This document shows positions 1-32,978 of a DNA stretch of 32,978 nucleotides, piece after piece. How positions within the stretch are numbered: the stretch's first letter is position 1; each line of letters begins with the position of its first letter. Made by a program: the position numbers and the translations under genes. The notes below the pieces were generated by a model. That model was not told where the DNA came from. It saw only the letters and a program-made list of their open reading frames with translations, and did not search any database. This stretch comes from a virus. The DNA lies in the IMG/VR virus record IMGVR_UViG_3300012920_000137, positions 1 to 32,978 of that record; one strand, 5' to 3'.

Positions 1-585
1 AAATGGATTCAGCGTCCAGTTATGAAAGCCTTGAAGGAAGAGAAGGAACCTAAAGATCGCGGAGACACCGAACGATGGCGCGAAGAACCAGGACGACTGT
101 CCCAGAGGATAGATGAGAAATACGCTGACAAAAACAGCAATAGGACCACTGAAAGCAATAGCATTGTACGGACGAATTCCTACTAAACGACTAATTTCAA
201 ATTGACGGAGCATGAACCCAATTAGGGCGAAGGCACCATGGAGCGCCACAAAATTCCAGAGTCCCCCAAGTTGGCACCACCTGACGAAACTGCCCTGAAC
301 TTCAGGACCCCAAAGTAGAAGAAGAGAATGACCCATAGCATCAGCAGGCGTTGAGACAGCCGCTGTAAGGAAATTAGCACCCTCAAGGTAACTACTCGCG
401 AGTCCGTGGGTGTACCAACTTGTAACAAACGTTGTGCCAGTAAGCCAGCCACCAATTGCAAGATAAGCAGTGGGAAAAAGAAGTAGTCCAGACCAACCCA
501 CAAAAACAAAGCGATCTCGTTTAAGCCAGTCATCAAGGACATCGAACCACCCCCGTCTTGGTTGTTGTAATGTTGAAGCAACCAT
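1..585 (-). CDS. psbD: Photosystem II D2 protein (partial, 3' end beyond window)
   Basis: This is the N-terminal 195 codons of D2, a reaction-centre subunit of photosystem II in the thylakoid membrane. The reading frame opens at the ATG at 585 and is uninterrupted to base 1. The translation has hallmark D2 segments: [20 protein letters not shown] near the start, then [20 protein letters not shown], then [18 protein letters not shown], and [18 protein letters not shown], which holds the redox tyrosine region. Full-length D2 is about 350 aa, so roughly 155 residues are missing. The ATG lies one base after the stop of the upstream 85-aa gene, so translation is probably coupled. Phage psbD is known to be expressed during infection with psbA to keep electron transport running. 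No frameshift or intron is seen in this part. Confidence 0.97.
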
Positions 586-586
586 T

Positions 587-844
587 TTATTTAACCTCGT
601 CGTTTACTTTTTGTTGTTCTGTTGTTAGCGAAGGAACATATGGATTGCGAGAACGATTCTTAATAACAATGAAAGCATCCTTGTTATACTTGCGGGTTCC
701 CTTCACAGGTTTCCAGCGTGTACCGTCACCTTCAATCTCATAGACTTGTGTACCAGCAATCTCAAGTGCAATATCATCTGCGCGAACATCCCATCCAAGT
801 GTTTGGATTGCTTCCCACAGTCCGTCTTCAGTAAATGTATTCAT
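587..844 (-). CDS. Hypothetical 85-aa protein between psbA and psbD
   Basis: No family is recognised. The start is placed at the ATG at 844, which has a good Shine-Dalgarno (AAGGA) upstream, rather than at in-frame codons further up. The protein begins [20 protein letters not shown] and is soluble, of mixed charge, with a basic middle ([13 protein letters not shown]) and a charged C-terminus; there is no signal peptide or membrane segment. It ends one base before the psbD start, so it sits in the same transcript as psbD and the upstream 72-aa membrane protein. Its position suggests a role connected to photosystem genes, but that is only inference from context. Confidence 0.8.
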
Positions 845-898
845 GATGATTCCTTTTTTGTAGATGTTTTTTTCAACCAGAATAATTGTGGCCAAGTA

Positions 899-1117
899 TC
901 ACGAATGATTTCCGCTAATTTGTAAGGTGTATCTTGTGTTATCACTTTTAGTATTCTCGTAGATGGACGAATCACCGTAAGTTTTATGGTCTTTATAACC
1001 GACCATACGACCCTTTGTATTCTGAAGAGCAGGCATGAAGACAATGAAGAAGAAGACTCCAGGGGCACCGATGAATACGACAGAGACGATCACATAATAA
1101 GTAAGTAGTTCGAGCAT
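899..1117 (-). CDS. Small single-span membrane protein downstream of psbA
   Basis: This is a 72-aa protein starting at the ATG at 1117 (MLELLTYYVIVSVVFIGAPG). Upstream TTG codons in frame are less likely starts. Residues about 5-28 are strongly hydrophobic and form one membrane span. The rest is polar (LQNTKGRMVGYKDHKTYGDS). It begins about 25 bases downstream of the psbA terminator, so it needs read-through or its own promoter. Its family is not recognised. The location between psbA and psbD suggests a thylakoid or inner-membrane product. A different frame (841-1068) overlaps it but lacks protein-like composition. Confidence 0.7.
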   Translation of the reverse strand: MLELLTYYVIVSVVFIGAPGVFFFIVFMPALQNTKGRMVGYKDHKTYGDSSIYENTKSDNTRYTLQISGNHS

Positions 1118-1142
1118 AATAAAAGTTAACAACTTTTTAGAG

Positions 1143-1175
1143 AAAAAAATTGGCGGGAAATTTTTTCCCCGCCAA
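1143..1175 (-). terminator. Rho-independent terminator after psbA
   Basis: On the minus strand a perfect 8-bp stem TTGGCGGG/CCCGCCAA (1168-1175 with 1150-1157) is followed directly by seven T residues (1149-1143). It lies about 25 bases past the psbA stop. The T run is on the minus-strand side only, so it terminates psbA transcription and could partly insulate the downstream 72-aa/85-aa/psbD genes. Confidence 0.93.
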
Positions 1176-1199
1176 TGAAATTAAGTATTCAATTTTAAA

Positions 1200-2285
1200 T
1201 CAACCGATGCTAGGTGCGGTGAGTGCAACAGGAGTTGACTCAGCAGCAGCAAGGTCGAGAGGGAAGTTGTGAGCATTACGCTCATGCATTACTTCCATGC
1301 CCAGGTTAGCACGGTTAAGTACGTCTGCCCAGGTGTTCAGGACACGACCATCGTTAGCAAGGATGGACTGGTTGAAGTTGAAACCGTTCAGGTTGAACGC
1401 CATAGTGCTGACGCCAAGAGCAGTGAACCAGATACCGACAACAGGCCACGCAGCGAGGAAGAAGTGCAAAGAGCGTGAATTGTTAAAGGATGCATACTGG
1501 AAAATCAAACGACCGAAGTAACCGTGAGCGGCGACGATGTTGTAGGTCTCTTCTTCTTGACCGAACTTGTAACCATAGTTCTGGGACTCTGTTTCAGTTG
1601 TTTCACGAACAAGTGAGGAAGTAACAAGACTTCCGTGCATAGCAGAGAAAAGAGATCCACCGAATACCCCAGCAACACCGAGCATATGGAACGGATGCAT
1701 AAGGATATTGTGTTCTGCTTGGAATACAAGCATGAAGTTAAAAGTACCAGAGATACCAAGAGGCATACCATCAGAGAAAGAACCTTGACCGAAAGGATAA
1801 ACGAGGAATACAGCAGATGCTGCTGCGACTGGAGCAGAATATGCTACACAGATCCAGGGACGCATACCCAGGCGATAAGACAGTTCCCACTCACGACCCA
1901 TGTAGCAGAAGATGCCAATGAGGAAATGGAATACTACCAATTGATATGGACCACCATTGTACAACCACTCGTCGAGTGATGCTGCTTCCCAGATGGGATA
2001 GAAGTGGAGTCCAATTGCGTTGGAAGAAGGTACAACTGCACCAGAGATGATGTTGTTACCATACATGAGTGAACCAGCAACGGGTTCACGGATGCCGTCG
2101 ATATCGACGGGAGGTGCTGCAACAAATGCAGTGATGAAGCATACGGTAGCTGCCAACAGAGTTGGAATCATAAGCACACCGAACCAACCGACATAGAGAC
2201 GGTTGTTTGTAGACGTAACCCAGGAACAGAACTGTTCCCAGTTTGACACACCAGATTGCTGGCGTGAGAGAGTAGATTGAGCCAT
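1200..2285 (-). CDS. psbA: Photosystem II D1 protein
   Basis: Full-length D1 (361 aa), the photosystem II subunit that turns over fastest in light. The start is the ATG at 2285 ([10 protein letters not shown]); the in-frame codons further upstream lie in the leader. Conserved blocks are all present: [54 protein letters not shown], the YZ segment [14 protein letters not shown], and [20 protein letters not shown]. The C-terminus NFPLDLA is followed by a 15-residue extension of the kind removed by the CtpA protease. The residue equivalent to D1 position 130 (here about 132, in [10 protein letters not shown]) is Glu, as in the high-light D1:2 type, not Gln. No classical Shine-Dalgarno lies just upstream, there is a long structured leader, and a terminator follows. 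No intron is present. Confidence 0.99.
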
Positions 2286-2450
2286 TGTAATCGTAAAAGG
2301 GTAAGTAAGGTCAGTAGGGATCTGACGAATAAAATATTCCCACACCACCCTCCAGTGTGGGTATGAAGGACTGTTGTTTTACCACGCTGTTTAGTCCTGG
2401 TAAGGCGTGGGTATGTTACGAAACTGTGATGCTCCGTTACATTAGTTTAC
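2286..2450 (-). promoter_or_regulatory. Structured psbA 5' leader with candidate pseudoknot
   Basis: This is the ~165-nt untranslated leader between the inferred psbA transcription start (~2450) and the ATG. On the minus strand it holds interleaved helices: CCACGC (2405-2410) with GCGTGG (2382-2387), and AGGACT (2393-2398) with AGTCCT (2367-2372). That ABA'B' order makes a pseudoknot. A further hairpin CCCACAC/GTGTGGG (2339-2361) has GGAGGG in its loop, and another GTCAG/CTGAC (2310-2326) has loop ATCCCTA. Structured psbA leaders called PhotoRC-I/II are known from cyanobacteria and cyanophages; membership of this one is plausible but not tested here. Confidence 0.65.
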
Positions 2451-2456
2451 CTATTT

Positions 2457-2485
2457 ATTATACAGGAGTGCGGAAAACCAGTCAA
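2457..2485 (-). promoter_or_regulatory. Consensus sigma-70 promoter for psbA
   Basis: On the minus strand TTGACT (2480-2485) is separated by exactly 17 bases from TATAAT (2457-2462), a near-perfect host vegetative promoter. The start of transcription would be near 2450. The -35 box overlaps the stop codon of the upstream 44-aa gene. The -10 region runs into AATAAATA, which also resembles a T4-late promoter, so dual early and late use is possible. Confidence 0.88.
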
Positions 2486-2616
2486 CCCTTTAAAGATGAG
2501 CGTTTATACCTATCTTTGAAGGGGTGCTTGGGAACCTTGTGCTTGGGGTTGCGTCGTAAATCTCTCTTGAGATCCCTAAGAAACTTAAGGTGACTCTTGA
2601 TTTCAGAACGATGCAT
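2482..2616 (-). CDS. Very basic 44-aa protein upstream of psbA
   Basis: Read directly from the minus strand, the ATG at 2616 opens a 44-codon frame beginning MHRSEIKSHLKFLRDLKRDL and continuing with RRNPKHKVPKHPFKDRYKR. About 40 percent of residues are Lys, Arg or His, suggesting a nucleic-acid or membrane-surface binding peptide. It overlaps the end of the preceding 59-aa gene by 14 bases in another frame, typical of compact phage operons. Its stop overlaps the psbA -35 box. No family is recognised; the call rests on composition, overlap geometry and lack of any other use of the stretch. Confidence 0.5.
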   Translation of the reverse strand: MHRSEIKSHLKFLRDLKRDLRRNPKHKVPKHPFKDRYKRSSLKG

Positions 2617-2782
2617 CCTCAACACCATACTCAGTATAGCATGGAACAATCTCCCACTGCTCCCAATCGATCTCTTTATCAGCCATCATTTGTTCCAGTT
2701 CATCAGTCGTCACACTGTGCTTGATGACCACTGTTTCTTTTGTATTTTTCTTGTAGATATGAAAAACTCTGTCGTTTAGCAT
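2603..2782 (-). CDS. Hypothetical 59-aa protein
   Basis: The minus-strand ATG at 2782 starts MLNDRVFHIYKKNTKETVVI, and the frame closes with a TGA at 2603. The protein is soluble and acidic towards the C-terminus (DELEQMMADKEIDWEQWEIV). It has the look of a small alpha/beta phage protein. The gene lies 45 bases downstream of the 50-aa gene and overlaps the 44-aa gene at its end. No known domain is recognised. It is probably part of the small-gene train running from hli towards psbA. Confidence 0.6.
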   Translation of the reverse strand: MLNDRVFHIYKKNTKETVVIKHSVTTDELEQMMADKEIDWEQWEIVPCYTEYGVEDASF

Positions 2783-2827
2783 TGAATTTATTCGTACCTT
2801 GTATATGTATTCATTTATTTTGTATCA

Positions 2828-2980
2828 TTAGATACTGTTTAGTTTGGATAACCGAAACTCCAGTTCGCGAACACGCTTCTCCAAGTCAGAAATGCGTTCT
2901 TGATCTGTTCTAGTAGTTTCTTCTCCTGATGCAGGAACAAACGCTGAGTCTGCCCACATCTTTTTCCATAATCCAGACAT
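2828..2980 (-). CDS. Small 50-aa coiled-coil protein
   Basis: The minus-strand ATG at 2980 gives a 50-aa protein starting MSGLWKKMWADSAFVP. Residues 26-48 (DQERISDLEKRVRELEFRLSK, split over the helix) follow a heptad pattern with Ile, Leu, Val and Leu at core positions, so a short coiled coil that could oligomerise is likely. The ATG follows immediately on the T run of a terminator-like hairpin and no Shine-Dalgarno is visible. It may be read from transcripts passing the terminator or by an unusual initiation. Family not recognised. Confidence 0.6.
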   Translation of the reverse strand: MSGLWKKMWADSAFVPASGEETTRTDQERISDLEKRVRELEFRLSKLNSI

Positions 2981-3004
2981 AAAAAAAGAGGGTATGTACC
3001 CTCT
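2981..3004 (-). terminator. Rho-independent terminator after the 46-aa gene
   Basis: On the minus strand the inverted repeat AGAGGGTA/TACCCTCT (2997-3004 with 2987-2994) is followed by a run of T residues (2986-2981). It begins ten bases after the stop of the 46-aa membrane gene and would end the hli-led transcript. The next ATG (2980) abuts it. Confidence 0.88.
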
Positions 3005-3014
3005 AATTATATCA

Positions 3015-3155
3015 TTAAATTGGATTGGTAGCGGGAATCATCATCCCGCCACCATAATCGTCATCATCCTCATCATTGCTGCTCAAGGCAAGCATTAAAA
3101 AGAAAGGGGTAATGATAAAGATCAGCGTTTGTAATAGTGTCCAGTCATACGTCAT
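3015..3155 (-). CDS. Small membrane protein with acidic tail (46 aa)
   Basis: The frame opens at the ATG at 3155, which overlaps the TGA of the 21-aa gene in an ATGA junction, showing translational coupling. It reads MTYDWTLLQTLIFIITPFFL followed by MLALSS, then an acidic patch NDEDDDDYGGG and a C-terminus MMIPATNPI. Residues about 7-25 form one membrane span. The gene is closed by a strong terminator. I recognise the general type as a recurring cyanophage small membrane protein near hli genes, but no function is known to me. A thylakoid-associated role is inferred only from location. Confidence 0.7.
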   Translation of the reverse strand: MTYDWTLLQTLIFIITPFFLMLALSSNDEDDDDYGGGMMIPATNPI

Positions 3156-3217
3156 GACTTACCTGCTACTGCTGCAATAGGAATTAGCATCAGCAATGCT
3201 GCTACTAAGAATCCCAT
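3152..3217 (-). CDS. 21-aa hydrophobic micro-protein
   Basis: The ATG at 3217 overlaps the TAA of the 35-aa hli gene (TAATG), and its TGA overlaps the ATG of the 46-aa gene (ATGA). The peptide begins MGFLVAALLMLIPIAAVAG and ends KS, a single hydrophobic helix. The two stop/start overlaps argue that it is translated. It resembles in size the one-helix low-molecular-weight photosystem and cytochrome subunits (PsbN, PetN class), but it matches none by sequence that I can name. An alternative is that it is only a translational relay between its neighbours. Confidence 0.5.
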   Translation of the reverse strand: MGFLVAALLMLIPIAAVAGKS

Positions 3218-3324
3218 TACCAAATACCTGGGATGAGTTGTCCTGTAGTTGCATAGGAACCGAATGCTGCAATGATACCGATCATCGCTGCCCAACCGTT
3301 GAGTTTTTCTGCTTCTGGGGTCAT
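3217..3324 (-). CDS. hli: Short high-light-inducible protein (35 aa)
   Basis: The ATG at 3324 is preceded by a good AGGAG Shine-Dalgarno. The 35-aa product starts MTPEAEKLNGWAAMIGIIAA and ends TTGQLIPGIW. It has the one-helix chlorophyll-binding signature ExxNGxxAMxG (Glu6, Asn9, Met14), and the Arg of the standard NGR is Trp here, a variant I recall in short Hli proteins. Hli proteins bind chlorophyll and carotenoid and protect photosystem II during D1 replacement. It follows the 76-aa Hli and is coupled to the 21-aa gene, so the three probably share one transcript. Confidence 0.88.
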   Translation of the reverse strand: MTPEAEKLNGWAAMIGIIAAFGSYATTGQLIPGIW

Positions 3325-3377
3325 AGTAAATCTCCTGTAAAAGTTAGTTGATAGAAGTGATGGGATAATCATCTTCT

Positions 3378-3608
3378 TCAGATGCCGAAAGCACCGAAGA
3401 AGAAGATGCTACCAGTGGTAGCGTAAGAAACAACTGCTGCAATAAAACCAAGCATCGCAGTGCGACCATTCAGTTTTTCAGCACGCTCTGCATAAGTCTC
3501 ATAACCATAGCGTTCTGCTGCGGTCTTGTCGATATACATACGAGGTTCGGTGGCGAACATGTTTGTTCTTCCACCATCTTCAGTTGTAATTGAACCTGAG
3601 CGAGTCAT
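3378..3608 (-). CDS. hli: High-light-inducible protein (76 aa)
   Basis: The ATG at 3608 gives a 76-aa Hli with an N-terminal polar extension (residues 1-40) and the chlorophyll-binding helix from about residue 44: AEKLNGRTAMLGFIAAVV. Glu44, Asn47 and Arg49 match the ExxNGR motif. The C-terminus is TTGSIFFFGAFGI, so it lacks the TGQxxPG ending found in its 35-aa neighbour. Phage hli genes are thought to protect the photosystem during infection. It has its own sigma-70-like promoter just upstream and is the first gene of the small membrane-protein train. Confidence 0.95.
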   Translation of the reverse strand: MTRSGSITTEDGGRTNMFATEPRMYIDKTAAERYGYETYAERAEKLNGRTAMLGFIAAVVSYATTGSIFFFGAFGI

Positions 3609-3634
3609 GATCTTAAAGATTTGTTACATTACAT

Positions 3635-3664
3635 AGTATATATGTAAAGAACCGTAAAAGTCAA
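3635..3664 (-). promoter_or_regulatory. Sigma-70-like promoter for hli operon
   Basis: On the minus strand TTGACT (3659-3664) and TATACT (3635-3640) are 18 bases apart, with transcription expected to start near 3628, about 20 bases before the hli ATG. Together with the psbA promoter this gives the photosynthesis genes host-type promoters. Confidence 0.75.
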
Positions 3665-3672
3665 GCCCCCTT

Positions 3673-4182
3673 TCATAAGAATTTCTTAGCTTTCGTATAA
3701 TTGAAGTTAAAATTGAACCTACCCTTAGCGTTTGTAGTGGTTGTTGAGTTGTGTGGGATGGATCCATCAAACAGATACAGTCTATTCTCAATGCTTTCTA
3801 TAGTGGTATCCTCACCTATTCTGGTGTACCCATCGCAAGTATTGAGGCAATAGATTGCTGCCCCATGAGAGAATTTACAATCAGAATGTTGTTGATGCTC
3901 ATATATCTCTGATGTATGTGGATAAAAATTGATCTTGATACGTATCCACGTTGCGAAATCTGGTAGATGTTTTTTAAATAATGATTGAATCTCATCAAAA
4001 TGCTGACTCAATGGTCGATGATCTCCATAGATTAAATGGATACCATACCAATTGTCTAAGGAATCTTTCTCTTGACTAGTAGCAACAACATCATGAAGTT
4101 CAAAAGAAAGATTATCATTCCACATCACTGCTTCCTGAAGAAACCTTAGTTGATCTTCTGGTAATAAGTTATCGATAATCAT
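3673..4182 (-). CDS. 2-oxoglutarate/Fe(II)-dependent oxygenase-like protein (169 aa)
   Basis: The double-stranded beta-helix oxygenase signature is visible: an iron-binding H99-S-D101 (EHQQHSD), a distal His144 (SIPHNS), and an Arg155 (AKGRFNFNF) placed to bind the 2-oxoglutarate carboxylate. At 169 aa it is short, essentially just the catalytic core. Such proteins hydroxylate proteins, nucleobases or small molecules using 2-oxoglutarate and O2; the substrate here cannot be told. Its ATG overlaps the stop of the upstream oxygenase gene (TAATG), so the two are co-translated and may form a complex or act in sequence. Cyanophages carry many such genes. Confidence 0.83.
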   Translation of the reverse strand: MIIDNLLPEDQLRFLQEAVMWNDNLSFELHDVVATSQEKDSLDNWYGIHLIYGDHRPLSQHFDEIQSLFKKHLPDFATWIRIKINFYPHTSEIYEHQQHSDCKFSHGAAIYCLNTCDGYTRIGEDTTIESIENRLYLFDGSIPHNSTTTTNAKGRFNFNFNYTKAKKFL

Positions 4183-4856
4183 TATTGAATTGTTGCAAAA
4201 GCGACTTGAGTGTAACGTGTTTCTTTAGTGAATTGATCTGTACCTATACATGGACCATGAGGCATGTGTCCATTGAATAAGATAGCACGGTTTGGTTTAG
4301 CTTGTAAGGTAAAAAGAGGTGGAAAATTTTTCTTTGGTTCCATGAACTCATACTTATCTCTATTCTCATATTCATAGATATTGATTCCCTCTCCCTCCTC
4401 ATAGTGCTTGTTCATAAACACAACCATAGAAATCATATTAGAACTGTCTGAATATGATGCATCATTATGAATGTTGTACCAATTGTTTTGGTAATCAAAC
4501 CATTCATTCGTAAATTGAAACGCATTAAATAATATCCTATCCTTACATTCAACTCTCTCTACAGAAACCTCTGCTAACTGCGCGACGAGATGTTTGTAGT
4601 CTGTAGTAACAGGACATTGAGTCATCGTCATGCTGTATGCATAAGAAGAACGACCATCAAAGTGACTAATATTATCAGATTTATGTACAGGACAGAAAGG
4701 AAGTTTTAGCATTTCCTCATGAGCATGTTCAAACTTCTCATAAAAATTGTTCATCGTGTATATTTTTGTACATCCTAGATCTATTTCTTGTATTGAAATA
4801 GACTTATTGATGATAAAAGAATCTAAATCAATAATATTTTCAGAATTGATGAGCAT
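4182..4856 (-). CDS. 2-oxoglutarate/Fe(II)-dependent oxygenase-like protein (224 aa)
   Basis: The start is the ATG at 4856. The catalytic triad reads H130-N-D132 (NIHNDASYSD) and His200 (GHMPHGPC), with Arg214 (KETRYTQVAFAT) as the likely 2-oxoglutarate anchor. The segment MISMVVFMNKHYEEGEG between them matches the beta-strand and EGG-type turn common in prolyl-hydroxylase-like phage enzymes. The N-terminal ~100 residues are less conserved and may shape the substrate site. It is coupled to the 169-aa oxygenase downstream and faces away from the plus-strand island starting at 4902. Its promoter is not obvious in the ~45-base divergent gap. Confidence 0.83.
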   Translation of the reverse strand: MLINSENIIDLDSFIINKSISIQEIDLGCTKIYTMNNFYEKFEHAHEEMLKLPFCPVHKSDNISHFDGRSSYAYSMTMTQCPVTTDYKHLVAQLAEVSVERVECKDRILFNAFQFTNEWFDYQNNWYNIHNDASYSDSSNMISMVVFMNKHYEEGEGINIYEYENRDKYEFMEPKKNFPPLFTLQAKPNRAILFNGHMPHGPCIGTDQFTKETRYTQVAFATIQ

Positions 4857-4863
4857 GTGGATT

Positions 4864-4871
4864 GATAAATA
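4864..4871 (+). promoter_or_regulatory. T4-late-type promoter (GATAAATA) for secreted-protein island
   Basis: GATAAATA differs at one base from the T4-late consensus TATAAATA and lies about 31 bases before the ATG at 4902, matching the position expected for a short late leader. It is the only such site found on the plus strand ahead of the plus-strand genes. Confidence 0.5.
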
Positions 4872-4901
4872 GACTTAGAGATCTCAGATATGTATTCTAC
4901 C

Positions 4902-5396
4902 ATGAAAAAAGCACTTATGCTTTTTGTTATGTTTTCAATGGTGACTCCCGCTTTTGCAGGCGGGCTCGTAACTAAGCACGCATCCAGTGTACAACTAACT
5001 GTTGATGCTGCTAGATCTACTGCATCGAGAATCGGATCCTCGTTCAGTATCTCAGGTAGTGGAGTTGACACTACGGACGGTACGACTGCTAACACTATTT
5101 CTGCTGGTACTATCACCTCTGGTGTGTACAGTCCTGGTACTATTGCAGCAACTCAGGATACTCCTGGTAATGCATTTAGTTTTAGTCAGTCTTATACACA
5201 GGCTGATGCTGTTCCTCAATCAGCACCAACTGTAGGTGCTGTTCCTAACTTCTCCTCAATTACTTCTTACACAGCTGGAACTGCTGGTGATCTAGCAGGT
5301 ACTATCGGCACTACTGGTGCTATCAGCATCACGGCTGGTGGAGCTGGTACTACAGCAACAGGACAATTTGTTAGTGAGATTACTGTAATTGATTGA
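4902..5396 (+). CDS. Secreted protein A of plus-strand island
   Basis: The protein has a typical Sec signal peptide: MKKALMLFVMFSMVTPAFA with cleavage before GG (about residue 19). The start at 4902 is preferred because it puts the two lysines at the very N-terminus; an ATG at 4890 adds four residues. The mature part is small-residue rich (Gly, Thr, Ser, Ala), lacks cysteine and looks like an extended beta protein. It contains DTPGNAFSFSQSY and ends near FVSEITVID. Both features recur in the next gene, so the two are paralogues. It may be a virion or envelope protein, but the function is not recognised. Confidence 0.8.
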   Translation: MKKALMLFVMFSMVTPAFAGGLVTKHASSVQLTVDAARSTASRIGSSFSISGSGVDTTDGTTANTISAGTITSGVYSPGTIAATQDTPGNAFSFSQSYTQADAVPQSAPTVGAVPNFSSITSYTAGTAGDLAGTIGTTGAISITAGGAGTTATGQFVSEITVID

Positions 5397-5407
5397 GGAC
5401 GTTCGTA

Positions 5408-5854
5408 ATGACGATTTCTGGATCGACTTACTGGAGTATTGCGACAAGTGCGGTGGCAGTATTAGTTACTGCTGCCGCTGCCCAGGCGGTCCCCGTGGTC
5501 CCAAACTTCACCCAGGGCTCAATGACGAGCCACACAGAGACGACTCAGACTATAACTGAGACTATCAACTCCATGGACTATAGCACAGGGTATCAATACT
5601 CTGCAACTGGTTCAGGAGTAACAGCAAGTGGAAACTTATCTCCCACTACAGGCACAAATAATGTAACTATTGAAGGAGTAACTTCATCATGGACAGGTGT
5701 AACAGGCAAACCAACGTTCACACAAACAACACCAGGAGCAGCGTTCCAGTTCACAGAAACTTTATCTTCTCCAGGTTTACAAAATCATACGATCATCCAA
5801 AGGGTGACCGAGGTTACAAGCGTAACAGACACTACAAGTATTTTCTCCCAGTAA
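5408..5854 (+). CDS. Secreted protein B, paralogue of protein A
   Basis: The start chosen is the ATG at 5408, with GAGGA nine to ten bases upstream; an in-frame TTG at 5393 is less likely. A long hydrophobic signal follows (WSIATSAVAVLVTAAAAQA, cleavage before VPVV at about residue 27). The 148-aa product has GSGVTASG, TTPGAAFQFTETLSSPG and VTEVTSVTD, matching the layout of protein A. There are no cysteines and no recognised domain. The last 166 bases overlap the only canonical start-to-stop frame of the next gene. Export out of the cytoplasm is inferred. Confidence 0.78.
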   Translation: MTISGSTYWSIATSAVAVLVTAAAAQAVPVVPNFTQGSMTSHTETTQTITETINSMDYSTGYQYSATGSGVTASGNLSPTTGTNNVTIEGVTSSWTGVTGKPTFTQTTPGAAFQFTETLSSPGLQNHTIIQRVTEVTSVTDTTSIFSQ

Positions 5855-6600
5855 TTGCTGCTCTAGTAGCATCACCAGTTAATGCTGAAACTGTTGGCGG
5901 TGTTAGTGCAACTGCATCTCCAATCGCGAATAGCTCAGGCTCAGTGACCAACCAGGCAATTCAGGTTTTACAAGGTCCATATATTACTAATACTTATGGT
6001 GGTGGTATTCAGTGTCAAGGTCCCACTAGAAACTTCACACCTTATGTAACAGGAACTGCATCGGCATCAAAACCATACGAACCATATTATTGGGATCCAG
6101 TGTACGATGTCACCGATAACTTTGGTGCGTTCGATGATAATGGAAATGATATTGGGGATGGAATTTTAGACAACCCAGGAGATATTGTCTTCCATAAAAA
6201 AACTAGAACTGGACAGAAAGATAACTACAGTCTAGGTGTTGGTTTCTCTATGACGTGGAGTACACCAACAGATAAAAAACTACAAGACCTGTGTAAGAAA
6301 GCTGCTACAACACAGATCGCATTGCAGGAACAATTAACAGCAAATAAAAGATTAGATTTTGAGATCGCGAGACTAAAAAATTGTGGTGAATTATTGAAGG
6401 CAGGAATCCGCTTTACTCCAGGAACAAAGTATGCAAAAATCTGTGCAGATGTACAGGTATCTGGTGTGAACTTTATGGTTCCACACGTACACAAGATTCC
6501 TTCTACTTCTTCGTCTTCGCCTTCACAGCGCGAAGCTTTGCAATCGCTTCATTCCTCTGACGCTGCTCTGCTCGGCGCTCCCTTACAGATTCAACCTTAG
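5689..6600 (+). CDS. Secreted protein C; start uncertain
   Basis: The frame is open from an ATG at 5689, but its first ~50 residues duplicate the coding space of protein B in another frame and do not look protein-like. The true N-terminus probably lies near 5817-5850, where KRNRHYKYFLPVIAALVASP is followed by VNA-E, a clear signal peptide with cleavage before ETVGG. No ATG, GTG or TTG occurs there in frame, so a rare start codon or a frameshift from protein B must be considered. The mature region has GGVSATASPIANSSGSVTNQ, acidic Gly/Asp/Asn-rich segments (FGAFDDNGNDIGDG), then a helical stretch with three cysteines. The last ~30 codons run antisense to the neighbour gene. Function unknown. 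Confidence 0.75.
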   Translation: MDRCNRQTNVHTNNTRSSVPVHRNFIFSRFTKSYDHPKGDRGYKRNRHYKYFLPVIAALVASPVNAETVGGVSATASPIANSSGSVTNQAIQVLQGPYITNTYGGGIQCQGPTRNFTPYVTGTASASKPYEPYYWDPVYDVTDNFGAFDDNGNDIGDGILDNPGDIVFHKKTRTGQKDNYSLGVGFSMTWSTPTDKKLQDLCKKAATTQIALQEQLTANKRLDFEIARLKNCGELLKAGIRFTPGTKYAKICADVQVSGVNFMVPHVHKIPSTSSSSPSQREALQSLHSSDAALLGAPLQIQP

Positions 6601-7309
6601 GTTTCTTACCTCTGATCTGAGCAACCTTCTTCAATACTTTCTTCACTGTAGGTTTGATCACCTTCAGAAGTATATCTGCGAAAGGTTTAGCAAGCAGTGC
6701 AGAAGTAGTAGCAACAACAGCAATACCCCCAGTGGTGATTACGGTCCCCGTTGGGGGTAATCCATTTATGGCTTGTTCAATGATAGGTACATCACGCACC
6801 TCACGAATACATTGATTGCCGACTAATTTATATCCAGTAACTTCTTTCCTACCACTGTCGAAAATAAAACCAACAGGTTCTTCCGACAATTGTTTCTGGG
6901 TAGGACATTGAATCGTTGGAACAGTATCTTTTGTGTTTGGAGTTTTTGCTGCTGGCGTTTCTGTTTCTTTTCTTTCTGGTGGAGAACCAATGGGTGGTAC
7001 TGGTGCTTCATAATTAAATTCTAGATCATCTTTGTTGTAATCCATAGCATTAAACGATGGAACACCAGCATCACAGTATACTTTTACACCCTTAGGATCA
7101 TCATCACTAAGGATACCACTCTTCTCTTTGCTAGTGTTCTGTTCATGTGCCTCTACACAGCCAGGCATATCAACGATAGGCACACCAATATCCACCGTCA
7201 CAGGCAGTGATCTATACACTGGTGCTGGCGGTGGAATTCTTACTGTTATAGGGTTCACATCAATATCACCGATGTCGATGTTATTGATATCAATATTTGG
7301 AATACTCAT
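6503..7309 (-). CDS. Membrane-anchored protein with NIDI repeats and basic tail
   Basis: The start is the ATG at 7309 (MSIPNIDINNIDIGDIDVNP), which overlaps the stop of the upstream gene (TAATG). The 268-aa protein begins with an alternating Asn/Ile/Asp repeat that suggests a beta-solenoid strand, continues with a Pro-rich, acidic linker, has a hydrophobic stretch (GTVITTGGIAVVATTSALLA) that could span the membrane, and ends in a ~60-residue Lys/Arg-rich tail. It contains four cysteines. It is the last gene of the four-gene membrane operon and its 3' end overlaps secreted protein C by 98 bases tail to tail. No family recognised. Confidence 0.78.
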   Translation of the reverse strand: MSIPNIDINNIDIGDIDVNPITVRIPPPAPVYRSLPVTVDIGVPIVDMPGCVEAHEQNTSKEKSGILSDDDPKGVKVYCDAGVPSFNAMDYNKDDLEFNYEAPVPPIGSPPERKETETPAAKTPNTKDTVPTIQCPTQKQLSEEPVGFIFDSGRKEVTGYKLVGNQCIREVRDVPIIEQAINGLPPTGTVITTGGIAVVATTSALLAKPFADILLKVIKPTVKKVLKKVAQIRGKKPKVESVRERRAEQRQRNEAIAKLRAVKAKTKK

Positions 7310-7941
7310 TAGCAATCATTAAATACAGCACCAACTTGTGAACCCATTTCAGAACCTGCTTTCTGTCCTAGGAGTAGTGCCCAACCACCTGCTAACCAAC
7401 CCACGTAGGGGATGCTAGCAACGGCAGGAACGGCGACTCCAGCAGCGATAGCACTACCTGCCATTGCACCTTGAGATCGTGCTCCAGCGTCCGCCGCGAT
7501 ACACTCTGCGCTGACTCCTCCTACAGTCTTTCCCACTTCACCTATTTCACCTCCCCCGATGTTGCGGGTGCCGTCCATAGTGTATTGATCTCTACGATAC
7601 TCAGTTCGTTTCTCAGATCCTCCGCCAAACATTCCTCTCTTTTCTTTGTCTAGATCAAGAGATCTTTCTGACTCAAGAATAGTGGGATCGTTTGCTTTGT
7701 ATTCAATACTATAACCGTCTCTACCTGCATGAATTTTATAGGAAGAGTAATCACCACGAGGGATATTGATAGTTGGAACTGGTGGAACTGGTGGTTCTTC
7801 TGGTTGTCTGATTACATATCCAACTAAACCTATATGAGACACAGCGAACAATGCACCAACGGTTCCGATAAGGATCTTAAACGTTGATGGTTTTTTCTTC
7901 TCTGGTTCTATAAACTTAGTGAGTGTTTCTTCTTCATTCAT
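7309..7941 (-). CDS. Membrane protein with proline-rich linker (210 aa)
   Basis: A short cytoplasmic N-terminus (MNEEETLTKFIEPEKKKPST) is followed by a membrane span at about residues 20-44 and a proline-rich linker EEPPVPPVPTINIP. The middle is charged. The C-terminal ~55 residues are Gly/Ala-rich and hydrophobic (AGSAIAAGVAVPAVASIPYV), resembling glycine-zipper segments that insert in membranes. Its ATG overlaps the stop of the 76-aa gene (ATGA) and its stop overlaps the next start (TAATG), so the four genes are translationally chained. It could belong to an envelope-spanning complex or be a virion protein; there is no recognised homologue. Confidence 0.78.
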   Translation of the reverse strand: MNEEETLTKFIEPEKKKPSTFKILIGTVGALFAVSHIGLVGYVIRQPEEPPVPPVPTINIPRGDYSSYKIHAGRDGYSIEYKANDPTILESERSLDLDKEKRGMFGGGSEKRTEYRRDQYTMDGTRNIGGGEIGEVGKTVGGVSAECIAADAGARSQGAMAGSAIAAGVAVPAVASIPYVGWLAGGWALLLGQKAGSEMGSQVGAVFNDC

Positions 7942-8168
7942 GGTAACGATGGGAGTGCGGGACCTGTAACTTTAGGTAACTCAGGTACTGCAGCATCAAC
8001 CATACCAGGGAGAGCACCAGCAATTGCTTCTGCTGCTGCTTTAGCTACCTTTTCTTTTGCATTTTCAATCAGTGCATCTTTTTGGATGTAGACATAAACT
8101 CCACCACCAATGATGCTAGCAGTTCCTACGAATGATAGGACCGCTAATACATTAATTAACTTTTGCAT
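7938..8168 (-). CDS. Small single-span membrane protein (76 aa)
   Basis: The ATG at 8168 is chosen because a strong AGGAGG Shine-Dalgarno precedes it; upstream in-frame codons lie inside the previous gene. The product starts MQKLINVLAVLSFVGTASII, a single membrane helix, followed by an amphipathic Ala/Lys helix (ENAKEKVAKAAAEAIAGALP) and a proline-rich end. It overlaps the previous gene by 17 bases and the next by 4 bases. Function is not recognised. Confidence 0.8.
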   Translation of the reverse strand: MQKLINVLAVLSFVGTASIIGGGVYVYIQKDALIENAKEKVAKAAAEAIAGALPGMVDAAVPELPKVTGPALPSLP

Positions 8169-8454
8169 TTGTTTCCTCCTGTTTTCCAATTGTAGGTGCT
8201 TTTTTAGGAGCACTACCATTTTTAGCAGGACTCAATCCGAACGCAGCTAACGAGCCGCTGAAGACGGAAGCTATAAAAGTTGGATCAAAATCTAGAATCT
8301 TTTGACCGTTGGGAAGTCTAACGTATGAGAACGTGAGTAGAGAGGCAGACCATATAAGTACAACGACTTTCACTAAATTACCAAGAACTTCACTTTTATC
8401 TTCATCATCCTGCTTCTCTTGTACTTCGATCTCCGATGGTTTAGTTTCAGACAT
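8152..8454 (-). CDS. Two-span membrane protein, holin-like in shape (100 aa)
   Basis: The ATG at 8454 has GGAGG seven to eight bases upstream and lies about 50 bases downstream of a perfect late promoter. The protein has a highly charged N-terminus (MSETKPSEIEVQEKQDDEDK), a first hydrophobic segment at about 27-43 and a second at about 60-75 (FIASVFSGSLAAFGLSPAKN), then a charged C-terminus. Small size, two spans, charged ends and late expression fit a holin or related lysis protein, but this is only topology, not homology. It is the first gene of a four-gene coupled operon. Confidence 0.78.
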   Translation of the reverse strand: MSETKPSEIEVQEKQDDEDKSEVLGNLVKVVVLIWSASLLTFSYVRLPNGQKILDFDPTFIASVFSGSLAAFGLSPAKNGSAPKKAPTIGKQEETNAKVN

Positions 8455-8509
8455 TTTTTTCCTCCACGGTAAACATCGCATGGATCATATGTATAGAGTA
8501 AGGCAACTT

Positions 8510-8517
8510 TATTTATA
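8510..8517 (-). promoter_or_regulatory. T4-late promoter TATAAATA for the membrane-protein operon
   Basis: A perfect TATAAATA on the minus strand sits immediately after the TAG stop of the 1121-aa gene and about 56 bases before the first membrane-protein ATG. Transcription should begin near 8503. Confidence 0.8.
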
Positions 8518-11500
8518 CTATCTCTCTCCTGGTCTGTACGCATTACCTCTGGGGAACAATTGTCCAACCCTAGGTCTCTTGTCTTTCAAGAAGTCTCTAC
8601 TTGTGGTTAGAGGTGTTGTATCTTGCAGTGCTACATTATTTGGGAAGTCAAAATGATCTACTATAGCAACAGCACCTGATGTTGTATCTGCAGGTACAGT
8701 AATTTCATCAACCTCTTCAAAGAATCTAGGATATAGTTGACCATAATCTACAAATGCAGGAGGTCTACCAGGAGATACAAACTTAATTGGTTGATAGATG
8801 AGCGTCATATTTGGGAACCTTGGCCAATTTCTTGGATCATTCCATGTCTTAGTAGAGCTAGTATTTCTATTAAAATGTGTAGTTGGTACAGTCATATCAA
8901 TAGCAGTAGTAGCTCTCTCAGGAACCCAGTTAACAATAGGAGGTGGAGTAACATCTGTCCAATTAGATGTGTGTTGATTACCTCGTGTAAGATGTACATT
9001 CTGTGTTGTTGCTAATGCGGAAGAGAATGCAAACGATATGTTTCCATGTGCTTTTGTTCCGTTCGACATACTAGCATCATCAGTATGCTGATTACCTCTA
9101 GCAAAAGCAAGAGTCCAGTTAGCATCAATAGCAGGGTTGACTTTCCAATACTTATCAAGATCACTACCAGCGTAGCTACCAAATTCCATCTCAGACATAA
9201 TTGGTTGTCCAAATAGAACTTGATCTATACCACCAGTAAATGTTCTGATGTTATTAACACCACTACCAGTGAGAGTAAAACTATAGGTTTGTGCATTACC
9301 AGTGGAGGTATCTGTTACTATTACAGTAAAAGATGTATCACCAAAGTAACTACTTGTAGAAGATGATCCTAGGTAACCTGTATCTGTATTAAAAACTAAG
9401 TTAGTACCAATCAAACTATCACCAGTGATTGTCCATGGTCCTACGTCGAGTGTTTCTCCACCACTGGTAGTGGTTGCACTTGAATACCCTAGGTTAATAC
9501 TAACATTAGAGTTATGTGCGATAGGACTCTGACTGATTGTTCCTTGTCCCTGTGCCCATACATATGTTTTTTCAACAAAAGGAAAGATAGCGCCCCTCAA
9601 TCTAGAGGGAGTAAACGTACTAGATGCAGGGTCAAAATATCCAGCGTCAACAGGAAGACCAGTACCGACAGGTGTACCAGTAGGAGGTGTTGCAGTTTCT
9701 TGTGCATCAGTTCTGGTTTCTAAGTTCACACTTCCAAAATGAGGACCGTCAGTCTCTTGGTGTGTACCACTAATGATACCTAAAGAGAATGGTCCAGCAC
9801 CACCGACATTGATATTGGTTGATGTAAATATATTACCACTACCAAGATCGATTGTTACTGTATTTTGTACAGCATCTTCACCAACAATACCATACCAATT
9901 TTTCTCGAATACAGATGTTATATTGATGTTACCTACTAGTGTTGGTACAGGAACTGGTGTTCTCAACTGAGCTTTTTTACCAACGTTACCTAAAAAGTGA
10001 GACGCATCTACTGGTTGAAACTTAACTACAAGATGAGAAGACCCACTAGTAGTGCTGAATGGATCAGCAGAGATTTCTCTCTCATCCATTTCATCAATAG
10101 GATAGTTAGAACTCCTTCCACTATTTGTTCTATGTCCTGGGTTAGAAGTATTGATCCAGTTTTTCGATAGCGTTGGTACACCAGAGAAACTTTGATTGTA
10201 ATTATGATATTCAGCCCAACATGCTAAGATACCAGTAACGATAGGTGCAGAGAAAGAAGTACCTCCAATATTTTGATACCATGAACCCCAAGTATCTAAG
10301 TAATTAGTTGTAGTTGTCCAATCATAAGTAGGACACTCAACTCTAACACCAGGAGCAACAATGTCTACAGAATTTCCATAGTTAGAAAAGTCAGCATAGG
10401 TATCGTTGTACTCGGTAGCACCAACACTAATTTTCGGTTGATTAAAGTCAACGTTATTGAATCTTAAATCTTGTGGTCCTGCTGTTCTAGCTCCTGCAGC
10501 AAACTTTGCTTGCATAGGACCAAGGAAAGTATCTTGTGCTGAATCAAATCCGTTACCAGCAGAACGAACAATAATAATATTTTCTGATCTACAAACAATA
10601 CTTTCGATCTCATCCATTGCTTCCAGATCATTTGCAGGAAAGTCTGTTCCTACATCATTGAGTTCAATAACAGGTGTACCTCCAGAAGGAGTGCCTGCTC
10701 CAAAAGAAGCGTTGATAATTGCTCGTCTGTTATCACCTTTGTAGTATGAATGTGTACTATCGTTGTGATCAATAACTGCTTGGTATGCTCCAAGGATAGC
10801 AGAGAATGTACCACTTACATTAGAATTAAATGCTTTCAGGGAATATATTCGTGCTCTCTTCGCAACTCCATATCTATATCCCGAAGCCATAATTGCACAC
10901 TCAGTACCATGACCCTCATCATCTTCATTGTTAGTACCATAAGCACCAGCATAATGTGGTAACTGATAGACTCTATAGTCTCCCTGCTCAGATGTACCAT
11001 CTAAATTAGTTCTATTATCTGGATGAAATAATTCTGGATGGAGTGCTGCACCAGCACCAGTAGGTCTACTAGCACCCCTAACTCCACTATCAATGATATA
11101 GATATCAACATTATTCCCAGTGTGAGTGTAGCTGAACTGAGAGTTCATTGCTGATCTTTCTCTCTTGGAAATTCTATCCAAGTGCCATGTATCATACGAC
11201 ATACAAATAGCACCATACCTCTGTGGAGATATAGTGTTCCTACCCATACCAGGATGAGCAGTACAATAGAAGAACAATCTAGATGCTGTTGATGTACCAA
11301 AAGTTACGGTGATACCAGACCCAGCAGAACCAGGAGAATTTCCTAAAACAGTAACACCTTGAGTATATTCTACGCCTCCATTATGAGTACCATCCTGCAT
11401 CTCAGATAACCTAAAAGGATGTCCAGCGTTAGTAGGATCTCCCTGATCAAATGTGAGTGTAGTTCCTGCAGGTATACCTGCATAGTTGGTAGGGATAAAC

Positions 11501-11883
11501 CAACCACCAGTTCCACTGTTAGAGAACTCGTATACGTTTGCTCCGTTTAGTTGATTAACACGAACATATACAGTACCAGTACCACTACCAGCAGCAAACT
11601 TAGTGTTATCAATTGCACTCAGGTCAGCACTATCCAACTGGACAGACTCATTAGTCCTATCTACAGGATCTAATTTATAAGATCTATCCCAGAAACATTT
11701 ATGTCCACACTGATTAACATCCCACTTTACTTGGTCAATGTTTTCATCAGGAATATCAAAAGTTAATGTACGAAAGCTTCTATAACTTTCATGGAACTGA
11801 GCGTATGGTAGTCTTGCTTCAATAGATGAACGGATGTCCTCTAGTGGAGATCTACCACACGCTTTTACTACTAACCTTTTCAT
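8518..11883 (-). CDS. Subtilisin-like serine protease with N-terminal cupredoxin-like domain (1121 aa)
   Basis: Residues 1-90 may be a propeptide. Residues ~103-220 resemble a blue-copper cupredoxin, with His155 (AGHPFRL), Cys207, His210 and Met213 in FYCTAHPGMG as likely ligands. The peptidase S8 domain follows at ~245-575, with Asp265 (YIIDSGV), His325 (DEGHGTE), oxyanion Asn444 (SAGNG) and Ser543 (GGTSFSAP). The remaining ~550 residues are beta-rich, including an Ig/cadherin-like stretch around residues 800-880 (SFTVIVTDTSTGNAQTYSFT). No signal peptide is seen, so it is probably carried on the virion rather than secreted. It lies at the distal end of the fibre gene cluster and abuts the 683-aa structural gene. 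It could digest host surface proteins or mature fibre proteins. Confidence 0.9.
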   Translation of the reverse strand: MKRLVVKACGRSPLEDIRSSIEARLPYAQFHESYRSFRTLTFDIPDENIDQVKWDVNQCGHKCFWDRSYKLDPVDRTNESVQLDSADLSAIDNTKFAAGSGTGTVYVRVNQLNGANVYEFSNSGTGGWFIPTNYAGIPAGTTLTFDQGDPTNAGHPFRLSEMQDGTHNGGVEYTQGVTVLGNSPGSAGSGITVTFGTSTASRLFFYCTAHPGMGRNTISPQRYGAICMSYDTWHLDRISKRERSAMNSQFSYTHTGNNVDIYIIDSGVRGASRPTGAGAALHPELFHPDNRTNLDGTSEQGDYRVYQLPHYAGAYGTNNEDDEGHGTECAIMASGYRYGVAKRARIYSLKAFNSNVSGTFSAILGAYQAVIDHNDSTHSYYKGDNRRAIINASFGAGTPSGGTPVIELNDVGTDFPANDLEAMDEIESIVCRSENIIIVRSAGNGFDSAQDTFLGPMQAKFAAGARTAGPQDLRFNNVDFNQPKISVGATEYNDTYADFSNYGNSVDIVAPGVRVECPTYDWTTTTNYLDTWGSWYQNIGGTSFSAPIVTGILACWAEYHNYNQSFSGVPTLSKNWINTSNPGHRTNSGRSSNYPIDEMDEREISADPFSTTSGSSHLVVKFQPVDASHFLGNVGKKAQLRTPVPVPTLVGNINITSVFEKNWYGIVGEDAVQNTVTIDLGSGNIFTSTNINVGGAGPFSLGIISGTHQETDGPHFGSVNLETRTDAQETATPPTGTPVGTGLPVDAGYFDPASSTFTPSRLRGAIFPFVEKTYVWAQGQGTISQSPIAHNSNVSINLGYSSATTTSGGETLDVGPWTITGDSLIGTNLVFNTDTGYLGSSSTSSYFGDTSFTVIVTDTSTGNAQTYSFTLTGSGVNNIRTFTGGIDQVLFGQPIMSEMEFGSYAGSDLDKYWKVNPAIDANWTLAFARGNQHTDDASMSNGTKAHGNISFAFSSALATTQNVHLTRGNQHTSNWTDVTPPPIVNWVPERATTAIDMTVPTTHFNRNTSSTKTWNDPRNWPRFPNMTLIYQPIKFVSPGRPPAFVDYGQLYPRFFEEVDEITVPADTTSGAVAIVDHFDFPNNVALQDTTPLTTSRDFLKDKRPRVGQLFPRGNAYRPGER
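11224..11577 (-). other. Cupredoxin-like domain within the subtilase protein
   Basis: This is the coding region of residues ~103-220. A beta-rich domain starts at VYVRVNQLNGANVYEF and ends at the copper motif C-x2-HP-x-M (Cys207, His210, Met213), with the upstream His155 spaced as in plastocyanin-type sites. Copper binding is inferred from the four ligands only. Confidence 0.6.
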
Positions 11884-11894
11884 CCTACCCCCGA

Positions 11895-13946
11895 TCAGGT
11901 TGTTCTAGCACAGAATAGAATTCCTCTAGTTCTGTCTGTTTGTTCGTAAGATCCTGTAATTACAGTATAGATTTCAGATGCACTAACGGTAATAGTATCA
12001 CCTTGCTGAATGTTTGCTGCTGGTGTAGCAACATCAAAGTCAATCATAGCAAAGTCATTAGGTAGATAGTATGGTACTGGAGCTACCTTAGCACTCAAAG
12101 GAATACCTTTGATAACTGCATTAAAGTTGGTAGAGTTAGGAAGTCTTGTTTGAGCATAATCATTATTATAATCACCACCAACACTTCTGTAAGTATGATC
12201 TAAATTAGATCTAGTATAGATGTGTACATTATTACTGCTACCAAACTCAGTATCTAGTGATGTAGATCCATAATCAGTATCAACATAATCGGTTCCTCTA
12301 CCATAAGGATAACTTCCATTAGTTACTACTGGTAAGAATCCAAACTCAGCATTTCTCTTAGAGAAGCTAGTATTATGATAGTAATTGTGCTGACCACCAA
12401 AGAAAGATCTAAATTTGATTGATGCAGCTGCATCGCTTGTGTTTGGATAGATTACAGTAACACCACCCAAGAACAAATGATCATAATCAAATAGTCCAGG
12501 AGAAGTATAATCATGCACAAACCAAGTCATGAAACTATTCTCTCTCAACTTAGTTGATGAAAGGTTAGGTTGCTTGAAAGAATACACAACAAAGTTTGGA
12601 TCAGATCCAGACTGATAAGAAATTAGATCAAGGGAATATGCATTGTATGCATTTCTATCTGCAATAATTTGACCATGATCATCATGTCTAGCAGTAGCTA
12701 CTGATCCTGAACTGCTACTCATGTTGGAATCATTATAACGGTGCTGTCTAGGATTACCAACCCTATCAAAATATTCATCACCTTTGAAACGAGCATCATA
12801 CATATAATCTGCTCTGTCGTCATATGTTACATTAGCATCATTTTGATAATCGTAATCGTGACCCTTACCTACACGCGCATTACTGTTAATGGTGTATGAA
12901 TTAGGAAGAACTGTTGATTGTGGAGAAAAGTCAGATCCAGTAACAATATTAATTTCTACCTGACCAGCAACATCTTCGTTAAATTGATACATCTGATAGG
13001 TATACCCATATACCTTACTAGAATCAATCTCCCTTCTACAAACACCCCAAGGAGCTACAGCAGCTTGTCTCGCTTGCTTATCATAGAAAGAATTTGCTGC
13101 GCCAAACTGAGAGAGAACAACACTAGACTGACTAGCAGCAACCACAGTAATTGTATGAACACAAACAGTGGTATCGTCCTGTCTTATATAATATGTTCCT
13201 GCTTGTCCAGGTGCAGGTTTCCACTTAAGATACTGAGAATCAATATCAGAGTCTGATCCGAGGGCACCTTGGTTAACTACATTATTAACAGACCAGTCTT
13301 CTAAATGTTGATCATCATATGTACTATCTTGATTTAAACTAGTATCATTCAAGAAATCATACCACATAATATACGTGTAATCAGTCTGCCCTTTAAGTAA
13401 GAGTGTATCACCCTCAGCAATTGTGATGTTTCCTGCAACCTGAAGTCCACCCTGAACATTGACTGCACCATTAGCATCAACACCAGTCAGATTATTAGCG
13501 CTATCATACTCTAGAGTATAAGTGCTACCACCAGTAGCATACCCTTCAACGTAAACTGTTACGTTAATATCTTGTACACCATTAGAACCATTACCACCAA
13601 AATCTAAATCATTAAGAGTCAGAACATCTCCATTAGCATACCCTCTACCAGCACGATTAAGTGAAACTCTTTTTACTTTACCGTTGTATACATGAACCTC
13701 AAAACTAGCACCTGTACCAGTACCTGTCTGAGCAGAAGGACGAACATCATAGTAATAGTCCCAGGTAAACAGACCAACACGTTGAGTATTCTCACCACCA
13801 TAAGTATGTGACTTAATACCAGCAATCAATCCACTAACAGCAGCAGTGTTTGCTCCGACTGTGGTATGTGCCTGCTCGATCAGATCAATAACATCACTTC
13901 TCGACCATCCAATTGGTTTGCTATGTGTAGTTGCGGTTACAGCCAT
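11895..13946 (-). CDS. Virion structural / tail-fibre-associated protein (683 aa)
   Basis: The protein begins MAVTATTHSKPIGWSRSDVI and contains the segment NRAGRGYANGDVLTL, a Gly-rich GYxxGD repeat seen in cyanophage structural proteins. The middle is Tyr, Asp and Asn-rich with no long hydrophobic stretch and no signal peptide. It is read in series with the fibre genes, eight bases downstream of the 816-aa gene and 11 bases before the protease gene. The C-terminus (QQGDTITVSASEIYTVITGS) looks like a beta-structured cap. A specific role such as baseplate, fibre or receptor binding cannot be assigned; no catalytic motif is seen. Confidence 0.82.
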   Translation of the reverse strand: MAVTATTHSKPIGWSRSDVIDLIEQAHTTVGANTAAVSGLIAGIKSHTYGGENTQRVGLFTWDYYYDVRPSAQTGTGTGASFEVHVYNGKVKRVSLNRAGRGYANGDVLTLNDLDFGGNGSNGVQDINVTVYVEGYATGGSTYTLEYDSANNLTGVDANGAVNVQGGLQVAGNITIAEGDTLLLKGQTDYTYIMWYDFLNDTSLNQDSTYDDQHLEDWSVNNVVNQGALGSDSDIDSQYLKWKPAPGQAGTYYIRQDDTTVCVHTITVVAASQSSVVLSQFGAANSFYDKQARQAAVAPWGVCRREIDSSKVYGYTYQMYQFNEDVAGQVEINIVTGSDFSPQSTVLPNSYTINSNARVGKGHDYDYQNDANVTYDDRADYMYDARFKGDEYFDRVGNPRQHRYNDSNMSSSSGSVATARHDDHGQIIADRNAYNAYSLDLISYQSGSDPNFVVYSFKQPNLSSTKLRENSFMTWFVHDYTSPGLFDYDHLFLGGVTVIYPNTSDAAASIKFRSFFGGQHNYYHNTSFSKRNAEFGFLPVVTNGSYPYGRGTDYVDTDYGSTSLDTEFGSSNNVHIYTRSNLDHTYRSVGGDYNNDYAQTRLPNSTNFNAVIKGIPLSAKVAPVPYYLPNDFAMIDFDVATPAANIQQGDTITVSASEIYTVITGSYEQTDRTRGILFCARTT

Positions 13947-13953
13947 GTTCTAT

Positions 13954-16404
13954 TTACGCCTCCAGTTGCAAGAGAGTGAGAGTTGCAGTGATTGTTGTGT
14001 TCTGACCAGAAAGATTTTTAACGTTTAGATAGACAGTGGTGTTGACTGGTGATTCAGTATTACCACCAACAGTGAATGGAGTAACAATTTGTTGTTGATT
14101 CTGACCTGTGGTAATTACTTCTGCAATTACACCAGAACCAGGATCTGGGTCTTCACCTACATTCCTAAGTAAATCGTCAGTTCTTGCTTGGCTACTACTA
14201 TATATGCGACACCATGCCGCATCAGATAGATTGACTTGGATCAGAGCATATGATTTAAATCCAGTTAGATTTAATGTATCGTATGTGTTATCAGCAAGGA
14301 GAATTGTGGTTCCACTAACAGTTGTTCTACTAGAAAGAGTACCACCCCCTCCACTTCCACCACCAGTAGCACTAAGTACACCACTAGCAGTAATAGCAAG
14401 ACCAGATCCAACAATAACACCACCCAACTGTGAGGTTGTAGCGGCAACAACATTAGCGACACCAGAAGTTTGATCTACATTAATAGTAGGACCATTTTTG
14501 ATACCACCCAGTGTAGTTGGAGATGCAATACCAATAGCACCAGCAGCAGTGCTAAGAACTCCACTGTTATCGATAGTTAATCCACTACCAACTTTAACTG
14601 CACCAAGCACAGTAGAAGATGCATAAGGAAGATCTACACTAGCAACACCAGTTCCACTATTGATTGTAATTCCAGAACCAATCTTAATACCACCTAGTAC
14701 AGTAGCAGAAGCAACAGGAATTGACTGAACATTAGCACTAAGAACACCTTGGTTGCTAATTGTTAATCCGTTTCCAATTTGGACACCACCAACAGTTGCA
14801 TAAGTTGCTAAAGGCAGAGTATATCCACTAGGAGCAGCGCTAATCTGTCCGTTTGATGGATCCATGGTAATACTAGTTCCATCAATTCTAACGCCACCTA
14901 AGACTGTTGTAGATGCAGTGGGTAGTGAATAGAAAACAGAAGGTTTATTTATAATCTGACCTAAACCACTGGTAGCATTCCAATCAGCATTTACTGGTTG
15001 AGTGCTATTAAAAACAATTCTATTGTTAGCAGGTTCATGAGTCAGTGTTGTACCACCTAGAGCAAGAATTTGATAACTAGATGTTGTACCATCTGTAGCA
15101 GTAAGAGTAACTGTAGCTTCGTTACTTGATAATGTAGTTCCTACAGAAAGACTGTAATTGTTTAGGTTGTTATAGTTAGTTCCATCATTTGTCCACTCCC
15201 ACTTATCAGTAGCTTCATTCCAACGTAAGGTTGTATCAGGTTCACTACCTCTATCAATTCTGATCGATCCATTCTGTGATGGAGTACCAGTCTGACCATC
15301 GTTGATAACAATCTCAGTCGCAGATACGTTGAGAGTGTTGACGTTAGTATTAGTTGTTGTCCCTTGTACAGTAAGGTTACCAGTGACTACGAGGTCACCA
15401 ACAGATAAGTTATTAGATGTAGTACCACCTCTACCTGTAATCGTATCAAGAGTATCAGACTCTGCTGTTAGATACGTAGGAGTAAAGTTTTCCCACTGAG
15501 ATGTAGAACTGTTGTACTTGAGGAGATCACCAGCAGTTAGGGTAGAAATAGTTACATCAGTTAGATTAGGAAGTGCAACTGAACTTAAGTAACCTGCAGC
15601 ACCATGATCACCCCATCCATATGCAGCATTCCATTCTGATAGGTTTGTTAATGTAATGCTACCAGCAGGTGCTGCAGCAAACACAGGATCAGTTTCTGCT
15701 GCAGTAGCAGCGTTTCCTGGTTTCCATCTACCAGTAGTAGAATCCCAAATTAATGCTTGACCATTTGTTGGTGCTGATGTTGCTGTATCAACATCTTGGA
15801 AAGTATTGATACCAATGTTAGCAAGAGATCCAGCAACTAGGTATCCCTGACTACTATGATCACCCCAACTGTATGCTGCATTCCACTGAGTAGATCCAGA
15901 TGATCCAGCACCTGTAGTAATACCACCAGTGAATGTTGCATCACCTATAGAAGTAAAGTTGGCGGTTCCAGATACAGTTAAGTTGGTTACTGTAATGTTG
16001 GGGTCACCAGAAAGTCCAGTAGAAGTACCACTGATACTTACGCCAGACATCAATGCTGTGGATGGATTATAGTAAAGAGTATCATCCGCAAATGTTTCTA
16101 CATTACCAGTAGCAGCAGATCCAAGTATGACTGCTAGGTTAACATTATCACTTGCTTTTGTAGTTACATTCAGAATATTATTCTGTTCGTTCAACCAAGC
16201 AGATGAACCATCATATCTGATGACCTGATCTGTTGATAGAGATGATAGTGTTACATCAGTTAGACCACCAAGAGTGGTAGATCCACCACCGCCACCACCA
16301 GCAGGAGGTAGAGACTCCCATGACGATCCATTCCACTCCCAGGTTATACCCGCTGCAGTGTATTGTTGTCCAACCGTAGGATTGGATGGAAATGTAATAG
16401 CCAT
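13954..16404 (-). CDS. Tail fibre / adhesin with LGG repeats (816 aa)
   Basis: The N-terminus (FPSNPTVGQQYTAAGITWEW) is a short domain common in phage fibres. Two WNAAYxWGDHxxxGYL motifs lie at residues ~174-189 and ~258-273, followed by DWNATSGLGQIINKPS at ~474. Six repeats of the type xTVLGGVxxGSGLTI occupy ~495-680 and predict a fibrous trimer shaft. A Gly-rich linker (~680-690) leads to a C-terminal globular domain ending in VTLLQLE-type residues (TATLTLLQLEA), which I recognise from other cyanophage structural proteins. It has no signal peptide. It is likely a side or tail fibre binding the host surface, with an AATAAATA late-type element just upstream. Confidence 0.88.
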   Translation of the reverse strand: MAITFPSNPTVGQQYTAAGITWEWNGSSWESLPPAGGGGGGSTTLGGLTDVTLSSLSTDQVIRYDGSSAWLNEQNNILNVTTKASDNVNLAVILGSAATGNVETFADDTLYYNPSTALMSGVSISGTSTGLSGDPNITVTNLTVSGTANFTSIGDATFTGGITTGAGSSGSTQWNAAYSWGDHSSQGYLVAGSLANIGINTFQDVDTATSAPTNGQALIWDSTTGRWKPGNAATAAETDPVFAAAPAGSITLTNLSEWNAAYGWGDHGAAGYLSSVALPNLTDVTISTLTAGDLLKYNSSTSQWENFTPTYLTAESDTLDTITGRGGTTSNNLSVGDLVVTGNLTVQGTTTNTNVNTLNVSATEIVINDGQTGTPSQNGSIRIDRGSEPDTTLRWNEATDKWEWTNDGTNYNNLNNYSLSVGTTLSSNEATVTLTATDGTTSSYQILALGGTTLTHEPANNRIVFNSTQPVNADWNATSGLGQIINKPSVFYSLPTASTTVLGGVRIDGTSITMDPSNGQISAAPSGYTLPLATYATVGGVQIGNGLTISNQGVLSANVQSIPVASATVLGGIKIGSGITINSGTGVASVDLPYASSTVLGAVKVGSGLTIDNSGVLSTAAGAIGIASPTTLGGIKNGPTINVDQTSGVANVVAATTSQLGGVIVGSGLAITASGVLSATGGGSGGGGTLSSRTTVSGTTILLADNTYDTLNLTGFKSYALIQVNLSDAAWCRIYSSSQARTDDLLRNVGEDPDPGSGVIAEVITTGQNQQQIVTPFTVGGNTESPVNTTVYLNVKNLSGQNTTITATLTLLQLEA
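14365..14922 (-). repeat. Six in-frame LGG repeats in the 816-aa fibre gene
   Basis: Six units of about 27-33 residues carry the core TxLGGVxxGxGxxIxxxGVxS. Examples start at LGGVRIDGTS, VGGVQIGNGL, LGGIKIGSGI, LGAVKVGSGL, LGGIKNGPTI and LGGVIVGSGL. They are diverged at DNA level, so this is an old structural repeat and not a recent expansion. Confidence 0.85.
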
Positions 16405-16426
16405 ATGATTAGTCTAACCCCTAGGG

Positions 16427-16434
16427 TATTTATT
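16427..16434 (-). promoter_or_regulatory. Late-type promoter AATAAATA before the 816-aa fibre gene
   Basis: TAATAAATA on the minus strand matches the T4-late box at seven of eight positions and lies about 23 bases before the ATG at 16404. It overlaps the stop codon of the 1488-aa gene. Confidence 0.5.
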
Positions 16435-19400
16435 AGAAGAATGCAACCTCTACGTTGCCGTTCATGTTTGAAGGATGCAAGGTGCAGACATACTGGAACG
16501 TTGTAGATGTATTAGTTCCACTAACTTCACTATATGGAACAGTAATATACTGAGTTCCTGTCTTACTACCAGTGATCCAACCTGCAGCATATCCAGGGTG
16601 AACAACACCACCAGATCTAAACTCCAGAGGATGACTAGAACCAGCAGTATTGATAATCTTATACTTCAATCCAGCATGGATTCTGAGGTTAATAGTCTGT
16701 GCAGTAGATGTTGGATAACCAGTTCCAGTAAATGAATAGCTGCTAGCTCCATTCGCAGTGAATGTAAGTGTTCCAACAATAGATTCTTCAATAGAATTAG
16801 GACCAGGATTAGATCCAGCAACCCACGTTACATTTCCTGCACCATCACTGGTGAGGACATCACCACTACTACCATTAGTGGTTGGATAAGTCAGACCACC
16901 AGCAGTGAGAGATCCTTTTGCTACAATGTTTCCAGTTGCACCATCTAACTCAACAGCATTAAGAGCACCGAAGTTGTTATGCTTGAGGTATATACCACTA
17001 GCTCCACCTGCACTGGAACCAACTTGTAACTTACCAGATACACTATCTACAACAAACATTTCGTTGGTGTTTGTATCAGTAATAACAAAAGCAGTTGCTG
17101 CATAGTTATCAATGAAAACAGGACCAGTAAATGCACCAGTACCTGCTACTTCGATACCACTAGCAGTTGTCTCCAACTTCTTAGTATTACTATGATATAA
17201 CTCTACTGATCCACCATTCTTTAAGACGATACCTTGATTACTTGAGTTGCAATAGTGTCTTACATCTTGACCACCAGTAGGGAGGAAGTCAGTAAAGTTA
17301 GTACCAACATCAGTAGATGCAACAAATACACTTCCAGTACCAAGTTTAAGAGTCTGACCATTAGGAATAGTTACACCAGTAGCTGAAGTAAGAGAATTAG
17401 TGTCTACACTACCAACATAGAGAGTTCTCCACCTTGTAGTAGTTTCACCAAGATCATATGTTCCATCAGTTGAACAGAGTACATGACCATTGAATGTACC
17501 ATTACCTGTTACAGAGATACCAGTAGAAGTAGTTTCTAGTTTTGTTCCACCACCACCATATCCCAGTTTTACATGTGCTGTATTATTAGTGTATGCATCG
17601 TTTCCAACATCAATAGTAATAATTCCAGTGTATAGATTAGCACCACCAACTTCACCTTTAGTACCAATGTAAAGGTTGTTTTCATCAACAACAATCCAGT
17701 TCGATGTACCATGCACTCCATCTTGCATATGGTACATAGACATATCATTACCAAACTTCAATGTATTGGTGTTTCCAAATGCATTAGCAAGTTGAGTGAC
17801 GATGCCCATCTGAATTCCAGTAGAGCTACCCGACGCACTACTAGAGTTTGCTACCCATGCATAGTCAGTACCATTCCAACTTAGAACATGACCTGATGTA
17901 GCACCACTTACATTCAAGTGAGAGTCTACATCACCATCAGCATAAGATCCACCACCACTTGAAGTTCCACCAGCAGGGTTAGCATCAACCCAGACATTAG
18001 AGTAACGAACCTTCAGTCTACCAGCATCACTCTCCCACCACAGATCACCAGAGTTAGGATTCGCTGGAGGATTATCAGAGATAGTTACATTAGCACCACC
18101 AGTAGCAGCAGAAATAAACTCAAGTGCTGTACCACCAGAGTTGACTGCGAGAACCTGTCCAGCAGATCCCATAGACGCTGGAGTATCAGTGAGACCCAGG
18201 AACGTAGAGGATCCACTACCACCACTAGATGCACCATTTGTCCAGTTAGTTCCATTAAAGTAAAGAACTTGACCCGATGTAGGTGTGGTTAAAGAAACAT
18301 CAGTTAGTTGATCTAGTTGCTGAGCACCACTACCACCGCCACCAGTAGCAGCATTCTGCCATGTTACATTTCCTGCACCATCACTAGTAAGAACCTGCCC
18401 AATAGTTCCATTCGTATTTGGATAAGTTAAACCACCAGCAGTTAGTTGTCCTACAGTAATATTATTAATGGTAGTAGCACCTCTACCAGTTACACTATCA
18501 AGAGTGTCTGTCTCTACTGTTAGATAACCTGCAGATGCATGATCACCCCAACTATACGCTTCGTTCCAGTTTGCCTTCTCTGTGTTCGTTGCTTGTAGAT
18601 ATCCAACAGAAGAATGATCGCCCCAGTTATATGCCTGAGTCCAATTAGTAATATGTGATAGTAGAATACCTGATGCAGGAGATGCAGTGAATAAAGGATC
18701 TACTTCAGTTGTAATGAAGTTGGTAATATCAGGTGGAGTGTACGTAAGTACATTTGTAGCAGAGTTAAAGTCTAAGTTACCAGAACCAAGAGGAGTAGAG
18801 TTGTTCTGTACAAACAAAGAACTATTCTGTTGAACACTACCACTCGCGGTAATAGTAGTAGGAACCCATCTACCACCAGAAGCACTGTAAGATAGAATCT
18901 GTCCATCACCTGCAGGTGTAGATAGATCAACGTCTAAAAGATCACCAATGTTTCTAACACCACCAACAGGAAGCCACTGACCATCCTGATACATCTGAAG
19001 TTGATTATCACCATTATTATAAATTACAGATCCATTCAGAACATTTAGAACATCACGCTCACTATTGTTCTTACTTGGGAATCTAATATAATCGAGTGCT
19101 TGCAGTTCTGTAATAGTCGCACCAGTTGATACTATATTATCTGATACAAGATATCCTTTGAGTCTTAACTCACCTTGAGTGGGTTCAAACTGAATCTTAT
19201 CCGATCCAGCAAATCCACCGTTGTTATTATACTGAATAGAATAATCATTACCACCAGCAACAATACCACCCGCACCTGCTGCACCTGTGTTTGGTGCTGT
19301 AGAAATATTTGTAATCCTACCACTAGGATCAACAGAGATAACAGGAATGGTTGCAGAGCTACCATAAATTCCGTTAGGAACTGCAGTTAGACCTTCTAAC

Positions 19401-20899
19401 TGTGCTGCAGAACCAGTATATGTTGTAGCGTTAATACCACCTGTAATAGTTAAGTTTGTAAATGTAGGAGTTGCACTGGTGCTGAGATCCTGAGCAACAG
19501 AGAACTCTAGTCTTGTTCCCTGAATATTATCTGTTCTTGTTAGAGTAACACCAGTACCAGCAGATAGAATTATCTCTTCAGCGTACCCAGTGCTATCTGT
19601 TAAACGAATACTCTTTCTATTAGGTTGTTGTTGATTCTCAACAGTTAAACCATATGTTGTGTTATCAGCATTGATGGTTAGTCTCTTCTGGACATTATCC
19701 ATCGTGACTAGAGCACTACCAGTACCAATAATTCTGACGATATCGTTAGAGTTTACCTGAGCAGTAACACTATTGTCTCCAATACTCCACCCATTATATG
19801 TTGGAGGAATAGCAGACCAAGATGTGTCTTGTCCGTCTGTTATTAGATACTTAGAAGCGTTTCCTGCTTGTGAAGGTAGGAATGCATTTAAAGCATTGTT
19901 AGCAGTAGTCTGTCCTGTACCACCATATGCAATGTCGATAGTTTGTGCTTCCCATCTACCTGCACCTAGAACACCAACAGATTCAAGTGAAGATTGTCTT
20001 ACATTATTACCAAGTGCGGTGCTAGTGATAACTTCATCACCATCAATCTTGTATTCTCTTCCACTAGCAAGATTAAAGTGTTCAGAAGAAGTCCAAGAAT
20101 CATCCGTATTGTTCCACAAGATGGTATGATCTTGATCTCCCTTCAGTCTAATTCCTCCGCCATCTGCTACAGCATCTGTAGGAATTAGAACATCATTTAG
20201 ATTAATAAATTTGTCTAGAGTTGTTACAGTAACCGAATTACTTGTAGTAGTTGTACCTTGTACAATCAGATTACCACTAACAGTTACTTGCTGGAATGTA
20301 ACAGGATCAGTCGGACCAACAGGTTGTCCAATTTTAATCTTATTATCAGCAGTAACTGTAACACCACTCTCTCCAACATATGTGGTGTTTTCATCATCAA
20401 CATTGATAGTAAATGTTCTACCAGACTGACTGATTGTCGCTGCGCCAGTTCCTACTAGATTAATATCACCATCAGTATAATTCTGTCCACCAGAACCTAC
20501 TCTAGTAATAGTATTAGTATCAGTATAAGAAGAATCAATAATAATCCTTCCAGCATTTCTTGTAAGAGAGACATTATTACCTGCTACCAGAACAACGTCA
20601 GTGAATCCACTACCAGATCCACCAGCAGATAATCTAATTACTTTATCGGTAGCAGGGTTAGCACCATCGACAGTGCTGAGGGTGTAAGTAGTATTGTTAT
20701 CTGTTAGGGGAACATTAGTCCACCCAACACCTGTAGTAGTTCTAGAAAGAACCTGACCCGTTAATCCAGTATCACCATTTAGAGAGATGATACCTTCGAC
20801 TACCAATGACTTTGTAGAAGGAACTCTCAGACCCTCTACTGCTAGAGTAGGTCCACTATTCCCTTGGTTGATGAGTTCATCTACTCTAATTCTAGACAT
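16433..20899 (-). CDS. Large tail fibre with C-terminal cupredoxin-like domain (1488 aa)
   Basis: The N-terminus MSRIRVDELINQGNSGPTLA is shared with the 1040-aa fibre (MSRARVDQIVNQ) and is probably the virion-attachment end. The shaft has fibre motifs including YGGTGQTTANNALNAFLPSQ, two WGDH motifs (WTQAYNWGDHSSVGYL and WNEAYSWGDHASAGYL), and two copies of TAGGLTYPxTNG with VLTSDGAGNVTW. The final ~90 residues resemble a cupredoxin: His1423 (GSSHPLEFR), Cys1472 and His1475 (YVCTLHPS) and Met1479, although the His-Met spacing is one longer than in the protease's domain. It is one of the longest proteins in the window and likely a long tail fibre. It has no signal peptide. Confidence 0.88.
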   Translation of the reverse strand: MSRIRVDELINQGNSGPTLAVEGLRVPSTKSLVVEGIISLNGDTGLTGQVLSRTTTGVGWTNVPLTDNNTTYTLSTVDGANPATDKVIRLSAGGSGSGFTDVVLVAGNNVSLTRNAGRIIIDSSYTDTNTITRVGSGGQNYTDGDINLVGTGAATISQSGRTFTINVDDENTTYVGESGVTVTADNKIKIGQPVGPTDPVTFQQVTVSGNLIVQGTTTTSNSVTVTTLDKFINLNDVLIPTDAVADGGGIRLKGDQDHTILWNNTDDSWTSSEHFNLASGREYKIDGDEVITSTALGNNVRQSSLESVGVLGAGRWEAQTIDIAYGGTGQTTANNALNAFLPSQAGNASKYLITDGQDTSWSAIPPTYNGWSIGDNSVTAQVNSNDIVRIIGTGSALVTMDNVQKRLTINADNTTYGLTVENQQQPNRKSIRLTDSTGYAEEIILSAGTGVTLTRTDNIQGTRLEFSVAQDLSTSATPTFTNLTITGGINATTYTGSAAQLEGLTAVPNGIYGSSATIPVISVDPSGRITNISTAPNTGAAGAGGIVAGGNDYSIQYNNNGGFAGSDKIQFEPTQGELRLKGYLVSDNIVSTGATITELQALDYIRFPSKNNSERDVLNVLNGSVIYNNGDNQLQMYQDGQWLPVGGVRNIGDLLDVDLSTPAGDGQILSYSASGGRWVPTTITASGSVQQNSSLFVQNNSTPLGSGNLDFNSATNVLTYTPPDITNFITTEVDPLFTASPASGILLSHITNWTQAYNWGDHSSVGYLQATNTEKANWNEAYSWGDHASAGYLTVETDTLDSVTGRGATTINNITVGQLTAGGLTYPNTNGTIGQVLTSDGAGNVTWQNAATGGGGSGAQQLDQLTDVSLTTPTSGQVLYFNGTNWTNGASSGGSGSSTFLGLTDTPASMGSAGQVLAVNSGGTALEFISAATGGANVTISDNPPANPNSGDLWWESDAGRLKVRYSNVWVDANPAGGTSSGGGSYADGDVDSHLNVSGATSGHVLSWNGTDYAWVANSSSASGSSTGIQMGIVTQLANAFGNTNTLKFGNDMSMYHMQDGVHGTSNWIVVDENNLYIGTKGEVGGANLYTGIITIDVGNDAYTNNTAHVKLGYGGGGTKLETTSTGISVTGNGTFNGHVLCSTDGTYDLGETTTRWRTLYVGSVDTNSLTSATGVTIPNGQTLKLGTGSVFVASTDVGTNFTDFLPTGGQDVRHYCNSSNQGIVLKNGGSVELYHSNTKKLETTASGIEVAGTGAFTGPVFIDNYAATAFVITDTNTNEMFVVDSVSGKLQVGSSAGGASGIYLKHNNFGALNAVELDGATGNIVAKGSLTAGGLTYPTTNGSSGDVLTSDGAGNVTWVAGSNPGPNSIEESIVGTLTFTANGASSYSFTGTGYPTSTAQTINLRIHAGLKYKIINTAGSSHPLEFRSGGVVHPGYAAGWITGSKTGTQYITVPYSEVSGTNTSTTFQYVCTLHPSNMNGNVEVAFF
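16436..16702 (-). other. Cupredoxin-like C-terminal domain of the 1488-aa fibre
   Basis: Residues ~1400-1488 form a beta-rich domain with candidate copper ligands His1423, Cys1472, His1475 and Met1479. It sits at the very tip of the fibre, where a receptor-binding or stabilising head is normally found. Confidence 0.5.
16827..16849 (-). repeat. 23-bp repeat inside the 1488-aa fibre gene, copy 1
   Basis: An identical 23-bp stretch (begins gttacatttcctgcacca on the plus strand) occurs here and at 18363-18385. Both encode the same peptide SDGAGNVTW. Nearby bases also match, suggesting duplication or recombination of a fibre module. Confidence 0.8.
18363..18385 (-). repeat. 23-bp repeat inside the 1488-aa fibre gene, copy 2
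   Basis: Second copy of the 23-bp repeat at 16827-16849. It lies in the TAGGLTYP/SDGAGNVTW module about 1.5 kb upstream in the coding direction. Confidence 0.8.
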
Positions 20900-20926
20900 T
20901 AGATACTACTTCCCCTGTAATAATTG

Positions 20927-20934
20927 TATTTATC
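20927..20934 (-). promoter_or_regulatory. Late-type promoter GATAAATA before the 1488-aa fibre gene
   Basis: TGATAAATAC on the minus strand matches seven of eight positions of the T4-late box. It lies about 28 bases before the ATG at 20899, and just past the stop of the 194-aa gene. Confidence 0.55.
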
Positions 20935-20936
20935 AG

Positions 20937-21521
20937 TTAGGGATTGTAGTGATCATATAAAGTTTTAGTTCTTTCGCAGTTGCGTTGGAATTTGCTGTAG
21001 TTATTAATTACAACATCATTAGCATTAGCAGGGGGATCATTCCATGTAGTGATATTCATGGGTGCATCATATGTCTGCGGAAGGTCCCTAACCCATTGCC
21101 TCCACTCTTCCCAACCAGTTGAATCTAAGTTACTTAATAGTAAGTAAGGATCTGATGCAGTAAGCATTTCATCCCTAGACATTTTTGATCTAGGAGTCCA
21201 AGCAATATAAGGAGCCATATACTCCTCATCATCTTTCTTCTGCTGTGCAGCTATAGATGCTAAATCGTGCTCTCTACATTCATTATAGAGTGTCTCAGCT
21301 AATGCACTATATTTAGTTACTTCTTCTTGGGTGAGAGGTCTGTTATCACCATCAGAAGTTTCTACGATTGAAACAGCAGGAGCAATCTCATCATTATACT
21401 TCATGCACCAAATATAGTCTTCAATATTCTCACTGAAATCTTGATTAATATAACATTCATCAGAATTAAATGCTACGACTCCATCTTGAGCACCTTCACC
21501 TCTCATAAGATAAAATTTCAT
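20937..21521 (-). CDS. Probable tail-fibre assembly chaperone (194 aa)
   Basis: The N-terminal half (MKFYLMRGEGAQDGVVAFNS onward) is soluble and acidic. Residues 137-148 read WEEWRQWVRDLP, matching the W-x2-(Y/W)-RQ-x-(L/V)-RDLP signature of phage tail assembly chaperones that follow fibre genes. The gene sits between two long fibre genes, as expected for a chaperone that folds or trimerises a fibre. Its start at 21521 overlaps the stop of the Cys4 gene by four bases. The assignment rests on the motif and location; the rest is unfamiliar. Confidence 0.7.
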   Translation of the reverse strand: MKFYLMRGEGAQDGVVAFNSDECYINQDFSENIEDYIWCMKYNDEIAPAVSIVETSDGDNRPLTQEEVTKYSALAETLYNECREHDLASIAAQQKKDDEEYMAPYIAWTPRSKMSRDEMLTASDPYLLLSNLDSTGWEEWRQWVRDLPQTYDAPMNITTWNDPPANANDVVINNYSKFQRNCERTKTLYDHYNP

Positions 21522-21847
21522 TTGCTTCCTTCAATCATGCCGTTATTATTTAGAGCAGCAGAAACAATAGCGGGTACAATTTTCTGTGCTTCCAACAAAT
21601 TTTCTTGGAGTTGCTGGTTCTGTTCGGTAGCAACGTTTCTAAAACTTTCCACAGCAGCACCAGCTTGTCTTGCCTGCTGTGATGCTTCTAAAATTAGCAT
21701 GGGTAGAAATGATACTGTACAGTCCCACTCATCAATCTCTTGTCCAGTCTGAGGATCATTGCCCCTCACCTGAATCCACCATTTACATTCAAATTTTTTA
21801 CAAGGACCGTTGACCAAAGGACAAAAGTCTCCACTTTCCATTCTCAT
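21518..21847 (-). CDS. Conserved four-cysteine protein (109 aa)
   Basis: The start at 21847 is supported by AGGAG about seven bases upstream. The N-terminal half has four cysteines in the pattern C9, C16, C21 and C43 (DFCPLVNGPCKKFEC, then WDC), with the aromatic WWIQVRGNDPQTGQEIDEWD between them. The pattern suggests a Zn or Fe-S site. The C-terminal half is an amphipathic helix (ASQQARQAGAAVESFRNVAT) likely to form a coiled coil. I recall similar short proteins as conserved hypotheticals in phages and bacteria but know no function. It is coupled to the chaperone gene, and the 1040-aa fibre ends just upstream. Confidence 0.75.
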   Translation of the reverse strand: MRMESGDFCPLVNGPCKKFECKWWIQVRGNDPQTGQEIDEWDCTVSFLPMLILEASQQARQAGAAVESFRNVATEQNQQLQENLLEAQKIVPAIVSAALNNNGMIEGSK

Positions 21848-21849
21848 AA

Positions 21850-24800
21850 TTAATCTCCTGCATTAATATTACACTGTCCAGGTGCAGAAATTTGTCTCTC
21901 ACATATTATAACATCAACATACTTAACCGCCAGGTTGATACTACCAGCACTTAGTGTTGGGTTACCACTAACGTTAAGTTGCGTAGATCCAGACGTGTTA
22001 ACACCACCGCTAACTTGTGGATTACCACCAATACTCAGATTTCCCTTACCAACACTGATGCCACCATTGTAACCTGCTCCCATATTTCCTCTGTTTGGTT
22101 GTCCACCAAGTCCGTGGTTATGACCACCACCACTACCAGAGTTACCAGTAGCAGCATTATTAGCACCTCTAGAAACAGTACCGTCATCAGAGTCTGCTCT
22201 ACCACCAAAGTTAGCTCTATCATAGTTGTGTGCATGAACAGGCATTTGGTTCCAAGAAACCGTGTGTCCCTGAACGTTCAAGTTTCCTCTATCAGGAGAT
22301 CCATTAAGGTTAATTGAAAATCCTGATGAGAAGTTACCGTTTGGATTACCTTGAAGGCTTAAGTTTCCTTTATTGACTGAAAAACCAGAACCAAAACCTG
22401 CAGCAACATTACCACCAACATCTAAGTTTCCTTTAGTTACGGTAGCACCATCACTAACACTCGCTTGGAACACACTAGAAAAACTCCTACTACCACCAGT
22501 ACCAGATCCACTTCCAGTAACAACTCTCAAAGCTGAATTGTTATAAGCAGTGCTTGTAATTTTAGTGTATCCACATGGAGCAGAAGAATTACAGAACAGC
22601 AATCTTGCTCCATTTGGAACATCAATTCTCTGCGGTGAAAGTTGAATTACTTTATTTGATCCACCAGTTCTAGTAAATGTAAAGGTAGTTCCTGATAAAG
22701 AAACATCATTAAAGTATCTACCATCTAAACTTTCTGTCGTGGTATTAGTACCATCATTCTTCTCAGCATATATTTGACCATTAGCTTTGTTGAAATGCAA
22801 TGCTGAGATAGCAACGTCTTGTGCTGAATCAAACTTATATCTACCATCTAAATCTACGGTAACAGCAGCAGGTAGGTTTGGAGTACCAAATGGGGAGTTA
22901 ACACCTTGTACAATACTTAGGACACCAGTAGTAACATCAAAGTTAGCATTAGCAACATAAGTATTTTCTTTGATGTACCTAGCATCTAAGTCATAACTAT
23001 AAGAGTCTCCATTACTGACTGTTAGACCAAGGGTTCCAGAACTAAACGTAAAGGAACTAACTGCAGTATCAACTGTAGTAATAGGAGCGTATAGAGTATC
23101 AAGATAATCGTATAGTTCTTCGGTCTCAATAACAACGTTAGTATCAGTAGTTCCATCATCTCTAACAAGATTAAGAACTCTTCTGTTTACGTGAAATCCT
23201 CCTGGGTTATTTCCAGCTACTAAGAAACTACCAGACTTAATATACCAGTTAGGACCAGTATCTGTAACATATCTACCATCCAGGTTAGCAACAATAGCAG
23301 CGCTACCATCGTTAGGTGTTAGAACTAAATTACCATTTGCTGTATTGAAAGTCGCTGATGTAATCTTAGCATCTGTTGCACCAGCGATAGTAACATACCT
23401 AGCATCTAAGTATGTCTGAAGATCAGTAATAGGTAGAACAATATCTGATAACTGATCTGTTCTCTCAAGAGTCAGAGCACCAGTTAACTGGTTATAACTT
23501 GCATCATTTACATAAGAGTTTGTATCAGATGCACTGATAGCAATAACCTGACCTGCCTGAACCATAGAGATAGATCCAGATGCTTGGAAACTAATATCTC
23601 CAGATGCATATGCACCACCCTGAGTATTAGGACCAGCGATTGCTAGTCTAGTAATAGTATCAGTGTTTGTATCAACAGAAGCAATAGTAATATTTCCTGT
23701 ACTACTATCTCTCTGAACAGAGACATTATTACCACCGATAATATTGACCTGATCGGTAGCGCTACCTTGCCCTGTACCACCAGGGATCAACTGAACACCA
23801 ACACCACCTGTGATCTGAGCCGAAGTTAGATCATATGTTGTATCACTATCTGTGATTGCTTGCTGGTTAACAGTATACTCCATCGTACCATTAGCATCAT
23901 TATATGATACGGTGATACCACTGTTAGCATTGTTGTCGATCATTCCACCGACAATATCTTCTACCTCTTCCGCAGTTAGTGTAGTGTCGTTAGCGTTTGT
24001 AGATCCAATAGTAATAGTATTACCAGATCTAGACAATGTAATATCATCACTAGTTGCTAGTACAACTTCAGAATAGTTACCACCATTATCAGTGATTCTA
24101 ATTTTATTACTGTTAGCGACAGCACCATCTAGTGCAGTCATCTGATATGTTACTGGTGTAAATCCACTGGTAGATGGTAGATTATCCCAGTAAATACTAC
24201 TTCCATCTGTAGTCAAGAACTTAGCAGATGCTGCAGCAACGTTAGGTGCAAGTGCTAAGAATGCAGAAGAAGCAGTAGTCGCTCCCGTACCACCTTTATC
24301 AATAGGAATAATACCACCATTCCACGTTCCAGTTACATTACCACTACATGCAATAGATCCTACTGTTAGACCATTAGTTACAGTGAGAGAATCGAAGGTA
24401 GGGGAATCAGTTGTGTCTAATGCTTGAGGAAGACTAAATTCTGTTCCTACTAAATTGATACCAGTTCCAGCAGTATATGTTGTATCAACTGAACTGATGC
24501 TAAAAGTATTTGTATGCTGTGTAACTGTTGTACTACCTGCACCTGCAAGAATCAGCGTACCAGATACAGGCGCTCCCGCAGCTGTTTCTACAGTGGTAAT
24601 CGTATTTGTATTAACATAACTAGAGTTGATCGTAATTTGATCACCTGCTCTAGTAAGAGTTACGTTTGAACCACCAACAAATTCAACTTCAGTTGCAGTA
24701 AATTGTCCAGAGGGATCAGCAATTCGTATACCAAAATTGCTACCAGAATCTACAGCAGATACCTGAAAACTGGGGAGAGTACCCCATACAAGTTCTCCAT

Positions 24801-24972
24801 TGTTTCCTGTTTTAGGGATTTGATTGGGTCCTGTAGATGGAGAGTTTCCATATAATGTTACAGGACCACCTATTTTTAGAGGTTGATCAGTGTTGATCTC
24901 AAGACCGTAAGGAAATTCAACTAATCCTGTACCTGCCTGATTAACAATCTGATCTACGCGAGCTCGGGACAT
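21850..24972 (-). CDS. Tail fibre with HxH-type receptor-binding tip (1040 aa)
   Basis: The N-terminus MSRARVDQIVNQAGTGLVEF matches the 1488-aa fibre's attachment end. The shaft contains IPIDKGGTGATTASSAFLAL, a common phage fibre repeat, and several DxRY(V/I)-type strand repeats (LDGRYVTD, LDARYIKE, LDGRYKFD, LDGRYFND). The tip has H913-A-H915 and H951-N-H953, resembling T4 gp12/gp37 iron-coordinating HxH motifs, and the ending NLAVKYVDVIICERQ resembles the collar-domain end. Five imperfect units of the form GNLxxxGNP flank the tip. It is probably the distal receptor-binding fibre and lies directly behind a perfect late promoter. Confidence 0.9.
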   Translation of the reverse strand: MSRARVDQIVNQAGTGLVEFPYGLEINTDQPLKIGGPVTLYGNSPSTGPNQIPKTGNNGELVWGTLPSFQVSAVDSGSNFGIRIADPSGQFTATEVEFVGGSNVTLTRAGDQITINSSYVNTNTITTVETAAGAPVSGTLILAGAGSTTVTQHTNTFSISSVDTTYTAGTGINLVGTEFSLPQALDTTDSPTFDSLTVTNGLTVGSIACSGNVTGTWNGGIIPIDKGGTGATTASSAFLALAPNVAAASAKFLTTDGSSIYWDNLPSTSGFTPVTYQMTALDGAVANSNKIRITDNGGNYSEVVLATSDDITLSRSGNTITIGSTNANDTTLTAEEVEDIVGGMIDNNANSGITVSYNDANGTMEYTVNQQAITDSDTTYDLTSAQITGGVGVQLIPGGTGQGSATDQVNIIGGNNVSVQRDSSTGNITIASVDTNTDTITRLAIAGPNTQGGAYASGDISFQASGSISMVQAGQVIAISASDTNSYVNDASYNQLTGALTLERTDQLSDIVLPITDLQTYLDARYVTIAGATDAKITSATFNTANGNLVLTPNDGSAAIVANLDGRYVTDTGPNWYIKSGSFLVAGNNPGGFHVNRRVLNLVRDDGTTDTNVVIETEELYDYLDTLYAPITTVDTAVSSFTFSSGTLGLTVSNGDSYSYDLDARYIKENTYVANANFDVTTGVLSIVQGVNSPFGTPNLPAAVTVDLDGRYKFDSAQDVAISALHFNKANGQIYAEKNDGTNTTTESLDGRYFNDVSLSGTTFTFTRTGGSNKVIQLSPQRIDVPNGARLLFCNSSAPCGYTKITSTAYNNSALRVVTGSGSGTGGSRSFSSVFQASVSDGATVTKGNLDVGGNVAAGFGSGFSVNKGNLSLQGNPNGNFSSGFSINLNGSPDRGNLNVQGHTVSWNQMPVHAHNYDRANFGGRADSDDGTVSRGANNAATGNSGSGGGHNHGLGGQPNRGNMGAGYNGGISVGKGNLSIGGNPQVSGGVNTSGSTQLNVSGNPTLSAGSINLAVKYVDVIICERQISAPGQCNINAGD

Positions 24973-24996
24973 CCTTATTCACCAGTGGTTCCGAGA

Positions 24997-25004
24997 TATT
25001 TATA
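24997..25004 (-). promoter_or_regulatory. Perfect T4-late promoter TATAAATA before the 1040-aa fibre gene
   Basis: TATAAATA on the minus strand lies about 25 bases before the ATG at 24972 and abuts the 3' end of the tRNA-Gly gene at 25005, so tRNA and promoter are packed without a gap. Confidence 0.85.
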
Positions 25005-25076
25005 AGCGGGGTATCGGAATTGAACCGACGACATCTAACTTGGAAGGATAGCGTTCTACCTCTGAACTAACCCCGC
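25005..25076 (-). tRNA. tRNA-Gly (anticodon TCC)
   Basis: A cloverleaf can be drawn on the minus strand: acceptor GCGGGGT/ACCCCGC, D arm TAGTTCAGAGGTAGA, anticodon loop CTTCCAA (anticodon TCC), T arm TCGGTTCGATTCCGA. There is one T-T mismatch in the anticodon stem. The 3' CCA is not encoded. It may help translate Gly-rich fibre genes. Confidence 0.92.
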
Positions 25077-25078
25077 AG

Positions 25079-25101
25079 AAAATGAGGGAGGTCAATCCCT
25101 C
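25079..25101 (-). terminator. Weak hairpin upstream of tRNA-Gly
   Basis: On the minus strand GAGGGA (25096-25101) pairs with TCCCTC (25084-25089) around a six-base loop, followed by ATTTTC. It may be a weak terminator after the 59-aa frame or a processing site for the tRNA. The short T run makes termination uncertain. Confidence 0.4.
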
Positions 25102-25127
25102 TAGGCACATGCACGCCACCAATTTTA

Positions 25128-25307
25128 TTATTTCAGATGCGAAATTGGAAAACAACCACACGGAAGGGGATTTACCACCAACATATTTTTAACTGGAACA
25201 TGTAAACCAGGCGGGAGTATTCTCCATCCGCACCACTTGTTCTTGAGGAGAAACAAGAAACCCGAGGGGTCGATGACCCATCCCGACCAGGGCGCTTTTA
25301 TAGTCAT
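25128..25307 (-). CDS. Candidate 59-aa micro-gene
   Basis: The ATG at 25307 overlaps the TGA of the 24-aa frame (ATGA). The frame starts MTIKAPWSGWVIDPSGFLFL and continues with KNKWCGWRILPPGLHVP to a TAA at 25128. It is rich in Trp, Pro and Leu with three cysteines. There is no Shine-Dalgarno, no known family and no certain homologue. It is listed because it fills an otherwise empty 270-bp stretch and has a stop/start overlap typical of coupled phage genes. The alternative is a noncoding structured region. Confidence 0.33.
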   Translation of the reverse strand: MTIKAPWSGWVIDPSGFLFLLKNKWCGWRILPPGLHVPVKNMLVVNPLPCGCFPISHLK

Positions 25308-25374
25308 CCCGAGACTGGACCAGCAGTGTTCTGCTTAGCTCCACCAGGGCGAGTTTTAGGAGTCTTCCCGAGAC
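25287..25374. repeat. Imperfect direct repeat flanking a hairpin
   Basis: Two related ~30-bp units lie at 25287-25315 and 25344-25374, each starting ccagggcg and ending cccgagac with a variable middle. The stretch between them contains the stem agcag/ctgct with tgtt loop and outer tgga/tcca pairing. A further hairpin gggtc/gaccc is at 25267-25279. Confidence 0.55.
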
Positions 25375-25378
25375 TCAT
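25304..25378 (-). CDS. Candidate 24-aa micro-gene
   Basis: The ATG at 25378 lies inside the 3' end of the 143-aa gene in a different frame. The peptide reads MSLGKTPKTRPGGAKQ, then NTAGPVSG, and stops at a TGA overlapping the next ATG. It is basic and Gly/Pro-rich. It could be a real micro-protein, a translational relay, or chance. Evidence is the overlap geometry only. Confidence 0.3.
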   Translation of the reverse strand: MSLGKTPKTRPGGAKQNTAGPVSG

Positions 25379-25787
25379 CGAGGTCAACGTCATCACCAAA
25401 ACTGATAACATCTTCACCAGCAGCACCAGGAATGTTGACTGGACCTGCAGCAGCAAAGGAATCAAATTGAATAACATTATCCAGTGCATCCATATCACCA
25501 CCAGGACGCTTACCAGGAATGGAAAGATAGTCAGAGTTTAGATTGAAAGAAAATGGAGCAGCTTCTGCACTGAATGTGATAGGATCGTTATTGAGTACAG
25601 AATAATCAACGTCACCGAGATTAATGTTTCCAAGACTAAATTCAATCGTCTTGGAGTTGATATCTTTTACCAGAGTAAGTGCTTGGAAAAGATCAGAAAG
25701 GTTTTCATCTTTCTTATCAGCAAGACTGTTGATGATTGCCTGCCGAAGTGACTCTTCAGCAGACTCAAGGTGTGATTTGATAGACAT
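25356..25787 (-). CDS. Acidic hypothetical protein (143 aa)
   Basis: The protein begins with a helical region (MSIKSHLESAEESLRQAIIN) and continues with a beta/loop region rich in Asp, Asn and Pro. The C-terminus is very acidic (VISFGDDVDLDESREDS). No signal peptide, membrane span or known motif is seen. It follows the 81-aa gene by five bases and may be a virion or assembly factor, based only on its place next to fibre genes. Confidence 0.78.
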   Translation of the reverse strand: MSIKSHLESAEESLRQAIINSLADKKDENLSDLFQALTLVKDINSKTIEFSLGNINLGDVDYSVLNNDPITFSAEAAPFSFNLNSDYLSIPGKRPGGDMDALDNVIQFDSFAAAGPVNIPGAAGEDVISFGDDVDLDESREDS

Positions 25788-25792
25788 AATTT

Positions 25793-26038
25793 TTAAGCAG
25801 TAACGGTATCACGAATGTAGCAGGGTACACCTTCGGGGTCTAACCACTTGGTGTATTCAAAGTCTTCCATAGCAATCAGGAGTTGCATCTGATTGTCTAG
25901 AAGGTACATATCACTATATCGTTTGGTGTAGTGATCTGCTTTTTGAATACGATAGTCAGGCATACCATTGATCTCTAGGGTGCCGCACTGCACATAGCGG
26001 TACGGGAAGCGCTCAAGAAGGACAGTGGGTTTCTTCAT
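25793..26038 (-). CDS. Hypothetical protein (81 aa)
   Basis: A compact soluble protein starting MKKPTVLLERFPYRYVQCGT with many aromatic residues and a C-terminal segment WLDPEGVPCYIRDTVTA. It has two cysteines and no recognised domain. It lies in a tight minus-strand series with the membrane protein upstream (11-base gap) and the 143-aa gene downstream (5-base gap). Confidence 0.75.
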   Translation of the reverse strand: MKKPTVLLERFPYRYVQCGTLEINGMPDYRIQKADHYTKRYSDMYLLDNQMQLLIAMEDFEYTKWLDPEGVPCYIRDTVTA

Positions 26039-26049
26039 GTGTTGGTTGC

Positions 26050-26391
26050 TTACTCGGTAATTGTAGCATGGTCATCGTCCTTCTGCAACTGCCTGCCGCT
26101 CCAAATTGCTAAGGCAATGATGGCGAGATAGAACAAGGTATCATCAATCATAACGAGGAAGAAGAGGACACTACCACCATAGCGCAACCAGTCAGGAAGT
26201 CTGCTGGTTACCCTCTGTACAAGTGGAGAAATCCTCTTCTCAAATTTAAAGTAAAGGATTGCTGCTAGGGTTACTGTGATCTCACTCATTGGAACAATGA
26301 AGTAGAGAGACAGGAACACAAAGATAGGCCAATAATGCCTAGGTGGAATCCTCTTGATAAGTTTAATGTACTTCTTACGAAGCGTCGTCAT
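26050..26391 (-). CDS. Multi-span membrane protein (113 aa)
   Basis: The start is placed at the ATG at 26391 (MTTLRKKYIKLIKRIPPRHY); other in-frame ATGs up to 26424 only add Met/Thr-rich residues encoded within the upstream gene. Three hydrophobic stretches follow: YWPIFVFLSLYFIVPMSEIT, then VTLAAILYF, then GGSVLFFLVMIDDTLFYLAI extending to ALAIW. The basic N-terminus suggests an inside orientation. The first gene codons overlap the Phd-like gene by 17 bases. No family is recognised. Functions such as superinfection exclusion or lysis control are possible but unsupported. Confidence 0.72.
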   Translation of the reverse strand: MTTLRKKYIKLIKRIPPRHYWPIFVFLSLYFIVPMSEITVTLAAILYFKFEKRISPLVQRVTSRLPDWLRYGGSVLFFLVMIDDTLFYLAIIALAIWSGRQLQKDDDHATITE

Positions 26392-26593
26392 GGTCATGGT
26401 AATACGAGAGGTCATCTTCATCATCAGGGAGGTTCATACTAACACACTTTTGTACATCTTCAAGATCCTTTGCGGGAATCATCATAACACGTCTTCCATC
26501 TTTTCTAGCGATGATGAAAGACTCTCCGTTCTCACACTTCTCTACGTATTCTTCAAAATTTTTTTCGAGTTCTTCTTCAGTAATTTCAACCAT
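26375..26593 (-). CDS. Solitary Phd/YefM-type antitoxin-like protein (72 aa)
   Basis: Residues 1-45 (MVEITEEELEKNFEEYVEKC, then ENGESFIIARKDGRRVMMIPA) match the Phd/YefM antitoxin fold: helix, then the ENGExxxIxRxGxxxxxxxPA strand pair. The C-terminal part is Asp/His-rich (DDEDDLSYYHDHDDAS), where classical antitoxins carry the toxin-neutralising tail. No toxin gene (Doc, YoeB or PIN type) is next to it: upstream is talC, overlapping by 8 bases, and downstream is a membrane protein. It might repress transcription or neutralise a host toxin. The family call is moderately strong, the role is inference. Confidence 0.65.
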   Translation of the reverse strand: MVEITEEELEKNFEEYVEKCENGESFIIARKDGRRVMMIPAKDLEDVQKCVSMNLPDDEDDLSYYHDHDDAS

Positions 26594-27245
26594 TGTTTAG
26601 TAGTTTTTGGGTTTCGTCAAAGTCTTTCTGGAAAATATCCAAACCCTCGCGAGTCAAGACATGATCATACATTTTATCTAGAACCTTAACAGGCATAGTA
26701 ACTACATGTGCTCCATACATGTAACACCTAGAAACATGATGAACATCACGAAGAGATGCTGCTAGGATTTTTGTACGTACACCCTGAGAACAATAAGTGC
26801 TAGAAATAGCACGGATAAGTTCTACACCACTGAAAGAATTATCATTACAGCGACCAACAAAAGGAGAAACATATGTTGCTCCTGCTTTTGCTGCTAGGAT
26901 TGCCTGTGCTACGGAGAAGATGAGAGTAACGTTTACTCTGATACCTCGCTTGGAAAGTGAATAGCACACTGTAAGACCATCTTTAGTGCATGGTACTTTA
27001 ATAGTTGCTTGATTACCAAACTTTTCAGATAGACGGATACCTTCTTCGTACATCTCACCAACTGTACCAACAACTTCCATACTAATATCAGGAACACCTA
27101 CATCAATAAGTTCTTGGTATACTTCTTCAGGGTCTCGTCCTGACTTCTTAATAAGAGAAGGATTGGTAGTTACTCCATCTACCAATCCCGATGCGAAAGT
27201 AGTTTTAATCTCGTGTGTGTCGGCTGAATCAATAAAAATCTGCAT
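26586..27245 (-). CDS. talC: Transaldolase-like enzyme (TalC/FSA family, 219 aa)
   Basis: The protein opens MQIFIDSADTHEIKTTFASG and has GVTTNPSLI and the catalytic Lys83 in TIKVPCTKDG, which forms the Schiff base with the sugar. The later FVGRCNDNS segment also fits the family. It has the length (~215-220 aa) of small TalC-type transaldolases, not host TalB. Transaldolase moves a three-carbon dihydroxyacetone unit in the pentose phosphate pathway. Cyanophage TalC is thought to steer host carbon to NADPH and ribose for nucleotides, which fits nrdAB nearby. It ends 8 bases inside the Phd-like gene. No clear promoter was seen in the gap to tRNA-Pro. Confidence 0.95.
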   Translation of the reverse strand: MQIFIDSADTHEIKTTFASGLVDGVTTNPSLIKKSGRDPEEVYQELIDVGVPDISMEVVGTVGEMYEEGIRLSEKFGNQATIKVPCTKDGLTVCYSLSKRGIRVNVTLIFSVAQAILAAKAGATYVSPFVGRCNDNSFSGVELIRAISSTYCSQGVRTKILAASLRDVHHVSRCYMYGAHVVTMPVKVLDKMYDHVLTREGLDIFQKDFDETQKLLNNG

Positions 27246-27269
27246 GTGTCTAATAATAATGTGTAGACA

Positions 27270-27343
27270 TCGGGGCGATAGGATTTGAACCTACGACCTC
27301 CCGCTCCCAAAGCGGGCGCTCTACCAAACTAAGCTACGCCCCG
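27270..27343 (-). tRNA. tRNA-Pro (anticodon TGG)
   Basis: On the minus strand the acceptor CGGGGCG/CGCCCCG, anticodon arm CCCGC/GCGGG around TTTGGGA (anticodon TGG), and T arm GTAGGTTCAAATCCTA make a full cloverleaf. Its 5' 15 bases overlap the end of the 70-aa gene. No CCA is encoded. Confidence 0.93.
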
Positions 27344-27541
27344 ATAAAGTTCTTCCTTATAAGCGAAAGTCTCATCCATATTATAGTGCAGTTTGTGTCG
27401 ATCCGTCAAGACATAATACCCAGCAATACCTGAACTATTACACTCAAATCCATACCCTTTCACTTTCTCACATACACCATCAATGTTAAAGCATTTATCC
27501 GTGTGAAGGTAGGAGAGATACCGTTCGTCCAGGTTGATCAT
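27329..27541 (-). CDS. Hypothetical 70-aa protein overlapping tRNA-Pro
   Basis: The protein reads MINLDERYLSYLHTDKCFNI and ends MDETFAYKEELYRGVA. It is soluble, Tyr-rich and has three cysteines (DKCF, GVCE, FECN). It begins immediately after the zinc-finger gene's TGA (TGAATG). Its last five codons lie in the 5' part of tRNA-Pro, so the C-terminal EELYRGVA is partly encoded by tRNA bases. No family is recognised. Confidence 0.65.
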   Translation of the reverse strand: MINLDERYLSYLHTDKCFNIDGVCEKVKGYGFECNSSGIAGYYVLTDRHKLHYNMDETFAYKEELYRGVA

Positions 27542-27790
27542 TCAACGTTCCTCAAAATCAATTTTACGAATCTTGCGTTTCCGCCGTTCTTCCTGATATT
27601 TTAGGTCACTTTCCGTCAGGATTCCGTTATATTTAATATTCTTTTTATGATTCAGTAGTACAACTTGATCTAGATCGTTTGCACCAAGTGTATCATCTAC
27701 AACATGCATTTGATTGGGGCACCCACAACATTGAACTTTGCTAGTGCTAGTTAATTCTTTGTTGCATAGTTTGCATCGTGCGGACAACAT
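27542..27790 (-). CDS. Small zinc-ribbon-like protein (82 aa)
   Basis: Cysteines 6, 9, 21 (or 22) and 24 (CKLC, then CCGC) make a C-x2-C...C-x2-C zinc-binding pattern in the first 30 residues. The C-terminus is very basic (EERRKRKIRKIDFEER), so nucleic acid binding is likely. It begins 28 bases downstream of the tRNA cluster and is directly followed by the 70-aa gene. Possible roles are transcription or tRNA/DNA contact; none is shown. Confidence 0.7.
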   Translation of the reverse strand: MLSARCKLCNKELTSTSKVQCCGCPNQMHVVDDTLGANDLDQVVLLNHKKNIKYNGILTESDLKYQEERRKRKIRKIDFEER

Positions 27791-27817
27791 GTCTCAGCAT
27801 TTAACCTCATAAGGTAA

Positions 27818-27889
27818 TGGGTGAAGAGGGGATCGAACCCCCGACCGCCTCCGTGTAAAGGAGATGCTCTACCGCTGAGCTATTCACCC
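27818..27889 (-). tRNA. tRNA-Val (anticodon TAC)
   Basis: The minus-strand acceptor GGGTGAA/TTCACCC, D arm TAGCTCAGCGGTAGAGC, anticodon stem CTCC/GGAG around TTTACAC (anticodon TAC) and T arm GGGGGTTCGATCCCC give a regular cloverleaf. It is four bases from tRNA-Leu. No CCA is encoded. Confidence 0.94.
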
Positions 27890-27893
27890 TGAG

Positions 27894-27976
27894 TGTCGGT
27901 GAGAGGACTTGAACCTCCACGCCATAAAGACAATAGAACCTAAATCTATCGCGTCTACCGATTCCGCCACACCGAC
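27894..27976 (-). tRNA. tRNA-Leu (anticodon TAG)
   Basis: Acceptor GTCGGTG/CACCGAC, anticodon stem ATAGA/TCTAT around TTTAGGT (anticodon TAG), a long variable arm typical of leucine tRNAs, and T arm GAGGTTCAAGTCCTC. Length 83 nt. It lies between tRNA-Val and tRNA-Arg with four-base gaps. Confidence 0.93.
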
Positions 27977-27980
27977 AAGG

Positions 27981-28054
27981 CGACTCAGGTAGGATTTGAA
28001 CCTACGACCGACTGCTTAGAAGGCAGTTGCTCTATCCAGCTGAGCTACTGAGTC
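27981..28054 (-). tRNA. tRNA-Arg (anticodon TCT)
   Basis: Acceptor GACTCAG/CTGAGTC, D arm TAGCTCAGCTGGATAGAGC, anticodon stem ACTGC/GCAGT around CTTCTAA (anticodon TCT) and T arm GTAGGTTCAAATCCTAC. The first 10 bases overlap the end of the 62-aa gene. AGA is a codon common in low-GC phage genes. Confidence 0.94.
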
Positions 28055-28233
28055 TTGTTTAGTTTGAAGTACAGTTTGTAGTACCTCTTTTTCATTTCAT
28101 CAAGGACATCCATATCCTCTTTGAAACCCATGTACTTGAGGAGTTGGTATGACCCCTCAAGTTCACTCAGCAATCTTAGCACGTTAACTGGTTTCACGTC
28201 AAGACCACCGAACTCATACTCACTTGCTTTCAC
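28045..28233 (-). CDS. Hypothetical 62-aa protein overlapping tRNA-Arg
   Basis: The frame starts at a GTG at 28233 directly after the TGA of the hydrolase gene. The helical, charged protein reads (M)KASEYEFGGLDVKPVNVLRL and ends KKRYYKLYFKLNKTQ. Its stop codon TAG lies within the 5' acceptor/D region of tRNA-Arg. It may be a small DNA- or protein-binding helix bundle, but no family is recognised. Confidence 0.65.
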   Translation of the reverse strand: MKASEYEFGGLDVKPVNVLRLLSELEGSYQLLKYMGFKEDMDVLDEMKKRYYKLYFKLNKTQ

Positions 28234-28623
28234 TCAAGACTGCCAGTGATAATGATAGAAATTACCTTTGGGATCACACATAGGATCTTCTGATACTACT
28301 CGATATGGTAGCATACGTTGTCCTTTGAAATCTGTTCTGTCACCAATAATACTGTACGCTTGTAGAAGTTTGTCAGTATCTTTTAATTTAGAGATGACAT
28401 GTTGTTTTGCTGCTGGACGACGGTAGAAGAAACCTTCATATTGTCCAGGAGCATACACCACATTAGCAACGGTGTTAGGATACTTTGGTGATTTTACTCT
28501 GTTTAGGATGGATACTGCAACACAGAACTCATCCATTGTATTAGGTGCTGCCTCAACCTGTACTGCTCTAGCAAGATGGTCATAGTCAGCAGGCGTCAAC
28601 GCCAGAATCGTTTCCAAAATCAA
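28234..28623 (-). CDS. SleB/CwlJ-like cell-wall hydrolase (about 129 aa)
   Basis: The core matches the Hydrolase_2 (SleB) family: LARAVQVEAAPNTMDEFCVA with the catalytic Glu about 24 residues from the chosen start, then VSILNRVKSPKYPNTVANVV, and GQYEGFFYR. Such enzymes cut peptidoglycan. The start is placed at a TTG at 28623 because AGGAAAG lies six bases upstream; the ATG at 28689 would overlap the endonuclease gene by 104 bases. No signal peptide is seen, so it needs a holin or virion delivery to reach the wall. It could serve lysis or entry. Confidence 0.78.
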   Translation of the reverse strand: MILETILALTPADYDHLARAVQVEAAPNTMDEFCVAVSILNRVKSPKYPNTVANVVYAPGQYEGFFYRRPAAKQHVISKLKDTDKLLQAYSIIGDRTDFKGQRMLPYRVVSEDPMCDPKGNFYHYHWQS

Positions 28624-29044
28624 AATAGTCTTTCCTGTAGTAACGTCCGAGGATGTTTGAATTATAGTACGCTGGTGTCCCGTCGTCAAGGGCTTCCGTC
28701 AAAACGTTTGAAATGAAGAGCTGACGTGTTTCCTCGTAGTTTGTTTTTCCTTTTGATGCATGGACTGAAAGTATTTCTCTTTTGAAGAAGGTATTACTTC
28801 CAGCTTCACGGCGCTCTGCATTAAGTTCATCAGAACTTCCGTAGTATTTTTTCCAGTTGCTTTCACTTTTAACCCGCCTACCTCCACCTCTAGGTTTTCG
28901 TAGTTGGTGAAAGTATTTTCTACCGATGTACTGCCTACCATTGAGGAGATTTGTAATGCGATAGACGAAACCGAAACTACCGTCAATGTTCTCAGATAGA
29001 AAAGGGTGTCCGTCAAAAATCCAGGGGTTTTCATAATCAACCAC
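28586..29044 (-). CDS. GIY-YIG nuclease-domain protein (152 aa)
   Basis: The GIY-YIG signature appears as FVYRITNLLNGRQYIGRKYF (residues 26-45): the first tripeptide is VYR and the second YIG. SNWKKYYGSSDELNAE follows, with later catalytic-type Glu and Asn residues (NYEETRQLF, PAYYNSNI). It resembles small phage GIY-YIG endonucleases that act as homing or repair nucleases. The frame starts with a GTG at 29044, while the best Shine-Dalgarno (AGGAG) sits at ideal distance from an ATG at 29052 in another frame. It lies between the methyltransferase and hydrolase genes and is not inside an intron. Confidence 0.78.
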   Translation of the reverse strand: MVDYENPWIFDGHPFLSENIDGSFGFVYRITNLLNGRQYIGRKYFHQLRKPRGGGRRVKSESNWKKYYGSSDELNAERREAGSNTFFKREILSVHASKGKTNYEETRQLFISNVLTEALDDGTPAYYNSNILGRYYRKDYFDFGNDSGVDAC

Positions 29045-29056
29045 TTGTTCATAGTA

Positions 29057-30010
29057 TCACTCCTCTGTATTTATGTCGCATCCAGCATCGATCAAAGAGT
29101 CTGCAGCGATCTTTAAAGCGTCCTTAGACACGTCCATGGTGGTACAGTTACGCTCTAGGTTATAACACGCCAGAGCAGTGGTTCCTGACCCACAGAAGGG
29201 GTCTAGAACGTGCCCACCAGGGGGACAGGAAGTCCTTACGATACGTTCAAGCAACTTGACTGGTTTCTGTGTTGGATACTTACGCTTGTTCTTCTCCGAA
29301 CGAGAGATGAAATGAATATCATCCCAGAAATTCTGAATAGGAGACCCTTTAGACTCCTCCAGATAGATCTTTTTGTACGGCAAGTTAGCACCCCAGTGAA
29401 TTAGATTTTGATCATGAAGAGTTTTGGTTTTCTCTTCAGTAAATCGCCACCCATATTGTGGTTTGTAACCATTATATTCATACTTGTGACCAATGCGAGA
29501 CTTCTCACCAGTCAGTTTACCCAGTGCATAGAATCCTTTCTCGTCTTTGTTCTTGAAAGAGTTCTTAGCATAGGTTTCATCTAGTGGTGCATACTCAACA
29601 TTGAAGTATGGATCACCTTTCTTGAATACAAGAATAGAATCTACAATGTTACCCCATCCTTTACGAATATTGTTCTTAGGTCCAGAACGTTTCCAGGAAA
29701 TATTTGTATAGAACTTAGATCTAACGTCCTTTGTAAGGTCTCCTAGGACCAAAGCATTAGAATCAAAGTTGTTATGTGCGTACAACCATCCGTTAGGTTT
29801 GAGTGCAGCAAAGCAGTCTTGAATAACAGATGCATACCACTCGATATAGGCGTCAGTAGACTCCCACTTATCATCGAATGCTACCTTTCGGTCCTTCTCA
29901 AACATAAAGAACTCTCGATCCAACCCAAAGGGAGGATCAATGTATACAAGGTCATACTCATCATCATAGTTGGAGAGGTTTTCAACCCTCTCTCGCAAAA
30001 TTTTAATCAT
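29057..30010 (-). CDS. DNA adenine/cytosine-N4 methyltransferase (317 aa)
   Basis: The start is the ATG at 30010, overlapping the upstream stop (TAATG). The catalytic motif IV is DPPF at residues ~25-28 (YIDPPFGL), and the SAM-binding motif I is VLDPFCGSGTT at ~268-278. This permuted order is typical of the beta class of N6-adenine/N4-cytosine DNA methyltransferases (PF01555 type). TQKPVKLLERIV before motif I is also typical. It transfers a methyl group from SAM to DNA, probably to protect phage DNA from host restriction. No cognate restriction enzyme is next to it; the GIY-YIG gene downstream is a loose candidate. The recognition sequence is unknown. Confidence 0.9.
   Translation of the reverse strand: MIKILRERVENLSNYDDEYDLVYIDPPFGLDREFFMFEKDRKVAFDDKWESTDAYIEWYASVIQDCFAALKPNGWLYAHNNFDSNALVLGDLTKDVRSKFYTNISWKRSGPKNNIRKGWGNIVDSILVFKKGDPYFNVEYAPLDETYAKNSFKNKDEKGFYALGKLTGEKSRIGHKYEYNGYKPQYGWRFTEEKTKTLHDQNLIHWGANLPYKKIYLEESKGSPIQNFWDDIHFISRSEKNKRKYPTQKPVKLLERIVRTSCPPGGHVLDPFCGSGTTALACYNLERNCTTMDVSKDALKIAADSLIDAGCDINTEE
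29068..29075 (-). promoter_or_regulatory. Late-type promoter CATAAATA before the GIY-YIG gene
   Basis: CATAAATA on the minus strand matches seven of eight T4-late positions and lies inside the last codons of the methyltransferase gene, 24-31 bases before the GIY-YIG start. It may drive the nuclease and hydrolase late in infection. Confidence 0.45.
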
Positions 30011-30201
30011 TAATCCCACGGGTCAGGTATTTGAATCTCATTGCTTGGAGGAACCATGCGTCGGTTAGACACTTTGGTCCCTCCATTATGATCTTCGCTT
30101 GTTTTTCGTTCACGCTTGGATCTTGGAGGGCTCTTACCTTCCAACCAGGCAAAGAATCTTTCGTCATAGTTTGAAACCAGAGAACGTATCTTTTTTAACA
30201 T
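30010..30201 (-). CDS. Hypothetical basic protein (63 aa)
   Basis: The likely start is the ATG at 30201 (MLKKIRSLVSNYDERFFAWL), inside the end of nrdB in another frame; a TTG at 30219 is a weaker choice. The middle is Lys/Arg-rich (RSKRERKTSEDHNGGTK) and the end is IQIPDPWD. It overlaps nrdB by 38 bases and the methyltransferase by one base, so it is co-translated with both. No family is recognised. Confidence 0.65.
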   Translation of the reverse strand: MLKKIRSLVSNYDERFFAWLEGKSPPRSKRERKTSEDHNGGTKVSNRRMVPPSNEIQIPDPWD

Positions 30202-31315
30202 CCTGTTTAATACTCCCAATTAGGTATGATTCGACCTCAGTCTCCTGTGGTGCAACCTGCATACCTTTGGAGGACAACCAGTGTGCTGTCCATGGGAGCG
30301 GGTTGTTGGTGATAGGAGCATCGAAGATAGGTTTGAGTCCAATAGACTTCAGACGACGGTTGGCGGTCCATTCAACGTACTTAGAGAGCAGTTTATCATT
30401 GAGACCGATGATAGAACCGTCCTTAAACAGGTATTCTGCCCAGAGTTTTTCTTCCTCTACGCACTCTCTAAACATATTATACACGTTTTCTTCCTCTTCC
30501 TCAACGATCTGTTGCATATCAGGATCATCACCCTGCTTCCACTTGTTAATGATGTTCTGGGTGACGGTCATGTGCTGCGATTCGTCTCTCGCAATGAGTC
30601 CGATGATCTTAGCAGATCCCTCCAGTAGTTTAAGTTCGCCAAAGGCGAAAGAGCAAGCAAACGAGACGTAGAATCTAACCCCCTCAAGGATATAGACGTT
30701 CGCAACCGCTCTGTATAGTTTTCTTTTGAGTTCATAGAGTTCGCCTTGTGCTAGAGGGACACCCTCTAGTTGATGTTCCCACATCCTACCAGAACCATAC
30801 TCACTTGCTGCCTGTAGGAAAGCATCATATGCTGCGGTAACAGACTTTGCTCGCTGCAGAATCTTGTCGTCGTTAAGAATATGATCGAAGACTTCAGTAG
30901 GATCAGAATATACGTTCTTAATAATGTGTGTATATGAGCGACTATGAATCATTTCCATAGTCTGCCAGATGTTCATGCAACCTTCAAGCTCAGGTAATGA
31001 ACAGAATGGACCAAAAGCCATCCCAGGACCACGCCCTTGTACAGAGTCCAAGAGGATCTGGTACTTAAGGTTCGATGTGAAGATATGTTTTTGTGCATCA
31101 TTTAGAGTTTGATAATCAGCGCGATCTTTCTGAAGAGATACCTCTTCAGGACGCCAGAAATATCCTAACTGAGTCTGAGTCAGTTTGTCAAAAATAGGAT
31201 ACTTAAATTTATCATAGCGTTGAACACCAAGAGGGGGTCCAAAGAACATTTTTTGTTTTGTGCTGTCTACGATATCCGTATTGAATACCGTCATCCCCTT
31301 TACTTTAGTACGCAT
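30164..31315 (-). CDS. nrdB: Ribonucleotide reductase class Ia beta subunit
   Basis: The di-iron/tyrosyl-radical subunit that converts ribonucleotides to deoxyribonucleotides together with NrdA. Key residues are visible: Asp ligand in LLDSVQGRGP, Glu and His ligands with the radical Tyr in MEMIHSRSYTHII, a second Glu in LEGVRFYVSF, and Glu/His in IARDESQHM. The C-terminus VESYLIGSIKQDVKKDTFSG is the tail that docks on NrdA. The start chosen is the ATG at 31315 (MRTKVKGMTVFNTD), with GGAG upstream; an ATG at 31294 would place GGGG directly against the codon. It follows nrdA by 22 bases. The length (383 aa) is normal. Confidence 0.96.
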   Translation of the reverse strand: MRTKVKGMTVFNTDIVDSTKQKMFFGPPLGVQRYDKFKYPIFDKLTQTQLGYFWRPEEVSLQKDRADYQTLNDAQKHIFTSNLKYQILLDSVQGRGPGMAFGPFCSLPELEGCMNIWQTMEMIHSRSYTHIIKNVYSDPTEVFDHILNDDKILQRAKSVTAAYDAFLQAASEYGSGRMWEHQLEGVPLAQGELYELKRKLYRAVANVYILEGVRFYVSFACSFAFGELKLLEGSAKIIGLIARDESQHMTVTQNIINKWKQGDDPDMQQIVEEEEENVYNMFRECVEEEKLWAEYLFKDGSIIGLNDKLLSKYVEWTANRRLKSIGLKPIFDAPITNNPLPWTAHWLSSKGMQVAPQETEVESYLIGSIKQDVKKDTFSGFKL

Positions 31316-31337
31316 ATGATCTGAATCTCCATTGGTT

Positions 31338-32978
31338 CTAAATTTTGCAACTGTCACAATCTTCCTCCTGATCTGCAAAGATATCGTCTAGTAAATTTTG
31401 TACGCTTTGTTTTTTTTGTTCCTCCTCATCGCTAGGATCTTTCTTTTCATCATAAGTGTTTTGATAATAAGAAGTCTTCCAACCATACTTATAGGTGGTC
31501 AACCAATCATTAGCCATCAAGGATACAGGAACCTCATTGTTATCATAGTTCTCTGGGTTGTAACTCCAGTTGCCTGAAATTGCTTGGTCAAAGAACTTCT
31601 GCATAGCAGCGACAACTTTGATGTAACCTTCATTGTCCTTCATGTCCCAAAGAAGCGTGTAGTTATTCCTGTGAGTATTGTACTGAGGGACAATTTGCTT
31701 GAGTGGACCCTTCTTGGATTTTTTAGTGGACAAAAAGGCACGGGGTGGTTCGATTCCGTTGGTTGCATTTGACACAACGGAACTGCTCTCACTAGGCATT
31801 TGTGCGGACAGTGTGCTGTGTCTGAGACCGTGGGTGGCGATAGATGCTCTAAGACTCTCCCAATCATAGTTCAGTTCCTCCCCACAAAACTCATCGATAT
31901 CACGCTTGTATGTGTCGATTGGGAGGATACCATCTGAATACTTGGTGCGATTAAAGTATTCACATGCTCCTTTCTCTTTAGCAATTGTGTTGCTTGACTT
32001 GAGTAGATAGAACTGGAAAGCTTCAGACAAGTCGTGGACTTCTTTCCATGCTGCAGGATCGTCATATTTGTAACCGTGCTTTGCTAGGTAATGTGCAAGT
32101 CCGATAAAACCAACACCTAGTGAACGACGAGCAAGTGTACTAATTTCTGCTGCCTTTACTGGGTAATTTTGATAGTCAATAAGTTCCTCTAGACCCCGAA
32201 CAGATAGGTCACAGAGATTTTCAAGTTCATCTAACTTACTGATTTTGCCTACGTTAATAGCAGACAAGATACAAAGAGCAATTTCACCTTCCCCATCGAT
32301 ATGTTGCAGTGGTGTTGTAGGTAGAGTGATCTCCTGACAGAGATTACTCATAGTCACCTTATCCTTAAAGGATGAGTGACTATTACAGTGGTCAATGTTC
32401 ATCAGATAGATGCGACCAGTCTCTGCTCTCTCTTTCAGAAGGTCCAGAATGAGCGCTTGAGCGCGGACAGTTTTCTTCGGAATAGATCCATCAGATTCAT
32501 AACGGTGATAGAGATCATCAAAACGGTCAGTCCCAAAAGCATCGTACAGACCTGGGACATCGTGAGGACTGAATAAGGAGATGTACTCATCTGTAATGAA
32601 TCGCTCGTAGAAGAGCTTTGAGAGTTGGATTGAGTAGTCAAGTTTCCTTACGCGATTGTCTTCTGTGCCTTTGTTGTTCTTAAGAACAATAATATCCTCT
32701 ATTTCTTGATGCCAGATAGGAAAGTGGACAGTCGCTGACCCACCTCGGATACCGTTTTGTGTGCAGCATCGGACAGTTGACTCAAACTTTTTGAGGAAGG
32801 GGACCACACCTGTGTGTTGAACCTCTCCGCCTCTGATTTTAGCGTTGATGCCCCTGATTCGACCCGCGTTGATACCGATTCCCGCCCTTTGTGCAACATA
32901 TCTGCCGATAGCCATATCAGAACTAAAGATGCTATCGAGGGTGTCATCAGAATCAACAAGAACACAGCTAGCAAATTG
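31338..32978 (-). CDS. nrdA: Ribonucleotide reductase class Ia alpha subunit (5' end beyond window)
   Basis: The catalytic large subunit; its frame is open to the window end, giving the C-terminal 546 residues of ~750. The first visible residues QFASCVLVDSDDTLDS hold the Cys equivalent to E. coli Cys225. Further landmarks are NLCQEITLP (thiyl radical Cys with Asn and Glu), ALCILSA (second redox Cys), and TSYYQN (radical-transfer tyrosines), plus a C-terminal C541-D-S-C544-KI pair for re-reduction. It pairs with nrdB directly downstream. The N-terminal ATP-cone region lies outside the window. No intein or intron is present in the visible part. Confidence 0.97.
   Translation of the reverse strand, partial: QFASCVLVDSDDTLDSIFSSDMAIGRYVAQRAGIGINAGRIRGINAKIRGGEVQHTGVVPFLKKFESTVRCCTQNGIRGGSATVHFPIWHQEIEDIIVLKNNKGTEDNRVRKLDYSIQLSKLFYERFITDEYISLFSPHDVPGLYDAFGTDRFDDLYHRYESDGSIPKKTVRAQALILDLLKERAETGRIYLMNIDHCNSHSSFKDKVTMSNLCQEITLPTTPLQHIDGEGEIALCILSAINVGKISKLDELENLCDLSVRGLEELIDYQNYPVKAAEISTLARRSLGVGFIGLAHYLAKHGYKYDDPAAWKEVHDLSEAFQFYLLKSSNTIAKEKGACEYFNRTKYSDGILPIDTYKRDIDEFCGEELNYDWESLRASIATHGLRHSTLSAQMPSESSSVVSNATNGIEPPRAFLSTKKSKKGPLKQIVPQYNTHRNNYTLLWDMKDNEGYIKVVAAMQKFFDQAISGNWSYNPENYDNNEVPVSLMANDWLTTYKYGWKTSYYQNTYDEKKDPSDEEEQKKQSVQNLLDDIFADQEEDCDSCKI

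Follow-up and report, generated by a model that had tools for sequence, protein, structure and literature searches.

In the two-component spanins of lambda (Rz/Rz1), P2 and T4 (PseT.3/PseT.2), two exported proteins are encoded by out-of-frame overlapping genes; one is the o-spanin, a lipoprotein, and the other is the i-spanin, with an N-terminal transmembrane (TM) segment and a periplasmic coiled coil. In a spanin survey (PMC6139136), 91 of the 677 phages are listed without spanins, and 20 of these infect Prochlorococcus or Synechococcus. The no-spanin list includes P-SSP7, Syn9, Syn33, S-ShM2, S-SSM7 and P-SSM7, and likewise Syn5 and P60. The survey authors suggested that disruption of the outer membrane is perhaps unnecessary in these phages.

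The locus described here (genes A, B and C, with the facing gene D) shares with two-component spanins an out-of-frame overlap of genes for two exported-type proteins, conserved cysteines and membrane-protein neighbors. Unlike spanins, it contains neither an o-spanin lipoprotein nor a coiled-coil i-spanin with an N-terminal TM segment, and the stretch that overlaps encodes the C-terminus of B together with the signal region of C. Within PMC literature (titles and abstract openings), no paper was found on the function of A, B, C or DUF6322 or on cyanophage spanins, no description of the B/C overlap, the shared module or its cellular relatives, and no expression, localization or knockout data on the module.

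Layout of the locus and its protein families

The window, that is, the whole stretch of viral DNA analysed (32,978 bases, the full source record), contains a photosynthetic reaction-center gene and strongly resembles Synechococcus T4-like phages in sequence. For its region of 4.5-7.3 kb, 402 phage records match, the best being S-CAM1 (78%). Genes A, B and C lie on the plus strand, flanked by minus-strand genes (4182-4856 and 6503-7315), and the list of open reading frames (ORFs) confirms the three-gene plus-strand island, in a window otherwise read from the minus strand, that the first-pass annotation had described (table 1).

Table 1. Features of the A-B-C locus and of its downstream neighbors (positions in the window)
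Feature	Position	Strand	Basis or remark
T4-type late promoter motif GATAAATA, 38 nt 5′ of the likely start of A	4864..4871	+	sequence
Gene A, alternative start	4890	+	sequence
Gene A, exported-type protein, phrog_564, paralogue of B	4902..5396	+	sequence, profile search
Gene A, predicted signal peptide, ..TPAFA/GG	4902-4958	+	ad hoc export rule
Gene B, exported-type protein, DUF6322/phrog_650, no cysteine	5408..5854	+	sequence, profile search
Gene B, predicted signal peptide, ending in ..AAAAQA	mature from about 5489	+	ad hoc export rule
AAGGAG, Shine-Dalgarno-like site for C within B, 10 nt before ATG 5689	5673..5678	+	
Gene C, gp165-like, phrog_848	5689..6600	+	sequence, profile search
B/C out-of-frame overlap, 163 nt before the stop codon of B (166 bp including the stop)	5689..5854	+	
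C/D antisense overlap of 3′ ends, 98 bp	6503-6600		
Gene D (phrog_570), convergent with C; N-terminal arm rich in Pro, a single TM, basic C-terminal tail	6503..7315	-	
210-aa protein (phrog_605), N-terminal TM, Gly-rich hydrophobic C-terminal segment	7309..7941	-	frequent myovirus neighbor
93-aa one-TM protein (phrog_568)	7938..8219	-	frequent myovirus neighbor
2-TM protein DUF6450 (PF20048), holin-like in topology only	8152..8481	-	

By tblastn, A was matched in 353 phage records, B was matched in 402 and C in 435, and all of these records bear names as cyanophage, marine or uncultured. With hundreds of homologous phage records, chance ORFs are ruled out. The respective families, phrog_564, phrog_650 (= Pfam DUF6322) and phrog_848, are catalogued without a function; podovirus B also matches phrog_650, and the DUF6322 entry, which includes the B of the window, gives neither a function nor an overlap with C. 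The match of C to phrog_848 is strong (E 3.3e-144), and gp165 of podoviruses belongs to the same family. Searches of A, B and C against NCBIfam gave no informative match, those of C and D against Pfam gave no family, and the best E values of the PDB sequence searches were 0.21 and 0.52.

The ATG at 4902 is the likely start of A, because most alignments to relatives begin at its fifth residue. Upstream of A, TAAATA is present in 53 of 62 distinct 75-bp regions, a count resting on a heuristic choice of the start codon. For comparison, other ORFs of at least 100 aa have it upstream in 140 of 661 regions, and random 75-mers contain it in 228 of 8000 cases. The longer form NATAAATA, published as the late promoter of S-PM2 (PMC2984593), is found in 27 of the 62 regions. 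The late-type promoter proposed earlier for this island is supported by these counts.

Export signals were scored with an ad hoc rule, that is, a charged n-region and a hydrophobic core followed by small residues. Signal-like N-termini were found in 65/78 A, 79/81 myovirus B, 74/78 podovirus B and 155/155 C sequences, pass rates of a permissive rule that lacks a control set and in which the start was freely chosen for A and B. Thus, the signal peptides suggested from the single sequence are predicted across all three families, and if these signals are real, the proteins have a role in the envelope. The pre-protein of C starts with about 45 mostly basic residues, followed by a hydrophobic core and an AxA-type site (mature from about 5887), then by a beta-strand region and a long helix in a low-confidence model. 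No cysteine exists in A or B of the window. In C of the window cysteines are at positions 4, 109, 202, 232 and 252, none directly after the signal; four cysteines are invariant across the C alignment, which would fit an oxidizing compartment.

A and B are paralogues, as judged from motifs and profiles. In the window, A contains SGSGV, TPGNAFSF and a VSEITVID end, and B contains TGSGV, TPGAAFQF and, close to its C-terminal end, VTEVTSVTD; these are the GSGV, TPGxAFxF and VxExTxxD motifs from which a duplication had been proposed. Cleaned profiles of A and B align with a probability of 94.6-96.0 (E=7e-8 to 3.8e-9), against less than 0.3 for all controls (five column-shuffled and one reversed), and A also matches the phrog_650 family of B (E=2.5e-5). 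Against DUF6322 (PF19847, curated cut-off 30.6 bits), B scores 135.7 bits (E 8.8e-40) and A 14.1 bits, below the cut-off. Some records call phage A "OMP1". In the comparison with PF24653 (Phage_OMP, a cyanophage OMP-like beta barrel), A of the window is absent from the matches at E<=1, and a chromosomal A (see below) reaches E 0.019 and 15.6 bits, below the cut-off of 27.

The first-pass description of the proteins as beta-rich fits the AlphaFold model of B, which has a mean pLDDT of 80 but a pTM of 0.38. The Foldseek search of this model against PDB gave nothing at E<=0.001, the best match being a phage tail protein (3.9e-3), and a BFVD search gave six rows at E<=0.001, some of them phage proteins of this group and several nameless. 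The model of C (mean pLDDT 63) is reliable just for helix 137-178 of the modelled fragment, and Foldseek and VIA gave no useful match. The fold searches of B and C show no significant known fold, which leaves room for unlisted ones. Neither by sequence nor by structure did any of the searches point to a known function.

A and B might oligomerize into a beta-barrel pore in the outer membrane, a mechanism that could also serve lysis. The first and last strands of the B model, of 23 and 24 residues, and a Foldseek list rich in beta-pore stems (together with phage collar proteins) would agree with such a pore. Against it, no match reached E<=0.001, pTM is low and VIA Z is at most 3.4, so that the resemblance is a hint only; the same limits (Foldseek E>0.001, VIA Z<=3.4) apply to the pore type of aerolysin, lysenin and anthrax PA. 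On balance, the pore is considered unlikely.

The DUF6450 protein resembles class II holins in being a small protein with two TM segments; it scores 99.1 bits in the window, 111.1 in P-SSP7 and 107.1 in 9515-10a (curated cut-off 25), and hydropathy finds the two segments in 87/87 and 79/79 sequences of the two phage groups. The N-terminal arm of D has 13-21% Pro, and in 65/68 and 58/58 sequences of the two groups a charge-based rule, i.e., a more positive C-terminal side, predicts a C-terminus facing inwards. Myovirus and podovirus D resemble each other weakly (hhalign probability 79-85), with an architecture common to both. The overlap of the 3′ ends of C and D is likewise annotated in Syn9 and S-CAM1. 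Adjoining these membrane-protein genes, 8518-11883 (minus strand) encodes a protein of 1121 aa, of which residues 256-567 form a subtilase domain (Peptidase S8; Pfam E 2.8e-29). On the other side of the island, at 3217-3608 (minus strand), two short ORFs resemble high-light-inducible proteins by eye, and one of them weakly matches chlorophyll a-b binding protein (E 0.0017, below the cut-off).

The out-of-frame overlap of B and C

The first-pass annotation treated the third protein as the product of a separate gene, but C starts inside B, out of frame. After removal of window copies and repeats, 79 distinct contexts were compared, namely the window, S-CAM1, Syn9 and 76 IMG/VR loci; in 78 of them the ATG of C is located exactly 163 nt before the stop of B, the exception being L037. 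In these 78, the frame of C has no stop for at least 59 codons ahead of the stop of B, and the third frame stops within 9-24. Synonymous resampling of B, based on 68 sequences with the same spacing, preserved the ATG in 407 of 1000 replicates and an open C frame in 88. At fourfold sites of conserved amino acids, the mean entropy is 1.09 in the overlap and 1.35 upstream (Mann-Whitney p=0.019, indicative only, as the sequences are related). Several sites in the GGAG area just 5′ of the ATG are nearly invariant. As far as these comparisons of sequences go, the out-of-frame pair is maintained by selection.

In podoviruses the pair has other spacings. Nearly all IMG/VR podovirus-type rows have the start 205 nt before the stop of B, with the exceptions of L117 (only at 361), L109 (166, with a shorter B) and the fragment L169; in P-SSP7, P-GSP1, S-RIP2 and S-TIP37, starts are found 109-190 nt before this stop. 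In 9515-10a the B homologue is nested out of frame in gp165. Existing annotations treat the pair differently: C is annotated as overlapping B in Syn9 ("gp165") and from a later start in P-SSP7. B is unannotated in 9515-10a and also in S-CAM1, where a minus-strand ORF has been called across its start instead.

Alternatively, C could be produced by a frameshift from B, or from an unusual codon further downstream, with no separate internal start. In the frame of C, some 50 residues precede the hydrophobic core, an arrangement indeed atypical for a signal peptide. This explanation is nevertheless very improbable, given the fixed ATG of the 78 contexts and the GGAG-type site in most rows. The start at a matching place in podoviruses of the 9515-10a type also argues against it, as do the myovirus S-H38, where the ATG is just 61 nt before the stop of B, and chromosomal copies, in which the open frame of C begins 3′ of this stop. 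By eye, no slippery heptamer for a shift from B to C was seen.

Distribution in phages and cyanobacteria

The gene set is not specific to cyanomyoviruses: T7-like cyanophages also have B and C, and some cyanobacterial chromosomes have A-B-C. In 80 myovirus loci, contig ends included, B and C were found in all 80, A in 77, D on the opposite strand in 69 and DUF6450 in 56. Among 80 podovirus loci, 24 were too close to a contig end and one was without a B hit; the remaining 55 evaluable loci all have the order D - DUF6450 - B - C. The synteny therefore spans two phage families.

In the named podoviruses the block has tail-fibre-type genes on one side and the small terminase on the other, for instance in 9515-10a, where the C homologue is gp165. 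T7 keeps its holin (17.5) and its spanins (18.5/18.7) in the corresponding region. The position behind tail-fibre-type genes and the late-type promoter would also suit proteins of the virion or tail, such as a fibre accessory or an appendage, with a signal-like N-terminus that is misleading or serves membrane-associated assembly. This is rather improbable in view of the signal-like N-termini throughout the families and the four invariant cysteines of C.

Syn5 has no match to A, B, C, D or DUF6450, and hence its horn proteins are ruled out as the same thing. Its gap from tail fibre to small terminase holds gp47 and gp48. The former (L087:36392-36652, plus strand) has 86 aa, with a hydrophobic N-terminus and a charged, helical-looking remainder; it matched no named function apart from a weak phrog_462 "lipoprotein" (E 0.0016), and is a possible alternative lysis protein.

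Contigs with cyanophage-type A/B/C or B/C are also found in bacterial and archaeal bins, e.g., of Nonlabens, Lewinella, Euryarchaeota and Formosa (L172-L180, L185-L189, L204, L205). The titles of such records should therefore not be read as hosts. Similarly, a scan with the C profile, in which each species was represented by one genome, gave 18 loci, many of them on phage contigs that had been binned with bacteria.

Chromosomal A-B-C was found in three freshwater Synechococcaceae (L181-L183, found a second time as L206, L202 and L203). Pfam confirms citrate synthase in L202 and L206, and ndhE in L202; closer neighbors are a small exported-type protein and a bestrophin-like protein (L202, below the cut-off). 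L202 and L206 have a D-like gene facing C, and the contig of L203 ends there. In all three, the frame of C opens only after the stop of B, and thus the overlap is absent from these chromosomes.

With profiles to which these chromosomal copies had been added, more distant C-like proteins of the exported type were detected in at least 11 of the 386 cyanobacterial genomes sampled, a count that includes the genomes of the query itself; some of the genes are on contigs of 2.6-7.0 Mb. As limited candidates were scored per genome, the counts of the genome searches (11/386, 4/386, 4/300, 5/42 and 3/149) are lower bounds, and two of the 4/300 are podovirus contigs. These chromosomal proteins (L218-L222, L234-L240) have no family name and show a signal-like N-terminus where complete. 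Like phage C they have four aligned cysteines and a comparable order of motifs, and all nine aligned C-type proteins have C48, C97, C127 and C147 (L202 numbering); unlike it they have other neighbors, and the identity is about 20-28%.

Small exported-type proteins adjoin several of the distant C-like genes, and no lysis genes were recognized beside chromosomal C-like genes. Some neighbors look A-like or B-like by eye only; the B HMMs found no match among them and the A HMM one (L237, E 0.0062). In L234-L236, L220 and L218, the C-like genes are placed in clusters of small, Ser/Thr-rich proteins of the exported type, many of which end in F-x3-F-type motifs; those scanned have no Pfam family.

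In the 47-row tree of C, a supported branch (100/98) sets the distant cellular proteins apart. The three near cellular copies are located inside the phage side, beside S-H38 (95/93), with a warning for long branches, and may therefore be captured phage genes. The simplest reading, tentative as to direction, would be an old cyanobacterial family with a phage lineage that was passed between phages of the T4-like and T7-like groups, and from which a chromosome recaptured genes once.

These relatives bear on a quite possible explanation, though not the first-ranked one, that is, remodelling of the envelope without lysis. Late in infection, exported homologues of cyanobacterial proteins would cover the host surface or change it, and for instance block superinfection or keep the progeny from binding debris. 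The cellular branch of C-like proteins, the small exported-type proteins beside several of them and the chromosomal A-B-C, with a D-like gene facing C in two of the three, all favor it, and the cellular relatives fit remodelling nearly as well as lysis. On the other hand, the closest cellular copies may be of phage origin, and late-type expression and the linkage to two podovirus membrane proteins fit lysis at least equally.

A possible role in lysis

As possible functions, the first-pass annotation had offered modification of the host envelope, release at lysis or an extracellular structure. Lysis is ranked first here on account of four observations: neighbors that are membrane proteins, a position like that in T7, a late-type promoter and the lack of spanins in the survey. 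Tentatively, and at somewhat less than even confidence, A, B and C are regarded as a late, Sec-exported envelope module, whose likeliest job would be the disruption of the outer membrane at lysis. The six phages from P-SSP7 to P-SSM7 named above from the no-spanin list all carry matches to B and/or C. Since Syn5, listed in the same survey, lacks the whole set, the module cannot be the general answer of cyanophages. The cellular branch of C-like proteins and the lack of a lipobox likewise count against a role in lysis.

A late RNA from the GATAAATA promoter would carry A, B and C, and C would be translated from the ATG inside B with its own Shine-Dalgarno-like site; this arrangement probably fixes the ratio of B to C. 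The three proteins would lose their signal peptides and perhaps co-assemble, and their site of action would be the periplasm or the outer membrane. D would be anchored in the inner membrane, with its Pro-rich arm probably periplasmic, and could connect the exported proteins to this membrane. The module would thereby breach or destabilize the cyanobacterial outer membrane at lysis, as spanins do elsewhere.

An overlapping gene pair, as in two-component spanins, is present in B/C. The lipobox cysteine of an o-spanin is absent, as A and B of the window have no cysteine and C has none after its signal. The N-terminal TM and periplasmic coiled coil of an i-spanin are matched neither by D, with its one TM near the C-terminus, nor by C, with its short hydrophobic core, AxA-type site, beta region and one long helix (low-confidence model). 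With these two defining features lacking, the module is not a spanin by definition. It is doubtful, but conceivable, that many T4-like and T7-like marine cyanophages possess a new type of lysis system, in which a Pro-rich inner-membrane protein and exported, non-lipidated proteins from out-of-frame overlapping genes jointly open the outer membrane.

If true, such a system would take the place of the spanins that the survey found missing from these phages. An engineering method for such phages has been published (PMC8776855), and the question of the outer membrane becomes testable by deleting three or four named genes. If the role is not lysis, the locus would still represent an exported family without known function, present in two phage families and in cyanobacterial chromosomes.

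Follow-up and report, generated by a model that had tools for sequence, protein, structure and literature searches.

Why would a bacteriophage protease carry a domain that resembles a blue copper protein, and what could such a domain do there? This question is raised by an open reading frame at 8518-11883 on the minus strand of a viral DNA fragment of 32,978 nucleotides (IMG/VR record IMGVR_UViG_3300012920_000137; the whole analysed stretch is called the window here). Reading and translation of the frame give an ATG start and a protein of 1121 amino acids. Known blue-copper domains serve as electron carriers or form parts of oxidases. A sequence-only reading of the gene had claimed a cupredoxin-like domain with four metal ligands joined to a complete subtilisin-like triad, in a protein that lacks a signal peptide and is encoded at the end of a tail-fibre cluster. 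All residues named there (H155, C207, H210, M213, D265, H325 and S543) lie at the positions first given.

The window is a cyanomyovirus fragment. It encodes psbA-like, psbD-like and ribonucleotide reductase-like genes, which were recognised by eye from the translations, as well as a transaldolase gene and five tRNAs. As had been claimed, the protease gene comes after a stretch of tail-fibre-like ORFs (11895-24972). Elsewhere in the window, a 2OG-Fe(II) oxygenase-like gene is located at 4182-4856 (-) (PF13640, E=5e-5), adjoined by a small gene at 3673-4182 (-) with a PHROG match named DNA endonuclease V; in phage S-H38, three 2OG-Fe(II) oxygenases are present near a gene bearing a cupredoxin module. 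Of two overlapping ORFs, 28234-28689 and 28586-29044 (-), one is short and cell-wall hydrolase/endolysin-like (PF07486). Its match to a phage endolysin profile of 870 positions is confined to positions 618-759, so it is possibly a fragment or a frameshift.

The features on which the analysis rests are the following, with the type of evidence or the conservation in brackets.

8518..11883, minus strand: whole protease gene, 1121 aa (ORF, residue positions, Pfam, AF2, fold alignment)
11674..11883, minus strand: subtilisin-propeptide-like domain, residues 1-70 (AF2 secondary structure, fold alignment)
11200..11598, minus strand: cupredoxin-like domain, termed type A, residues 96-228 (AF2, fold search, profile links)
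11419..11421, minus strand: His155, putative copper ligand (46/46)
11263..11265, minus strand: Cys207, putative copper ligand and the only Cys of the domain (46/46)
11254..11256, minus strand: His210, putative copper ligand (46/46)
11245..11247, minus strand: Met213, putative axial ligand (45/46, one Leu)
10084..11196, minus strand: S8 catalytic domain, residues 230-600 (PF00082, invariant triad, fold)
11089-11091, minus strand: D265 of the triad (invariant in 46)
10909-10911, minus strand: H325 of the triad (invariant in 46)
10255-10257, minus strand: S543 of the triad (invariant in 46)
8518..9963, minus strand: beta-rich tail, residues 641-1121 and stop (first ~240 residues common to relatives)
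16436..16771, minus strand: plastocyanin-like cupredoxin, termed type B, at the C-terminus of the tail fibre 16433-20899 (profile searches)

The protein is thus ordered as propeptide-like domain, cupredoxin, S8 protease and beta-rich tail. The claim of a complete protease triad was borne out, since Pfam Peptidase_S8 (PF00082) matches residues 256-567 with E=2.8e-29 and D265, H325 and S543 are invariant in 46 non-redundant sequences. In the same 46 sequences N444, the putative oxyanion-hole Asn, is invariant as well. At the N-terminus no hydrophobic signal peptide was seen by inspection; instead, residues 1-66 are predicted to be propeptide-like. The AF2 secondary structure of this region (E2-7, H14-24, E29-34, E39-44, H46-57, E62-65) has the order beta-alpha-beta-beta-alpha-beta. 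The best alignment of a model of residues 1-645 is unprocessed pro-subtilisin E (Z 22.5, rmsd 3.4, 295 residues), and the alignments with pro-subtilisin E, pro-Tk-subtilisin and PCSK9 all start at model residue 1. This model has a mediocre overall pLDDT of 64.5 and was used for the propeptide region and the gross order only. A Pfam search returned no sequence match for the propeptide region. Taken together, the fold of residues 1-66 and the alignment with pro-subtilisins suggest that the N-terminus is propeptide-like and that the next domain is an insertion before the protease. Cleavage would then occur between the propeptide-like domain and the inserted domain.

Pro-subtilisins such as pro-subtilisin E (3whi), pro-Tk-subtilisin and PCSK9 share the order of propeptide-like and S8 domain, and the triad and the oxyanion-hole Asn are conserved in the family of the window protein as well. 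In contrast to them, the window protein contains a cupredoxin of ~130 residues in between and a long beta-rich tail afterwards. No Pfam match was obtained for tail residues 641-1121, and 52 of 85 relatives have one or two further cupredoxin motifs in their tails.

A close described relative is the S8 peptidase of the phages P-HM1 and P-HM2, listed by Sullivan et al. (2010; PMC3037559), where it is T4-GC518, the GenBank label being T4-GC519. It belongs to the same family with the same order of N-terminal domains (48-49% identity over 641 residues), but has about 1830 residues in comparison to 1121 and carries a type B cupredoxin in its tail, which the window protein does not. The P-HM1/P-HM2 records name no cupredoxin. 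For the P-HM2 protease (6001-7920), Pfam reports no S8 match even at E up to 10, despite about 49% identity with the window protein across 641 residues; a HMMER filter may be responsible.

Does the inserted domain have the fold of a cupredoxin? An AF2 model of residues 88-228, built from 44 sequences, is confident, with a pLDDT of 89.8 and a pTM of 0.84, and has a shallow alignment behind it (hhalign Neff about 2). The nearest solved folds are pseudoazurin, rusticyanin, copper nitrite reductases, laccases and other cupredoxin-fold proteins, at middling scores (Z up to 7.7; Foldseek E about 2e-3). The structure prediction proposed as a check in the sequence-only reading therefore gave a cupredoxin fold, as a prediction with middling scores. 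One close match, SO1698 (3njm), carries the description aspartic peptidase; the fold by itself therefore does not indicate copper. On sequence level, no Pfam cupredoxin model matches the window domain (the gathering cut-off of PF00127 was not reached), and searches of NCBIfam and of PDB sequences gave no secure cupredoxin match. Due to this, the link to cupredoxins required fold prediction and a bridge via the type B module, and the first observation goes beyond standard libraries. The bridge, which is independent of the fold prediction, consists of matches between the window domain and the phage type B module (hhalign E=2e-7), between the type A and type B profiles (E=3.8e-9) and between the type B profile and plastocyanin in the PDB (E=4e-5). 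In the last of these, the positions of His, Cys, His and Met line up. The NCBIfam amicyanin model matches a type B domain with E=6e-5, under its cut-off. Weak matches of the type A profile to antibody chains in the PDB arise via a YYC motif and were treated as chance.

The predicted fold, the profile links and the conservation of the ligands agree with the claimed cupredoxin-like domain, and cupredoxin is the fold class that these models assign to the insertion. The known cupredoxins (plastocyanin PF00127, amicyanin, pseudoazurin, rusticyanin) share the predicted beta-sandwich and the order of His, Cys-x2-His and Met. Like known cupredoxins, the type B phage copies match plastocyanin and amicyanin profiles. 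The C-x2-H-x2-M loop of the window domain has the spacing of amicyanin. The window domain differs from cupredoxins by a long GVTxxGTPG segment between the first His and the Cys and by being embedded in a phage protein, where the copper site is putative.

The metal site itself was approached by conservation. The 46 non-redundant sequences are <90% identical, with a domain that averages 65% identity between pairs. They come from 80 IMG/VR loci, where 127 relatives were found overall, and from three Prochlorococcus phages in culture. Since protease motifs were used to find the IMG/VR relatives, this sample was not selected for the ligands. Homologues lacking the Cys/His/Met set, named beforehand as evidence that would speak against the site, did not appear, and the set is kept in the 46 relatives, with Met213 in 45, which exceeds chance. 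A second test sampled IMG/VR by a DNA pattern for GxTYxFDQSDSSN, which contains no ligand. Here, the first His and CxxH are kept in 194 of 203 evaluable distinct copies of a sample that is not purely blind, as some scored loci came from earlier patterns including CxxH. Both are lost in six copies and the state is mixed in three, under scoring rules for His and CxxH that were refined after a first pass with too narrow a rule for the first His. The resulting Fisher p of 2e-9 overstates independence, since related copies were counted separately. Where CxxH is present (195 copies), the axial position is taken by Met 188 times, by Gln four times and by Leu twice, and one copy is unclear. An axial Gln is known from stellacyanin and an axial Leu from some laccases. 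The correlated loss and the Gln and Leu replacements are, at the level of sequence, as expected of a type 1 copper site and fall short of a proof of copper. The strict conservation of the ligands suggests that the metal site matters to the module.

At eight loci, module copies are present that lack one or more ligands, usually several together. They are possibly metal-free descendants, which would serve as natural controls. As some phage copies have no ligand at all, the module can persist without the site.

These few copies would also fit a metal-free spacer, i.e., a cupredoxin-like or immunoglobulin-like beta-sandwich whose ligand residues are conserved for folding. The annotations point the same way, since GenBank notes PF07686 (Ig V-set) in P-HM1/P-HM2, BFVD labels the protein of MED4-213 as immunoglobulin domain-containing, and the YYC motif links the type A profile weakly to antibody chains. 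However, the His, CxxH and axial residue behave as one set, and the fold matches are cupredoxins. Furthermore, the current Pfam Ig matches in P-HM1/2 are located near residues 1440-1480 and 1700-1750, outside the cupredoxin domain, and exactly one Cys is present per domain in 83/83 sequences, so that no Ig disulfide can form within it. The V-set reading is disfavoured by the single Cys, the fold matches and the ligand set, and a metal-free spacer of any kind appears improbable.

With a copper-competent cupredoxin as the preferred assignment, its distribution bears on what it does. Within the window, the tail fibre 16433-20899 (-) has 1488 residues, and its last ~110 are plastocyanin-like (HPLEF ... 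YVCTLHPSNMNG). This type B copy matches PF00127 with E=0.003 and a score of 18.3, below the cut-off of 21.2, and is also matched in a local hmmsearch with a profile that includes its own sequence. Outside the window, at least 585 relatives of the free type A domain were found in viral contigs, and type A matches 158 phage records, among them cyanophages, pelagiphages and methylophages, with protein names such as virion structural protein or tail fibre. For type B, 68 phage records were matched; among the matches listed, most are named baseplate wedge or tail-fibre connector. In Syn9 and S-CAM8, a type B domain ends a gp10-like protein.

The search for the same architecture in other phages, suggested in the sequence-only reading, yielded the propeptide-cupredoxin-S8 order in the 46 non-redundant relatives. 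Phage subtilases carry cupredoxins in several arrangements, i.e., before, inside or after the catalytic domain. The S-BM3 subtilase (4737-11662) has a type B cupredoxin inside the catalytic domain and, farther along the protein, a YHYH domain (PF14240); residues 233-410 of the window protein match 89-284 of S-BM3, and the match resumes past the type B domain at about 292-400. In the S-H9-1 subtilase, the cupredoxin is C-terminal, after the catalytic domain. Two S8 relatives contain a further type A-like domain with an axial Gln (YWCHYHTGQGG), as in stellacyanins.

Beyond the protease, the cupredoxin is therefore a mobile module that occurs widely in structural proteins of marine phages. Promiscuous Ig-like domains of tailed phages are beta-sandwich modules that occupy various positions in fibre and structural proteins; the placement of the phage cupredoxin is similarly varied, and in contrast to them it has a cupredoxin fold with a putative metal site. 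A search of cellular sequences gave 45 matches, nearly all on marine MAG or single-cell contigs, and several inspected ones, with tail-fibre-like starts, are probably phage. Two flavobacterial contigs contain giant ORFs of >3,400 residues, open at both ends, with a type A module, so the module may also occur in bacterial surface proteins.

This distribution has to be weighed against a redox role, in which the copper site would swap electrons with periplasmic or surface carriers of the host, or sense the redox state and in this way switch the protease on at the host surface. Such a role would explain why a complete type 1 ligand set is so strictly conserved, would suit the fixed position between propeptide and catalytic domain in the protease family, and is in line with electron carriers being the nearest sequence families. 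On the contrary, the module is common in fibre and connector proteins with no detected enzyme domain, in phages of photosynthetic and heterotrophic hosts, and it has no known partner. The host range (cyanobacteria, SAR11, methylotrophs) speaks against a function tied to photosynthetic electron carriers, and its placement in fibres and connectors across these hosts makes the module look more like a structural or host-facing beta-sandwich than like a dedicated electron carrier. A redox role is thus judged unlikely, with redox gating of the protease kept as a live minority reading beside the favoured one, in which the module is stabilised by metal and serves for display or linking on a zymogen protease associated with the tail.

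Where the protease acts bears on this favoured reading. Its virion location is suggested by the gene neighbourhood and by the modules shared with structural proteins. An intracellular, non-virion protease with phage or host proteins as its substrates during assembly, and with a cupredoxin that aids folding or targeting only, would agree with the intracellular subtilisin precursors among the fold matches, and virion proteomics covering the protease family was not found in the literature. Nevertheless, the gene lies in or beside tail-fibre gene runs, both in the window and in P-HM1/P-HM2, where it directly precedes gp13, and the modules are common to annotated fibre and connector proteins. This makes an intracellular protease rather improbable.

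The explanation that fits best, with a probability of roughly 0.6, is a zymogen-type cyanomyovirus subtilisin that is associated with the tail and carries a copper-competent cupredoxin from a mobile phage family in a metal-locked display or linking role. Mechanistically, the protease would be placed on or near the tail, and the propeptide would fold the catalytic domain and then be cut off. The cupredoxin would stay as a rigid beta-sandwich locked by its metal, presumably copper, and would link the protease to neighbouring fibre proteins or offer the host envelope a surface; the protease itself may trim proteins of the host surface or of the virion.

Cupredoxins and phage subtilases are each already known, and cupredoxin domains in phage virion proteins are apparently undescribed. 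In titles and abstracts, with most subscription journals outside the search, no published description of a cupredoxin domain in phage virion or tail proteins was found, and the papers checked for virion proteomics or mentions of cupredoxins contained nothing on the protease family. A precedent in concept for metal-bearing tails is given by the title of one report, which names a tail fibre with six potential iron-binding domains (PMC11705849).

The result defines a phage protease architecture of propeptide, cupredoxin and subtilisin, with relatives that have extra cupredoxins at other positions. A broader proposal is that marine phages in general carry copper on their tails via a mobile blue-copper module. 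The module would be an interchangeable building block in fibres, baseplate connectors and virion proteases, and adsorption or activation of the protease would include a step that depends on redox state or metal; this is speculative and, on present evidence, doubtful. The module would serve as a marker for unannotated structural proteins in metagenomes. If it is true that a copper-type module is present across the tail proteins of ocean phages, this would tie the particles to trace-metal chemistry, and it raises the question whether purified cyanophage particles are copper-bearing.
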